Positions 1 through 50,969 of a DNA stretch of 50,969 nt are shown here, one piece after another (position 1 is the first letter of the stretch; each line of letters starts with the position of its first letter). The translations under genes and the position numbers were made by a program. Below the pieces are notes generated by a model. It saw only the letters and a list, made by a program, of their open reading frames with translations, was not told where the DNA came from and did no database searches. The stretch comes from Bacillota bacterium (lineage in GTDB: Bacteria > Bacillota > Clostridia > Acetivibrionales > DUMC01): NCBI GenBank assembly GCA_013314855.1, contig JABUEW010000012.1:1-50969 (forward strand), written 5' to 3'.

Positions 1-66
1 CTGACAGAGTCACAAATAAAATCGATATTCAACTATAAACTATAACTTGAATTTTCGGATACTTAA

Positions 67-93
67 AAGGGCTGTTGCAGTTGCAACAGCCTT
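67..93. terminator. Hairpin, probable terminator
   Basis: A 9-bp perfect stem (GGCTGTTGC / GCAACAGCC) with a four-base loop. It is followed on the plus strand by ACAATTTTTG and on the minus strand by CCTTTTAAG, so either strand could terminate here. It would close a gene lying left of the window (plus strand) or the restriction-gene remnant (minus strand). Apart from this hairpin I see no gene in bases 1-307, which are AT-rich. Confidence 0.5.
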
Positions 94-307
94 ACAATTT
101 TTGTAAAGTTATCACCATTTTTTAATGTCTGATACCAAAGTCAGGTATAATACTCCTGTTTTTATCTAAATGCAACTGCTTTTAGTTAAATTTTTTAAGT
201 TAAAAGTTGCTATAAGAAAATGAGTCTTGAAACAAGGAATTTTAAAAGAATTAAAGAATATATTAGGTAAAAATATTAGAATAGCAATAGCAAAAGATAT
301 AGTGATT

Positions 308-556
308 TTAATATACATAATATAATTCTCTGTATTCCTGTTGTGCTGTAAACTCCTTGAATGCTTCAACAAAGCACTTTCGTATAAAGCCATCTTCATT
401 CAAATAATTATCTACCTTGTCAATAAAAAACAAAGAAAGTACCTTGATACCCTTATCCGAAAATTTCTTTTTCTTTCTTAAATGTTCCAATACAGTTTGC
501 CTTATCTGGTGCTTCATTATTTCACTTTTGTTGTACAGAAATGCCCCCAATCGCAC
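308..556 (-). pseudogene. Type III restriction enzyme Res subunit, internal fragment
   Basis: The 82-codon frame contains EIMKHQIRQTVLEHL and, after a Lys-rich stretch, KGIKVLSLFFIDKVDNY. From memory these match the segment after the helicase core of type III restriction (Res) subunits, where KIRETIREHL and IKVLSLFFIDRVANY are typical. A full Res protein is about 900-1000 residues, so this is a small internal piece: the helicase motifs upstream and the nuclease domain downstream are both missing. There is no convincing ribosome binding site at its first Met and no mod gene nearby. I read it as a relic of a lost restriction-modification locus. Recognition is by motif memory only. Confidence 0.6.
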
Positions 557-576
557 GATGCATCACGACTCATGTG

Positions 577-646
577 ATTTTCAGCAAAATCATATATATT
601 TTCAGCAAAAGCCTTTATTTACTTGCTCATGTAATAATACTATAAT
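577..646 (+). promoter_or_regulatory. Promoter with tandem 13-bp direct repeats upstream of the TauE/SafE gene
   Basis: A 13-base sequence (ATTTTCAGCAAAA) occurs twice, at 577-589 and 598-610, with a 21-bp period (two helical turns). It is followed by a possible -35 TTTACT (618-623), a 17-base spacer and a perfect -10 TATAAT (641-646), 19 bases before the ATG at 665. The repeats end 7 bases upstream of the -35, which is where an activator would bind. The bound protein is unknown. Confidence 0.5.
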
Positions 647-664
647 TCTATTTGAGGAGAGAAT

Positions 665-1381
665 ATGACATACATTCAAATATTTTTGATTTTTCTATTG
701 TCCGGCATAACCCAAGGAGCTTTAGGTTTTGGTTTTGCTATAATTTCAGTTCCACTTCTTACATTGATTCTACCAATAAAAATTGCTGCCGTTGTAGTAC
801 TTTTGCTTGGTTTTATTACAAATCTGCAGCTTGTTATAAGGCTTAGAAAGCATGTGGATCTGAAGATTGTTTCTACTCCTGTTGTGTTTTCAATAATTGG
901 AAGACTTACAGGAACTTACATTCTTATAAATTCTGCAGGAGACGTACTAAGAGTAATACTTGGTATTTTCCTTGTCTTGCTTTCAATTTATTTTTTCAGG
1001 TATAGTACAAAAATTAAAATACATGCTTCTTTTTTAAACGGGTCTATTGCAGGGTCCCTGAGCGGTTTGTTTGGTGGAATGTTCAATATTTCCGGTCCTC
1101 CAATAGTAATTTACTATATTTCAAGTATAAACGATAAAATGAAATATGCAGCCTGTATGCAGATAACGATGACAACAAGTTCAGTTTTTTCGATACTAAT
1201 ACACATATTATATGGTAATATTGACTGGAATGTTCTTACGTATGTTGGTACCGGTCTGGCAGCTGCAATTGCAGGAAGCCTTCTCGGTCTCTATATTTTT
1301 ACAAAGATCAACAAGGAGAATCTGAATAAAATTATATACATTTTTCTTATGTTGATGGGAGTTATCCTTGTAATAAGGTAA
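665..1381 (+). CDS. TauE/SafE family sulfite/organosulfonate exporter
   Basis: A 238-residue, highly hydrophobic protein with about seven to eight membrane segments. The N-terminal pattern GITQGALGFGFAIISVPLL and the second-half repeat GSIAGSLSGLFGGMFNISGPP are the duplicated glycine-rich signatures of the TauE/SafE family (PF01925). Members export sulfite, sulfoacetate or other small sulfonated and carboxylated anions across the plasma membrane. The start at 665 has the ribosome binding site GAGGAGAGAAT just upstream. It is a single gene facing the long minus-strand island, with a shared terminator between them. Its position next to a probable sulfo-sugar locus suggests export of a sulfonate or sulfite end product, but the family is too broad to fix the substrate. 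Confidence 0.85.
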   Translation: MTYIQIFLIFLLSGITQGALGFGFAIISVPLLTLILPIKIAAVVVLLLGFITNLQLVIRLRKHVDLKIVSTPVVFSIIGRLTGTYILINSAGDVLRVILGIFLVLLSIYFFRYSTKIKIHASFLNGSIAGSLSGLFGGMFNISGPPIVIYYISSINDKMKYAACMQITMTTSSVFSILIHILYGNIDWNVLTYVGTGLAAAIAGSLLGLYIFTKINKENLNKIIYIFLMLMGVILVIR

Positions 1382-1409
1382 AAAACCCGCAATTCATCTG
1401 CGGGTTTTT
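1381..1409. terminator. Bidirectional Rho-independent terminator
   Basis: AAAAACCCGC and GCGGGTTTTT form a 10-bp perfect stem around a nine-base loop, giving a T-run on both strands. It separates the convergent TauE gene (plus, ends at 1381) from the URO-D-like gene (minus, ends at 1428) and so marks the end of the sugar island's transcript. Confidence 0.9.
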
Positions 1410-1427
1410 CCTTCGGTTAATATAATC

Positions 1428-2486
1428 TTATTCTAGTGCATATTCCTTTAATGCTCTGAGTACAACCGGTATTGAATCCCGCCAATTTGCCGGCAGATCT
1501 TCAGATATGCCGAACGCCAGAAGCCTGCCGTCAACGGATGCATCCCTCGCGTATTGTTTGACCAGAGCACTGAGTTCGTTAAATGGCATAAAATACTTTG
1601 AGACGTTTATATTACACCATAACAGCTTGTCAGGCCATGCTATTCGGGCATCCTTATACTCCATATCGCCTTCAGGGGGTGGTGTGAGTGATTCTATCAG
1701 GTCAAAAGCCGAATTTGCTATTAAATCCTTACAAGCATTTGTCCTTCCATCAAAATGCACACCGAATATTTTTCCGTTTTGATGCGCTAAAGGTGCACAC
1801 TCTTCATAAACATTCATAAGTTTTGTCTTATATCTTTCCCTGCCTATTGTCTCGGCTGAAAAATTTTCCCCAAGCCATATGAACCTTCCGGGGCCTTCAG
1901 CTACAATCTCCAGTTTCTTAATGAAGTTTTTATACAATGCTTTATATAGTTCATCTACAAGGTCTTCATAGTCAAAAAGATGAAACGCGAAATTTTCAAG
2001 GCCAAGTAATTCAACCTGCAACTTCTGAAACGGAGATCGTCCCATTTGCAGCTTTATAACAGGACTTGTGGCTGTCCGGGATTCTATCTCATCAACAAGC
2101 ATCCTGTAGTTATCATAATCCGGAACAATATCCGTATTTTTTACTATATAGAGCATTACTTCATAATCCTTCTCATTTTCTATCCAGTATTTCAATGTCC
2201 ATGATCCATCAGCAATTCTGTATATATCTCCTACAGGAGTACTAAGAGTTGTTTTTTCAAGGACGCGCCCGTTTACATTACAAGTTTCTTTTTTTAGTGT
2301 TACACCCTTGTGTATTTCCTTGGCTGTAGGAACATGACAGCTCAGTCCAAGGCCTTCTTTGAAAAATTCATTCCATATGGGATCATCAGGATTGTTCATC
2401 CGCCACATTCGGATGTTAACCGTATAGGGAATCACATCCGGTTTTTCTCTATTCAGGAATATGTCAACTTGTTCCTTAGCATTCAT
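1428..2486 (-). CDS. URO-D superfamily (uroporphyrinogen decarboxylase/methyltransferase-like) protein
   Basis: 352 residues from the ATG at 2486, chosen because AAAGGAAG lies 7 bases upstream; the longer frame would need TTG at 2504. The fold signature is that of the URO-D/MtaA superfamily: an N-terminal NREKPDVIPYTVN segment, a central SPFQKLQVELLGLENF segment and a C-terminal barrel end. Corrinoid-dependent methyltransferases of this family use a His-x-Cys-Gly zinc motif. Here the matching position reads HFDG (His244), so the Cys ligand is absent and MtaA-type chemistry is doubtful. True HemE is also unlikely, because there are no other heme genes nearby and the sequence is divergent. It is the last gene of the ABC transporter/GH4 operon and a distant paralogue of the protein at 5708-6814. 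Function unknown; such proteins occur in Firmicutes sugar loci. Confidence 0.75.
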   Translation of the reverse strand: MNAKEQVDIFLNREKPDVIPYTVNIRMWRMNNPDDPIWNEFFKEGLGLSCHVPTAKEIHKGVTLKKETCNVNGRVLEKTTLSTPVGDIYRIADGSWTLKYWIENEKDYEVMLYIVKNTDIVPDYDNYRMLVDEIESRTATSPVIKLQMGRSPFQKLQVELLGLENFAFHLFDYEDLVDELYKALYKNFIKKLEIVAEGPGRFIWLGENFSAETIGRERYKTKLMNVYEECAPLAHQNGKIFGVHFDGRTNACKDLIANSAFDLIESLTPPPEGDMEYKDARIAWPDKLLWCNINVSKYFMPFNELSALVKQYARDASVDGRLLAFGISEDLPANWRDSIPVVLRALKEYALE

Positions 2487-2549
2487 CTGATATCTTCCTT
2501 TCAATTTTTATGCGAGCTTAATTTGATGCCTCCTCTTCATTACTGCCAA

Positions 2550-3887
2550 TCAGCACAAATAACCCTTCAGGTACTCCGAATGAACTTTTATAAGTTCATC
2601 AACAACATTCTCAATCTGGTCGATGTCTAATACACTGTGGGTAAGCGGATCCATCATCAATGCCCAATACACATAGCGCCTGTCATGCTTTAGCATGGCT
2701 TCAACAGCAAGTTGATGAACATTGATTTCCATCCTGTTCAAAGCTGCCAGCTGGGTAGGCAAATCGCCATAGATGCATGGATGGACCCCACTCCTGTCAA
2801 CAAGAGATTTTACCTCAACTGCACTGAATTCCGGCAGATTAGTAATAAGTCCTCGGTTTATAAAATTAGCATACACCTTGCAAGGAATATTAGTTACCAA
2901 GGAATTCAAGATTTGTGGACCATATTCCACACTTCTTTCATAGTTTGGCAATTCATGTTTTACAGCCTTATCCAATATAGCTTTGTAGTTATTCTCTTTC
3001 CTCTTCGCAAAAAAACTGTATTTATCAATCTCTACAAGATACTTATCCGCCAGCTCCCGGGTACGCAGATAATATGGAACATATTCCGCGAAATGTGTAC
3101 TGGATTCGGTAACCATATATCCGGTTCTATTAAGCATATCGAGTCTTGTGGGTCCCAGCTTTGCTACCACATCATCATCGTCATTTTTTCCTGATGAATA
3201 AATACCTCGCTCTTTTACCAGGTTTCTGAAAAGAGGGTATATATCCTCACCGTTTCTTTCCAGTTTTGTAATCCATGCCATATGGTTTATGCCTGCACAA
3301 TCATAGTCCAGTTCATCATATGGGATATCAAGATATTTCGCTATGGTTTTTGTAGTTCCCTGTACACTGTGGCATAATCCTATAAAGGGTACTTTACTCA
3401 CGGATGCGGCATACATAACAAGCATCGCCTGGGGGTTTGTATAGTTTAAAACAACAACATCCTGAGAACTGTTTTTTTCTATCAGCTTCAGCATTTTCTC
3501 ACAGAACGGCATGGTCCTTAAACCCCGGAAAACACCCGCTATTCCCGACGTATCACCTATTGTCTGATTAAGTCCGTATTTCTTGGGTATTTGCATGTCC
3601 GAATCAACCGCGCCTAATAGTCCTATTTTAACAAGATTGATGACAAAATTGCATCCTTCAAGTGCTTTCTCAAGGTCAAGGGTATAAATTATATTACGGA
3701 CTGAACATCCGGTCTTTGCAAGGTATTCATCAATGATTATCTTCAGATTGTCAAGTCTTGACCTGTCAATATCCATAAATACTATTTCACTATCCTGCAA
3801 AGCTTCAAAGCTTAAAATATCCACCATGAGTCTGAATGTAAATCCATAGCTTCCAGCTCCGATAAATGCTATCCTGGGATTTTTCAT
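2550..3887 (-). CDS. Glycoside hydrolase family 4 (alpha-galactosidase/6-phospho-glycosidase type, NAD+ and Mn2+ dependent)
   Basis: About 445 residues. It shows the N-terminal Rossmann motif FIGAGSYGF, the conserved NYTNPQA, then GLCHSVQ (Cys173) and AGINHMAW (His203). The Cys and His are the metal ligands of GH4, at nearly the positions of Thermotoga AglA. GH4 enzymes cleave glycosides by NAD+-dependent oxidation at C3, elimination and re-addition, in the cytoplasm. ATG 3887 follows GGAGAATGAAGTG; a GTG one codon upstream is an alternative. It sits directly after the solute-binding protein gene, so it should act on the glycoside that the ABC transporter imports. In this context it is a candidate NAD+-dependent sulfoquinovosidase-like enzyme, but ordinary alpha-galactosidase or alpha-glucuronidase activity cannot be excluded. 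Confidence 0.85.
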   Translation of the reverse strand: MKNPRIAFIGAGSYGFTFRLMVDILSFEALQDSEIVFMDIDRSRLDNLKIIIDEYLAKTGCSVRNIIYTLDLEKALEGCNFVINLVKIGLLGAVDSDMQIPKKYGLNQTIGDTSGIAGVFRGLRTMPFCEKMLKLIEKNSSQDVVVLNYTNPQAMLVMYAASVSKVPFIGLCHSVQGTTKTIAKYLDIPYDELDYDCAGINHMAWITKLERNGEDIYPLFRNLVKERGIYSSGKNDDDDVVAKLGPTRLDMLNRTGYMVTESSTHFAEYVPYYLRTRELADKYLVEIDKYSFFAKRKENNYKAILDKAVKHELPNYERSVEYGPQILNSLVTNIPCKVYANFINRGLITNLPEFSAVEVKSLVDRSGVHPCIYGDLPTQLAALNRMEINVHQLAVEAMLKHDRRYVYWALMMDPLTHSVLDIDQIENVVDELIKVHSEYLKGYLC

Positions 3888-3946
3888 CACTTCATTCTCC
3901 TTTTTTCATAATGTCATTAGAGTTGCAGTTTAATCTTTATTAAAGA

Positions 3947-3984
3947 GCAGGCACACTCCTTAACTGAAATGGAAGTATGCCTGC
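3947..3984 (-). promoter_or_regulatory. Intercistronic hairpin after the solute-binding protein gene
   Basis: The arms GCAGGCATACT and AGTGTGCCTGC (minus strand) pair over 11 bp with one G-U, in the 127-bp gap between the solute-binding protein and GH4 genes. No T-run follows, so it is more likely an mRNA-stabilising or partial-termination hairpin that keeps binding-protein message in excess, as is common after such genes. Confidence 0.55.
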
Positions 3985-4014
3985 GCGTAAATATCCGATC
4001 ATCAAACCATGTTT

Positions 4015-5652
4015 CTATTTTTCAGAATTCGCTTCTTTTTCAAGGATTTCACCACCAGCCTTTTTCCACTTTTGAACATATTCATCAAAATATTCAAGTG
4101 GTTTATCACCGGTAATAATCTGCGTATAAGCCTCTTCCCTCAATTTATCCAATTCTGCCTTGTATTTTGATATGGAAGGCAGCGGATTTATAAGTGCATC
4201 CATCATCCCATATTCCCTGAAATAATGTTTATCCATCCATTCCGTGAATACAGGCGACGGCTTGAAATCCATTGGCCCATAATTAAAGCACTGAAGGACT
4301 ATATGTCCTCCTTTCTTACTAGCTTCCAGAGCTTTCCAATTCGGATTAACAGGATCGACAGTCCCGTACTCATTTAATTTCCAGTCCCTACCTTCCATTC
4401 CATAATATGCTGTAGCATTTTCCTCAAGGCTGACGAAGTGGATGTCATTGATAACCTGCAATAGCCGCGAAAATTTGTCTGGTTCTTTTTCCAATTGTTT
4501 TCCAAAGGAGTATACAAGGTCACCAAAGAATTTATCACGTAGAACCCCTCGTGCTCCATTCGGTCCTGCCGGCGGCTTTCCAAATACCAGTTCTTCAACA
4601 GCTTTAGGATTCAGTTTAGCCATTTCTGCTCTTGAAGGTGAAACATCCATTCTTCCCGGAAATGACGGTACCCAGTTATGAAATGCACCTGCACAGGTAA
4701 AGCCTATCCTCCCCTGTATAAATGGAACACCTAGCAGGCTTCCTACCTTTTCACCTGTAACGAATTCAGGGTCAAGGACCTTGTCTGCATACCATTTGCG
4801 GAGAAGTCCAAGGGCTTCCTTCATTTCCGGCTGTATTCCTCCAAAAACCAGCCTTCCATCCTTTTCCGTCCAGATATTCGGCTGGTATCCGTAAGCACCG
4901 TACACCACACTCATACCTTCCTTTGACAAACCATAGGTATCTTTTTTACCGTTCCTATCGGGGTCCTCGTGAGCAAAAGCATACATGGCTTTTTCAAATT
5001 CTTCAATTGTGTCGGGCTCCTTTTCCATTCCTACATTTTTTAGCCAGTCGCCACGATAAAGAACCGGCTTCCTATAAATATTCTTATGCTGTATTACAGG
5101 TATGCCATAAAGTCCCCCGTCAAAATTATAGTATTTGGTAAATACGTCAGGTCCGATTAATTCCTTGTAATGTGCAACCATTTCAGGTGCATAATATTCA
5201 AGTACATCCCTGGGAATCTCCATTAATATATTCTGTTCATAATAATTAAGGAAGTTTGTAGCCGGTTGTATCCTGAAAAGGTCCGGGACCTCTCCGCTGG
5301 CTACTCTAAGAGCAATAAGCTCCGCATATTTTGACATATCGATGTACCATAAATCAAATTTCACATTGAATTTCTCCTCAAAGTACCTAAGGATATAAGG
5401 ATCGCTGTCCAGAGGTGCCATCTGATATGATGTCCAGCTAAAAGTATATTGCTTGTTCGGATCAGGCTTATACTTTTCCGGAATGCCAGAAGAGTCTGTT
5501 TTGGCTACCGTACTGCTTGTCTGGCTACTTGTTTCGGAAATTTCACCCCCTCCGGAATCCTTGTCTTTTTGTTTTGGCGCGCATCCTGTGACATTCAGCA
5601 ATAATGCCAAAACCAGACCTGCAGTTAGAATTTTTGAAAAAATCTTCACCAT
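4015..5652 (-). CDS. Extracellular solute-binding lipoprotein of a sugar ABC transporter (family 1, LplA-like)
   Basis: 545 residues. The signal peptide (MVKIFSKILTAGLVLALLLN) ends in the lipobox VTGC, with Cys24 as the lipidated residue. It is followed by a Ser/Gly/Asp/Lys-rich linker and a large family-1 binding domain. The internal segment DPDRNGKKDTYGL is the Ca-binding-like loop usual in LplA/YtcQ-type proteins. It captures a glycoside outside the membrane and delivers it to the LplC/LplB permeases encoded just upstream, with a URO-D gene between. The start has AAGGAGGGTACGAAT before ATG. No ATPase gene is present, as is normal for this class, which borrows a shared MsmX-type ATPase. The sugar bound cannot be read from sequence; context suggests a sulfoquinovosyl compound. 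Confidence 0.9.
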   Translation of the reverse strand: MVKIFSKILTAGLVLALLLNVTGCAPKQKDKDSGGGEISETSSQTSSTVAKTDSSGIPEKYKPDPNKQYTFSWTSYQMAPLDSDPYILRYFEEKFNVKFDLWYIDMSKYAELIALRVASGEVPDLFRIQPATNFLNYYEQNILMEIPRDVLEYYAPEMVAHYKELIGPDVFTKYYNFDGGLYGIPVIQHKNIYRKPVLYRGDWLKNVGMEKEPDTIEEFEKAMYAFAHEDPDRNGKKDTYGLSKEGMSVVYGAYGYQPNIWTEKDGRLVFGGIQPEMKEALGLLRKWYADKVLDPEFVTGEKVGSLLGVPFIQGRIGFTCAGAFHNWVPSFPGRMDVSPSRAEMAKLNPKAVEELVFGKPPAGPNGARGVLRDKFFGDLVYSFGKQLEKEPDKFSRLLQVINDIHFVSLEENATAYYGMEGRDWKLNEYGTVDPVNPNWKALEASKKGGHIVLQCFNYGPMDFKPSPVFTEWMDKHYFREYGMMDALINPLPSISKYKAELDKLREEAYTQIITGDKPLEYFDEYVQKWKKAGGEILEKEANSEK

Positions 5653-5707
5653 ATTCGTACCCTCCTTATAAATTTGATTTATACATAACCGTTTAATGGT
5701 TAGTACC

Positions 5708-6814
5708 TTATGTATTTTTCACAAACCATTCCAAAATCTCATCCGCTTCGTCCTGGCTCGATGCTCTTACATGATAAACAGCCTTTTCGGGTTTTAGTTC
5801 CTTGTGCATGATTTTAATTTGGTCTATACTCCCCCTGACCTCAACCGCCTTGCCAACCGCCTGTATTTCTTTCAATAAATCCAGATATTCAATTAACTCC
5901 CCATTCCCAGCACCGGGTACAACCTGTATAATATATAGTCCCTTGCTGTTTAAAACACTGTTTTTATGAGCAGCTATAGCACCCAAACCATCCCAGTGGT
6001 ACATTGCATGTTTCACCACCTCGGCTTCTTCTTCAAGGGCGGGCATCACCCAGCGGTTGAACATTTCAGGGCTGATCATGATGCTGAAATCGCATTGAAG
6101 AATAGCCGCGCCATCAAATGAATAGACATCGTGGCGCACATATCCGTATTCATCCATCCTTCCCGCTTCCCTCATTACATCCCACAACTCACGGAAAATA
6201 TTCTTCGCATCCTTCATTGCGTCGTCGATTAACTCCGGACAATCCAGCAAGTCCATGCATAAAGCCTGGGGACCTCTTATGGCAGCCAGCAAATCCATGT
6301 TTGTATGAAGGTCCAGTGTTGTCAACAGCATTTTCCCTCCAAGCTTCTCAAATGCCTTTTCATAAAATTTCATCAGTCTTTTCCATATATAGCATTCTTT
6401 ATTTAATTTAATTGGAAGAGATTTCTTCCAGTCCTCCACAAAAGGCTTAGCCCATATGGTATCCGCAGAATCAGGATTAATCTCAAGTTCTGCACCGCAC
6501 AATGCAGCTATAGTATCGGGGCCGAAGGTAATGTTTATCGACGGTAAAGCTTCACCCCCGTAATATGTGCTTTTTGCCGCTTCAAGCACTTCATCGATTG
6601 CCCGGTCCATATCGCCGAAAATACGCTCTTCCAGCATCCATAACTGTTTGGCAGTCTTTTCAATTTTATGTCCGTTTTTTGGAGCAATTACCGACACAAT
6701 CGGTCTATCGATAATATCGCCGTTGAAGAATGCATCCCATCTTTTCGATACATCACACAAGTCAGGTTTGAACAGTATTGGCTTAGGATATCTTTGACCG
6801 GTATTCAAATCCAT
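5708..6814 (-). CDS. URO-D superfamily protein (HxDG variant) in sugar ABC operon
   Basis: 368 residues, with AAAGGGGAGATGAT before ATG. The C-terminal half has YHWDGLG (His273) followed by YIIQVVPGAGNG. This matches the HLDG...IQWTPGAG pattern I recall for a URO-D-fold family found in Firmicutes carbohydrate loci. The Cys of the His-x-Cys-Gly zinc motif of corrinoid methyltransferases is replaced by Asp. It lies between the permease and binding-protein genes of the ABC transporter, so it is co-transcribed with uptake. No corrinoid protein or reactivase is encoded nearby. Possible roles are a demethylase or lyase acting on a modified sugar, or a non-enzymatic role. Function is not known. Confidence 0.75.
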   Translation of the reverse strand: MDLNTGQRYPKPILFKPDLCDVSKRWDAFFNGDIIDRPIVSVIAPKNGHKIEKTAKQLWMLEERIFGDMDRAIDEVLEAAKSTYYGGEALPSINITFGPDTIAALCGAELEINPDSADTIWAKPFVEDWKKSLPIKLNKECYIWKRLMKFYEKAFEKLGGKMLLTTLDLHTNMDLLAAIRGPQALCMDLLDCPELIDDAMKDAKNIFRELWDVMREAGRMDEYGYVRHDVYSFDGAAILQCDFSIMISPEMFNRWVMPALEEEAEVVKHAMYHWDGLGAIAAHKNSVLNSKGLYIIQVVPGAGNGELIEYLDLLKEIQAVGKAVEVRGSIDQIKIMHKELKPEKAVYHVRASSQDEADEILEWFVKNT

Positions 6815-6843
6815 ATCATCTCCCCTTTTTATTGTTGTTTTAA

Positions 6844-7704
6844 TTATCCTTTAAGAGATCCAACCATTATACCTTTGACAAAATACTTCTGAATAAACGG
6901 ATATACCAGGAGAATAGGCATTATTGTAATGATTGTAGCGGCAGCCTTAAATGATTCAGGATTCATGTATTCTACATCTATTTCCTGGAAAGCAGCTTCA
7001 ATTACAATACGCCTTGTCACATTCTGGAGGACCTGCTTTTTGGGATCAGTAATATACATCAGAGCGTCAAACCAGGCATTCCAGTGATATACGGCTGTCC
7101 ACAAGAATAATGTGGCAATGATGGGCATGGATAATGGCAGAATAATGCTGAAAAGTATCCTGAAGTCCTTTGCCCCGTCTATCCTGGCTGACTCCTCCAG
7201 TGTCTCCGGAATTGACGCAAAAAAGTTCCTTACAATAATCATATGGTATGTAGTAACCAGGCGCGGAAGCACTAATGCCCATACCTTGTTTATCAACCCT
7301 AAGTTTTTCACCAGTAAATAATTCGGTATCAAACCTCCGCTGAAATACATGGTGAATACAATTAATGCCATCCAAAATGTCCTGTTCGGAAGGTACTTTT
7401 TTGAAAGTGGATACGCAAGAAGAATCGTTACACTCATTGAAAAAAAACAGCCGGTTACAAGCCTGATAACACTGTTCCGGAATCCGCTAGCGATAAATTT
7501 GTCCTTAAACACACGCTGATAATTAATGATTGAGACTTCCGGCGGTATAATATTTATTTCGGTGAAAGGAACTGATGGTGCGGAAAAGGATAACGATAAC
7601 ACATATAAAAAAGGGTATATTATTGAAATAGAAAATAAAATTATGAACAAATATATACAAATATCAATAATAATATCCTGAGAACTTCTTCTTGTTCTGT
7701 ACAT
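6844..7704 (-). CDS. Carbohydrate ABC transporter permease (LplC/YtcP type)
   Basis: 286 residues from ATG 7704, which has AAGGAGG 12 bases upstream; the 16 codons before it have no better site. Six predicted membrane segments. The EAA-type cytoplasmic loop is seen in ETLEESARIDGAKDFRILFSI. The C-terminal PFIQKYFVKGIMVGSLKG is the standard ending of LplC-type permeases. It pairs with the LplB-type permease encoded 41 bases upstream to form the channel for an imported oligosaccharide or glycoside. Confidence 0.92.
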   Translation of the reverse strand: MYRTRRSSQDIIIDICIYLFIILFSISIIYPFLYVLSLSFSAPSVPFTEINIIPPEVSIINYQRVFKDKFIASGFRNSVIRLVTGCFFSMSVTILLAYPLSKKYLPNRTFWMALIVFTMYFSGGLIPNYLLVKNLGLINKVWALVLPRLVTTYHMIIVRNFFASIPETLEESARIDGAKDFRILFSIILPLSMPIIATLFLWTAVYHWNAWFDALMYITDPKKQVLQNVTRRIVIEAAFQEIDVEYMNPESFKAAATIITIMPILLVYPFIQKYFVKGIMVGSLKG

Positions 7705-7745
7705 TGGAAATATATTCCTCCTTATTTTTATACATGTACTGGCTG

Positions 7746-8720
7746 CTACCATATTCCATATTCGTTTATTTTCTTAGCCAGTGAGTTGGCAAGTACTATC
7801 ATTATAAAGGCTATAACATTCTTAAATAGTCCTACGGCTGTTGCTGTGTTATATTGCATGCCTCCTAGGCCTATACGGTATATATATGTGCTGATAACAT
7901 CACCTACGCTGTAAACTGCGGGATTGTACAGGTTAAATATCTGGTCGAAATTGTCATTTACAATCCTTCCTATTGCAAATATCAACATAATGGTAATCAC
8001 CGGCGCCAGTGAAGGTATTGTAATATGTATTATTTTCTGAATTCTGCTGGCTCCATCCATTTCACCGGCCTCATATAGTTGAGAGTCAATAATTCCGCTA
8101 ATTGCAGCTATATATACTATTGATCCCCATCCAACACTTTTCCATATATCCGTAATCACCAGCGTAAATCTGAACCATTTGGGGTCACCGAGGAAAAATA
8201 CAGGAGGCAGGGTAAGTGCTTTTAAAGCAATGTTGACCGGACCGATGGAAGGCGATAAAAATTGTATGAAAAGGCCCCCAAGGATTACCCATGAAATGAA
8301 ATGCGGCAAATAACTTAATGTCTGGACGACTTTTTTAAATCCACGCAATCTTATTTCATTCAGAAGGACTGCAAGAAGTATGGGTGCAGGAAATCCAAAA
8401 ATTAAATTGTAAAGGCTTATAATCAATGTATTTCTGAATACTTGCCAGAAAGTCGGAAGATTAAATACGTGTTTGAAAACCGACAACCCAATCCATGGAC
8501 TGTTCCATATTCCCTTTTTGAACATGTATTCCTTAAAAGCTATCTGTATGCCATAAAGCGGGGCATAATGAAAAATAATGTAATAAAGCAAACCCGGAAG
8601 CATCATTATAAATAAATATCTGTATTTGAAATATTTATAAAATATTCCTCTATTATGTAGAGAATAAGCAGCTTCTGTTTTATTAGTTCTATTAACTATA
8701 TTTTCAAGATTTTCAAGCAA
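7746..8720 (-). CDS. Carbohydrate ABC transporter permease (LplB/YteP type)
   Basis: 324 residues from a TTG at 8720. This start is preferred because AAAAGGGGGTG lies 6 bases upstream, and because a promoter (-10 at 8770-8775) lies downstream of the longer frame's start at 8789. The typical N-terminal segment LLPGLLYYIIFHYAPLYGIQ, the EAA loop LYEAGEMDGASRIQKIIHIT and the ending AKKINEYGIW identify the LplB type. First gene of the transporter operon, downstream of the AraC-type sensor gene. Confidence 0.92.
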   Translation of the reverse strand: MLENLENIVNRTNKTEAAYSLHNRGIFYKYFKYRYLFIMMLPGLLYYIIFHYAPLYGIQIAFKEYMFKKGIWNSPWIGLSVFKHVFNLPTFWQVFRNTLIISLYNLIFGFPAPILLAVLLNEIRLRGFKKVVQTLSYLPHFISWVILGGLFIQFLSPSIGPVNIALKALTLPPVFFLGDPKWFRFTLVITDIWKSVGWGSIVYIAAISGIIDSQLYEAGEMDGASRIQKIIHITIPSLAPVITIMLIFAIGRIVNDNFDQIFNLYNPAVYSVGDVISTYIYRIGLGGMQYNTATAVGLFKNVIAFIMIVLANSLAKKINEYGIW

Positions 8721-8769
8721 ACCTTTCACCCCCTTTTCGATGCTCAAAACGGTAGTCATCCATATAAAC

Positions 8770-8798
8770 AGTTTAAAAGCTAATATCATTTAAGTCAA
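8770..8798 (-). promoter_or_regulatory. Promoter of the ABC transporter operon
   Basis: Minus strand: -35 TTGACT (8793-8798), a 17-base spacer and -10 TAAACT (8770-8775). Transcription would start near 8762, giving a short leader to the TTG start at 8720. This supports separate control of the transporter/GH4 operon by the AraC-type sensor-regulator encoded just upstream. Confidence 0.5.
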
Positions 8799-8901
8799 TC
8801 AACAAAAGATATTAATCATTGTAATTTCTGACCTTTATACGGTAATGTTTAGAAAATACCAGAATGACAAGAAATTACTATGTAAGAGGATGTAATCTTT
8901 A

Positions 8902-11238
8902 CTACATGGAATCCTCTAAAGCTCTAAAGTTTATAGCTTTTAGTTTATAGCTTTTAGGGGTCATCCCATAGCGCCGTTTAAATACTTTGATGAAGTATCC
9001 GGCACTGCTGAATCCTGTTTCAGCCGCTATTGTTTCCACTGACATATTAGTTTTCAGTAAAAGCTCCCTAGCCATTTCCAAACGGGTATTGGAAACATAA
9101 TCAGCGAAATCCGTGCCGGTTTTACTCTTAAAGAGACGGCTAAAATAAGATGCGCTCAGGAAGACTTTCCGGGCTACATTCTGCAGGGAGAGATCGGAAT
9201 TAAGATTTTTCCGTATATAATCTATTGCCTGATCTACGGCCTCATAACTTTTGAACTCACTTCTCCTTCCTGTACACTTAATGACTTCAGCCGCTATACA
9301 CCTTATCCAATTCCCGGCATCGTCTATATTATTAATTGCAGAAAACTGTTCAAATAGTTCCCTGCCAATGAACTTCTTTTTGTGCGGCAAATAGTGCATG
9401 TATCTGGACAAAACCGACAACAAGTAAATGAGTTTTTGTTGACAATGATCAGCAGAATAGTTGCTACTCTTCATAAGATGAATCAGTTCATCAAGAGAGC
9501 TGTCCAGTTCATTTTCATTATTTGAATCAAGTGCACCTATTATCTTCTCGATAATTTTATCAGGAATTTCCAGTGAACTGTTCTCTCTAACCATTAGAAT
9601 ATCTTCAGTAAAAATTCTATTTTCCGGCATGAAATACAAATATTTCTGAAGTAACTTTGCAGTATCAAAAGACTGGTATAGATCAACCGGATTTTCAACC
9701 ACTCTACCAATGTAAAAAACCAGCTTTACAGGAAAAATCTTTTCCTGGCTCATCAGGAAATTGCATAATGCAATATAAAGATCCTGGCTATCGGGTGTAG
9801 AATTAACAATAATCCCCAGGCTATCATCACTTAATTCCGTAGCAAAGCATGAAATTGAACCCATATTATAATTTTCTATACTTTCAATAAGAGAATACCT
9901 GATATAATGACTGTCCTGCAAACTAATATTTGAATTGAAATAGTCAATTTGAATAATAATTGTACAATAGCATGAGTAATTGAATTTCAGCCCTATCAAT
10001 TTCATGCGTTCTCTAAATTCGCTGTAATCATTTACAGTATGATTAAGCAGCCTCAATACCAGGTTATGTTTTATCAGACTCATGTTTGTTTCCAGTATAA
10101 CCTCAAGATTTTTTACTTTTAATGACATATTACTGAACGCATCAGCAAGAAATACATATTCGTTTTCCGTGTTAACCGGAGATATCCTGGAACTATGAAA
10201 TATCTTCTTAAGATTCTCAATAAGGATTTTTAAAGGATTATAGATATTAAATGTGAATAGACCGGACAAAACAATTCCTACAACCATTGTTAAAAGACAT
10301 ATTGCAAAAACCTGGTATAGTATATTTCTTAATTTTTCGTAAAACACATCAACAGGGAGTATATTTATTATTTTCCAACCTGTAGAAGAAAGTGATGTGT
10401 ATGTAATTATACTTCTTACCTTATTTACATAGTTAACAAATCTTCCACTCTCACCGGAGAAATCAAACGGGCCAATACTGGAAAGCACTTTATCCGCAGC
10501 CGGCTGGTCTCTGTTTGTTGTTGATATCAGAGAACCGTCCGATGTAACAATATAAATGGCGTTCATGGAATCGAAGCCATAGCTCCTGATTATTTCATAT
10601 ACTGCTCTTTCATTAATATGAATAGCGATAAACCCTTTGCAATTACGGCCGGAAGAATCATATGGATATGTTTTTACATATGAAAAAACTTCTCCGATCC
10701 GACTGTATGTACTGTCTGCTTTTTGAGACAATCCCAGCCATTTGACATTATCCTCGGAACTGTTAATAGTATAAAACCACATTAAATCCGCAGAAGAGCG
10801 TGAAATCCGGGACACATCAAATTTCAAGCCATAAACCGAAGATATCATTACATCGCTGTCTGCAATATATACGTCGATTGAATGGAGGACACCATGGCTT
10901 ACAAGTACTCTTTCTTTAAGGTATTTATTAAATTGAAGTACCTTATCATAGTTGCCGGACAAGGGATTGTTAATAAAAAATATAAAGTAGTTGGAACTCT
11001 GCATAGGACCAGCCAGATTGACAAATTCCTGTTGCGCCTTCTTTATTATGGATTCTTCCAGCATTTTCCCTAGATTTTCCAGTTGGTTGTCCTTAAGCGA
11101 AAAAACAAATTCGTTAAAATTGGAAGAAAAGGTCAAATATGAGAATATTCCAATAAAAATCGTGCTTACCAATACTATTGCCAAAAATGAAATCATAAGC
11201 TTGAAATATACACCTTTAAACTTTTTCAACAGTTTCAT
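8902..11238 (-). CDS. Membrane-anchored AraC family sensor-regulator
   Basis: 778 residues. Membrane segments at about 14-37 and 306-331 flank an extracytoplasmic sensor region of about 265 residues (Cache-like by layout). A HAMP-like linker and a central cytoplasmic region follow, then an AraC-type double helix-turn-helix at about 675-775 with the signature GFSSAGYFIKVFKRRYGMTP. Proteins of this layout (YesN/YtdP style, one chain) sense an external ligand and activate the neighbouring sugar ABC operon. Here that operon begins 181 bases downstream. The start has only a weak site (GGTGATCAC). It lies between the catabolic half and the uptake half of the island and could connect them. Confidence 0.88.
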   Translation of the reverse strand: MKLLKKFKGVYFKLMISFLAIVLVSTIFIGIFSYLTFSSNFNEFVFSLKDNQLENLGKMLEESIIKKAQQEFVNLAGPMQSSNYFIFFINNPLSGNYDKVLQFNKYLKERVLVSHGVLHSIDVYIADSDVMISSVYGLKFDVSRISRSSADLMWFYTINSSEDNVKWLGLSQKADSTYSRIGEVFSYVKTYPYDSSGRNCKGFIAIHINERAVYEIIRSYGFDSMNAIYIVTSDGSLISTTNRDQPAADKVLSSIGPFDFSGESGRFVNYVNKVRSIITYTSLSSTGWKIINILPVDVFYEKLRNILYQVFAICLLTMVVGIVLSGLFTFNIYNPLKILIENLKKIFHSSRISPVNTENEYVFLADAFSNMSLKVKNLEVILETNMSLIKHNLVLRLLNHTVNDYSEFRERMKLIGLKFNYSCYCTIIIQIDYFNSNISLQDSHYIRYSLIESIENYNMGSISCFATELSDDSLGIIVNSTPDSQDLYIALCNFLMSQEKIFPVKLVFYIGRVVENPVDLYQSFDTAKLLQKYLYFMPENRIFTEDILMVRENSSLEIPDKIIEKIIGALDSNNENELDSSLDELIHLMKSSNYSADHCQQKLIYLLSVLSRYMHYLPHKKKFIGRELFEQFSAINNIDDAGNWIRCIAAEVIKCTGRRSEFKSYEAVDQAIDYIRKNLNSDLSLQNVARKVFLSASYFSRLFKSKTGTDFADYVSNTRLEMARELLLKTNMSVETIAAETGFSSAGYFIKVFKRRYGMTPKSYKLKAINFRALEDSM

Positions 11239-11347
11239 GTGATCACCAAAAATATGATTTTAGGCTTTTCCAAAGAAATCTATTTTATAGTCTATGACAA
11301 TTATAGCATGGTTGCATACAATATGCAAATTTACATTTATATCCTCC

Positions 11348-11369
11348 GGTTGCATTCATTATTGCAACC
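11348..11369 (-). terminator. Weak hairpin after the M24-like gene
   Basis: GGTTGCA and TGCAACC form a 7-bp stem with an 8-base loop, 8 bases past the stop of the M24-fold gene. There is no T-run, so it may only pause transcription or protect the 3' end. Read-through into the AraC sensor gene is possible. Confidence 0.35.
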
Positions 11370-11376
11370 ACTCCAA

Positions 11377-12468
11377 TTACCTTATCAATATGTCCGGTCT
11401 TTTAAGCTCCTTTCCTTCATATACTACCTCAATATACGGATATTCACCGGTATAGGTAAGTATTTGATTTTCGTCTTCCATTACAATGATGGTATCTTCC
11501 GATTTTGTTCCTGAAATGGAAGGATTCCATGCAAATGCCTGGTTCGCTTTTACAATTTCCAGACATTTTTCCGTACCACGATATTCCCTGGCCATATATC
11601 CTGTGAGTCCTCCCTGGTGATGCAGCTTCCACTCGTCGGCATAACCGGTTCGCCTGTACTCCTCGAGCGCCAGTTTGAAAACATCTGAAACTGCCATTTC
11701 CGGCCTTGTACTTAATATAAATGCAGCATCCGTTTTTGTAACTGCACTGTGTTTTACCTTGATATCGTCAGGGAGTTTGCCGAAGTGGACAAATCTTGTC
11801 AGTGAGGCATATAACCCCTGCCTTCTTGCACATACGGCAATCATCAGGTACTTGTCCAGACTTTTGCTCGTCGGCAGAGGATGCCTGTATTTAAACAGTC
11901 TCCAGTCCGAACCGACTAATATCGTTATGGGTTCTATTCCTAACGACCAGAGTCTTTTTCCGACTTCTCCGGCAATTTCATACTCTGTCGTTCCCTGTCT
12001 TACTAAAAAGCAAACATCCTCTACAGCATTTGCCGCTTCATACCCCAGCGCTTTATACCTGAATATTTCAACATCATCCAGGGTGCTTCGCATACTCCTG
12101 AATTCACCGGCCAGCTCCGTATCAACTGCTGCATTCCTTATTCCGAGGGTTTGTAAAGCAAGCTCCCTGATGTCGATATCATCGTACCAGTTGTATATAG
12201 CGTCATCAAAGCTCAATCCCCCGAGTTCTTCGTCATGCAGCCTTCCGGCTTCAATATTGTTAGCAATCAGCAGTATCCTGTCACGGGTAATTGCGATGGA
12301 CGCACAGGATGTCTCCGATGCAAGTCCGACAAACCCTCTGCCACCCGTCAACCATGAAAAATTGGGTAAAGAGCTGACGACAATCCCGTCAAGCTCTTTA
12401 TCCGATGCCAGTTTCCTCACTTTTTCCACTTTTCTTTTAAAACTTTCCACCGTGCTGGTTATACTCAT
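11377..12468 (-). CDS. M24 (creatinase/aminopeptidase P fold) family protein, metal site not conserved
   Basis: 363 residues from ATG 12468, which has AGGATGG upstream. It has an N-terminal creatinase-like domain (LDGIVVSSLPNFSWLTGGRG) and a C-terminal pita-bread domain. Metal-dependent M24 enzymes carry Asp, Asp, His, Glu, Glu ligands. Here the region expected to hold the two Asp reads CARRQGLYASLTRFV with no Asp. The His is kept (LHHQGGLTGY), the usual IEPG Glu is replaced (AWNPSISG), and only the last Glu (KSEDTIIV) remains. It is therefore probably not a metallopeptidase. It may be a creatinase-type hydrolase or a pseudo-enzyme. It follows the aldolase gene within 13 bases and is the last gene of the catabolic operon. 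Role in sugar breakdown unknown. Confidence 0.75.
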   Translation of the reverse strand: MSITSTVESFKRKVEKVRKLASDKELDGIVVSSLPNFSWLTGGRGFVGLASETSCASIAITRDRILLIANNIEAGRLHDEELGGLSFDDAIYNWYDDIDIRELALQTLGIRNAAVDTELAGEFRSMRSTLDDVEIFRYKALGYEAANAVEDVCFLVRQGTTEYEIAGEVGKRLWSLGIEPITILVGSDWRLFKYRHPLPTSKSLDKYLMIAVCARRQGLYASLTRFVHFGKLPDDIKVKHSAVTKTDAAFILSTRPEMAVSDVFKLALEEYRRTGYADEWKLHHQGGLTGYMAREYRGTEKCLEIVKANQAFAWNPSISGTKSEDTIIVMEDENQILTYTGEYPYIEVVYEGKELKRPDILIR

Positions 12469-12481
12469 TTCAACCATCCTG

Positions 12482-13348
12482 TTATATTTTGATTTCCTGT
12501 GCTCTTCCATCAGAGCCTAATGCGCGTATGATGTCCTTAATATCCTTTTTCAGATGATCCTTGCAGGCCTGCATGATTCTCCATGCATGGAATTCATGAT
12601 TCAGGGAATTGCTATACTCATTGAAATATTGAATGTAGTTCATCCTGAGTCCTTCTCCGAAGTTAATTTTGCTCATGCCTTTTTCCACACATTTCGAAAT
12701 GGTTTCAAGGGATACGCCGCTTGTTCCGTGAAGTACCAGCGGTACATCCGTTACTTTCCTGATTTCGGTTATATGGTCGACATTAATACCGGTCTGCTCC
12801 TTGAAAATTCCATGAGTGGTGCCTATTCCAACAGCCAGCAAATCCACATCGACATTTTCCACAAACTGCTTTACTTCATCCGGACTTGTCAGCGGTGCCT
12901 TCTTACCTTCCGCTTCTGAGCTCTTGATAATATTTCCTACCTCTGCCTCAACGCTTATACCCAGAGGCCTAACAAGATTTATCACAAGATTTGTACCATC
13001 AATATTTTCTTCCAGCGGGCAGCCTGCATAATCGATCATAACCCCTGTAAATCCTGCTTTTACAGCCCTCATGATCGACTCGAGGCTCTTGCCGTGGTCA
13101 AGCTGCATGGCTATGGGGATTGTACAATCCGAAGCCAGATAACGTGTCAGGTAAGTAAAAAAATCATACCCGCGGTATTCAAGGTTGGGCTCATAACACT
13201 GTATTATAAGGGGGGATTGCAGTTCCTCAGCTGCTTCTATTATCGCCCTCGTAATATCATAAGTTGCCCCATTGGTATTTAAAGCAGGTACTGCATAGCC
13301 TTTCCGGGCTGCATCATCGGCAAGCACTTTTGAATTACATATTTTCAT
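12482..13348 (-). CDS. Class II fructose-bisphosphate aldolase family protein
   Basis: 288 residues with AAAGGGGTAAAATAAT before ATG. Zinc-ligand motifs in order: QLDHGKS, AVGIGTTHGIF and LVLHGTSG, which are the standard class II (FbaA/GatY/KbaY/IolJ) signatures. It cleaves a ketose phosphate to dihydroxyacetone phosphate plus an aldehyde in the cytoplasm. It lies 23 bases downstream of the isomerase gene. A transketolase-based sulfo-sugar pathway consumes glyceraldehyde 3-phosphate as acceptor, so an aldolase in the operon may help supply it (inference). Exact substrate (fructose-, tagatose- or another 1-phosphate) not determined. Confidence 0.88.
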   Translation of the reverse strand: MKICNSKVLADDAARKGYAVPALNTNGATYDITRAIIEAAEELQSPLIIQCYEPNLEYRGYDFFTYLTRYLASDCTIPIAMQLDHGKSLESIMRAVKAGFTGVMIDYAGCPLEENIDGTNLVINLVRPLGISVEAEVGNIIKSSEAEGKKAPLTSPDEVKQFVENVDVDLLAVGIGTTHGIFKEQTGINVDHITEIRKVTDVPLVLHGTSGVSLETISKCVEKGMSKINFGEGLRMNYIQYFNEYSNSLNHEFHAWRIMQACKDHLKKDIKDIIRALGSDGRAQEIKI

Positions 13349-13371
13349 ATTATTTTACCCCTTTCTTTATT

Positions 13372-14805
13372 TTATTCTATATTTTGCAGGTATTCCCTAT
13401 ACTCTGTCACAGGAAGCGGCTTAATGTCCAACCATGCCATCACTTCCATGAGTTCGTTTTCAACGCTGCCTCCGACGATCGGGTAATGGTGCTGGAATCT
13501 TTGAAGCATTAACGTATTAACGAGATCCTTCAGTGCAATGGGCTTGCCATTCATTTTAAGGTTGCCGATCCAACCCCTGCTGCCGTCATAACTCCTGTCC
13601 TGTTTTTCAATGAACTCGCCCGAAAGGACAAGCATCCTTTCATATTCCCATGTGAGCCTGGCTATCGTAGCCGATTGGCTCTTGTAATACATATCCCCGA
13701 TTGTCCCTACCTTCACATTGTCGGCTCCCGCAATCCTGCTGCCCGGTTTGTAGTGTCCGGCCAGACACATCCCCCTGCTGTCGGCAAACCTGGAAGGCGC
13801 CGACCCGCAGTGCCACATCAGCACCGATTCCGTATCGAAGTCAAGTTTGGACAAATCCATCAGCATGGGCATGTCATCGGTAAGCCCGTGAAGGAACATC
13901 ATACTGATGGCGCTGTCCACATCGCCTTCACATGCGGCTATATATCCTTTGTCCAGCAGTCGCCCTATGATGGAACAGACGACGATCCCCAACTCTTTCC
14001 TGTATTTCGGCCAGCATCCTATGGCAACGGCCTTGTATCCGTTTTCGCTGATGAAATCTTCAAAAGCCTTATAGACTCTGGCAGTCGTATCCAGATTTTT
14101 TTTTGCATCCGGCGTTACACAACGTGCCTCATTGACCATTTCATCAATTACATCCTTCACTTCGCTGTCCTTATAGGATAAAGCCCTGTCCTTTATTTCG
14201 GAAAATTCATGAAGCCTCTCCACCGATACACCCAGCCTGGATTTCGTTTTGCGCTCGTCATAATAGAAATCGTTGAAACCCGGGGCAATGCCTCCCACAA
14301 GGGCTATTCGCGAACCCCATACGTTTTTTATAGCCGTGAGCGCCTTCACGGTTATTTTAAATCTGTTAATAAAGAGGTCATCCGTGATGTCTCCATAGAA
14401 CCATTTGCATTTTATGTTCCTGCCGATATACTGTCCTATGATGCTGGCGTACATGTTCATCCCGCAAAATGAATTTAAAGGGATGGCGCCACTATCCGTT
14501 ATTTCGGGTATTCCCCATAAACCGATTCTTGCGCCCGTTTCGGTTAAAGGCCCGATAACATCCCCTCCGGCAAAGGTTGTGAGCTGAATCAGCAGGAAAT
14601 CGACCTTCTTGGTCTCCAGCTCCTTTTTTACGGCTTCGGAGTCTTTCCTTGCAACAAGGGGCTCTTTTACTACATACAGGTCAAACCCAAGTTCTTCGGC
14701 AATCTTCTGCATCTCGGGAACATAGTGTTTTGCATACTGACCTTCCCTGCTCCCCCAGAAACTGGGTTGAACAGCACTTACCAATCCCACTTTCAACTTT
14801 TCCAT
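13372..14805 (-). CDS. L-fucose/L-arabinose isomerase-like family protein (candidate sulfoquinovose isomerase)
   Basis: 477 residues with AAAGGAGCTGCTGAAA before ATG. It starts KVGLVSAVQPSFWG and has a Rossmann-like N-terminal half typical of the FucI/AraA superfamily. Later segments are LMWHCGSAPSRF (metal- and substrate-site type His), LAGHYKPGSRI and a C-terminal QRFQHHYPIVGG with paired His, similar to AraA-type HH motifs. The family interconverts aldoses and ketoses with Mn2+. In this operon the natural role is conversion of sulfoquinovose to 6-deoxy-6-sulfofructose, the step called SqvD in transketolase and transaldolase sulfoglycolysis. Assignment of sulfoquinovose as substrate is by context only. 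It is separated from the RpiB-like gene by an inverted-repeat element. Confidence 0.8.
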   Translation of the reverse strand: MEKLKVGLVSAVQPSFWGSREGQYAKHYVPEMQKIAEELGFDLYVVKEPLVARKDSEAVKKELETKKVDFLLIQLTTFAGGDVIGPLTETGARIGLWGIPEITDSGAIPLNSFCGMNMYASIIGQYIGRNIKCKWFYGDITDDLFINRFKITVKALTAIKNVWGSRIALVGGIAPGFNDFYYDERKTKSRLGVSVERLHEFSEIKDRALSYKDSEVKDVIDEMVNEARCVTPDAKKNLDTTARVYKAFEDFISENGYKAVAIGCWPKYRKELGIVVCSIIGRLLDKGYIAACEGDVDSAISMMFLHGLTDDMPMLMDLSKLDFDTESVLMWHCGSAPSRFADSRGMCLAGHYKPGSRIAGADNVKVGTIGDMYYKSQSATIARLTWEYERMLVLSGEFIEKQDRSYDGSRGWIGNLKMNGKPIALKDLVNTLMLQRFQHHYPIVGGSVENELMEVMAWLDIKPLPVTEYREYLQNIE

Positions 14806-14827
14806 TTTCAGCAGCTCCTTTTAATGT

Positions 14828-14960
14828 AAGGGGACACACCATTCCAGAAATCAGATGTCAGAAGTCAGAAATTAGATTTAAGTAGGCTTTGAAGCAATTT
14901 AATAATTCTGTTATCTGGTCTCTGTTTTCTGTTCTCTGCAGTTTCGGAATGTCCCCTTTC
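14828..14960. mobile_element. Miniature inverted-repeat element with GGGGAC termini
   Basis: Left end AAGGGGACACACCATTCC, right end GGAATGTCCCCTTT, giving imperfect terminal inverted repeats about 130 bases apart. The arms inside are rich in CAGA units on the left and their complement TCTG on the right, so the whole element can fold into one long imperfect hairpin. It has no reading frame. It fills almost all of the 165-base gap between the RpiB-like and isomerase genes, unlike the tight spacing elsewhere in the operon. I read it as a MITE-like insertion. Confidence 0.55.
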
Positions 14961-14970
14961 GACGCTAAAG

Positions 14971-15447
14971 CTATTTAAAATTTATTTCTTCCAGTTTCTT
15001 TATTTCTTCAAGGGCGCCGCAGAGAAATTTTCGCCTGTCCGCCGGGAACCCCTCGGTAAAATCCGCTTCAAGCCATCTGTTCACCATGTCTATTGCCTGC
15101 TGAGGCGCAATAAGCCAGCCCCCCATCGTAATGATGTTGGCTTTGTTGATAATTTTACTCATCCTGGCTGAATAGCTGCTTTCAACAGCCACCGCATAGA
15201 CACCTTTGAATTTATTCGCCACGATGCACATGCCCGCGCCGGTTCCACAAATCAAGACGGCTTTTTCCACTTCACCCTTCTGGACTTTCCTTGCCACAAC
15301 GGGTGCTACCTCGTAATAGGGTTTGAACCCATCGGGATCCGTCATACCCAGGTCTTCAACTTCATACCCCAGTGAAACCAGATGTTTTTTCACCTCCTCC
15401 TTCAAACTGAAACCGGATTTATCGGAACCTACTGCAATCTTCATCAT
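14971..15447 (-). CDS. RpiB/LacA/LacB family isomerase (candidate 4-deoxy-4-sulfoerythrose isomerase, SqwI)
   Basis: 158 residues, with GGAGGTAAAAAG before the first ATG. The family motif ICGTGAGMCIVANKF carries Cys67, the catalytic base position of RpiB. Differences from ribose-5-phosphate isomerase B: SDHxG is SDKSG at the N terminus, and the stretch after the YSA motif reads SKIINKANI, without the His of the usual QHNDTN that opens the furanose ring. An acyclic substrate would not need that His; 4-deoxy-4-sulfoerythrose cannot form a furanose, so the loss fits the sulfo-transketolase pathway. It lies 4 bases after the transketolase gene. Specificity is an inference. Confidence 0.82.
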   Translation of the reverse strand: MMKIAVGSDKSGFSLKEEVKKHLVSLGYEVEDLGMTDPDGFKPYYEVAPVVARKVQKGEVEKAVLICGTGAGMCIVANKFKGVYAVAVESSYSARMSKIINKANIITMGGWLIAPQQAIDMVNRWLEADFTEGFPADRRKFLCGALEEIKKLEEINFK

Positions 15448-15451
15448 CTTT

Positions 15452-16399
15452 TTACCTCCTATTTTTTTTTGCGATGACTTCTTCCGCCGCGCGCGCTATA
15501 TCCCCGGCAGTCATATGGTATTTTTCAAACAGGTATTCCTTCCTGCCGACCTCCCCAAAATGGTCTGCAACGCCTATCCTTTTCATTGGAACCGGGCACT
15601 CTTCGATCAATACTTCAGCCACGGCGCTGCCCAGACCGCCGATAATGTTGTGGTTTTCAACCGTTACCACCGCACCTGTTTCCCTGGCTGCGGAAATGAC
15701 ACCTTCACGGTCAATAGGCTTTATGGTATGTATATTGACCACCTTTGCGCTTATTCCTTTGACTTTAAGGATTTCTGCCGCATCCAGAGCGCTTCTGACC
15801 AGTATTCCGGTTACAAAGAGGGTTACATCCTTTCCATCCAACAGCAAGTCGGACTTCCACAGATCAAATTTGTATCCGTCATCAAATATCTTAAATGCAC
15901 GCCTTCGATATAACCTGATATATACCGGTCCGTAATGTGCGGCAATCTGGGGCATTGCCTTTTTCAGTTGAGTGCCGTCAACTGGCTCGAATATGGTCAT
16001 ACCGGGCAGTGTTCTCATAATGCCGACATCCTCCAGACTCATATGGGTGCCTCCGTTCAATTCCGCTGTAACACCCGGATCGGTACCCCCGATTTTCACA
16101 TTCAGTCCGGCATATGCCACCGATATGGTAATCTGATCAAAACACCTTCTTGTGGCAAAAGCGGTAAAGGAATTGGCAAAAGGTATCTTCCCGAAGGCGC
16201 TTAAGCCTGCCGCAACCCCAATCATATTGGCTTCCGCTACACCGACATCCACAGTCCTTTCAGGAAACCTTTCCTTAAAAGGCACAGTACCCGAAGCTTT
16301 CATTAAATCAGCTTCAAGAAGTACAATACGCTCATCTTTTTCAGCAAGCGCTATCAATGATTCACAGTAAACCGCTCTTAATTCCTTGTCATCAAACAT
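15452..16399 (-). CDS. Transketolase, C-terminal subunit (candidate 6-deoxy-6-sulfofructose transketolase)
   Basis: 315 residues covering the pyrimidine-binding and C-terminal domains of a split transketolase. The motif VGVAEANMIGVAAGLSAFG contains the Glu that activates thiamine diphosphate. FATRRCFDQI follows the usual family pattern. The ATG has GGAGGAGTGAATTGA upstream, inside the end of the partner gene, so the two subunits are translationally linked. The complex moves two-carbon ketol units. In the proposed pathway it works twice: on sulfofructose to give sulfoerythrose, then on sulfoerythrulose to give sulfoacetaldehyde, each time making xylulose 5-phosphate from glyceraldehyde 3-phosphate. 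Confidence 0.92.
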   Translation of the reverse strand: MFDDKELRAVYCESLIALAEKDERIVLLEADLMKASGTVPFKERFPERTVDVGVAEANMIGVAAGLSAFGKIPFANSFTAFATRRCFDQITISVAYAGLNVKIGGTDPGVTAELNGGTHMSLEDVGIMRTLPGMTIFEPVDGTQLKKAMPQIAAHYGPVYIRLYRRRAFKIFDDGYKFDLWKSDLLLDGKDVTLFVTGILVRSALDAAEILKVKGISAKVVNIHTIKPIDREGVISAARETGAVVTVENHNIIGGLGSAVAEVLIEECPVPMKRIGVADHFGEVGRKEYLFEKYHMTAGDIARAAEEVIAKKNRR

Positions 16400-16404
16400 T
16401 CAAT

Positions 16405-17238
16405 TCACTCCTCCATACCTTTGTCAAGTTCCTTTAACGCCTGCGCGACATCTTCTTTTGTCACAGGCATATTATGTGAGCCGACCTTTCCTTCACAGAA
16501 CGAAGCGCCCTTTCCTTTGACAGTGTTCAGTATGATCATTGAAGGCTTTCCGCTTACTTCCTGCGCTTTTACAATGGCATCATATATCTGTTTTATGTCG
16601 TGTCCGTCCACCGATTGTGTGTACCAGCCGAAAGATTTCCATTTATCTTCAATCGGTTCCAGAGAATTAATCTCGTCGGTTGTCCCGTCAATCTGCATTT
16701 TGTTGTAATCGGTAAATCCAATCAGATTATCCAGTTTTTTTTGCGACGCAAGCATGGCTGCCTCCCATACTTGTCCTTCCTGGCTTTCTCCGCATCCGAT
16801 CAGGGCATATACTCTCACATTCTTTCTGTCCATCTTTGCAGCAATTGCCATGCCTACAGCTGCCGAAATCCCCTGTCCTAGCGATCCCGCCGTCATATCA
16901 ATTCCTATAGTACGCTGCATGTCGCAGTGACTGGGGAGCTTAGTACCCGGCTTGTTCAGGGTCATCAGTTCTTCTACAGGGAAATAGCCCTTCATAGCTA
17001 GAACAGCATATAATGCCGGTCCCGCGTGTCCTTTTGACAGTACAAACCTGTCCCTCTCCTCCCATTTCGGGTCAGCAGGATTGATCTTCATGACCTTGTA
17101 ATATAATACTGTCAGAACCTCCGCTATGGACATGGCTCCGCCGATGTGCCCTACTCCGACTTCTCCGATCATGCTGACAATGTTTTTTCTAACATCCACT
17201 GCTACTTTACGTAAATGCTTCAATTCTTCTTCTCTCAT
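16405..17238 (-). CDS. Transketolase, N-terminal (TPP-binding) subunit, with Mg-ligand Asp replaced by Cys
   Basis: 277 residues from ATG 17238, with AAGGTGGTCAGA upstream; GTG 17256 is possible but has no better site. It has the HxG motif VGHIGGAMSIAEVL, SKGHAGPALYAVL, and the TPP motif region IGCGESQEGQVWEAAM followed by DYNKMQIDG. The usual sequence is GDGE; the Asp that holds the Mg2+ of thiamine diphosphate is Cys here (codon TGC, read directly). The rest of the site is intact, so this is more likely a subfamily feature than damage. It forms the enzyme with the subunit encoded downstream. Confidence 0.92.
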   Translation of the reverse strand: MREEELKHLRKVAVDVRKNIVSMIGEVGVGHIGGAMSIAEVLTVLYYKVMKINPADPKWEERDRFVLSKGHAGPALYAVLAMKGYFPVEELMTLNKPGTKLPSHCDMQRTIGIDMTAGSLGQGISAAVGMAIAAKMDRKNVRVYALIGCGESQEGQVWEAAMLASQKKLDNLIGFTDYNKMQIDGTTDEINSLEPIEDKWKSFGWYTQSVDGHDIKQIYDAIVKAQEVSGKPSMIILNTVKGKGASFCEGKVGSHNMPVTKEDVAQALKELDKGMEE

Positions 17239-17261
17239 TCTGACCACCTTCTCCACATTTA

Positions 17262-18146
17262 CTATTTATTTAAAACCGATCGCAGCAGTTCCCCCACCTG
17301 GCTCGGCCGCTTCGCTACAAGCGCCCCTGCACCTGTCAACGCGTCGGCCTTGCTGGCCGCAGTTCCTTTTCCTCCGGTGACAATAGCTCCCGCGTGTCCC
17401 ATTTTTTTCCCCGGCGGCGCAGTCCACCCTGCAATAAAGGCTACCAGCGGTTTTGTAAATTTACCGTCTGCAATGACCCGGGCCACTTCTTCTTCCATCG
17501 TACCTCCGATTTCCCCGATCATTACTACCGCATCAGTATCGGCATCATTTTGAAATAGAGGCAGCACTTCCGCAAATCTTGTCGCGGGAACCGCATCACC
17601 TCCTACTCCGACCAGGGTAGAGACTCCAAAGCCTGCCTTTACAACCATGGCAGTTACTTCATTTGTCAACGAGCCACTGCGGGTCATCACTCCTATTCTG
17701 CCTTTACGGTAAACCCTGTCTATCCAATATGGGAAAAAACCCATCATCGCTACACCGGGAGTAATAACACCCGTTGTATTTCCCCCGAAAATCATCGCTC
17801 CACATTCCAGTGCTGCGCTTCTGATTTTCAGGGTATCATGAAGGGGTATGCCTTCAGCTGTTACCACAATCTTTCGTATGCCTGCGTCAATGGCTTCGAA
17901 GACGGCATCCTTTGCAAACTGGGGTGGAACAAACAAAAGTGAAGCGTCAGGATTGGTTTTTGCGGCAGCGCGCCTGACAGTGTGGAATACCGGTACCCCT
18001 TCAACCGTCTGACCTTCTTTTCCGGGAGTCACTCCTGCTACAACACAGGTTCCGAGTTCGATCATGTGTTTTGTCCAAAATGACCCTTCTTTTCCTGTAA
18101 TGCCCTGAACAAGAACCCTTGTATCTTTATCGATGAATACACTCAT
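17262..18146 (-). CDS. ADP-forming acyl-CoA synthetase alpha subunit, SucD-like (candidate sulfoacetate-CoA ligase subunit)
   Basis: 294 residues, the usual length of SucD. It has the CoA-binding Rossmann region VLVQGITGKEGSFW, TAEGIPLHD and the active-site KKMGHAGAIVTGGKGTA; His251 is the phosphohistidine. Its ATG overlaps the stop of the beta-subunit gene (ATGA) and AAAGGGGGGAGAAAA precedes it. The enzyme converts an acyl-CoA plus ADP and phosphate to acid plus ATP. There is no TCA-cycle gene around. Paired with a CoA-acylating aldehyde dehydrogenase and a DASS anion transporter, the best fit is sulfoacetyl-CoA hydrolysis with ATP capture (SqwKL of the sulfoacetate-forming sulfo-transketolase variant). 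True succinyl-CoA synthetase is the alternative. Confidence 0.9.
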   Translation of the reverse strand: MSVFIDKDTRVLVQGITGKEGSFWTKHMIELGTCVVAGVTPGKEGQTVEGVPVFHTVRRAAAKTNPDASLLFVPPQFAKDAVFEAIDAGIRKIVVTAEGIPLHDTLKIRSAALECGAMIFGGNTTGVITPGVAMMGFFPYWIDRVYRKGRIGVMTRSGSLTNEVTAMVVKAGFGVSTLVGVGGDAVPATRFAEVLPLFQNDADTDAVVMIGEIGGTMEEEVARVIADGKFTKPLVAFIAGWTAPPGKKMGHAGAIVTGGKGTAASKADALTGAGALVAKRPSQVGELLRSVLNK

Positions 18147-19270
18147 TTTTCTCCCCCCTTTGCTGCCAGCGCTATAGCCGTTTTAACCGCTTCCTCCGTA
18201 TCCGCAAGCGGATGAAGTCCCATACGCTTAAGGATCTCATTGGCTTCCTCCTCACCGGTTCCGCGGATTGCTGTAACAATAGGAATGTCGGGTTTCAACT
18301 TTTCGATCGCTTCTTCTATACCTCTTGCTATAACATCAGCCCTTGCGATTGTTCCAAAGGTAACAATAAGCAGGACTTTCGGTTTGTTTTTCAGAGCAAT
18401 GCTCATGGCTTCTACTGTCCTGGTATAATTTGGTCCGCCAAATTCCAGATAATTTGCAGGCTTTCCGCCATAGTAATGGATCAGGTCGTATACGGTATTG
18501 GTCAATCCGGCGCCGGCACACATGATGCCGATGTCCCCATCAAATCTGAGATATGGGAATCCGGCTACAGCTGCTTCAAACTCAAGGTCACTGTCGAAAT
18601 GGCTTCTGGAAATTCCAAAATTCTTCTGTCTGAAAAGCGAATGATCATCTATGCTGATTTTTCCATCAGCCGCAACCAATCTACCGTCTCCCGTAATTAC
18701 AAGCGGATTGATCTCCACCAGTTCCGCATCTATCTTTTTAAAGAGACTGTAAACTGAAGCAACAATTTTAATCATCTCGCTTACCTTATCCTGTTCAACA
18801 TCCAGTTGAAAAGCAATATTCCTTGTCTGGAAGGTGTTTAAGCCTTTGAAAGCATCCACTTTTTCCTTTATAAGCTTTTCCGGAGCTTTAACGGCAATTT
18901 CTTCAATATCCATGCCTCCGGCACCACTTGCCACAATCAGATCGGAACCCGTTACCGGATCAATTGTAACCGAAACGTACAGTTCCCTGGCGATATCCAG
19001 CGCTTCTTCCATTAAGAGCTTATGTACCGGGATATCCGCATTGAAAAGCCTCACCGCTTCCTTCTCCGCTTCTTCAAGGGTCCCTACAAACCTGATCAAC
19101 CCGGCTTTACCCCTGCCGCCTCTCAGCACCTGAGCTTTTAACACACAGGGGAGTCCGGTCTTTAATACAGCGTCTTTTACCTGTGATCTGTCTTCAATCA
19201 ACACACTCTCAGGTACATGAATCCCTGCTTCTTTAAACAATTCCTTTGCCTGGTATTCAAATAATTTCAA
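18143..19270 (-). CDS. ADP-forming acyl-CoA synthetase beta subunit, SucC-like (ATP-grasp)
   Basis: 375 residues from TTG 19270, giving the canonical N terminus KLFEYQAKELF. The site AAGGATGGTG lies 8 bases upstream, and the start falls just after the dehydrogenase gene ends (16 bases). The longer frame to 19330 would overlap that gene and has no family similarity. ATP-grasp features: LKAQVLRGGRGKAG, VEINPLVITGDGRLVAADGKI and a C-terminal CoA-ligase domain with CAGAGLTNTVYDLIHYYGGKPANY, where SucC has a Gly-rich GAGLAMAT-type loop. It works with the alpha subunit encoded downstream. TTG initiation may tune the amount. Confidence 0.9.
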   Translation of the reverse strand: MKLFEYQAKELFKEAGIHVPESVLIEDRSQVKDAVLKTGLPCVLKAQVLRGGRGKAGLIRFVGTLEEAEKEAVRLFNADIPVHKLLMEEALDIARELYVSVTIDPVTGSDLIVASGAGGMDIEEIAVKAPEKLIKEKVDAFKGLNTFQTRNIAFQLDVEQDKVSEMIKIVASVYSLFKKIDAELVEINPLVITGDGRLVAADGKISIDDHSLFRQKNFGISRSHFDSDLEFEAAVAGFPYLRFDGDIGIMCAGAGLTNTVYDLIHYYGGKPANYLEFGGPNYTRTVEAMSIALKNKPKVLLIVTFGTIARADVIARGIEEAIEKLKPDIPIVTAIRGTGEEEANEILKRMGLHPLADTEEAVKTAIALAAKGGEK

Positions 19271-19286
19271 AGCTGCTTCACCATCC

Positions 19287-20702
19287 TTATTTTCCAAATG
19301 CCGCCCAATAATTCCCCCACATCTCTTCATCGGTAGGCTTGACCGGAGGTATCGGCTCGGAAACCCAAGTTATATTGAGCATATGACGATAGTTGATATT
19401 CTCGGTTGTGATATTGCCGCCCCATGTACCACATCCTAAAGTTACCGTTGAAGGCATGCCGTTGAAAAAATTACCCCCGTTTGCCGGAGCCATCGGCTGC
19501 CGTACCATGATCCTGCTGGTTTTCATTACTTCCGCAAGCATGCTTATATATTCTTTATTGAACGTATAGATACCGCAGGAATGGCCGTAACCTGAATAAT
19601 TCGTCAGTTTCTCGGCACATGAAATGGCATCCTCAATTCTTGAATACTTCCACAGGGTCAATACAGGGGACAGCTTTTCGCCTGAAAATCTGTCACCCGC
19701 ACCCGGTTCAGCGCCTTCAACCATCAGCATATCCGTTTTTTCAGGAACGCTAAGTCCGGCATCTTTGGCAATCCGGGCAGCAGATTGTCCTACTATTTTT
19801 GGGTTTAGTGCAAACTTGCCTGATTTTCCTGGAATCCACATCCATCTTTCAAGTTCGGATTTTTCCTTTTCACTACACAGGTATCCGCCAAGCTTCGTGA
19901 GTTCCTTTATCATTTCATCATAAATGCTTTCGTGTATGATGATGGAATTTTCTGATGAGCATGATGTAGCATTATCAAATACTTTACTTAAATGAACCTT
20001 GTTAGCAGCATCCGGCACATCCGCATCTTCGGCGATAATCATCACAGCATTTCCCACGCCCACTCCGTAGGCAGGAGTTCCACTTCCATATGCGGCCTTC
20101 ACCATAGCCGAACCCCCTGTGGCCAGTACCAGGTCAACTTTCGTCATCAATTCCTGGCTCAACTCCACACTGGGTTCTTCGATATACTGAATCAGATCCA
20201 TGGGAGCACCTACCTTTTTCAAGCCCTGGCGCATCAAATCGCAAATAAGCTTGCAGCTTTTTTTGGCTTTGGGATGTGGAGCAAATATTACGGCATTACG
20301 GCCTTTTAAAATCGTGATTGAATTGCTTGCAGGCGTTACTGTTGGGTTGGTTACCGGGGTCAGCGCACCGACCACTCCTACCGGTTTAGCATACTTCGAA
20401 ATGCCCCTGATTTCATCGCGTTCTATCAGTCCTACACTCGGTTTACCAATCACGTCCTTAAGAACACCTAGAACTTTTACCTTATGCTTTGTCATTTTGT
20501 CTTCATAACGTCCCATCCCCGTCTCTTCCACTGCAAGCTCCGCACATTTGCAAATATTTTCATCCTTATATGCCTCCCATCCTATAGCAAGGCACACCCT
20601 GTCTATCTGCTCCTGGCTGTAATGCTCTATCTCCCGCTGTGCAGTACGGGCTCGCTCCAGCAGCAAGTCCAGGTTTGTTTCGTTTCCCTTAATATCACTC
20701 AT
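19287..20702 (-). CDS. CoA-acylating aldehyde dehydrogenase (candidate sulfoacetaldehyde dehydrogenase, SqwD/SauS type)
   Basis: 471 residues from ATG 20702, with GGGAGG 7 bases upstream. The ALDH fold shows TPVTNPTVTPASNS, LATGGSAMVKAAY and the catalytic Cys in FDNATSCSSENS (Cys248 from this start). These are features of the acetaldehyde dehydrogenase (acetylating) group, which oxidises an aldehyde to acyl-CoA with NAD(P)+. There is no alcohol dehydrogenase domain and no microcompartment encapsulation tail or shell gene nearby. With transketolase genes downstream and an ADP-forming CoA ligase next to it, the expected reaction is sulfoacetaldehyde plus CoA to sulfoacetyl-CoA. Plain acetaldehyde or glyceraldehyde-type substrates remain possible. 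Confidence 0.88.
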   Translation of the reverse strand: MSDIKGNETNLDLLLERARTAQREIEHYSQEQIDRVCLAIGWEAYKDENICKCAELAVEETGMGRYEDKMTKHKVKVLGVLKDVIGKPSVGLIERDEIRGISKYAKPVGVVGALTPVTNPTVTPASNSITILKGRNAVIFAPHPKAKKSCKLICDLMRQGLKKVGAPMDLIQYIEEPSVELSQELMTKVDLVLATGGSAMVKAAYGSGTPAYGVGVGNAVMIIAEDADVPDAANKVHLSKVFDNATSCSSENSIIIHESIYDEMIKELTKLGGYLCSEKEKSELERWMWIPGKSGKFALNPKIVGQSAARIAKDAGLSVPEKTDMLMVEGAEPGAGDRFSGEKLSPVLTLWKYSRIEDAISCAEKLTNYSGYGHSCGIYTFNKEYISMLAEVMKTSRIMVRQPMAPANGGNFFNGMPSTVTLGCGTWGGNITTENINYRHMLNITWVSEPIPPVKPTDEEMWGNYWAAFGK

Positions 20703-20795
20703 AGACAATCCTCCCTTTCAATTTTTACCCTGCCCGAGCGGACAGGGTCGTCCGCCTACTTAATGGCAGTTTCCGTCATATTGGACGGTGTCCGT

Positions 20796-22271
20796 TCACA
20801 TTCCGACAATGTGGGCCATTCCAAAAAATACTGCTCCTGCCACCACCGATACAATGATTGTCATGGGTATTCCAATCAGAGCCATATCCTTCAGCGAAAA
20901 ATAGCCCGCCGAATAAGGGATAACACTGGTTGGCGTTTCGGTAACCAGTATGAACGCCATACAGGCTGAATAGGCCGCGGGTACGGCAAGAAACCAGGGA
21001 CTTACGTGCAAAGCACTTCCCATGGCAATCATAAGCGGCACGGTTACGGCTCCGGTTACCGTATTGCTGGAGAAGCATAGATGAATGATGCCCACCACCA
21101 GGACTGCAAACATTGCAAGTATTACCGGCGGCAGGACCTCCACACGGAGCCCGTAAGCAATCACCCATGCAAGCCACCTGGCCGCCCCCGTATCAAATGC
21201 AATCTTGCCCAGTGCAAGACCGGAAGTGATCAATATAATGCCTCCCCAGTCCACACTTTTTTCGACATCCTTCCAGCTAAAGATGTTCAATCCCGGTATA
21301 AAAAGCAGTATTCCTCCCAAAATGGCCACAATCTGCATTGTAAGGTTGATGCGTCCTCCGGTGGCTGTCTTGATAGAAGGTGCGGCAAGCCAGAGAACAA
21401 TCATCCCTGAAAAAATTACCATTGTGGCAATTTCCTTCTTGTTCAGGCCTTTTTCAGCTTCTCCTGCCACATCATCTATATTGATTTCATCTAACTCGCT
21501 GGGATACGCTCTGGTGATTATAAGCCACGCTATAGGAACCAATACAATTACTGCCGGAACACCTATAGCCATCCAGTCCAGGAACCCTATATTCAAATTT
21601 GCATATTTGTTCAAAAGACTTATGGCGAGTACATTGCTCCCACTGCCAACCGGAGTCCCCATTCCTCCCACCAGTGGTCCCCAGGCACATGCAATCAGCA
21701 AGGATTTGCCAAAATTGCTTTTCATAGCCTTGATCCCGCATTTGTCAAGTATACCGACTGCAAGTGGGGTAAAAAGAGCAGCTGCGGCCACTTCAGTAAA
21801 CCACATGGCGCTGAATGCACCGAAAATTAAAAATACCAGGATTATTCTTGACGGGTTTTTACCGACCATGCCAAGTATGAGCCGCGACAACCTCGTACTG
21901 AGACCTGAGCTTCTGAAAGCAGCGGAAACCATCATGACACCGATAAAGAAAAGGATTAAAGGGTCTCCAAAGCTGGCTGCAACCGTATCGGAAAACGTAC
22001 TTACGCCGAAAGCAGGAATCAGCAGCAAAGTGATAAATGCAGTAATCACAAACGGAACAGCTCCAGTCATCCAGGAAAAAATCGCGAAGGCAAATACAGC
22101 AAGCGTGTCTTTTGCTTCCCCGGTAAGCTGTACCAGTTCGCTGCCCATGTAAAACGGCTTTGGTACCGGCACAAAATGTATGAGAAACATCAACACGAAT
22201 GCCAGGATAAGATATATACCGTTTTTATATTCAGATGTCAACCGTTTAGGCGAAAACGAAATAGAAGTCAT
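20796..22271 (-). CDS. DASS/SLC13 family anion transporter (candidate sulfoacetate exporter)
   Basis: 491 residues from ATG 22271, with AAGGGATGGTGG upstream; the ATG at 22283 is too close to AAGGG. About 12 membrane segments. The paired family signatures are WGPLVGGMGTPVGSGSN in the first half and LCFSSNTVTGAVTVPL in the second, the SNT-type Na+/anion site of divalent-anion:Na+ symporters. DASS proteins carry sulfate, dicarboxylates and sulfonated acids. As first gene of the operon, its likely job is to remove the anionic end product (sulfoacetate) or take up a related anion. Direction of transport cannot be seen. Confidence 0.88.
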   Translation of the reverse strand: MTSISFSPKRLTSEYKNGIYLILAFVLMFLIHFVPVPKPFYMGSELVQLTGEAKDTLAVFAFAIFSWMTGAVPFVITAFITLLLIPAFGVSTFSDTVAASFGDPLILFFIGVMMVSAAFRSSGLSTRLSRLILGMVGKNPSRIILVFLIFGAFSAMWFTEVAAAALFTPLAVGILDKCGIKAMKSNFGKSLLIACAWGPLVGGMGTPVGSGSNVLAISLLNKYANLNIGFLDWMAIGVPAVIVLVPIAWLIITRAYPSELDEINIDDVAGEAEKGLNKKEIATMVIFSGMIVLWLAAPSIKTATGGRINLTMQIVAILGGILLFIPGLNIFSWKDVEKSVDWGGIILITSGLALGKIAFDTGAARWLAWVIAYGLRVEVLPPVILAMFAVLVVGIIHLCFSSNTVTGAVTVPLMIAMGSALHVSPWFLAVPAAYSACMAFILVTETPTSVIPYSAGYFSLKDMALIGIPMTIIVSVVAGAVFFGMAHIVGM

Positions 22272-22289
22272 CGAGTCCACCATCCCTTG

Positions 22290-22785
22290 CTATACAGGTA
22301 ATTTCACAATCAAACCGTTGCATTGCTCGCAGTTGCACTTCACCCCCCTGACTTCATTGTCTATCTGCCATCCTATAACTGCTGGATTTGAAGCATAATG
22401 TCCGGCCATCTCTTCAACCAGTCTCTTAACATACCGGATGAATGCAATACTGTTATAGCAGTGTCTGCCGCAGCCGCCCTGCAAATGAACTGTTTCATCG
22501 GTTGCAACAATCTCAGGATGTTTATGAAGCATTCACTTTGGTGAAGTCTCGGTTGGTGTCCCGAGTATTACCTCGATCCCTTCCTTGTATGCCATATCGA
22601 TAAATTCATCCAGCCATGCAAAGTCAAATCTGCCATTCTCGGGTTCCAGGAATGACCAAGCAAGCTCAGCCATTCTCAGGCACATCGATTCCGGCCTTCA
22701 TCATAAGTCGGATGTCCGCATTTCACCTCTCCCCAGACCAATATTCGGTATAGCATGATACTCCGATATAAATATCTTTTCTCAT
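22290..22785 (-). pseudogene. Degraded GH42 beta-galactosidase, N-terminal remnant
   Basis: From ATG 22785 the frame reads MRKDIYIGVSCYTEYWSGER, a TGA at 22723-22725, then DIRLMMKAGID. After a frameshift near 22670-22680 it continues RMAELAWSFLEPENGRFDF and EVILGTPTETSPK, a second TGA at 22533-22535, then HKHPEIVATDE and VIGWQIDNEV, ending at 22290 shortly after CEQC. These are consecutive GH42 N-terminal motifs, including the catalytic acid/base region WQIDNE. Both TGA codons stand where GH42 proteins have Trp (TGG to TGA changes). The C-terminal 70-80 percent is gone. It lies directly between the divergent AraC gene and the DASS-led operon. Confidence 0.85.
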
Positions 22786-22935
22786 ATACTTGACATCCCG
22801 CTAATATTTGTTTAATAAAACATATTTGTTCAGGATCGCTTGATGGATTCCATACCGTTAATCCTCTAATATCATCCAGACAACAATATAGATGAATTTG
22901 TCGCATACGCAAGTACTATTATTGTTTCATTATGT

Positions 22936-22977
22936 TTGACAATCTATCTTGTTATGTTAAAATTATAGTATTATAAT
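22936..22977 (+). promoter_or_regulatory. Promoter region of the AraC regulator gene
   Basis: TTGTTA (22949-22954), a 17-base spacer and a perfect TATAAT (22972-22977) make the best promoter, about 70 bases before the ATG. A TTGACA at 22936-22941 upstream may serve a second start. The 263-base region up to the GH42 remnant would also have to hold the minus-strand operon promoter, which I could not pick out with confidence. Confidence 0.45.
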
Positions 22978-23048
22978 ATAATTAAGTACATACATACGTT
23001 TGCTGAAATTATGCACATAATTGCTGTCATGTTGGGAGGGTATTTCTA

Positions 23049-23894
23049 ATGCTGAATATTGCAGCACATAAAAATAACTTCACAGAAGGCCGGGGACTGG
23101 TGGACAATGACAACTATCTGACCGTCGTAGGCTCAGGTTATCAACGCTTTATTACAAAAGATTGGAGCGTTATACGGGAAAAGGGAAGACCCGATTATCA
23201 GATTATTTATATTATTAAAGGCAGAGGATTTTTTACATTCAATGAGCAAACATATGAGGTGCCCGAGGGCAGCATAGCAATTTATACCCCCGGTCTGCCG
23301 CAGTATTACAATTACTACTGCCGGGATTGTACCGAGGTCTGCTGGGTTCACTTCACAGGAAACGGCGTTCACCGTCTTCTTGAAAGCATGAACCTTTTGG
23401 ACTCGAATATATATCATATAGGTTATGGAAAAGAGTTTGTAGAGCTTTTCAATGAGATCACACACGAACTCCAGGTCAAGCGTCCCAGGTTTGAGGAACT
23501 GTCTTCCGCCCTGCTTCTTTCTCTACTTGGTAAAATAGCCCGGGTGATGGATGAATCCAAAATACGCAAAATCAATACAACTTTTGAAAAAATATTCAAA
23601 ATGATGCATTCAAACTTCAACAGAAACCAGCAAATCCGGGACTACGCCAAAGAATGCAATCTCAGCGTTTACTGGTTTATACATAAGTTCAAGGAGTTGA
23701 CCGGTTTCTCACCCACAGCCTATATTAAGCAGCTCAGAATCAACGAAGCAAAATACCTTCTGTCCAATTTCTCCTTAAGCATCAGCGAGGTTTCCTTCAT
23801 GGTAGGTTACGAAAACCCGTTATATTTCAGTAGAGTTTTCAAGCAGGAAACCGGCATTTCACCGAGAGATTATAGAAAGACCTTATTGCTTTAA
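23049..23894 (+). CDS. AraC family transcriptional regulator (cupin sensor plus helix-turn-helix)
   Basis: 281 residues with GGGAGGGTATTTCTA before ATG. The N-terminal AraC-type cupin (about 20-165) includes DYQIIYIIKGRGFF and YEVPEGSIAIYTPG. The C-terminal double helix-turn-helix (about 180-280) ends YENPLYFSRVFKQETGISP. It is cytoplasmic, binds a sugar or acid ligand and regulates transcription. It is divergent from the DASS-led catabolic operon, with only the GH42 remnant between, so it is the likely local regulator. It may originally have controlled the lost beta-galactosidase. Confidence 0.92.
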   Translation: MLNIAAHKNNFTEGRGLVDNDNYLTVVGSGYQRFITKDWSVIREKGRPDYQIIYIIKGRGFFTFNEQTYEVPEGSIAIYTPGLPQYYNYYCRDCTEVCWVHFTGNGVHRLLESMNLLDSNIYHIGYGKEFVELFNEITHELQVKRPRFEELSSALLLSLLGKIARVMDESKIRKINTTFEKIFKMMHSNFNRNQQIRDYAKECNLSVYWFIHKFKELTGFSPTAYIKQLRINEAKYLLSNFSLSISEVSFMVGYENPLYFSRVFKQETGISPRDYRKTLLL

Positions 23895-23937
23895 CAAGAT
23901 ATAAAGTACTTTTCTTCCATTAATTCAAAAATATTTA

Positions 23938-24729
23938 TTACAACCTAAATAGCGTTTCTTCCATTGTAGAACCCTCGACCTCATAGGTTCTACCATCAAG
24001 AATCGTCATATACAGCTTTGAATACTGCGTCGGTAACAGATTTCTCTCCTTCAGTTCGACTCTCAGCCGTATCGGCTTTTTGTAGACTAGAGGCTTTTGC
24101 TCCGAAAGCCTCGAAATTGCCTCCTTTGTTTTTGCCTTAATTACAGCATATGCCTTTTCCAGTGGTAATATCATTCCACCCTTCCACGTGATGCCTTTTT
24201 TGACCTCCGCCGTAACCACACCAGGCAGCAGTGCCTCGGCTTCGCAGCAGACTTTGTCGTCACCCGAAACCATAATGACTGGCTTGCCGCGGTCGCCGAC
24301 AATTCCCGCGTCAATAGCTACCTCACCAGCTAATTGACCATTGTTCCAGTAATTCTGTACGGATGCAGAGCTCATAGTATGCTCTAGCATATCGCCGTAC
24401 GTACCTGCCATCACATGGTACCCGAGCAAAATCACACCGTCACAGTCCTCGAGTCCGGGAAAACAATCCTGGCCAGTTTGGACGACTATGTAGTAATCCG
24501 CGAGACTTGAAAACTTGCTCCAGATGACATTTGCACCGCCGCCGTGGCAGTCTCTAACGTAAACCTTTTCAGCCCCTGCCTCTTTGTAGGCCTCAACGCA
24601 TGCGTTGATATCTCGCACCATCAGCTCTCGGCCTTCGTTGTACCGTCCGGACGATGACGAGGTCGATACCTGCTCGCTGTCAAAAACACCGCTAATTCCC
24701 TCAGCATCTACCATGATGTAAATGTTCAA
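23938..24729 (-). CDS. dppA: M55 family D-aminopeptidase (DppA-like)
   Basis: 263 residues. It has the M55 start MVDAEGISGV (Asp and Glu zinc ligands), DCHGGGAN in place of the common DxHG segment, GYHVMAG and LEHTMSS (further His ligands and the catalytic His region). These zinc enzymes remove D-amino acids from peptides such as D-Ala-D-Ala. Initiation appears to be TTG at 24729 with GAGGTGTAGC just upstream. It stands alone: no dipeptide transporter genes adjoin it. By eye it looks richer in G and C than the Tad region to its right, perhaps a sign of different origin. Confidence 0.88.
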   Translation of the reverse strand: MNIYIMVDAEGISGVFDSEQVSTSSSSGRYNEGRELMVRDINACVEAYKEAGAEKVYVRDCHGGGANVIWSKFSSLADYYIVVQTGQDCFPGLEDCDGVILLGYHVMAGTYGDMLEHTMSSASVQNYWNNGQLAGEVAIDAGIVGDRGKPVIMVSGDDKVCCEAEALLPGVVTAEVKKGITWKGGMILPLEKAYAVIKAKTKEAISRLSEQKPLVYKKPIRLRVELKERNLLPTQYSKLYMTILDGRTYEVEGSTMEETLFRL

Positions 24730-24938
24730 GCTACACCTCGGAATATCTCTCTCTCCAATGCTTTTTTACTTTTTTCAATACAAAAATAATTTCTTCCGGT
24801 ATATGAATATTTAAAGTAGCTATAATTATTTACCTCTCAATTCAGTTACTATTCTTATAGATATTATTATACCCTATAGACATAGGTATATAAAGCAAAT
24901 TTTATACTTTTCAAGCCTTTGCTTACAGAAGATAAACG

Positions 24939-25292
24939 CTAGGATTTTCTCCATCCGTTCAAGCGCAAGCCTAAAAAGAAATTTGGCAAGAACGAGAAAC
25001 AGCCACCCAGGCATCCTGGAATTATACAAAAATGTGTTGATTTAGCTTTACAGGGACGCACCTTCGAAGGCCGAATTGAACAATTAAAAAGAGAACATCC
25101 CCCAACAATAACTATACAGAAAGCTGCAATAATCATGGGAGTAACACCTCCTCCCTGATCAACACCAGAGTCTGTAAGATTTTCAACACAGCGGGATAAA
25201 TCGTCTATGTCAAGCATAGTTTTCCACGCAGTTGCATTTTGCTCAAGCAATTCCGCATAGAATTGTCGAACCTGTTCAGAATTAAAAATCAT
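24939..25292 (-). CDS. Hypothetical protein, translationally coupled to the GNAT gene
   Basis: 117 codons. Its ATG overlaps the TGA of the upstream GNAT gene (ATGA at 25289-25292), a good sign of real translation. The first 48 residues (MIFNSEQVRQFYAELLEQ, then a segment rich in Asp and Asn) look like an ordinary soluble N terminus. The remainder becomes Cys- and Phe-rich and unlike a normal protein. On the opposite strand, over 24956-25159, an uninterrupted Lys-rich frame without a start codon runs to a stop after GVTPPP, so the 3' half may be a joined fragment of another gene. No family recognised. Confidence 0.4.
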   Translation of the reverse strand: MIFNSEQVRQFYAELLEQNATAWKTMLDIDDLSRCVENLTDSGVDQGGGVTPMIIAAFCIVIVGGCSLFNCSIRPSKVRPCKAKSTHFCIIPGCLGGCFSFLPNFFLGLRLNGWRKS

Positions 25293-26155
25293 TCAGACAC
25301 CCCCCCACACACAAACTTGTATTCATCATAATCACACACAAGCTTATACCCTATTTTCATGTAAATACTATTGGAAACCGGATTGGCCAGGTCTGTAAAC
25401 AGGCAGCAGAATTTATAGTCACTATCAAGTAAATGTTTACTCAAACTGGCCACACAGGAAGTAGCGTATCCTTTTCCCCGGTAGTGTGGTGGAGTATAGA
25501 CTGCATTAACAACAGCCCCATTGAGTGTTTTCCTGCCCATTGCCGCTTGAGAAACAGGAAAGCCATCCTCCCATATATAGAGAATCTTATCGTTTAATAA
25601 TTTTCTGACCTTATCCACAGCACCTGGCACATCAATCATACCAATTCCACAGTCCAAATTAAATGCTATACTCCAATAAGGCAAGAAGTACAGGTCGTTT
25701 TGGTCTGCAATCCTCAGTTTTCCTGATGAAAAGAAAACGGCATTCACCCTGTCAAGCCTGTAGATTCTCATTTTCTTGCCATCTTCTTTAATCCTTCCAC
25801 ACAAAGAAGAGTACTCATCTGCAAACCGACAAGCAAGTGATTTTTCTGCAAGCACACCGGGTATCTGCATCCCAAGATTGGCAATTTCATGTATTAAAAC
25901 ATTCAAAGCTTTGTCATTTTCATTATTATCGAGTTCATATAGGACAAGATTGTACGGCGGAGTCATTAATACTATAAGCCGGGGAGTTCCCCCCGTATCT
26001 TTGACCGCTGCCATAAACCAATTAGTTGTGTCTGCTCCTTCTTTTCCTCTTATTGAATTTGAAATGATTAAATTATTTTGTATTTCATTCCTTGCCAACA
26101 CATCCATGTTATCGTTTATATACTGATTGATGCTGTTATATAACTCAAATCTCAT
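25289..26155 (-). CDS. GNAT family N-acetyltransferase (two-domain)
   Basis: 288 residues with AGGAGGTCACCATA before ATG. The C-terminal GNAT domain (about 140-280) has YTPPHYRGKGYATSCVASLS, the acetyl-CoA pyrophosphate loop with the RGKGYA motif, and then the ANPVSNSIYMKIGYKLV signature. The first 140 residues resemble the N-terminal half found in Firmicutes GNATs of this size, with no catalytic motif visible. It transfers an acetyl group from acetyl-CoA to an unknown amine. A terminator and a possible structured leader lie directly upstream, suggesting regulated expression. Confidence 0.85.
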   Translation of the reverse strand: MRFELYNSINQYINDNMDVLARNEIQNNLIISNSIRGKEGADTTNWFMAAVKDTGGTPRLIVLMTPPYNLVLYELDNNENDKALNVLIHEIANLGMQIPGVLAEKSLACRFADEYSSLCGRIKEDGKKMRIYRLDRVNAVFFSSGKLRIADQNDLYFLPYWSIAFNLDCGIGMIDVPGAVDKVRKLLNDKILYIWEDGFPVSQAAMGRKTLNGAVVNAVYTPPHYRGKGYATSCVASLSKHLLDSDYKFCCLFTDLANPVSNSIYMKIGYKLVCDYDEYKFVCGGVSE

Positions 26156-26199
26156 TATGGTGACCTCCTTCCATTATATTTCCCTTGGCGAAAACAGAG

Positions 26200-26243
26200 A
26201 AATAAAAACCCCACAGAATCACCCTTAAGTGACTCCGTGGGGT
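26200..26243 (-). terminator. Rho-independent terminator/attenuator before the GNAT gene
   Basis: Minus strand: ACCCCACGGAGTCAC, a six-base loop, then GTGATTCTGTGGGGT, a fully paired 15-bp stem with two G-U pairs, followed by TTTTATTT. The G-U pairs show that the RNA is made from the minus strand. It ends 45 bases before the GNAT start, in the position of an attenuator. Confidence 0.85.
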
Positions 26244-26326
26244 ATCATTTCCACGTGTAGGGCTTATTGTGCCCCTATGCAGCTCAAGCATCCTGCTCTT
26301 ATGCACACTCACCTTTTTGGAATATT
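26244..26326 (-). ncRNA. Possible structured leader RNA (unidentified riboswitch candidate)
   Basis: Minus strand, directly 5' of the terminator. A closing pair TTCCA...TGGAA encloses TGTGC...GCACA, an AGCA-GGA-TGCT hairpin and GGGC-ACAATAA-GCCC. The compact nested pairing, lack of an open reading frame and location just before a terminator and a single gene suggest a ligand-sensing leader. It does not match the TPP, SAM, purine, cobalamin, lysine, glycine, c-di-GMP, T-box or yybP-ykoY consensus as I remember them. It could also be an independent small RNA ending at the terminator. Confidence 0.35.
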
Positions 26327-26419
26327 ATTACATAGCAGGCTTGGACTTGTCAAGAGCATTTTGCAAGAATTCCTGCAGGTTTAAAAGATTTTCTTATAAT
26401 TACCCAGTTGTAGAACACA

Positions 26420-26642
26420 TTATACATCCTTAGCATAGGTTTCTACCCATGCAGGGAAATAACCGCTTCCTGCAGCAACTCTTTTTGACGCAATAGAAGT
26501 TACCTCCTTTAAACATCCCTTGTACCTTTATTATTGGATTATCTACAGGAGTAATAATGATTCTTTCGCCTTCATCCTTTATCTCAACTTTTCGACCTTT
26601 TAACTTCCTTATAAGCTTTATATTGATCTTTAAAGGAAGCAA
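26420..26642 (-). pseudogene. AbrB/MazE-like antitoxin-type ORF, probably frameshifted
   Basis: Starting at a TTG (26642), the frame reads LPLKINIKLIRKLKGRKVEI, then KDEGERIIITPVDNPIIKV and QGMFKG. This resembles AbrB-like antitoxins (a KxGxxVEI...EGDKIIIxP pattern followed by RGMFKG). After MFKGG it becomes Cys-rich and stops at 26430. A neighbouring frame continues as TSIASKRVAAGSGYFPAWVE to a stop at 26420, which looks more natural, so a frameshift in the last third is likely. No toxin partner is adjacent and the start lacks a clear ribosome binding site. Confidence 0.4.
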
Positions 26643-26694
26643 CTCTTTTTATACCCGGGGCGATTAGTATTTTTAAATCAGCTTATGAATTTGC

Positions 26695-27051
26695 TTACAG
26701 GATTGCAATTTTACTGCCTGTTTTAAGGCTTTTGAACAACCCTGCCTTGCCTTCTATAACCATTTTAGCTCCTTTTACCGGCATTATCACTTTACCCGGT
26801 CCAAGGCCCTCTATCTTTTTAATTATTTCCATGGCTTCATTTATAAAGAGCACGTCGATGTCAAAATTCATGAAGAAGGTATGAATGCTGTTGCATGGCT
26901 TTACGATAATGGCATTATAATGGGGTTTTTCGCGGAACATGTAGCCCACAAACCTTTTCATAAAAGTGTCTGCCAACAACACGTCCTTTATAATCATGGA
27001 ATCACATATCAAGGTTTTTACCGTTGATTCATATATTAAGGTTTTTGCCAC
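26695..27051 (-). CDS. DUF192 family protein
   Basis: 118 residues, GTG start with GGGGTGAG upstream. It has the DUF192 pattern: ADTFMKRFVGYMFRE, then KPCNSIHTFFMNFDIDVLFIN and a C-terminal GKAGLFKSLKTGSKIAIL. The family is small and of unsettled function, often near secretion or pilus genes. Here it follows tadC by about 100 bases in the same direction and is probably the last gene of the Tad operon transcript. No signal peptide is seen. Confidence 0.85.
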   Translation of the reverse strand: MAKTLIYESTVKTLICDSMIIKDVLLADTFMKRFVGYMFREKPHYNAIIVKPCNSIHTFFMNFDIDVLFINEAMEIIKKIEGLGPGKVIMPVKGAKMVIEGKAGLFKSLKTGSKIAIL

Positions 27052-27153
27052 AAACTCACCCCGTAATTCGATTCAGCAAGATTTTCATTTGGCAAAACTT
27101 TCGACATTATTTAAATGATATCCGTAAAAGAAGGACCTTCAATCCTCAATTTT

Positions 27154-28068
27154 TCACTTAAATATACTGAAGATTTTAATAATAGCAGGCCCCAAAACAA
27201 TAATAAAAATGGATGGGAAAATAAAAAATATTAATGGGAACAACATTTTAACAGGTGCTTTCATAGCCCGTTCTCTTGCTACTTGCTTTCTGTGCTCTCT
27301 CAAGTTTGCTGCTTCAATTCTTAACACCCGCGCCAGGCCGACGCCCAATTCATCTGCCTGGATAAGTGAATTAACGAGCATGGAAAGTTCCTTAACATCA
27401 CAACGTTCGCTCATATTCTTAAGTGCTGTTTTACGTTCTATTCCCATCTTCATTTCCTTAAGGCATTTTGCAAATTCATCACAAAGCGCTCCACTTATAT
27501 TATTAACAACTCTTGCCATAGCCCCATCAAAAGATGCGCCTGCTTCAACACTAACAGTAATTAAATCAAGAGTATAAGGCAAATCCTTCAAAATCATTTT
27601 TTTCCTCATTTCAAATCTTCTTGAAAGACTAAAATTTAGAAATGTATTAACAAGCAGCATAATAATTATTGCAATGATAAAAGCCTTTGATATATCCGGT
27701 TCAATAATATATGATAATAAACCGGTTGAAATGGCTGAGATGAGCATAATCATGCATTTATTAAACAACCACCTTTCTACCGTGCCGTTTTTCAACAGTC
27801 CTGCTCTTTCCAGCTTTTTATTAAGTCCAGTAAGCTTGTGGTTTGGAGTTATTCTTATAAGAAAATCACAAAATACATTATAGAAATGCGTAAGTATTCT
27901 TTCTGAAAAGAACCTGTTTTCAGTATGGTCCCGGTTTGTGTTATGAAGATCTTTAATTTGCTCTATTCTATCCCTAATACGTATTTTATCATAATTTAGG
28001 CTATACAGAACTCCATATGCAAATATAAATACTGCTGTAAAGAATATAAATACTGCAATATACAGCAA
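27154..28068 (-). CDS. tadC: Tad pilus inner-membrane platform protein TadC
   Basis: 304 residues. Type II secretion F-domain protein with membrane segments at the N terminus (about 3-22), two in the centre (about 100-150) and one at the C terminus (about 275-300). The motif DLITVSVEAGASFDGAMARVV and ADELGVGLARVLRIEA are the F-domain signatures. It pairs with TadB to anchor the assembly ATPase at the membrane. The start is TTG with GGAGGAGTTGTAGC upstream, 15 bases after tadB ends. Confidence 0.9.
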   Translation of the reverse strand: MLYIAVFIFFTAVFIFAYGVLYSLNYDKIRIRDRIEQIKDLHNTNRDHTENRFFSERILTHFYNVFCDFLIRITPNHKLTGLNKKLERAGLLKNGTVERWLFNKCMIMLISAISTGLLSYIIEPDISKAFIIAIIIMLLVNTFLNFSLSRRFEMRKKMILKDLPYTLDLITVSVEAGASFDGAMARVVNNISGALCDEFAKCLKEMKMGIERKTALKNMSERCDVKELSMLVNSLIQADELGVGLARVLRIEAANLREHRKQVARERAMKAPVKMLFPLIFFIFPSIFIIVLGPAIIKIFSIFK

Positions 28069-28083
28069 AGCTACAACTCCTCC

Positions 28084-29046
28084 TCATAAATCAATATTGA
28101 CGATTTTTCTTATCATAAAAAACCCCAGTATTTGATTTAAAACAGAAATAGTAACCATCACTAATCCACTGGGATTAGTAAACAAAAGAAGAATATACTC
28201 TTTATTAAATAAGTAAATAGTAAGGCCTAAAAAAATTGGAATAAGTGAAACAATGATACCGGATAATTTGCCTTGGGCCGTCAGGGTTTTAAGCTCATTT
28301 TTAATCTTTTGCCGTTCTCTTATAGTTTCCGAAATATTATCCAGTATTTCGGATAGGTTCCCGCCAATATCCTTCTGAATCAAAATGGCATTTATTACGA
28401 GTCTAAGGTCTTCCGATTCCATTCTTGCCAACAGGTTTTTAAAAGTATCTTCTTCAGGAATACCAAGGCTCATTTCCTTAAGCAGTTCTTTAAATTCTTT
28501 TGAAAACGGATCCTTCGTTTCTTCAGTTACTACTGCCACAGACTGCAGAAAAGAATATCCTGCTTTAAGCGAATTTGAAATAATAGTAATACCTTCATTA
28601 AGTTGGCTGTCAAATAGCTTGATTCTCTCCTTCTTTCTATTCGCTATAATGATTCGTGGAATATTCCAGGTTATAATAAACAATACAAGTGCAGTAACAT
28701 AATTTTTAAAAAGGGCATAAGCTAAAAAAGCAATAACTAATGATGAAAACATTTTTATAACCAACAATTCTTCTACAGTAATGGACATATCTGCCTTTAT
28801 CAGTTCAACTTCAAGTTTCTTATTCCTCTTTTCATTAAATTTTAACTTGGGAATTAAACCTGACATTATCTTCAACAAGCTAGTTTTATTCTTTTTATGG
28901 TTTTCCAGTTTCTCTTTGATAATAAAATCTTCATCATAATGCTTAAGTTTATCTATAGGCTTTTCTTTGTAAAACAGAGAAAAAAGTATATGGCTTATTA
29001 ATGCCCAAACAGAAAAAAAAGTCAATGCTATTATAATGTATACCAT
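28084..29046 (-). CDS. tadB: Tad pilus inner-membrane platform protein TadB
   Basis: 320 residues with AAAGGGGAGGAGCAAG before ATG. One N-terminal membrane segment, two central ones around a short loop, and a C-terminal pair. F-domain signatures are GITIISNSLKAGYSFLQSV and IQKDIGGNLSEILDNISETI. Works with TadC and the CpaF ATPase to polymerise Flp pilin. Lies between cpaF and tadC in the operon order expected for Tad loci. Confidence 0.9.
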   Translation of the reverse strand: MVYIIIALTFFSVWALISHILFSLFYKEKPIDKLKHYDEDFIIKEKLENHKKNKTSLLKIMSGLIPKLKFNEKRNKKLEVELIKADMSITVEELLVIKMFSSLVIAFLAYALFKNYVTALVLFIITWNIPRIIIANRKKERIKLFDSQLNEGITIISNSLKAGYSFLQSVAVVTEETKDPFSKEFKELLKEMSLGIPEEDTFKNLLARMESEDLRLVINAILIQKDIGGNLSEILDNISETIRERQKIKNELKTLTAQGKLSGIIVSLIPIFLGLTIYLFNKEYILLLFTNPSGLVMVTISVLNQILGFFMIRKIVNIDL

Positions 29047-29101
29047 CTTGCTCCTCCCCTTTGGTTAATTAGAGCAGTTTACAGCCGGTACTTTAAAAAA
29101 A

Positions 29102-30433
29102 TCATATACTTAAAACATCCGGCGGTATATTGATACCCTTTTCTTTCAGCTTTTGGATAAATTTTGGCATAATACCTGTAAATACAAATTCTCCCTTTAC
29201 CCTTCCTCTATTGTCCAACCCTCTTGGTTCAAATCTGAATATATCCTGGAGAATAATAACATCCCCTTCCATACCCTGAACTTCTGTTATATGAGTGATT
29301 TTTCTGCTGCCGTCCATAAGCCTTGATTGATGGATAATCAAATCTATAGCCGACGCTATCTGGTCTCTAATGGCTTTAACAGGCAAACTCATACCGGACA
29401 TAAGCACCATGGTCTCTAATCTTGACAGCATATCCCTGGGAGAGTTTGCATGCCCGGTAGTCAGAGAGCCGTCATGTCCTGTGTTCATAGCCTGGAGCAT
29501 ATCCAAAGCTTCTCCTGAACGTACTTCTCCTACAATGATTCTATCGGGACGCATTCTTAAGCTGTTTCTAACCAAATCTCTTATAGTTACTTCTCCTTTA
29601 CCTTCCAGGTTAGGCGGCCTGGTTTCCAGCCTTACAACATGCTCCTGGGATAGTTGAAGTTCTGCCGCGTCTTCAATTGTCACTATCCTTTCATCATCCG
29701 GGATAAATGAAGAAAGGACATTCAATGTAGTGGTTTTACCGCTTCCGGTACCTCCCGAAACCACAATATTAAGGCGTCCTTCTACGCAATATTTAAGCAG
29801 CTCTGCCATTTTGGAATTCATAGTTCCAAAATTTATTAAGTCCTCTACTTTAAAGGGATCTTCCGAAAACTTCCGTATAGTAATAGACGGTCCATCTATT
29901 GCCAGGGGAGGAATAATGGCGTTAACCCTGGATCCATTTGGAAGCCTGGCATCCACCATTGGGGAGCTCTCATCTATCCTTCTGCCGATTGGTGCTACAA
30001 TTTTCTTGATAACATGAAGCACATGGCTGTCATTTTTAAATTTAGCGTCTGTCAGTACCAACTTACCCTCTTTTTCTATATATACCTGGTTGGGTCCGTT
30101 AACCATAATTTCTGTAATACTATCATCTGCAAGTAGACCTGTTATAGGACCAAATCCTATAATCTCATCTAAAAGTTCTTCTTTTATTTTCTTTTTCTGA
30201 CTATTAGTCATATTTAGAGACTCTTGCTCAATATTCTTAGTAATAATGGCACTGATTTCCTGCTTTAATTCCTCATTTTGCTCCGATATGTCATTAAAAT
30301 CTATATCCAATTCTTTAATGACCCTGTTTTGAATTTTCATCTTTAATTCCAAATACTGGTCTACTTTTTTTTCGTTAAACCTGCTGGATTTTTTATCAGT
30401 ATTAATCTCTTCCAATCTTCTGGCAAGAGACAT
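29102..30433 (-). CDS. cpaF: Tad pilus assembly ATPase CpaF/TadA
   Basis: 443 residues with AGAGGTGATAGG before ATG. A GspE/VirB11-type secretion ATPase. After an N-terminal helical domain it has the PAS-like region ITEIMVNGPNQVYIEKEGK, then Walker A GGTGSGKTT (227-235), the Asp box IVTIEDAAELQL, RMRPDRIIVGEVRSGEALDM (Walker B region) and the His box GHDGSLTTGHANS. It powers pilus extension from the cytoplasmic face. It follows cpaE by 10 bases. Confidence 0.95.
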   Translation of the reverse strand: MSLARRLEEINTDKKSSRFNEKKVDQYLELKMKIQNRVIKELDIDFNDISEQNEELKQEISAIITKNIEQESLNMTNSQKKKIKEELLDEIIGFGPITGLLADDSITEIMVNGPNQVYIEKEGKLVLTDAKFKNDSHVLHVIKKIVAPIGRRIDESSPMVDARLPNGSRVNAIIPPLAIDGPSITIRKFSEDPFKVEDLINFGTMNSKMAELLKYCVEGRLNIVVSGGTGSGKTTTLNVLSSFIPDDERIVTIEDAAELQLSQEHVVRLETRPPNLEGKGEVTIRDLVRNSLRMRPDRIIVGEVRSGEALDMLQAMNTGHDGSLTTGHANSPRDMLSRLETMVLMSGMSLPVKAIRDQIASAIDLIIHQSRLMDGSRKITHITEVQGMEGDVIILQDIFRFEPRGLDNRGRVKGEFVFTGIMPKFIQKLKEKGINIPPDVLSI

Positions 30434-30443
30434 CCTATCACCT

Positions 30444-31601
30444 CTACCCTGTTAAGTTTTTGCACATTAATTCAATGGCATTTACTACCTTTGATTTAGA
30501 CTTACTATATTTAGCATTATCACAAAAGGGTTGTCCTTTGTTTACTGAAATACTTACTGTCTTTTCTTCTTCAGGAAGAATAGCAAAAATATTATCTTTA
30601 AATGCCTCCTCCACTTCTGCTTTGCTTATTCCATACCTTGAAGTAAACCTGTTTATAACAAGCTTGACCTTATCATTGTCATATCCAAGGGATTTCATAA
30701 TTCGCAGTCCCAATTTAGTGTTTTTAAGAGCAACAATTTCTCCTGTAGTTACATATAAAATCGTCTGAGCATTGTCTAAAATGTAAAGGGTACTATCATT
30801 AAAATTTATACCTGTATCAACAATAATTACATCATACTGCTTTTGAAATACTTTCATCATTTTTTCAATACTATCTTTACCAATATATTCTGCCGCTTCG
30901 GGTTTTGCCGGTGCAAAAAGCATATCCAAATTTTCATTATATTTATATAAATAGGGTTTTATATTTTCATATGAATTTAATTGACCATCATCAATTACAT
31001 CAAGAATAGTCTTTTGATTATATTGGTTTACCAGCATGGAAATATCACCAAATAGTAAATCCATATCCGCAAGAAGTATTTTTTTACCGGATTCTTTACT
31101 TAACATAATGGAAGTGTTAAGGGCAAGCACTGACTTGCCCACTCCCCCCTTAGAACTAAAAAATGCTATAACCTTTGCATCTCTGGTTGGTGCCTGGTTA
31201 CTTTGCAGTTTCATTTCTTTTTCTTTATATTTTTCATAGGTTACTTTAATAGTTTCAGACAATACATCATAATGAAAGGGCTTAATAATGTATTCCTTAG
31301 CACCATAAAACATGGCCTTTTTCAAATACTCATTTTCTCCCTGGACAGACAAAATAATAACAATAACCCAGGGGTATTCATCAGAAATTTTCTCTGTAGC
31401 TTCCAACCCATTAAGTACAGGCATATTGATATCCATTAACACCACATCGGGTTTTACTTTAGGGATGAGCCGAAGAACCTCTTCTCCATTTCCGGCTTCA
31501 CCCACTACTTCAAACATTTCTTTATCTATACTCAATATTTTTTTTATTACATCCCTGGTCTCTTCAATATCATCTGCTATTAATATCCTGATTTTACCCA
31601 T
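30444..31601 (-). CDS. cpaE: CpaE/TadZ-type pilus localisation protein (receiver domain plus ParA-like ATPase)
   Basis: 385 residues. Residues 1-125 form a response-regulator receiver with IRILIADD, phosphoacceptor Asp57 (VVLMDINMP) and the Lys of IIKPF. Residues about 143-385 are a MinD/ParA-like ATPase with FFSSKGGVGKS (deviant Walker A) and IIVDTGINFND. In CpaE/TadZ proteins the receiver is often degenerate; here the catalytic residues look intact, so it may really be phosphorylated. It places the Tad machine in the cell. AGGTGTGAGAAG precedes ATG. Confidence 0.9.
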   Translation of the reverse strand: MGKIRILIADDIEETRDVIKKILSIDKEMFEVVGEAGNGEEVLRLIPKVKPDVVLMDINMPVLNGLEATEKISDEYPWVIVIILSVQGENEYLKKAMFYGAKEYIIKPFHYDVLSETIKVTYEKYKEKEMKLQSNQAPTRDAKVIAFFSSKGGVGKSVLALNTSIMLSKESGKKILLADMDLLFGDISMLVNQYNQKTILDVIDDGQLNSYENIKPYLYKYNENLDMLFAPAKPEAAEYIGKDSIEKMMKVFQKQYDVIIVDTGINFNDSTLYILDNAQTILYVTTGEIVALKNTKLGLRIMKSLGYDNDKVKLVINRFTSRYGISKAEVEEAFKDNIFAILPEEEKTVSISVNKGQPFCDNAKYSKSKSKVVNAIELMCKNLTG

Positions 31602-31655
31602 CTTCTCACACCTATCATTTTTGTGTACACCGGTCTCATGCGTATGTATTTGATG

Positions 31656-32612
31656 TCAATTATTCAATACCGGGATTTTGATAATTTCCCCAGGTATAAT
31701 TAGATTGGCGTCTTGAATATTGTTGGCTTTTTTTATTACTACATACTTTTCCGGATCACCGTAAAATTCCATGCTGATCTTTCTTAATGTGTCTCCCGGT
31801 TTTACTTTATAATTAACAAATTCACCATTGCTATTACTACTGTCATTTTGCTTGTCCCCCTGTAAAGGTCCACCTGTGTTGCCTGACCATCCTACCAATT
31901 CCTTCCAGGTAGTGCCCTTTGTTTCAAGGATACTATCATCTCTTAACGGCCTTAAAGCTAGCTTCAAAATACCAATATTTTCAGCCAATACTAATTTTTC
32001 TAATTCAGAAGTTGACACAGATAGTGTTACGAGGAAATAATTCGGTATATCTTCTTTATAGTTTGAATCATCATCTCTATTCAGTTGCTTGTCTATAGCC
32101 AACAATTCAACATTTTGCAGAATTATTTTTGACAAGTCGGGTCTTACCACTTCTTCCCCATCTTTTTTTTCGGCCAAATATACAATAATGTCAACAAAAT
32201 CCCCGGGTTCTATTAAATCTGAAACTCCCGAATCCCCTGTAACATTAATAGAAATTGCCCTATACCCGTTATCTATTTTTAAATTTAACCCCCCTTCACC
32301 TTTACTAATAAGCTTACTTTTATGAAAACCTTCGTTTTTTAAAATAGTCTCTTTTGTATATTTGCCGACAATGTCCGAATAATCCCTAATATAGTCAACT
32401 AAAATTGAGTTTTCCGGCACATGGACTTCTTTGATCATCTTCTCAGTTATAAGGGTTCCTGCAGGTATTGTATTATCTGCCACTAAAATAGTTATTTCGT
32501 TAATTTCTTCACCGGATTGTTTCAAAGACTGTAAATACGCAAAAACAAGTCCTGCAGCTATTACTGCGAAAATAAGTGATATTAAAATCAATTTTTGCCC
32601 GATACTTTTCAC
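31656..32612 (-). CDS. cpaB: CpaB/RcpC-type pilus assembly protein with C-terminal LysM domain
   Basis: 318 residues, GTG start with AGGGGTGGTAGA upstream. N-terminal membrane anchor (about 7-27), then a SAF domain (NTIPAGTLITEKMIKEVHVP) and the RcpC/CpaB domain (ISINVTGDSGVSDLIEPGDFVDIIVYL). After a Ser/Asn-rich linker, residues about 270-318 form a LysM module (YKVKPGDTLRKISMEFYGDP ending GEIIKIPVL). In Gram-negatives CpaB associates with the secretin. Here there is no secretin, and LysM binds peptidoglycan, so this fusion probably anchors the complex to the cell wall (inference). Confidence 0.9.
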   Translation of the reverse strand: MKSIGQKLILISLIFAVIAAGLVFAYLQSLKQSGEEINEITILVADNTIPAGTLITEKMIKEVHVPENSILVDYIRDYSDIVGKYTKETILKNEGFHKSKLISKGEGGLNLKIDNGYRAISINVTGDSGVSDLIEPGDFVDIIVYLAEKKDGEEVVRPDLSKIILQNVELLAIDKQLNRDDDSNYKEDIPNYFLVTLSVSTSELEKLVLAENIGILKLALRPLRDDSILETKGTTWKELVGWSGNTGGPLQGDKQNDSSNSNGEFVNYKVKPGDTLRKISMEFYGDPEKYVVIKKANNIQDANLIIPGEIIKIPVLNN

Positions 32613-32689
32613 TCTACCACCCCTATTTTAACGGTACCTTTGTATTCTCTGTACCGCCTGTATCTTTATTTTACGTATCACTTGCGCCC

Positions 32690-33595
32690 TTATTTTATCA
32701 GTTTTGCCCCGTATACGCCCGTATCATTTAAAGTCATATCAATAACGGCATTTGCCACATACCTGACAAACCGGCCGATAATTTCTATTTTCCCTGACTT
32801 TTGAACTATATCCTCCACGTAGAATTGCCCAAAACCTATCACCGATATTTGCCCTCTTCCGTTTGTTTCTAAAGTATCAACCAAAGGTACTGTCCACAAC
32901 CTGACAGAATTTCTTGAGAAGTTATCAAAACTGCTGTGCTCAGAATTTATATAGTTTTTAATAGCATTAGCGGCTCCTGCCATGTTCCCCGTTTCAGTCT
33001 CTATCAAATCTCCGACCGATATTGTCCCGCTATAGCCGTAAAGGGCATTTTCTTTAAAAACGTTGGCCCCTTTTCCGCCGAGCGCAACTGCGCCATAATT
33101 ACCTTTATACCCATCCCCGGCATTCTCCTTAAGTATCACCAAGCTGCCGTATGAATAATCAAAGATTTCAACTGCAAATGGCCTGATACCGCCTTTTACC
33201 GATTTTGCAGGTCCAATTATAGCTTTTGTTGTTACATTTACGTCGCTGCTATTGATTTTTACTACAGGACCAAACAAATGCTTTACATTTTTAACCCCTT
33301 TTATTTCAATACTTTTTTGATCACTACCAATAGTTATTACAGTACTGTCCGGGTCTACATTGTTTTTTTCGAGATAGTCTATAGCTACTGCTCTTGCTTT
33401 TTCACTATCATCCGGTAATTCAAGGATGGCTGCTAAGGCTGCTGAATCCAGGGCATTTGCTAATTTTATTTTTTCTGCATAAACTAACCCGATATCTATA
33501 ACATAGGCAGTAAACCCCAATAAAGCAGTAAACAGTAAGCAAAGAATAATAGCTGCACTTCCCTTATCATCAAATATTTTCACTACAGTCACCAC
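32690..33595 (-). CDS. TadG-like pilus assembly protein (Flp-pilus assembly TadE/G-like)
   Basis: 301 residues. The N terminus DDKGSAAIILCLLFTALLGF is a TadG-type membrane segment (Gly-Ser-Ala before the hydrophobic core), followed by the LANALDSAALAAILEL pattern shared with TadG/pseudopilin relatives. The rest is extracellular, Gly-rich and without a von Willebrand domain. It begins with GTG immediately after the tadE stop (spacing zero), so the two are translationally coupled; an internal GTG five codons later is also possible. Probably a minor pilin-like component. Confidence 0.82.
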   Translation of the reverse strand: MVTVVKIFDDKGSAAIILCLLFTALLGFTAYVIDIGLVYAEKIKLANALDSAALAAILELPDDSEKARAVAIDYLEKNNVDPDSTVITIGSDQKSIEIKGVKNVKHLFGPVVKINSSDVNVTTKAIIGPAKSVKGGIRPFAVEIFDYSYGSLVILKENAGDGYKGNYGAVALGGKGANVFKENALYGYSGTISVGDLIETETGNMAGAANAIKNYINSEHSSFDNFSRNSVRLWTVPLVDTLETNGRGQISVIGFGQFYVEDIVQKSGKIEIIGRFVRYVANAVIDMTLNDTGVYGAKLIK

Positions 33596-33985
33596 TCATT
33601 CAATTCTCATGGATACTTGTGCATTCAAGACAACCACATTATTGAAGATGCTGCTTATAATAGGGACAGTAAGATGATAGTTGTACGTCACCTTTACAGT
33701 AAGTGTGTCTCCGGACTTTCTGCTTGTATCGCCAGGTGTTACGGTTATTATTAAACCTTCCGCATTTAAGCCGGGAGATGTAGATATGATCAAGTTCTCT
33801 ATTTCAGCACTGGAACTTCCCACAATCCCGGCCCTTGCACCTTCCCTTGCTGCATTGTTGATAGCAAGATACGAATTCAGCATAACTCCGAATTCTATAA
33901 TTCCCATCACCACCAATAAAAGTAACGGAAATATTATCGTAAACTCTACCAGTGATTGTCCTTTTTTACTTTTTAACCGTTTCAT
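33596..33985 (-). CDS. tadE: TadE-like minor pseudopilin
   Basis: 129 residues with AAGGGGGGCTACT before ATG. KKGQSLVEFTIIFPLLLLVV is the classic TadE signature: Gly before the cleavage site, Glu at +5 and a hydrophobic helix. NNAAREGARAGIVG follows, as usual for the family. The C-terminal half is a beta-rich extracellular domain. It is inserted in the membrane as a prepilin and is expected to need a prepilin peptidase, for which no gene is seen in the window. Confidence 0.92.
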   Translation of the reverse strand: MKRLKSKKGQSLVEFTIIFPLLLLVVMGIIEFGVMLNSYLAINNAAREGARAGIVGSSSAEIENLIISTSPGLNAEGLIITVTPGDTSRKSGDTLTVKVTYNYHLTVPIISSIFNNVVVLNAQVSMRIE

Positions 33986-34112
33986 AGTAGCCCCCCTTAC
34001 TCCTGACCTCCAATGGAGCTTACTTATCCGGAAAAAATGCTCTAATCAATATCCATATTTATGATTAGAGCATTTTACGTGCAGGGTATTCCCAACTTTT
34101 GCATCATTGCTG

Positions 34113-34289
34113 TTATTGGAGTGCATTTATTATTTCCTGGAATTTTGCTGCTATTGCCGGCCCCAGAACTACCAGCACCGCAATAACCACTACTGCAATA
34201 AGTCCTACCAACAATGCATATTCAACCATACCCTGTCCTTTTTCATCTTTTGAAATTAATAATATATTGTTTTTTAATTTCCTTAACAT
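34113..34289 (-). CDS. flp: Flp/Fap major pilin
   Basis: 58 residues, translated directly from the sequence. It starts MLRKLKNNILLISKDE, then KGQGMVEYALLVGL, and ends AAKFQEIINALQ. The KG|QGMVEY segment gives Glu at +5 and Tyr at +6 after the predicted cleavage, as in Flp pilins (often GATAIEY). The hydrophobic stretch LLVGLIAVVVIAVLVVLG forms the assembly helix. AAAGGAGGGGCCGAT precedes the ATG at 34289. First gene of the Tad operon, followed by tadE after a 127-base gap. An AT-rich stretch with no strong hairpin lies between them. Confidence 0.93.
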   Translation of the reverse strand: MLRKLKNNILLISKDEKGQGMVEYALLVGLIAVVVIAVLVVLGPAIAAKFQEIINALQ

Positions 34290-34402
34290 ATCGGCCCCTC
34301 CTTTAAACTATTCTGCTGAGCCATTTCTATTCAAGAACCGTCGCTAACGCTCTTTTCATGTCAACTAGCCCAGCGAGTTAAATTAGTTTTACTTGTGATT
34401 TA

Positions 34403-34469
34403 ATTATAACTCTGTTTGGAAGGGCATAACAGTTTCTAAAAGTCACATTCTCTAAGTATAAAAGTCACA
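34403..34469 (-). promoter_or_regulatory. Flp pilin promoter with tandem TGTGACTTTTA repeats
   Basis: On the minus strand TGTGACTTTTA occurs twice without mismatch (34459-34469 and 34437-34447), exactly 22 bases apart (two helical turns). Just downstream are a weak -35 CTGTTA (34427-34432), an 18-base spacer and a perfect -10 TATAAT (34403-34408). A poor -35 with tandem sites right upstream is the layout of an activator-dependent promoter. The nearest regulator is the DegU-like protein encoded immediately upstream. Confidence 0.55.
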
Positions 34470-34470
34470 A

Positions 34471-34493
34471 AAAAATAAGGACCAAAGTCCCTA
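34471..34493 (-). terminator. Terminator of the degSU-like operon
   Basis: Minus strand: AGGGAC, loop TTTG, GTCCTT, then ATTTTTTT. The stem is short (6 bp, one G-U) but the T-run is strong. It overlaps the stop codon of the DegU-like gene and separates it from the pilin operon. Confidence 0.7.
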
Positions 34494-35177
34494 TTCCTGA
34501 GTTTTATATTTTAATTTATAGTAATCCTCAATGTCATTCTCTATTGCAGTAATTGCGGCTTGTACACGGTCGCTTGCATTAATCTTTCTGTATATATTGG
34601 TTGCATAATTTTTCACTGTTTTTTCCGATATGTACAGCTTTCCCCCAATTTCCTTATTACTAAGCCCCCTCGAAATATTCATCAGCACTTCAATTTCCCT
34701 CTTTGATAAGTTATCAAGAATATTGGCTTCCTTTTTATTCTTGCCTTTTATATCCTGAAAAAAGATTGAAACCAAAGATTTATCAATATATTTTTCTCCC
34801 TGGTATACTGTCCTGATAGCTTCCACAATTTCCGCCCCAACAGAGTCCTTGAGTATATACCCGTCCGCTCCAATATTAATAGCCTCATAAATAATCTTTT
34901 TATCATTTTCAACAGTAAGCATAATAACCTTAACAGTATCGCCGTGTTCCTTTTCCTTTATCTTTTTAAGGGTTTCAATTCCATTCATTAAAGGCATATT
35001 CAAGTCTAACAACACCACATCAGGTGCAGTAAACCCTAACATATCCAATACTTTTACACCGTTTATGGCTTCGCCAACTATATCCATATCCTCTTCAAAA
35101 CTGATAATTCTCCTCAAACCTTGCCTTATCAGGTCATGGTCATCTGCAATTAATACTCTAATTACCTTTTTTTTCAT
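34491..35177 (-). CDS. NarL/DegU family response regulator
   Basis: 228 residues with GGGAGGTGATCAGGG before ATG. Receiver domain: IRVLIADDHD at the start, phosphoacceptor Asp58 in VVLLDLNMP, Lys in YILKDSVG. The C-terminal LuxR helix-turn-helix (about 155-220) has LSKREIEVLMNISRGLSNKEIG and LYISEKTVKNYATNIYRKI. It overlaps the 3' end of the kinase gene by 20 bases. As it lies directly upstream of the flp promoter with its tandem repeats, Tad pilus expression is the best guess for its target. It is not necessarily orthologous to Bacillus DegU. Confidence 0.92.
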   Translation of the reverse strand: MKKKVIRVLIADDHDLIRQGLRRIISFEEDMDIVGEAINGVKVLDMLGFTAPDVVLLDLNMPLMNGIETLKKIKEKEHGDTVKVIMLTVENDKKIIYEAINIGADGYILKDSVGAEIVEAIRTVYQGEKYIDKSLVSIFFQDIKGKNKKEANILDNLSKREIEVLMNISRGLSNKEIGGKLYISEKTVKNYATNIYRKINASDRVQAAITAIENDIEDYYKLKYKTQE

Positions 35178-36342
35178 CCCTGATCACCTCCCGGTTAATA
35201 GGCAATTTTACTCTATAGACTGTACCTTCTCCCTCTGCCGACTTAATTTTAATTTCTCCCTGTAACTGGTTTACTCTGTCAAGTATGCCAATCAATCCAT
35301 AGCAGTCACCTTTAGTTTTTACCCTTTTTAAAGTTTCTTCTACATTAAATCCTACACCGTCATCAGATATGACCAGCATTAAATATTTTGTGCCATAGTC
35401 CAGCTTTACCGTTGCATGCTTTGCCCTGGAATGCTTTTTAATATTGTTAAAAACCTCTTGAATTATCCTGTACACGGCAACCTGAATAATTGGTTCTATT
35501 TCCGACTTTACAGGTTTCAATTTTAATTGTACATCAATATCAGTCTCTTGAGAAATATTTTTTATAGCTTCTTGTATAGTCTGGTTTAATCCCAGGTCAT
35601 CAAGTGACATTGGCCTTAAGTCAAAAATAATACTTCTAATTTCTTTTAAAGCCACTTTCACGCTTTCTTTTAAATCTTCCAATTCTTTAAGCCCTTTCTC
35701 CAGATCATCCTGAATAGTCATTTTGCAAATATCTACTTGCATAGCAACATTAGCCATATGTTGCGCAGGGCCATCATGAATATCCCTTGCTATTCTTTTG
35801 CGTTCATTTTCCTGGGCTTCTAATACTTTTATTCCTATCAGTATTTCGGAATTTCTATCCGCATCTTCTAAAACAGAAAGGATATCCCCCTCTAGATAGG
35901 CTAGAGCAATACTTATTTGGTTAACTACTTTCTCACCATTCTCTATATTACCCATTAACTTTTTTAAAGCCACTTCCAATTGAGTCCTTTTTTCTCTTAA
36001 TGCCTTTTCTTCATTTGTCTTAGTAATAAATTTCACTCTTATTTCTAATGATTTTTCATAGGCATCCTTGATATCACTTTCACTATATATATTGAAGTTT
36101 TTGGATACTTCCGCCAACCACTGTCTTGCACTTTTATCCAGTTTCTCCAGTTCATCAACTTCATTAATAATTTTAATTAATTCACTTTTGACGTTAGCCA
36201 GTTCCAGTTTTAAATTTTCATACTCATTTCTTATACTATCTACTATTTTAAGTACTTCTTCCCTGCTGGAACTTATCTCCCCTATTATTTTTTTAGTAAT
36301 AGCGTTAATTCTGCTAATATCCAGGTTCATACTGTTAATCAT
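35158..36342 (-). CDS. DegS-like cytoplasmic sensor histidine kinase
   Basis: 394 residues with AAGGTGAGATT before ATG. No membrane segment. Residues about 20-150 are a coiled-coil sensor region (DegS-type, rich in Glu, Lys and Leu). HisKA_3 dimerisation domain: NERKRIARDIHDGPAQ with phosphorylated His189. The ATPase domain has VFNNIKKHSRAKHATV (N box) and ISDDGVGF (G1), with GLIGILDRVNQL later. It phosphorylates the response regulator encoded immediately downstream. A soluble kinase responds to an internal signal or through partner proteins. Confidence 0.93.
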   Translation of the reverse strand: MINSMNLDISRINAITKKIIGEISSSREEVLKIVDSIRNEYENLKLELANVKSELIKIINEVDELEKLDKSARQWLAEVSKNFNIYSESDIKDAYEKSLEIRVKFITKTNEEKALREKRTQLEVALKKLMGNIENGEKVVNQISIALAYLEGDILSVLEDADRNSEILIGIKVLEAQENERKRIARDIHDGPAQHMANVAMQVDICKMTIQDDLEKGLKELEDLKESVKVALKEIRSIIFDLRPMSLDDLGLNQTIQEAIKNISQETDIDVQLKLKPVKSEIEPIIQVAVYRIIQEVFNNIKKHSRAKHATVKLDYGTKYLMLVISDDGVGFNVEETLKRVKTKGDCYGLIGILDRVNQLQGEIKIKSAEGEGTVYRVKLPINREVIRDEKKGN

Positions 36343-36783
36343 AATCTCACCTTATTTAAAACTACTATATATACCATACAAATTAGAATAAAATGGAGCT
36401 TCAAAAAAGCTAAAATAAAAGTAGACCATAACTTTCCTCTTAACAACGCCTGCACTAAAGTGCAGGTGCTATACTTTCGACTAAAAGTCGACTAAAGTAA
36501 ATACATCTCATCACATCATTCATTATACCCCTTTAGTATTGATATATCAAGCTTTGTAATATAATTCCAGTCAAATAGTTTCTACTTAATATAGTACTTA
36601 ATATAGTACTTATTCATATTCGACATTTTTTTCGTAAATCCTACACAGAAAAAGAAATATGTAAAAAAAAAGAAGTGAAATAAAGAAATGAAATAAAGAT
36701 GCAATATAAAATAGATACAATATAAAATCTATCTACTTATTAAATATGATCTTCATAGCAATTCTATTATTTATTCTCCTTTA
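36343..36783. other. Intergenic region between the kinase and CoA-disulfide reductase genes
   Basis: 441 bases without a supportable gene, very AT-rich. It holds the paired hairpins annotated at 36449-36503, a near-tandem repeat of AATATAGTACTT around 36587-36611, and the leader of the kinase gene. No long inverted repeat or RNA family recognised outside these. Confidence 0.5.
36449..36503. repeat. REP-like paired hairpins
   Basis: First hairpin CCTGCAC-TAAA-GTGCAGG (36449-36466). Second hairpin CGACT-AAA-AGTCG (36478-36490), with flanking ACTTT and AAAGT extending it past a small bulge. Two neighbouring palindromes with TAAA/AAA loops and no coding potential resemble REP-type or IS200/IS605-derived elements. 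Copy number elsewhere in the genome is unknown. Confidence 0.5.
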
Positions 36784-38445
36784 TTATTTTCCTTGCTTAG
36801 CGGCCTGGTATGTCCTATATCCCCCGCTTAAATTACGCACCTTGTTAAAACCATGTTGCATCAGGATCCTTGCAGCCAGGTAACCTCTAAGCCCAACCTG
36901 GCAATAGATAATAATCTCCCTTTCCTTAGGAAGCCCATCCATACGCTCTCTTAATAAATCCAGAGGAATATTGACAGAATTGGGGATGGCACCCCGCATG
37001 TTTTCTTCTTTGGTGCGAACATCCAGCAATATGAACTTTTCCGGATCCAATCCATCCAATTCATCCCAGTGAATAACAGGATGAATACCTTTTAGGATGT
37101 TGGAAGCCACGTACCCGGACATATTAACAGCATCCTTGGCTGATGAGTACGGTGGCGCATAAGCCAGTTCAAGTTCCTGCAAGTCATAAACAGTGAGATT
37201 TGCCCGCATGGCAGTAGCCAAGACATCAATACGCTTGTCAACCCCTTGAGAGCCAACAATTTGGGCTCCCAGTATTTTTCCGTCTTTTGGACTAAAAAGT
37301 AGTTTTATGGCCATTGGAGCAGCTCCCGGATAGTAACCGGCATGAGATGCTGAATGTGTATAAGACTTCATGTAGGGAATCCCATGCCGTTTCAGAGTTT
37401 TTTCATTGTTTCCTGTACAGGCAGCTGTCATTTCAAATACTTTAACAATAGCCGTTCCCTGGGTAGCCTTGTAGGTGTCTTTAATGCCACATATGTTGTT
37501 GGCTGCAATACGTCCCTGCTTGTTGGCCGGCCCTGCCAGAGGTATTAACGTTGGTCTGCCATTTACAAAATCGAGTACTTCAATAGCATCGCCTATTGCA
37601 TATATATCGGGGTGGGAAGTCTGCAAATACTGGTTTACTTTAATGCCTCCACACTCTCCGATTTCAAGCCCTGCTTTTCTGGCCAGACTGGTTTCAGGTC
37701 TAACTCCAATTGCCAATATAACCATATCAGTTTTCAGCTGTTTTCCGCTTTTAAGATTTACAACGGTATGCTTACCATCCCTGTCAAATGATGTTGCACT
37801 ATCTTCAAGGTACAAGTCCACCGAATTTGCTTTCATATGCTCATGCAGGAATGCTGCCATCTCATAATCAAGGGGAGCCATAACCTGATTGGCCATTTCA
37901 ACAATTGAAACCTTTATATTCCTACAACACAGGTTTTCAACCATTTCCAGGCCTATAAATCCTCCTCCCACAACAATAACACTTGCCGGTTTTTCCTCAT
38001 CAATATAATCTTTAATAGCATAGGTATCCGGTATATTTCTTAGGGTAAAAACATTAGCCTTATCAATTCCCGGTATGGAAGGCTTGATTGGGCCTGCGCC
38101 GGGAGATAGTATGAGTTTATCGAAGCTTTCACAATACCTTTCTTTTGTTACAAGATTTAGTACTTCTACTTGTTTTTTGCTTAAATTGATTTCCACAACT
38201 TCACTGTTAACTCGAATATCTATGTTGAATCTTCGAGACATACCTTCAGGAGTCTGAATAAGCAAATTTTCCTTTCTTTTTATTACCTCACCCACATAAT
38301 AAGGTAAACCGCAGTTGGCAAAAGAAATATGCTCTCCCCTTTCAAAAAGGATAATCTCCGCTTTTTCATCAAGTCTGCGAAGACGTGCTGCTGCGCTAGC
38401 TCCGCCGGCCACTCCTCCTACAATAATTATTTTCCTTTTATCCAC
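36784..38445 (-). CDS. CoA-disulfide reductase-type FAD oxidoreductase with C-terminal rhodanese domain
   Basis: 553 residues, GTG start with AGGGCAGGGATTATA upstream. FAD motif IIVGGVAGGASAAARLRRL, redox Cys45 in SFANCGLPYY, NAD(P)H motif VIVVGGGFIGLEMVENL, and the flavin motif HPDIYAIGDAIEV. The rhodanese domain (about 460-553) carries Cys515 in IIYCQVGLRG, preceded by FILLDVRTKEE. Such CoADR-RHD fusions reduce CoA-disulfide, CoA-persulfide or polysulfide and handle sulfane sulfur. The single Cys (not CxxxxC) separates it from classical disulfide reductases. Stands alone as a single-gene unit. Confidence 0.93.
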   Translation of the reverse strand: MDKRKIIIVGGVAGGASAAARLRRLDEKAEIILFERGEHISFANCGLPYYVGEVIKRKENLLIQTPEGMSRRFNIDIRVNSEVVEINLSKKQVEVLNLVTKERYCESFDKLILSPGAGPIKPSIPGIDKANVFTLRNIPDTYAIKDYIDEEKPASVIVVGGGFIGLEMVENLCCRNIKVSIVEMANQVMAPLDYEMAAFLHEHMKANSVDLYLEDSATSFDRDGKHTVVNLKSGKQLKTDMVILAIGVRPETSLARKAGLEIGECGGIKVNQYLQTSHPDIYAIGDAIEVLDFVNGRPTLIPLAGPANKQGRIAANNICGIKDTYKATQGTAIVKVFEMTAACTGNNEKTLKRHGIPYMKSYTHSASHAGYYPGAAPMAIKLLFSPKDGKILGAQIVGSQGVDKRIDVLATAMRANLTVYDLQELELAYAPPYSSAKDAVNMSGYVASNILKGIHPVIHWDELDGLDPEKFILLDVRTKEENMRGAIPNSVNIPLDLLRERMDGLPKEREIIIYCQVGLRGYLAARILMQHGFNKVRNLSGGYRTYQAAKQGK

Positions 38446-38594
38446 TATAATCCCTGCCCTCTTATAAAACTAAGCCTAATATTTAATATTGCATTATAAT
38501 TTCCAATTTCTTGTTTTATTATCAATTTTAAACTAAGCATCAAGAAATCTCCTTTCATTATAAGCGGGAGCTTAAATCGGCGCAAATAGCACTG

Positions 38595-39113
38595 TTATTT
38601 TATGTTAATTACTCCCTTCTCCATTTTATAATCATCCATAATAAACCCATTTCCGATATCCTGGACAATGTCCCCTAAATTGACAAAACCCATTTTTTCG
38701 TATGCCGCAATTGAACCCTGGTTATTTTTATTCACTGTCAGCCAAATACTTTCCAGACCTGTTTCTTTGCAGATACTTTCAATATAAGATATAGACATTC
38801 TGGCAATTCCGCGGCCCCGGAAGTTCTTATCTACGTACAACTTGCTTAAAAACATCTTATTATTCGAATAATCAGGCAAAATTGCGAAATACCCTGCATA
38901 TTCACCATCCAGTAACATCAAAAAATACCGGTATCCGCTCTCAAGCTGGTTCCTTATTGCTTCTGCACTCTGGAATTTGGAGAGCATATAATCCACCTGT
39001 GCTTTACCTATTATCGGCTCATAGTGTTCATGCCAAATTTTGTTTGCCATTTCTTCCACTATTTTTACCTGACATTCATCTTCTACTTCCAATATTTTTA
39101 TTTTTTCCCCCAA
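38595..39113 (-). CDS. GNAT family N-acetyltransferase
   Basis: 172 residues, apparent TTG start with GGTGAACTATA upstream. Acetyl-CoA motif SKLYVDKNFRGRGIARMSIS (RGRGIA loop), followed by WLTVNKNNQGSIAAYEKMGF. This is the typical small-molecule or RimI-like GNAT pattern. Substrate unknown. It forms a short same-strand series with the OsmC gene upstream (46 bases) and the CoA-disulfide reductase gene downstream. Confidence 0.88.
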   Translation of the reverse strand: MGEKIKILEVEDECQVKIVEEMANKIWHEHYEPIIGKAQVDYMLSKFQSAEAIRNQLESGYRYFLMLLDGEYAGYFAILPDYSNNKMFLSKLYVDKNFRGRGIARMSISYIESICKETGLESIWLTVNKNNQGSIAAYEKMGFVNLGDIVQDIGNGFIMDDYKMEKGVINIK

Positions 39114-39159
39114 TATAGTTCACCCTTTAGACTAAAAGTTTATCTACCCGGATGTTTGG

Positions 39160-39594
39160 TCATGCAAAACTGATTTTTACATGAGTACCATTCGACAATG
39201 TATCGCTTACAGGGCATCTGTCCTCTATTGTCTCAAGCCATTTTGCCAAAGTTTCTGCGTCTGCATCAGTATCGGCTTCTAATTTTACTCTAATCTCTTT
39301 GTATCCTGCCCTTTCAGCTTTTGATTTACCCATAAACCTTGCAGGATTCAGGTCTCCTTCAAGGTCAATCCGTATTCCTCTAAGTTCAAATCCCATTTCT
39401 CTTGCAACAACATGCCCAACAACATTTATACATCCGGCAAGAGCAGCAAGCAAATACTCCACAGGGTTTGCTCCTGCATCGGTACCTCCAAGACTTTTGG
39501 GTTCATCAATTATCATTTTAAATCCTCTTGTTTCTACCACTGTTTTTGTTGGATTTTCACTATGTGCCTTAGCACTGAACTTTAAATCTGCCAT
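39160..39594 (-). CDS. OsmC/Ohr family redox protein
   Basis: 144 residues from ATG 39594, with AAAGGGAGATGATAAA upstream; the longer frame to 39642 lacks a site. The YhfA-type OsmC pattern is seen in GGTDAGANPVEYLLAALAGCINVVGHVVAREM, with the first Cys in LAGC, and the second Cys in DRCPVSDTLSNGT. These peroxidatic and resolving Cys residues reduce organic hydroperoxides in the family. It sits in a group of stress genes (CoA-disulfide reductase-rhodanese, PspC). Confidence 0.88.
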   Translation of the reverse strand: MADLKFSAKAHSENPTKTVVETRGFKMIIDEPKSLGGTDAGANPVEYLLAALAGCINVVGHVVAREMGFELRGIRIDLEGDLNPARFMGKSKAERAGYKEIRVKLEADTDADAETLAKWLETIEDRCPVSDTLSNGTHVKISFA

Positions 39595-39709
39595 TTTATC
39601 ATCTCCCTTTGTGTATTTTTCTATCATATTAATGTTATACATAATTTAATATTACCCATAATCTAACAAATTAAATCATAAATTACTTTTCTCATTGTTC
39701 ATTTTGTTT

Positions 39710-39898
39710 TTACCCTTCCGGAATCACAAATACACATATAATATATGCAAGGATTCCGCTCCCGCCCATGCAGGCAAATAAAATCCAAAGCACCCTGACA
39801 ATGGTCGGGTCTATATTGAAGTATTCCGCCAATCCTCCACAAACTCCTGCTATTATTTTGTTGCGGGATGACCTGTATAGTTTTTTATATTCACTCAT
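39710..39898 (-). CDS. PspC domain membrane protein
   Basis: 62 residues from ATG 39898, with AGGAGGTGCTCTTA upstream. It has [20 protein letters not shown], then the [12 protein letters not shown] signature and a second hydrophobic stretch ending in VFVIPEG. This is a stand-alone PspC (phage shock protein C) module with two short membrane segments, expected to respond to envelope stress. No PspA gene in the window. Confidence 0.92.
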
Positions 39899-40263
39899 TA
39901 AGAGCACCTCCTATCAAGCCTTTATACTTTTAGACTTTAAGTATTAAATTAACTACATAAAATATACATTGTTATATTATTTTATATTTATATCATTACA
40001 GTATTATTCAATAATTATTATATATCAATTAATACCATAGTATCAATTATTTTTGGGCATTTTAACATCAATATAGTAACTTTTTTTGAGGACACTGAAA
40101 AGAATATTTTGCCACTTCTTTTTTATTGAAATATCAATTATAATATAATATAATGTAATTATGGTAATTTTAACATATCTACCTGTGTTAAATGATAGAA
40201 ACCATATAAATTATAATAAATAAAAATTAAACTCTAATAAGGGACAGGGAGTTGATATATCTT
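39899..40263. other. AT-rich divergent intergenic region
   Basis: 365 bases between the divergent PspC and epimerase genes. Very AT-rich, with several TATAAT-like boxes. Only the plus-strand promoter at 40126-40154 is convincing; no gene or RNA structure recognised. Confidence 0.5.
40126..40154 (+). promoter_or_regulatory. Sigma-A-type promoter of the epimerase-like gene
   Basis: TTGAAA (40126-40131), a 17-base spacer and TATAAT (40149-40154), about 110 bases before the ATG at 40264. The surrounding sequence is very AT-rich, so chance matches are possible. Confidence 0.5.
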
Positions 40264-41109
40264 ATGAAACTTGGGATTCACGCATATGCATGGTGTTCGC
40301 AATGGAGCAATGAAACACTCCATTTAATTGAAAGGGTTAAAAATCTTGGTTTGGATTTTATTGAAATTCCCTTAATGTGCCTTGATACTTTTGATGCACC
40401 TGCCGTAAAGGAAAAACTTAAACAGGTAGGCATAGAAGCTTGCACATCTACAGTGCTCTTAAACGATACGGATATTACCAGCGAGGATAAATCTATCCGT
40501 CAAAAGGGAGTGGATTACCTTAAGGCCTGTGTAAAAGCCACTGCAGAAATAGGCGCTTCCAGTTTTTCAGGCGTTGTATATTCCCAACATGTCAAGCCTG
40601 CTGTCAGAAGGCCTACTGAACGTGAATGGGAATATTCTGCGGATTGTCTTAGAGAAGTAGCGAAGTTCGCCCAGGATTATGGTGTAAATATAGGGCTTGA
40701 ACCGGTTAACAGGTATGAAACATATCTAATCAATACCTGTGAACAGGCTTTAAAACTTAAGGAAATGATAGGAGAGCCAAACATAAAAATACACCTGGAT
40801 ACATATCACATGAATATAGAAGAAAAATCTTTTTATAAAGCAACCAAAATGGCAGGTAAGGATCTTATCCATTATCACCTTTGTGAAAATGACCGCGGTA
40901 TCCCCAGCACCGGCCTTGTTGATTGGGATGGAATTTTCAAGGCCCTGGCAGAAATTAATTATAGAGGGTATGCTGCTCTTGAATCTTTTGTCGACTGTAC
41001 CGATAACATGAATACCTGGGTATGGAGGCAACTGGCCAAAGATGGCGACACTCTTGTAAGGGAAGGAGTTGCTTTTATCCGCAGCATGCAGAATAAATAC
41101 GGTTTATAA
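40264..41109 (+). CDS. Sugar 3-epimerase/isomerase, TIM-barrel (D-tagatose/D-allulose 3-epimerase-like)
   Basis: 281 residues from ATG 40264, with CAGGGAGTT 10 bases upstream; the in-frame TTG at 40252 overlaps that site. AP endonuclease-2 type barrel. Metal ligands read in order: Glu in IGLEPVNRYE, Asp in HLDTYHMNIEE, His in YHLCENDRGIPSTG and Glu in AALESF, the set used by ketose 3-epimerases. It interconverts ketoses epimeric at C3 with Mn2+ or Co2+. Stands alone on the plus strand, so its pathway is unclear; myo-inositol-related isomerases of the same fold are alternatives. Confidence 0.85.
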   Translation: MKLGIHAYAWCSQWSNETLHLIERVKNLGLDFIEIPLMCLDTFDAPAVKEKLKQVGIEACTSTVLLNDTDITSEDKSIRQKGVDYLKACVKATAEIGASSFSGVVYSQHVKPAVRRPTEREWEYSADCLREVAKFAQDYGVNIGLEPVNRYETYLINTCEQALKLKEMIGEPNIKIHLDTYHMNIEEKSFYKATKMAGKDLIHYHLCENDRGIPSTGLVDWDGIFKALAEINYRGYAALESFVDCTDNMNTWVWRQLAKDGDTLVREGVAFIRSMQNKYGL

Positions 41110-41137
41110 TTCTTCAACTTGTGTTTTCCTTTTATTA

Positions 41138-41764
41138 TTATTTCCAGACATTGTAATTAGCCCTGAATATCTCAAAAATGTTTAAATGCTCTAAAAGTAT
41201 CTTCAGTCCAATTAACATTAATATGATACCTCCAAATAATTCCGCATGGTTTTTAAATATTAAGAGGCATTTCTTTCCAATTTCCACCCCAGCTAAACAT
41301 ACAACAAACGTTATTATTCCAATTAAAATTATGGATTTAAAAATCGGTACCCCTATAAAAGCAAAGCTTATTCCAACAGATAATGCATCCAGGCTCGTTG
41401 CAACTGCAAGTACAAATAACGTTATGTTGGTTAAAACTTCTTTCTTTGCCTCTTCCGGCAAGCACTTCCCATTATTATCACCATTATTGTTCTCTTTTCT
41501 TGCTCCGTATATCATTTTAGCTCCAATAAAGCTCAGCACTCCAAACACAATCCAGTGATCAAACCTGGTTACATATTTCTCGAAATTTATACCGATAAGC
41601 CATCCAAGCAGCGGCATTCCTGCCTGGAACAACCCGAAAGTCCCGCTTATTTTTAAAGCAGTATTAGTCTTCAAGTCTTTTAATGTAGCTCCATTAGTAA
41701 TTGATATGGCAAAAGCATCCATGGATAATCCAAATGCCGTAAACAAAATTTCCAAAAAACCCAT
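41138..41764 (-). CDS. mntP: MntP-type manganese efflux pump
   Basis: About 208 residues from ATG 41764 (GGAAGG 9 bases upstream); ATG 41773 is too close to the site. Six membrane segments in two repeats: GLSMDAFAISITNG in the first and VATSLDALSVGISFAF in the second. The Asp in each is part of the Mn2+ path of MntP (YebN, DUF204). It exports Mn2+ across the plasma membrane. No yybP-ykoY manganese riboswitch was found in the leader. Confidence 0.92.
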   Translation of the reverse strand: MGFLEILFTAFGLSMDAFAISITNGATLKDLKTNTALKISGTFGLFQAGMPLLGWLIGINFEKYVTRFDHWIVFGVLSFIGAKMIYGARKENNNGDNNGKCLPEEAKKEVLTNITLFVLAVATSLDALSVGISFAFIGVPIFKSIILIGIITFVVCLAGVEIGKKCLLIFKNHAELFGGIILMLIGLKILLEHLNIFEIFRANYNVWK

Positions 41765-41869
41765 TATATTCATCCTTCCGTGTATTTTACCAAGCTTCTT
41801 TTCTTTTAGTGTGTTATTACTACTTATTTATTTTCCACTACTTATTCTTATTGTAGTGTTACAAACTAA

Positions 41870-41912
41870 AATGAGACTTATGCACAACAAAACGTTATAC
41901 ATGAGTCTCATT
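41870..41912. repeat. Inverted repeat, possible operator or terminator
   Basis: AATGAGACTTATG and CATGAGTCTCATT pair over 13 bases with one mismatch or wobble, loop 17 bases. No T-run follows beyond TTTAG on the minus strand. About 105 bases upstream of mntP, so it may be part of that gene's control region. Confidence 0.45.
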
Positions 41913-42020
41913 ATTCAAGGCAAGCCAGACCCTTTGGCCAGTATGTTGACTTTGCCACACAGTATTACACTACCGTGCCAACTACTCCCTCATATTCCAA
42001 CAAAATAACCAATAATATAA

Positions 42021-42046
42021 TATAAACTATACTAAAATAGTTTATA
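42021..42046 (-). terminator. AT-rich hairpin after the thiamine operon
   Basis: TATAAACTAT, a six-base loop, ATAGTTTATA: a perfect 10-bp AT stem about 80 bases past the stop of the HAD gene, followed on the minus strand by TTATATTATT. A weak terminator for the thi operon at best. Confidence 0.4.
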
Positions 42047-42123
42047 TTACTATGTATTATATTACAATTCTTTATATTATGTATTATACTACCATTCTAC
42101 GGAATACTCAATATCAAAAAATC

Positions 42124-42810
42124 TTAGTTTTTGGTATATTGCTCAAAGCTAATGATATACCCATCAGCCTGCTTTTTAATTTCTTCTTCTTCATGTTGGG
42201 AACACTCATCGTAAACTCCTATAACCTTCATGCCTGCTGCCTTCGCGCCCATCACCGCAGGGAGAATATCTTCAAACACAACACATTCTTCCGGCTTAAG
42301 GCCAAGTTTTTTGGCTGTAAGCAGGTAAATATCGGGTTGGTCCTTCCCCTTTCCAACTTCATCTGCTGTTGATATGGCATCAAAATAGTGCCGTATTTCA
42401 TTATTCTTTAAGACTGCTTCCAAAAGCTTATTACAATTGGTAGTGGCAAGTCCTATCTTAATACCTTTATATTTTAATAATGAAAGAAATTTCTCCACAC
42501 CGGCCTTAAGTCTTATATTATGTGCGTATTCATAAAAGGCCATATCATTCCACTCATCCATAATGTCTTCTACAGGATCAGGAATTTTAAACCTCTCTTT
42601 AAAGTATAGAGCAGTTTCCTTGAAAGTCATATTTTTGATTTCAGTACTCAAATCATCAGGCACAGCAATACCTCTTTTTTCCAGGAAGTCAAAGTCTATC
42701 TTATCCCATACCCGCATTGAGTCTATAAGTGTACCATCCAAGTCGAATATTACTCCTTTTATTATACCTTTATTTATTTCTTCAAGTATATTAACCTTTT
42801 TTGTATTAAT
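42124..42810 (-). CDS. HAD family hydrolase (beta-phosphoglucomutase-like), last gene of the thi operon; non-canonical start
   Basis: The reading frame holds all HAD motifs: GVIFDLDGTLIDS (motif I, nucleophile Asp), IGLATTNCNK (motif II), GKDQPDIYL (motif III Lys) and VVFEDILPAVMGAKAAGM (motif IV). Between motif I and the in-frame stop TGA at 42817-42819 there is no ATG, GTG or TTG. A good site, GAGGTGA, stands 6 bases before an ATT codon at 42808-42810, so I place the start there (228 residues). Starting at the TTG within FDLDG would delete the nucleophile. Follows thiE by about 40 bases. Probably a phosphatase, perhaps acting on a thiamine intermediate, but the family is broad. Confidence 0.8.
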   Translation of the reverse strand: MNTKKVNILEEINKGIIKGVIFDLDGTLIDSMRVWDKIDFDFLEKRGIAVPDDLSTEIKNMTFKETALYFKERFKIPDPVEDIMDEWNDMAFYEYAHNIRLKAGVEKFLSLLKYKGIKIGLATTNCNKLLEAVLKNNEIRHYFDAISTADEVGKGKDQPDIYLLTAKKLGLKPEECVVFEDILPAVMGAKAAGMKVIGVYDECSQHEEEEIKKQADGYIISFEQYTKN

Positions 42811-42849
42811 CTTTCTTCACCTCACATAATTCCTGACTTTTTACCTTTT

Positions 42850-43524
42850 TTACCTTATGAATGCCAGCTTCCTTTTTAAATCCTCGGATGCTTTTTTTAC
42901 ATTTTCCTTACCCATTATAGCAGAAACAACAGCAATACCTTTTATTCCCGTACCTTCAAGCATACCTGCATTGTCCTCATTTATACCTCCTATAGCAACA
43001 ACAGGAATACTGACCCTGCCTGTTATATTCTTTAACTGCTGAATACCCACATATTTTGCATCTTTTTTGGTATCGGTTACAAAAACTGCCCCTACACCAA
43101 TATAGTCGGCACCATCCTCTTCCGCCTGCAAAGCCTCATTAAGAGTTGTTGCAGAGACTCCAAGAATTTTATCTCTTCCAAGCAGGGTTCTTGCAACCTT
43201 AGCCGGCATATCCGTCTGGCCCACATGCAACCCTGCTGCATCCACTGCCAGTGCAATGTCCAATCTATCATTTATAATAAGGGGGATGTTATACTTATCT
43301 GTAATACCTTTGACCTTCAAAGCTATGTTATAAAATTCCAAAGTAGATACATCCTTCTCTCTAAGCTGCACAATGGTTACACCACCCAAAATTGCCTGTT
43401 CTACAGCTTTCTCGATGCTTATGTTACGAAGCAAATGCCTTTCGGTCACAAGGTATAATGTATAATCCGGATGTGCCAAGGAGACGTTTTGTCTGCCATG
43501 TCCAATTTTCCCTTTGTTAATCAT
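42850..43524 (-). CDS. thiE: Thiamine phosphate synthase ThiE
   Basis: 224 residues from ATG 43524, with AGAGGTAGAGTAC upstream; it overlaps the thiM stop by 8 bases. Family motifs: YLVTERHL, GVTIVQLREKD (diphosphate site), IPLIINDRLDIALAVDAAGLHVGQTD, GVSATTLNEA, DYIGVGAVFVT and VVAIGGINEDN. It joins HMP-PP and thiazole phosphate to thiamine monophosphate. The order thiC-W-D-M-E gives salvage plus de novo pyrimidine synthesis. Confidence 0.96.
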   Translation of the reverse strand: MINKGKIGHGRQNVSLAHPDYTLYLVTERHLLRNISIEKAVEQAILGGVTIVQLREKDVSTLEFYNIALKVKGITDKYNIPLIINDRLDIALAVDAAGLHVGQTDMPAKVARTLLGRDKILGVSATTLNEALQAEEDGADYIGVGAVFVTDTKKDAKYVGIQQLKNITGRVSIPVVAIGGINEDNAGMLEGTGIKGIAVVSAIMGKENVKKASEDLKRKLAFIR

Positions 43525-44350
43525 GTACTCTACCTCTTTCCAAAACATCTTTTGCTGTAATCCGAGATAATGAATCTACCAGCTTTACTCTGAAACTCCC
43601 ACTTCCTCTATTGTCTTCCGTCAAGCTTTCATAAGCCATTTCACCTGCTAATCCCATAGTAAGGACCCCGGCCACAGTCCCTTCAAGATAGTTATTGGTA
43701 ACACCGCAATATACACCTATAAGGGAGGTACACATGCACCCTGACCCGGTTATCATAGAAAGCATTTTATGGCCGTTTTCTATGAAATAGGTTCTCCCAT
43801 CTTTTGAAACTATATCAACAGGGCCTGTTATTGCCACAACACAACCCAACCTGGACGATAATTCATCCGCAATGCTTTTCCCATAATTCAGATTGCCTAA
43901 TAATAAAATATCCTTTTCTGATGCATCCACGCCCCTGGTAGTTGAACCAAGGCCGCTTACCGATTTTATTTCCGACATATTGCCCCGTATAACAGCCAAT
44001 TTTAGCTCATTTATAATTCTTTCGGCAGTTTTATCCCTGAGCTTTGTTGCTCCTGCACCTACAGGGTCAAATATTACAGGTATCCCAAGTTCATTTGCTT
44101 TTTTTCCTGCAACCAACATAGACTCAATAGTTCTTTTATTTAATGTCCCTATATTTAGGACTAATGCGGAAGAAAGAGAAACTATGTCTTGCACTTCCTC
44201 TATATCATCTGCCATTATAGGTGATCCGCCTATTGCCAGTACTACATTGGCACAATCATTTGCAGTAACATAGTTTGTTATATGATGTACCAACGGTTTT
44301 TTTGCCTTTACCTGTTCTAAAAGTCCCGATACATTGACGTTCATACTCAT
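43517..44350 (-). CDS. thiM: Hydroxyethylthiazole kinase ThiM
   Basis: 277 residues with AAAGGAGTATAAAGAAT before ATG. PLVHHITNYVTANDCANVVLAIGGSPIMADD is the ThiM N-terminal signature (a longer match than quoted stretches elsewhere, seen at residues about 19-49). VIFDPVGAGATKLR and ITGSGCMCTSLIG (active-site Cys, ribokinase-like anion hole) follow. It phosphorylates the thiazole alcohol. Together with ThiW it points to thiazole salvage; no thiG, thiS, thiF or thiH genes are in the window. Confidence 0.96.
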   Translation of the reverse strand: MSMNVNVSGLLEQVKAKKPLVHHITNYVTANDCANVVLAIGGSPIMADDIEEVQDIVSLSSALVLNIGTLNKRTIESMLVAGKKANELGIPVIFDPVGAGATKLRDKTAERIINELKLAVIRGNMSEIKSVSGLGSTTRGVDASEKDILLLGNLNYGKSIADELSSRLGCVVAITGPVDIVSKDGRTYFIENGHKMLSMITGSGCMCTSLIGVYCGVTNNYLEGTVAGVLTMGLAGEMAYESLTEDNRGSGSFRVKLVDSLSRITAKDVLERGRVHD

Positions 44351-44424
44351 ATTCTTTATACTCCTTTCATAATTGCCAAATTAAATATATTGTCACCATT
44401 CTAACCTTCGATAATTCCTGCCTT

Positions 44425-45231
44425 CTAATCCTTGATAATTCCTGCCTTGCTGTATAACTCATAAAAATGGTTTATAGGTCCTACCCCCATTCCTATAGGC
44501 AAAGCATGCCTTATTGCTATTGTAATATAAGCCTTTGCCTTTTCCACTGCTTCTTTTACGCAAAAACCAAGTGCAAGGTTTGATGCGATTGCAGCAGAAA
44601 GAGTACATCCGGTGCCGTGTGTATTCCTGGTATCAATCCGTTCAGCTTCAAACTTAAAAATATTTTTACCATCGTAAAGGATGTCTGTTGAATCACCCGA
44701 CAGGTGCCCTCCCTTTATTAGCACATTTTCAGCCCCTAAAAGTTGAATTTCCTTTGCTGCCTCTTCTGCTTCCTTTAGAGTATTAATCTTTTTACCGGTT
44801 ATTTTCTCAGCCTCGGGAATATTGGGAGTTATAACAGTGGCAACAGGTATCAACTCTTTAATAAGAGTTTCCATAGCCTTAAGGTTAAGGAGGGCATAGC
44901 CACTCTTGGATACCATAACAGGGTCCAATACAATATTTTTCGGCTTGTACACCCATAATTTTTCGGCAATCACTTTTATGCTCTCAATTTGAGAAACCAT
45001 GCCAATCTTTACCGCATCTGCCCCTATATCTTCAAAAATAGCATCTATCTGCTTTCCGATAATCTCGGGACTTATATCCTGAACTGCAATTACTCTTTGA
45101 GTATTTTGAGCTGTAACTGCCGTAATTACACTCATCCCAAAGACACCATGAGCAGAAAACGTTTTAAGATCTGCCTGAATCCCTGCTCCTCCTCCGGAAT
45201 CAGAGCCAGCAATAGTCAACACCTTTTTCAT
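44425..45231 (-). CDS. thiD: Bifunctional HMP/HMP-P kinase ThiD
   Basis: 268 residues with GGAGGTGGTTTC before ATG. The N-terminal TIAGSDSGGGAGIQADLKTF, KIGMVSQIESI, LDPVMVSKSGYALL and DTRNTHGTGCTLSAAIASN (anion hole and catalytic Asp region) define ThiD. It phosphorylates hydroxymethylpyrimidine twice to HMP-PP. The 74-base gap to thiM has no hairpin of note. Confidence 0.96.
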   Translation of the reverse strand: MKKVLTIAGSDSGGGAGIQADLKTFSAHGVFGMSVITAVTAQNTQRVIAVQDISPEIIGKQIDAIFEDIGADAVKIGMVSQIESIKVIAEKLWVYKPKNIVLDPVMVSKSGYALLNLKAMETLIKELIPVATVITPNIPEAEKITGKKINTLKEAEEAAKEIQLLGAENVLIKGGHLSGDSTDILYDGKNIFKFEAERIDTRNTHGTGCTLSAAIASNLALGFCVKEAVEKAKAYITIAIRHALPIGMGVGPINHFYELYSKAGIIKD

Positions 45232-45306
45232 GAAACCACCTCCATTAGAAAATTCTTTATATTTCTGTATTCATATCTATTTTTGACAATTACGCAATTT
45301 TTGTTA

Positions 45307-45798
45307 TTATTTAGTAATTTCCATTGTATTTTTTAAAAATTTACGCCCTTTAAGCATAAGAAGTGCAATTATGCTTCCTGCTATTGTATTTATAAGGAAG
45401 GGAAACACATAGAAGAAGGCGGCCACTTCTTTGCCCATCAGAAGTTTTGCAACAGGGTAGGCAGCAATAGCTCCAAGGATCCCGGTTCCTACAATTTCCC
45501 CGGCAGCTGCAAACAGCTTATTGTTTGTTTTTTTATACAATATTCCAGCTAGGAAGGCTCCTATTATACTGCCAGGAAATGCAAGCAGCGTACCCACACC
45601 CAGAATGTTTCTTATTACCGATATACAGAAAGCTATCAATACGGCATATCCTGGTCCTAATGTTACAGCCGACAGCACATTTACAATGTGCTGTACAGGC
45701 GTACATTTTGAGGCACCTATTGGGAAGTATACAAAATTACTCATTGCTACGCCAAATGCAACCAGCATGGCTGCATGTATAAGTTTTCTGGTTTTCAA
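45307..45798 (-). CDS. thiW: Thiazole-specific ECF transporter S component ThiW
   Basis: 163 residues, TTG start abutting the thiC stop, with AAAAGGAGGTG upstream. About five to six membrane segments. The motif GVAMSNFVYFPIGASKCTPVQHIVNVLSA is the ThiW signature (seen at about 16-44), followed by ISVIRNILGVGTLLAFPGS. As an S component it binds the thiazole precursor and needs a shared T component and ATPases. The only such genes in the window belong to the cobalt module (cbiQ, cbiO). Confidence 0.9.
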   Translation of the reverse strand: MKTRKLIHAAMLVAFGVAMSNFVYFPIGASKCTPVQHIVNVLSAVTLGPGYAVLIAFCISVIRNILGVGTLLAFPGSIIGAFLAGILYKKTNNKLFAAAGEIVGTGILGAIAAYPVAKLLMGKEVAAFFYVFPFLINTIAGSIIALLMLKGRKFLKNTMEITK

Positions 45799-47124
45799 TC
45801 AAAACACCTCCTTTTCGTCATCTCCCAGTACTTTAATATGTTTACCGGTAATAACCCTGTTCATATTCCTTACGGCACACATTTTTCCACACATTGTGCA
45901 TGTATCGTTATATTGGGGAAGGGATTCATTCCTGTACTTCCTTGCTTTTTCAGGGTCTATAGCAAGAGAAAACATTTTTTCCCAATCCAATTCCTGTCTT
46001 GCTTTTCCCATTTCATAATCCCATTTCTCAACACCGGTAATCCCCTTAGCAAGGTCTGCAGCATGCGCAGCAATTTTGGATGCTATAATCCCTTCTTTCA
46101 TATCTTCAAGGGTTGGAAGTCTTAAGTGCTCCGCGGGAGTGACGTAGCAAAGGAAATCAGCCCCGCTTGCAGCTGCTATGGCACCTCCGATAGCACTTGT
46201 AATGTGGTCGTAACCCGGAGCTATATCTGTAACAATAGGCCCTAACACATAAAACGGTGCGCCTCCACACAGTTTCTTTTCTAAGAGGACATTAGCGGCA
46301 ATTTCATTTAAGCGCATATGTCCCGGCCCTTCAATTATAACCTGCACATTCTTTTCCCAGGCCCTTTTAGCCAATTCTCCCAGGGTTATCAGTTCCTTAA
46401 CCTGGCTTGCATCTGTGGAATCTTTGATGCTTCCAGGGCGGCATGCATCTCCAAGACTTATGGTTACATCATATCTAGCGCATATATCTAATATTTCATC
46501 AAAATATTCAAAAAAAGGATTCTCTTTATTATTGAGTTCCATCCATGCATAGATTAGAGATCCTCCCCTTGAAACTATGTTTAATTGACGTTGATTTCTT
46601 TTGAACGTCTGTGCTGTTTCCCTGTTTATCCCCGCATGGATAGTCATAAAATCTACTCCATCCTGTGCATGCTTCTCGATAACATATATGAATTCGTCAG
46701 AAGTTATGCTTTCAAGTTCCTTGTCATAAAAACCCATAGCATCATATACAGGAACAGTACCTATCATGACAGCAGACATACCAATTAGTCTTCTTCTGAA
46801 TTTTTCAGTTTTTCCGTAAGAACTCAAGTCCATTATAGCTTCTGCTTTCATTTCAATGGCCTTTTCCGCCTTTTTAAGTTCATCCTCAATGCTGCAGCAA
46901 TCTTTTGAAACTCCCAAATTCACATTTATTTTTGTCCTTAACCCCAAACCTATTCCTTCAGGTTCAAGGTTTTTATGATTTTTATTCGCAGGTATCACTA
47001 CCTTCCCTTCTGCCAAATAACCCCTCAATATTTCCACATCTACATTTTCTTTTTTGGCCACAATTTGCATTTCATTTGTTATTATCCCTTTTTTGGCAGC
47101 ATCCATTTGAGTTGTATAATTCAT
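45799..47124 (-). CDS. thiC: Phosphomethylpyrimidine synthase ThiC (short form)
   Basis: 441 residues with AAGGAAGATTGGT before ATG. It lacks the N-terminal extension of the long proteobacterial type, as is usual in Clostridia. Core motifs: [47 protein letters not shown] and [27 protein letters not shown]. The C-terminal [4Fe-4S] motif reads CTMCGKMC. A radical SAM enzyme that rearranges aminoimidazole ribotide to HMP-P. Preceded by a TPP riboswitch and terminator. Confidence 0.97.
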
Positions 47125-47228
47125 ACCAATCTTCCTTCCTTTTTAATTTTAAATTACTCCAGGTAATACAGGGGGATGTTTGTTTTGTTCCTACCGTGTT
47201 TTTTCACGTGATTACATGTGAATATGAA

Positions 47229-47255
47229 AAATGCTTACCCATAAGGTAAGCATTT
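47229..47255 (-). terminator. TPP riboswitch expression-platform terminator
   Basis: Minus strand: AAATGCTTACC, short loop, GGGTAAGCATTT, then TTCATATT. An 11-12 bp stem about 35 bases after the aptamer and about 105 bases before thiC. Thiamine diphosphate binding should favour this hairpin and stop transcription. Confidence 0.85.
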
Positions 47256-47290
47256 AGAATTAGAACGGATTTTATAATTTTAATAATTTA

Positions 47291-47375
47291 TATTGCTTCC
47301 CTACGGTAGTATTAACTACATCAGGTTCAAAGGGTCAGGTTTTAACCTTCTCAACCAAATGGTCCCCCCGCAAAA
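47291..47375 (-). promoter_or_regulatory. TPP riboswitch (THI element) upstream of thiC
   Basis: On the minus strand the aptamer contains GCGGGGGGACCATTTGGTTG, then GAGAAGG, the highly conserved CCCTTTGAACCTGATGTAGT and TAATACTACCGTAGGGAAGC. The pyrimidine-binding CTGA-like and diphosphate-binding segments are in the right order and spacing for the THI-box consensus. It should repress the whole thiC-W-D-M-E-HAD operon when thiamine diphosphate is high. Confidence 0.96.
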
Positions 47376-47589
47376 CCACATTTTAACAATTTTATTAAGT
47401 TATCAACTAATATAATAACAATTACTTTTTTACAAAATATCATAATCATTATACATATTTTTTATAGTTTTGTAAATGAATTTTTTTTATGTTATCCTTA
47501 TGTTATTGCACTTTTATTTTTATGCTATTACTTTTTATGCTATTTTTAAGATGTGTGCCAGTACTATATTTCAAAATCAATAAGCTTAT

Positions 47590-48342
47590 TTACCTAGTCC
47601 TGCAAACAGGACACTTCTGCAGTCCAAGAGGTATTTCAAGCCCGCATTTATCCATAAGTTCCCCATTTGACAGAATTTCTCCTGTAGCTCCGTCTATTAC
47701 TATTTTCCCCTCACTCAATACAATTGTTCTTTCACAAAGTTCCATAACCATGTCCAGGTCATGGGTAGCTATTATTTTTGTGTGGGTAAAACCCCGCAGG
47801 AGATTTATCAGCCTGCGTCTTGATTTAGGGTCAAGGGCTGACGACGGCTCATCCATGACAAGAATATCCGGGTTCATGGCTAATACTGTGGCAATGGATA
47901 CCATCCTCTTCTCTCCTCCTGAAAGCCTGTATGGAGGTCTATCTATCAAATGCAGGGTACCCACAGTTTCAAGGGAATTTCTTACCCTCTTTTCAACCTC
48001 TTCCTCAGGCAACCTGTAATTACGTGGTCCAAAAGCTACATCATCATAAACTGTTGCCATAAACAACTGGTCGTCGGGATCCTGGAAAACCATCCCCACT
48101 CGTTGCCGTATAAACGGCAGGGTTTTTTTTGTAACCGGAATACCCCCTACGCTAATTTCTCCTTCATTCGGAAATAAAACCCCGACAAGATGCATTAACA
48201 ATGTTGATTTGCCTGCACCATTTGCCCCCACAATACCTACAGACTCTCCATGTAATATTCTGAAGGAAATCCCCTTTAATGCCTGCTGCCCGTCAGGGTA
48301 ACTGTATTTTAAATTCTTTCCTTCAATAATGTGATGACTCAT
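47590..48342 (-). CDS. cbiO: Cobalt ECF transporter ATP-binding protein CbiO
   Basis: 250 residues from ATG 48342 (AGGAG 12 bases upstream). The longer frame would overlap the cbiQ end and adds 39 residues of non-family sequence. ABC ATPase: Walker A VGANGAGKSTL, Q-loop VFQDPDDQLF, signature YRLSGGEKRMVSIATVLAMN, Walker B ILVMDEPSSALD, His switch ATHDLD. It drives Co2+ uptake with CbiQ and CbiM and could also serve other S components such as ThiW. It ends with a Cys pair (CPVC). Confidence 0.95.
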   Translation of the reverse strand: MSHHIIEGKNLKYSYPDGQQALKGISFRILHGESVGIVGANGAGKSTLLMHLVGVLFPNEGEISVGGIPVTKKTLPFIRQRVGMVFQDPDDQLFMATVYDDVAFGPRNYRLPEEEVEKRVRNSLETVGTLHLIDRPPYRLSGGEKRMVSIATVLAMNPDILVMDEPSSALDPKSRRRLINLLRGFTHTKIIATHDLDMVMELCERTIVLSEGKIVIDGATGEILSNGELMDKCGLEIPLGLQKCPVCRTR

Positions 48343-48380
48343 ATCATTTACCCACTCCTGCTTTTCATTCGATCCTGTTA

Positions 48381-49190
48381 TTAGTTTGATCCTGTTATTA
48401 GTAAACCTATTATAGCCGGAACATCCACATACCGTATTATAAGGAAGTATATACTCCACCCTGCAAGGTATGCAATGTCGGATAACTTCATTTTTTTTAC
48501 ATTCCCGGTACTATACTCACCTGTAAATCCCCTGCAGCACATGGAGTTATAGATGCGTTTTGCCCTATCTAATGTTCTTATAATCAACTGGCCGGTAAGA
48601 GAACCCCACTCTCTAAATCTTACACCTTTTGTAAAAGGAGAACGGAGTGAATATGCACATAAGGTACGGGCAACCTCCTCTGCCAACACTGAAATGTACC
48701 TATATGTTAAAATAAGCTGCAATATAAATACTTTTGGTATTCTCATAATCGTTAAAGCATATGCAATCTTCGTCATCCCGGTAGTTGCTATTAGAATAAA
48801 TACTCCCATTACAGTTAATAACCCTTTCAGCAGGATCGATATAAAAGATACCCATCCGGCAGATACTGTGAGCCATGGTAACACCGCCAGCGGTTTGCTA
48901 TCAAATAAAGGGTTGAAAATGCCTATAATAATAATGAAAGGTGAAACTGCAACAAGCCTTTTAAAAATTGGTTTTAGCGGAATATCCGCCAAGTTCATTA
49001 TCACCACAGGATAGAATATAAGAGGCAACAAGGTGCTTACTTCATATTTTTCGAAGGATACAGTTACCATCAGAAATATGAATGTTGTAAGCACCTTTGC
49101 AAGAGGATGTATATTGTGTATAGCCGTCCTCTTTTCAGAAAGCTCTTCAAGTATTCTAATATTATATAATGATTCTATCACTTTTGCCAT
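48381..49190 (-). CDS. cbiQ: Cobalt ECF transporter transmembrane (T) component CbiQ
   Basis: 269 residues. About five to six membrane segments, N-terminal IHPLAKVLTTFIFLMVTVSF. The conserved T-component coupling motifs are seen in VARTLCAYSLRSP and RAKRIYNSMCCRGFTGEY (Ala-Arg-Gly-type helices that touch the ATPase). The ribosome binding site is modest (AGGAT). Follows cbiM by 42 bases, and cbiO follows it. Confidence 0.93.
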   Translation of the reverse strand: MAKVIESLYNIRILEELSEKRTAIHNIHPLAKVLTTFIFLMVTVSFEKYEVSTLLPLIFYPVVIMNLADIPLKPIFKRLVAVSPFIIIIGIFNPLFDSKPLAVLPWLTVSAGWVSFISILLKGLLTVMGVFILIATTGMTKIAYALTIMRIPKVFILQLILTYRYISVLAEEVARTLCAYSLRSPFTKGVRFREWGSLTGQLIIRTLDRAKRIYNSMCCRGFTGEYSTGNVKKMKLSDIAYLAGWSIYFLIIRYVDVPAIIGLLITGSN

Positions 49191-49232
49191 AACTTCATTA
49201 CAATCCTACATAATTAAACGGCTTTTCCGCCG

Positions 49233-50351
49233 TTAAACAGGCTCTTTGGCAGTTGCACTCTTTTTTTCAGTTGCACTCTTTTTTTTCTTAACAAAGCTTA
49301 TAACAAAACCTGTTATTCCTACCAACAGTAAGGTCATTGCACTACCAACCAACCCCGATATGCTAGTTCCTGCATCTACAACCGGCCATATTTCATCAGG
49401 TTCAGAAAATTCCAACTGTGTTGAAGCCTCTGAAGCCTCAATACCTGCCTCCTTACCTTTCTCACTTTCCGCAGGTTTAAATCCATAGTCAGGCAAAAAT
49501 GCTATTTTCTCCTGAATAGAAGCCAGTTTATTATGTATACCGCTGTCAGCCTCAAACTCCTCTCTCCCTGAAGTCTTAAGTATTGACCATTCCAGCCCGT
49601 CAGGATACATAGATGCAAACCATGAGAGAATCCCTCCCGTTATAACTGCAACCACAATAAGGCCGGTAAGAACTTTTTTGATGGATACTTTACCTAAAGC
49701 TTCACCTGATATAGACTTTTCAACAATTTCGGGGCATGCTCTCCATATAAAACCCATAACAGCAGCAGTGATAAGCCCTTCGACTACTCCGATGGCCAAG
49801 TGTATCGGTTGCATTATCATTAAAAAAGTACCGAAAGGCAATTCGGTTTTACCTGAAAAAAGTGTCTCAAGTACTACACTAAAAGCGCCCAGCTGAAGAC
49901 CCACTATCGAAGACAGCATTGCCCCTGCAAATAACCTGCCTTTAGTATACCCTTTCTGCATAATTTTTTTATAGATAAAAGGATAAGCAATAAAGCATGT
50001 ATAAAAACCCAGGTTGAAAATATTACATCCCATTGCCAGCAAGCCTCCGTCCGCAAAAAACAATGCCTGTATAATCAAAATAGAGGCCATAGTAAGAAAA
50101 CCTGCATAAGGACCAAGCAGTATGGCAAGGAGCATACCCCCTCCCAAATGTCCGCTGGACCCTGTTCCTGGAATCGTAAAGTTAATCATTTGAGCAGCAA
50201 ATACAAATGCACCCATTACTCCCATTAACGGTATTTTTTTTTCGTCAAGTTCATTTTGAACTTTTTTCACTGAATAGGCTGTAACACCGGCAGCTGCAGC
50301 CCACATAACACCACCTACAGCCGGTGAAATAAGTGCGTCAGCCATATGCAT
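49233..50351 (-). CDS. cbiM: Cobalt ECF transporter substrate component CbiM fused to a CbiN-like (PDGLE) domain
   Basis: 372 residues from ATG 50351, chosen because it gives the N terminus MHMADALISP. CbiM/NikM proteins need His at position 2 to bind the metal. GAAGGAG stands 8 bases upstream, while the frame to 50396 is longer without a site. Later motifs include PGTGSSGHLGGGMLLAILLGP and NIFNLGFYTC. The C-terminal part has the PDGLEWS motif and a second membrane segment, a CbiN/PDGLE-type domain joined in one chain with a Glu/Ser-rich linker. Heads the cbiM-cbiQ-cbiO operon. Confidence 0.93.
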   Translation of the reverse strand: MHMADALISPAVGGVMWAAAAGVTAYSVKKVQNELDEKKIPLMGVMGAFVFAAQMINFTIPGTGSSGHLGGGMLLAILLGPYAGFLTMASILIIQALFFADGGLLAMGCNIFNLGFYTCFIAYPFIYKKIMQKGYTKGRLFAGAMLSSIVGLQLGAFSVVLETLFSGKTELPFGTFLMIMQPIHLAIGVVEGLITAAVMGFIWRACPEIVEKSISGEALGKVSIKKVLTGLIVVAVITGGILSWFASMYPDGLEWSILKTSGREEFEADSGIHNKLASIQEKIAFLPDYGFKPAESEKGKEAGIEASEASTQLEFSEPDEIWPVVDAGTSISGLVGSAMTLLLVGITGFVISFVKKKKSATEKKSATAKEPV

Positions 50352-50457
50352 ATACATCACTCCTTCAAGTATTTTTGTTTTAAGGGCAATTTTCAAAGCA
50401 TTGAAAGCTTACCCAGCTAAAAGTCGGCAATTTTAGGCCCTGTACTTTGAAAATAAA

Positions 50458-50508
50458 AACCACAAAAGCCAATACATTACTTCTGTAATGCATTCAACCT
50501 TCGTGGTT
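50458..50508 (-). terminator. Rho-independent terminator upstream of cbiM
   Basis: Minus strand: AACCACGAAGGTTGA pairs with TTGGCTTTTGTGGTT, continued by TGCATTAC/GTAATGTA: about 23 bp in all with one bulge and several G-U pairs, then TTTATTTTC. The G-U pairs show minus-strand transcription. It may end an upstream gene's transcript or attenuate cbiM (about 105 bases on). I find no cobalamin or NiCo aptamer before it. Confidence 0.75.
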
Positions 50509-50512
50509 GACT

Positions 50513-50902
50513 TTCAGTTTGATTCCTATATACTTAACGACACCTGCAATAAATTGCTGCGATAAAAAGAGCCTTCATGACTCTTATTTCATAACTTATT
50601 ATAATTGTTATAGGCAAAATTGTCCATACCTATTTTTATGCATGGCGCATTTTCAAATTTTGAAGAAAATGCTGGAAGTAACATTGCGAAAAGTCTTATA
50701 GAGCCTGTTAATCCGACGAGGGATAAGCAAATCAACTGTTCTAAGCAAAATAATTAAAAAAGGCAGAGATGAAGCACGAATTTAAAAGAAAGAGAAAACA
50801 AGAGTTATAGAGAGTAGCAAAAAAATATTTTCGCAAAACCGAGTTGGACACGTACAAGATTAGTATTGTATAGTAGACTTGGGGGAGGTAGGTAATCAAG
50901 TC
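50513..50902. other. Intergenic region before the edge gene
   Basis: 390 bases without a supportable gene on either strand. The sequence is A-rich toward the right. GGGGGAGGTAGGTAATCAAG just before 50903 supplies the ribosome binding site of the edge gene. No tRNA, long inverted repeat or insertion-sequence end recognised. Confidence 0.4.
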
Positions 50903-50969
50903 ATGAACAATACTAATAGAACATTTTCAGGTAGGACATTTAGTCCTGAAGATATAGAAATGATAAAAT
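50903..50969 (+). CDS. DUF4338/DruA-like protein, N-terminal start only (cut by window edge)
   Basis: Only 22 complete codons are visible: MNNTNRTFSGRTF followed by SPEDIEMIK. The pattern GRxFSPEEIExI is how DUF4338 proteins begin, as I remember them. The family includes DruA of Druantia defence loci and transposase-like proteins carried by mobile elements. GGGGGAGGTAGGTAATCAAG lies upstream, so the ATG is well supported. Too little is visible to decide between a mobile-element and a defence role. Confidence 0.5.
   Translation, partial: MNNTNRTFSGRTFSPEDIEMIK

What the first reader, a model, noticed from the sequence alone, without database searches (positions are those of the whole stretch)
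2550..8720. GH4 glycosidase plus LplABC-type importer as a possible NAD+-dependent sulfoquinovoside uptake and hydrolysis module
The GH4 enzyme (Cys173/His203 metal ligands intact) sits in the operon of a sugar ABC transporter next to the sulfo-sugar catabolic genes. Known sulfoquinovosidases are GH31 and an NAD+-dependent oxidoreductive family. A GH4 member doing this job would be a different enzyme solution.
Basis: inference. Interest (0 to 1): 0.6.

Follow-up and report, generated by a model that had tools for sequence, protein, structure and literature searches.

The report
Candidate GH4 sulfosugar glycosidase beside sulfoglycolysis genes
A bacterium that seems to ferment the plant sulfosugar sulfoquinovose, but in which neither known enzyme for freeing that sugar from its lipid was found, carries beside the pathway an unusual relative of the melibiose-cutting enzyme MelA together with a sugar importer; this may be a third kind of sulfoquinovosidase, but it could equally be an ordinary alpha-galactosidase.

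Summary
Window 2550-3890(-) is an intact GH4 enzyme (GAGS, Cys173/His203) in an importer operon reaching 8789. It lies between an oxidative sulfo-transketolase cluster (11377-22283) and a TauE-family exporter (665-1381).

The sulfoquinovosidase reading is plausible but unproven.

For: no GH31 YihQ, no GH188 signature and no close SmoF-like binding protein were found in the genome. Sulfo-TK loci with enough flank pair YihQ with an ABC importer; here GH4 plus importer fills that slot. The GH4 forms a deep branch of its own; the only other member found, a 65% identical fragment, lies beside a sulfoquinovose-isomerase-like gene, an aldolase and a 44% similar regulator. A further genome has importer-GH4-kinase-aldolase-isomerase.

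Against: it is MelA-type (CHSV motif, 38.6% to E. coli MelA). Related GH4 operons sit in alpha-galactoside loci, one with the same unannotated partner (UroD1). The binding protein resembles oligosaccharide binders, the operon has its own AraC sensor, and no sulfonate site can be named.

I put about 0.4 on GH4 cleaving a sulfoquinovose glycoside, 0.35 on a plain alpha-galactosidase.

The parts
665..1381 (+). TauE/SafE-family permease, candidate organosulfonate exporter
   Evidence: PF01925, 114 bits; best relatives (36% and 33%) lie in SftI-aldolase-PfkA clusters L178 and L054
1428..2504 (-). unannotated 358-aa protein ('UroD2', possibly distantly URO-D-like), last gene of the GH4 operon
   Evidence: no Pfam or NCBIfam hit; the name is my inference
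2550..3890 (-). GH4 NAD+/metal-dependent glycosidase, CHSV (MelA-type) subgroup, divergent branch; candidate sulfoquinovosidase
4015..5652 (-). lipoprotein solute-binding protein, 545 aa
   Evidence: SBP_bac_8, just under its cut-off; nearest solved relatives include alginate-binding AlgQ1/AlgQ2
5708..6814 (-). unannotated 368-aa protein ('UroD1'), homologous (34%) to a protein next to a URO-D gene, GH4 and GH36 in L168
6844..7752 (-). sugar ABC importer permease (LplC type)
   Evidence: PF00528
7746..8789 (-). sugar ABC importer permease (LplB type)
   Evidence: PF00528
8902..11238 (-). membrane-sensor-like AraC-family regulator, 778 aa
   Evidence: HTH_18 and HTH_AraC
11377..12510 (-). M24/creatinase-like protein; recurs in other SftI-bearing clusters
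12482..13348 (-). class II ketose-bisphosphate-type aldolase
   Evidence: PF01116
13372..14805 (-). SftI-like isomerase (candidate sulfoquinovose isomerase)
   Evidence: only NCBIfam hit is SftI, 155 bits, far under its cut-off of 700; tree
14971..15447 (-). RpiB-family isomerase, SqwI-like
   Evidence: 48-53% to RpiB genes of other sulfo-TK loci
15452..16399 (-). transketolase C-terminal subunit (SqwH/G-like)
   Evidence: 56-63% to sulfo-TK loci
16405..17256 (-). transketolase N-terminal subunit (SqwG/H-like)
   Evidence: 60-63% to sulfo-TK loci
17262..18146 (-). SucD-like CoA-ligase subunit (SqwL/K-like)
   Evidence: named from the read sequence; SqwKL role by analogy (PMC12890257)
18143..19330 (-). 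SucC-like CoA-ligase subunit (SqwK/L-like)
   Evidence: named from the read sequence; SqwKL role by analogy (PMC12890257)
19287..20708 (-). CoA-acylating sulfoacetaldehyde dehydrogenase (SauS/SqwD-like)
   Evidence: NF047625, 536 bits against a cut-off of 600
20796..22283 (-). DASS-family anion transporter, candidate sulfoacetate exporter
   Evidence: TIGR00785, above its cut-off
23049..23894 (+). AraC-type regulator ('AraC2')
   Evidence: 44-45% to regulators beside SftI and aldolase in L051, L054, L178

Best explanation
Most likely, and only by a small margin, the GH4 enzyme is an intracellular NAD+/metal-dependent glycosidase that frees sulfoquinovose (SQ) from an imported alpha-glycoside such as sulfoquinovosyl glycerol. 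The binding protein (4015-5652) and the two permeases import the glycoside, probably with a shared ATPase encoded elsewhere. The GH4 would oxidise C3 with bound NAD+, eliminate the aglycone, add water and reduce C3 again (established GH4 chemistry). SQ then passes through the SftI-like isomerase, SqwGH transketolase and SqwI to sulfoacetaldehyde, and through the SauS-like dehydrogenase and SucCD-like ligase to sulfoacetate, which leaves by DASS or TauE. Shown: gene content, order, motifs, phylogenetic isolation, and failure to find GH31 YihQ or GH188-signature proteins in the genome. Inferred: the substrate of the GH4, the substrate of the importer, and co-regulation.
For: No GH31 YihQ match in the genome, using a query that itself matches E. 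coli YihQ at E 3e-260. None of the 44 Gfo/Idh/MocA hits carries the SqgA motif EKxCHxFD seen in solved SqgA enzymes. No close SmoF-like SQ binding protein (best 49.5 bits). Sulfo-TK loci L052, L152 and L182 each hold YihQ plus an ABC importer, and L164 holds YihQ; here importer plus GH4 fills that slot. The GH4 and a 65% identical fragment in G015 form their own branch (100/100, stem 1.49), and the fragment lies beside an SftI-like isomerase, aldolase and AraC2-type regulator. G042 has ABC-GH4-PfkB-aldolase-SftI-like (46%) genes together. The GH4 operon is followed by a TauE gene whose best relatives lie in SftI clusters. No minus-strand terminator-like site lies in the gaps between the SftI and GH4 operons. 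Residue 154 is Gln where all 37 compared MelA-type rows have Met after the conserved Asn-Pro. The rumen study PMC13219744 reports sulfo-TK Caproiciproducens with neither YihQ nor SqgA and raises a yet unknown sulfoquinovosidase.
Against: The enzyme is MelA-type (CHSV; 38.6% to E. coli MelA; NCBIfam alpha-galactosidase). Neighbouring branches sit in loci with galactokinase/galT-like genes or GH36. The unannotated partner 'UroD1' recurs in L168 beside URO-D, GH4 and GH36, with no sulfo genes seen. The binding protein resembles oligosaccharide binders. The operon has its own AraC-type gene. The two best supporting cases are weak: L051 is a gene fragment on a short MAG contig with an adaptor-like end, and the L050 GH4 belongs to another branch. 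No sulfonate-binding residues could be identified. Apart from the window, GH4 lies near only 2 of about 17 other isomerase loci viewed.
Confidence: 0.4

Rival explanations
1. An ordinary alpha-galactoside uptake and hydrolysis operon (MelA-type GH4, importer, UroD1/UroD2 partners, own AraC sensor) that happens to lie next to the sulfo-TK cluster.
For: CHSV motif and closest characterised enzyme MelA; related GH4 genes lie with galactokinase/galT-like genes or GH36; UroD1 homolog in the L168 GH4/GH36 locus; separate regulator; no shared operator motif clearly above shuffles; a degenerate GH42-like remnant upstream of DASS shows that galactoside genes have been in the area.
Against: This GH4 is a long-stem outlier from all sampled alpha-galactosidase-context members. 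No galactose-utilisation gene was recognised in the ORFs read in the window. The operon lies between sulfonate genes, and no known sulfoquinovosidase or SQ importer was found elsewhere in the genome.
Confidence: 0.35
2. The GH4 acts on another sulfohexoside, such as a galacto-configured 6-sulfo sugar (sulfofucose), or on a sulfated sugar, which the divergent SftI-like isomerase then handles.
For: MelA-type ancestry favours an axial 4-OH; the isomerase is far from canonical SftI (155 against 372 bits for L164); clusters with related isomerases (L050, L184) have PfkB and tagatose-bisphosphate-type aldolases, and L051 and L064 carry sulfatases.
Against: The sulfo-TK core is 48-63% identical to that of loci with YihQ; SQ is by far the most abundant sulfohexose; no sulfatase was recognised near the window genes.
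Confidence: 0.13
3. An alpha-galacturonidase or alpha-glucuronidase for acidic oligosaccharides, as in the B. subtilis lplABCD operon.
For: LplD (3fef) is the best structural and sequence match among solved proteins; the binding protein resembles alginate binders.
Against: LplD is only 26% identical and has CHEV where this enzyme and MelA have CHSV; no uronate-catabolism gene was recognised nearby.
Confidence: 0.07

Closest known systems
E. coli MelA (GH4 alpha-galactosidase)
   Same: CHSV(Q) motif, AGINHMA motif, TESSxHFAEY motif, full-length alignment at 38.6% identity
   Different: long separate branch; Gln154 for Met after the conserved Asn-Pro, Leu91 for Gly, a longer loop around residues 230-247, and sulfonate rather than melibiose genes around it
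B. subtilis LplABCD (GH4 alpha-galacturonidase LplD with importer)
   Same: GH4 plus binding protein and two permeases; best solved structural match (TM 0.85-0.88)
   Different: 26% identity; CHEV instead of CHSV
GH188 SqgA NAD+-dependent sulfoquinovosidase
   Same: NAD+-dependent oxidoreductive glycosidase chemistry; PMC10755693 itself compares SqgA with GH4 BglT
   Different: GH188 is metal-independent and of the Gfo/Idh/MocA family; this is a metal-ligand GH4 protein
GH31 YihQ sulfoquinovosidase next to sulfo-TK genes and an ABC importer (L052, L152, L182)
   Same: same slot in the gene cluster
   Different: unrelated fold and mechanism; absent from this genome as searched
Sulfo-TK pathway, oxidative variant (SqwD/SqwKL, sulfoacetate-forming)
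   Same: gene set of transketolase pair, RpiB-like, CoA-acylating dehydrogenase and SucCD-like ligase
   Different: divergent SftI-like isomerase, an added class II aldolase and M24 protein, and no YihQ

Membership tests
GH4 glycosidase | both Pfam GH4 domains over the whole protein | tested here: met
GH4 glycosidase | metal ligands Cys and His and an N-terminal dinucleotide-binding motif | tested here: met
   C173, H203, GAGS at 11
GH4 glycosidase | GH4 fold | tested here: met
   AlphaFold2 pLDDT 89, pTM 0.90; the top 49 PDB matches are GH4
GH4 alpha-galactosidase (MelA) | CHSV motif | tested here: met
GH4 alpha-galactosidase (MelA) | NCBIfam PRK15076 score above cut-off | tested here: met
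   492.6 against 486, marginal
GH4 alpha-galactosidase (MelA) | activity on alpha-galactosides | not testable with these tools
   needs enzyme assay
LplD alpha-galacturonidase | orthology to LplD, including its CHEV motif | tested here: not met
   26% identity, CHSV instead of CHEV
GH31 sulfoquinovosidase (YihQ) | GH31 domain | tested here: not met
   protein is GH4; no YihQ-type match in the genome
GH188 sulfoquinovosidase (SqgA) | Gfo/Idh/MocA protein with SqgA motifs | tested here: not met
Sulfoquinovosidase (by function) | cleaves SQ glycosides; sulfonate-binding residues | not testable with these tools
   no ligand modelling or assay possible; no clear basic triad seen in the alignment
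Sulfo-TK pathway cluster, oxidative variant | transketolase pair, RpiB-like isomerase, CoA-acylating sulfoacetaldehyde dehydrogenase, SucCD-like ligase | tested here: met
   the SucCD-like pair was named from sequence, not scanned
Sulfo-TK pathway cluster, oxidative variant | canonical SQ isomerase SqvD/SftI | tested here: inconclusive
   only SftI is hit but at 155 of 700 bits; sister branch to a canonical-like SftI in L164 with support 81/81

The most novel reading that the evidence does not exclude
This GH4 branch is a third, independent class of sulfoquinovosidase, a metal- and NAD+-dependent GH4 derived from MelA-type alpha-galactosidases, working with a dedicated oligosaccharide-type importer in anaerobes that lack YihQ and SqgA.
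Probability: 0.35. Interest if true: 0.7.

Novelty: new variant of a known kind. Interest (0 to 1): 0.5.

Why it matters
Some sulfo-transketolase bacteria lack both known sulfoquinovosidases, and a 2026 rumen study names an unknown sulfoquinovosidase as one possible reason (PMC13219744). If this GH4 does the job, it fills that gap, adds a third enzyme solution for a reaction at the entrance of a very large carbon and sulfur flux, and shows that metagenome surveys based on yihQ and sqgA miss SQ degraders. If it is an alpha-galactosidase, it warns against reading function from a neighbouring pathway.

Tried and rejected
GH4 scan of genome contigs with this protein found only one relative, an uninformative 44% fragment. 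Searches for close orthologs in 58 order-level, 391 class-level, 398 phylum-level and 147 G015-relative genomes (the sets overlap) found nothing above 45% identity except the 60-65% fragment in G015. Plasmid search: best 42%. Shared operator motifs between the intergenic regions of the GH4 and sulfo operons: 37 matches against 5-28 in shuffles, nearly all in AT-rich DASS and TauE upstream regions, so inconclusive. No PDB relative of the SftI-like isomerase or of UroD1. The D. peraridilitoris SftI-like cluster (L184) first looked like a YihQ case, but its GH31 is only 29% identical to YihQ over 454 residues. Most other close transketolase hits sit in gene sets without SftI-like or YihQ genes and were set aside. 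I considered LplD-type galacturonidase and lowered it because of the motif and 26% identity. No full text in the held library was found linking GH4 enzymes to sulfoquinovose beyond the structural comparison in PMC10755693.
Full report
Observation. The GH4 gene is at 2550-3890 on the minus strand, 446 aa, with both GH4 domains. Cys173 and His203 are invariant in a 12-sequence alignment, and the dinucleotide motif GAGS is at residue 11. Its operon reads, in transcription order, permease 7746-8789, permease 6844-7752, an unannotated 368-aa protein, a lipoprotein binding protein 4015-5652, GH4, and an unannotated 358-aa protein. An AraC-type sensor gene (8902-11238) lies upstream. A TauE/SafE-family gene (665-1381) faces the end of the operon. 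There is no sugar ABC ATPase in the window.

The neighbouring pathway. From 22283 down to 11377, all on the minus strand, lie a DASS transporter, a SauS-like CoA-acylating sulfoacetaldehyde dehydrogenase (536 bits), SucC- and SucD-like CoA-ligase subunits, split transketolase, an RpiB-like isomerase, an SftI-like isomerase, a class II aldolase and an M24/creatinase-like protein. This is the gene set of the sulfoacetate-forming variant of the sulfo-transketolase pathway as reviewed in PMC12890257. The transketolase and RpiB-like proteins are 48-63% identical to those of other loci that carry SftI and YihQ. The isomerase is divergent: SftI is its only NCBIfam hit, at 155 bits against a cut-off of 700, and in a tree it groups with isomerases of G120, G084 and G042. 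The G084 copy lies in another sulfo-TK locus (L065) with the same M24 protein.

Is a sulfoquinovosidase missing? Sulfo-TK loci with enough flanking sequence carry GH31 YihQ: L052, L152 and L182 also have an ABC importer, and L164 has YihQ within a 14-kb stretch. A YihQ query that matches E. coli YihQ at E 3e-260 found nothing in the window's genome. The tool gives no positive control for that negative, but the same sequence matches YihQ genes at 46-53% in other genomes here. Of 44 Gfo/Idh/MocA hits, none has the GGTLVEKxCHxFDL-type motif of solved SqgA enzymes. The best match to a sulfo-TK-type binding protein in the genome is 49.5 bits, against 384-468 bits between such loci. The assembly is 96.6% complete, so absence is likely but not certain. 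PMC13219744 reports sulfo-TK Caproiciproducens that lack both enzyme types and raises a yet unknown sulfoquinovosidase.

What the GH4 is. Its motif is CHSV, as in MelA; it is 38.6% identical to E. coli MelA and scores just above the NCBIfam alpha-galactosidase cut-off. LplD is the best solved match but is 26% identical and has CHEV. AlphaFold2 gives a confident GH4 fold (pLDDT 89). In a tree of 39 rows the window protein and a fragment from G015 (65% identical over 161 residues) form a separate branch with full support and a stem of 1.49 changes per column. At 26 of 114 columns conserved in at least 90% of the others the window protein differs, among them Gln154 for the Met after the conserved Asn-Pro, Leu91 for Gly, and Ser142-Gln143 for Cys-Pro; it also has a longer loop around 230-247. 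These changes fit a shifted specificity but do not reveal a sulfonate site.

Context of relatives. The G015 fragment (L051) lies next to an SftI-like isomerase, an aldolase (39%), an AraC2-type regulator (44%) and sulfatases, but it is truncated and on a 6-kb MAG contig whose end reads as adaptor-like sequence. In G042 (L050) the order is ABC importer, GH4, PfkB kinase, class II aldolase, SftI-like isomerase (46%), and a cupin-type protein with a weak DUF4867 match; PMC13219744 uses the name SftX for DUF4867. That GH4 belongs to a different branch, so if it is a sulfosugar enzyme, GH4 was recruited twice. Among about 17 other isomerase loci viewed, only these two have a GH4 gene; I estimate roughly 0.4 by chance, so the association is suggestive, not strong. 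Against it, several GH4 relatives sit with galactokinase or galT-like genes (L059, L167) or GH36 (L168), and L168 also has a homolog of the unannotated protein of this operon (34%) next to a URO-D gene.

Mechanism. Shown: gene order, domain content, cofactor and metal motifs. From established GH4 chemistry: C3 oxidation by NAD+, elimination, hydration and reduction. Inferred: that the imported substrate is sulfoquinovosyl glycerol or another SQ glycoside, that the importer binds it, and that the two operons act together. No minus-strand terminator-like site lies in the gaps between the SftI and GH4 operons, but promoter-like sites occur everywhere and no shared operator could be found.

Verdict. 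It would be a new enzyme class for a known reaction, hence 'new variant of a known kind'. One assay on pNP-alpha-sulfoquinovoside against pNP-alpha-galactoside would decide.

Noticed in passing
window 11377-12510; L065:3-686; L164:6630-7718; L184:2601-3662: An M24/creatinase-like protein recurs in four SftI-bearing clusters (38-40% in two sulfo-TK loci, 29% in Deinococcus); its role in sulfosugar catabolism is unexplained.
   Followed up: partly
window 22284-23048: Degenerate GH42-like beta-galactosidase N-terminal remnant (in-frame stops) between DASS and AraC2, on the minus strand; identified by eye.
   Followed up: partly
L054:6994-11502; L064:7245-11071; L178:6161-10430: A cassette of LarA-like (lactate racemase family), TIM-like and SftI-like genes, with PfkA-like kinase nearby and with aldolase and TauE in L054 and L178, suggests a kinase/aldolase sulfosugar pathway with an unknown racemase step.
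   Followed up: no
L184:2601-15322 (Deinococcus peraridilitoris plasmid pDEIPE01): ABC importer, SftI-like isomerase, PfkB, tagatose-bisphosphate-type aldolase, GH31 not close to YihQ, SSADH-family dehydrogenase and M24 protein: a candidate plasmid-borne sulfosugar pathway.
   Followed up: partly
L052:12847-13926: Gfo/Idh/MocA protein with top PDB hits to SqgA in a sulfo-TK locus that also has YihQ: both sulfoquinovosidase types may coexist.
   Followed up: partly
L181:518-11785 (same genus as the window genome): Closest relative of the window's LplB permease (42%) lies beside a divergent GH36-like protein and an isomerase distantly like SftI.
   Followed up: no
window 12482-13348: Class II aldolase beside the SftI-like isomerase in a transketolase-type cluster without an obvious sugar kinase; its substrate is unclear.
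   Followed up: no
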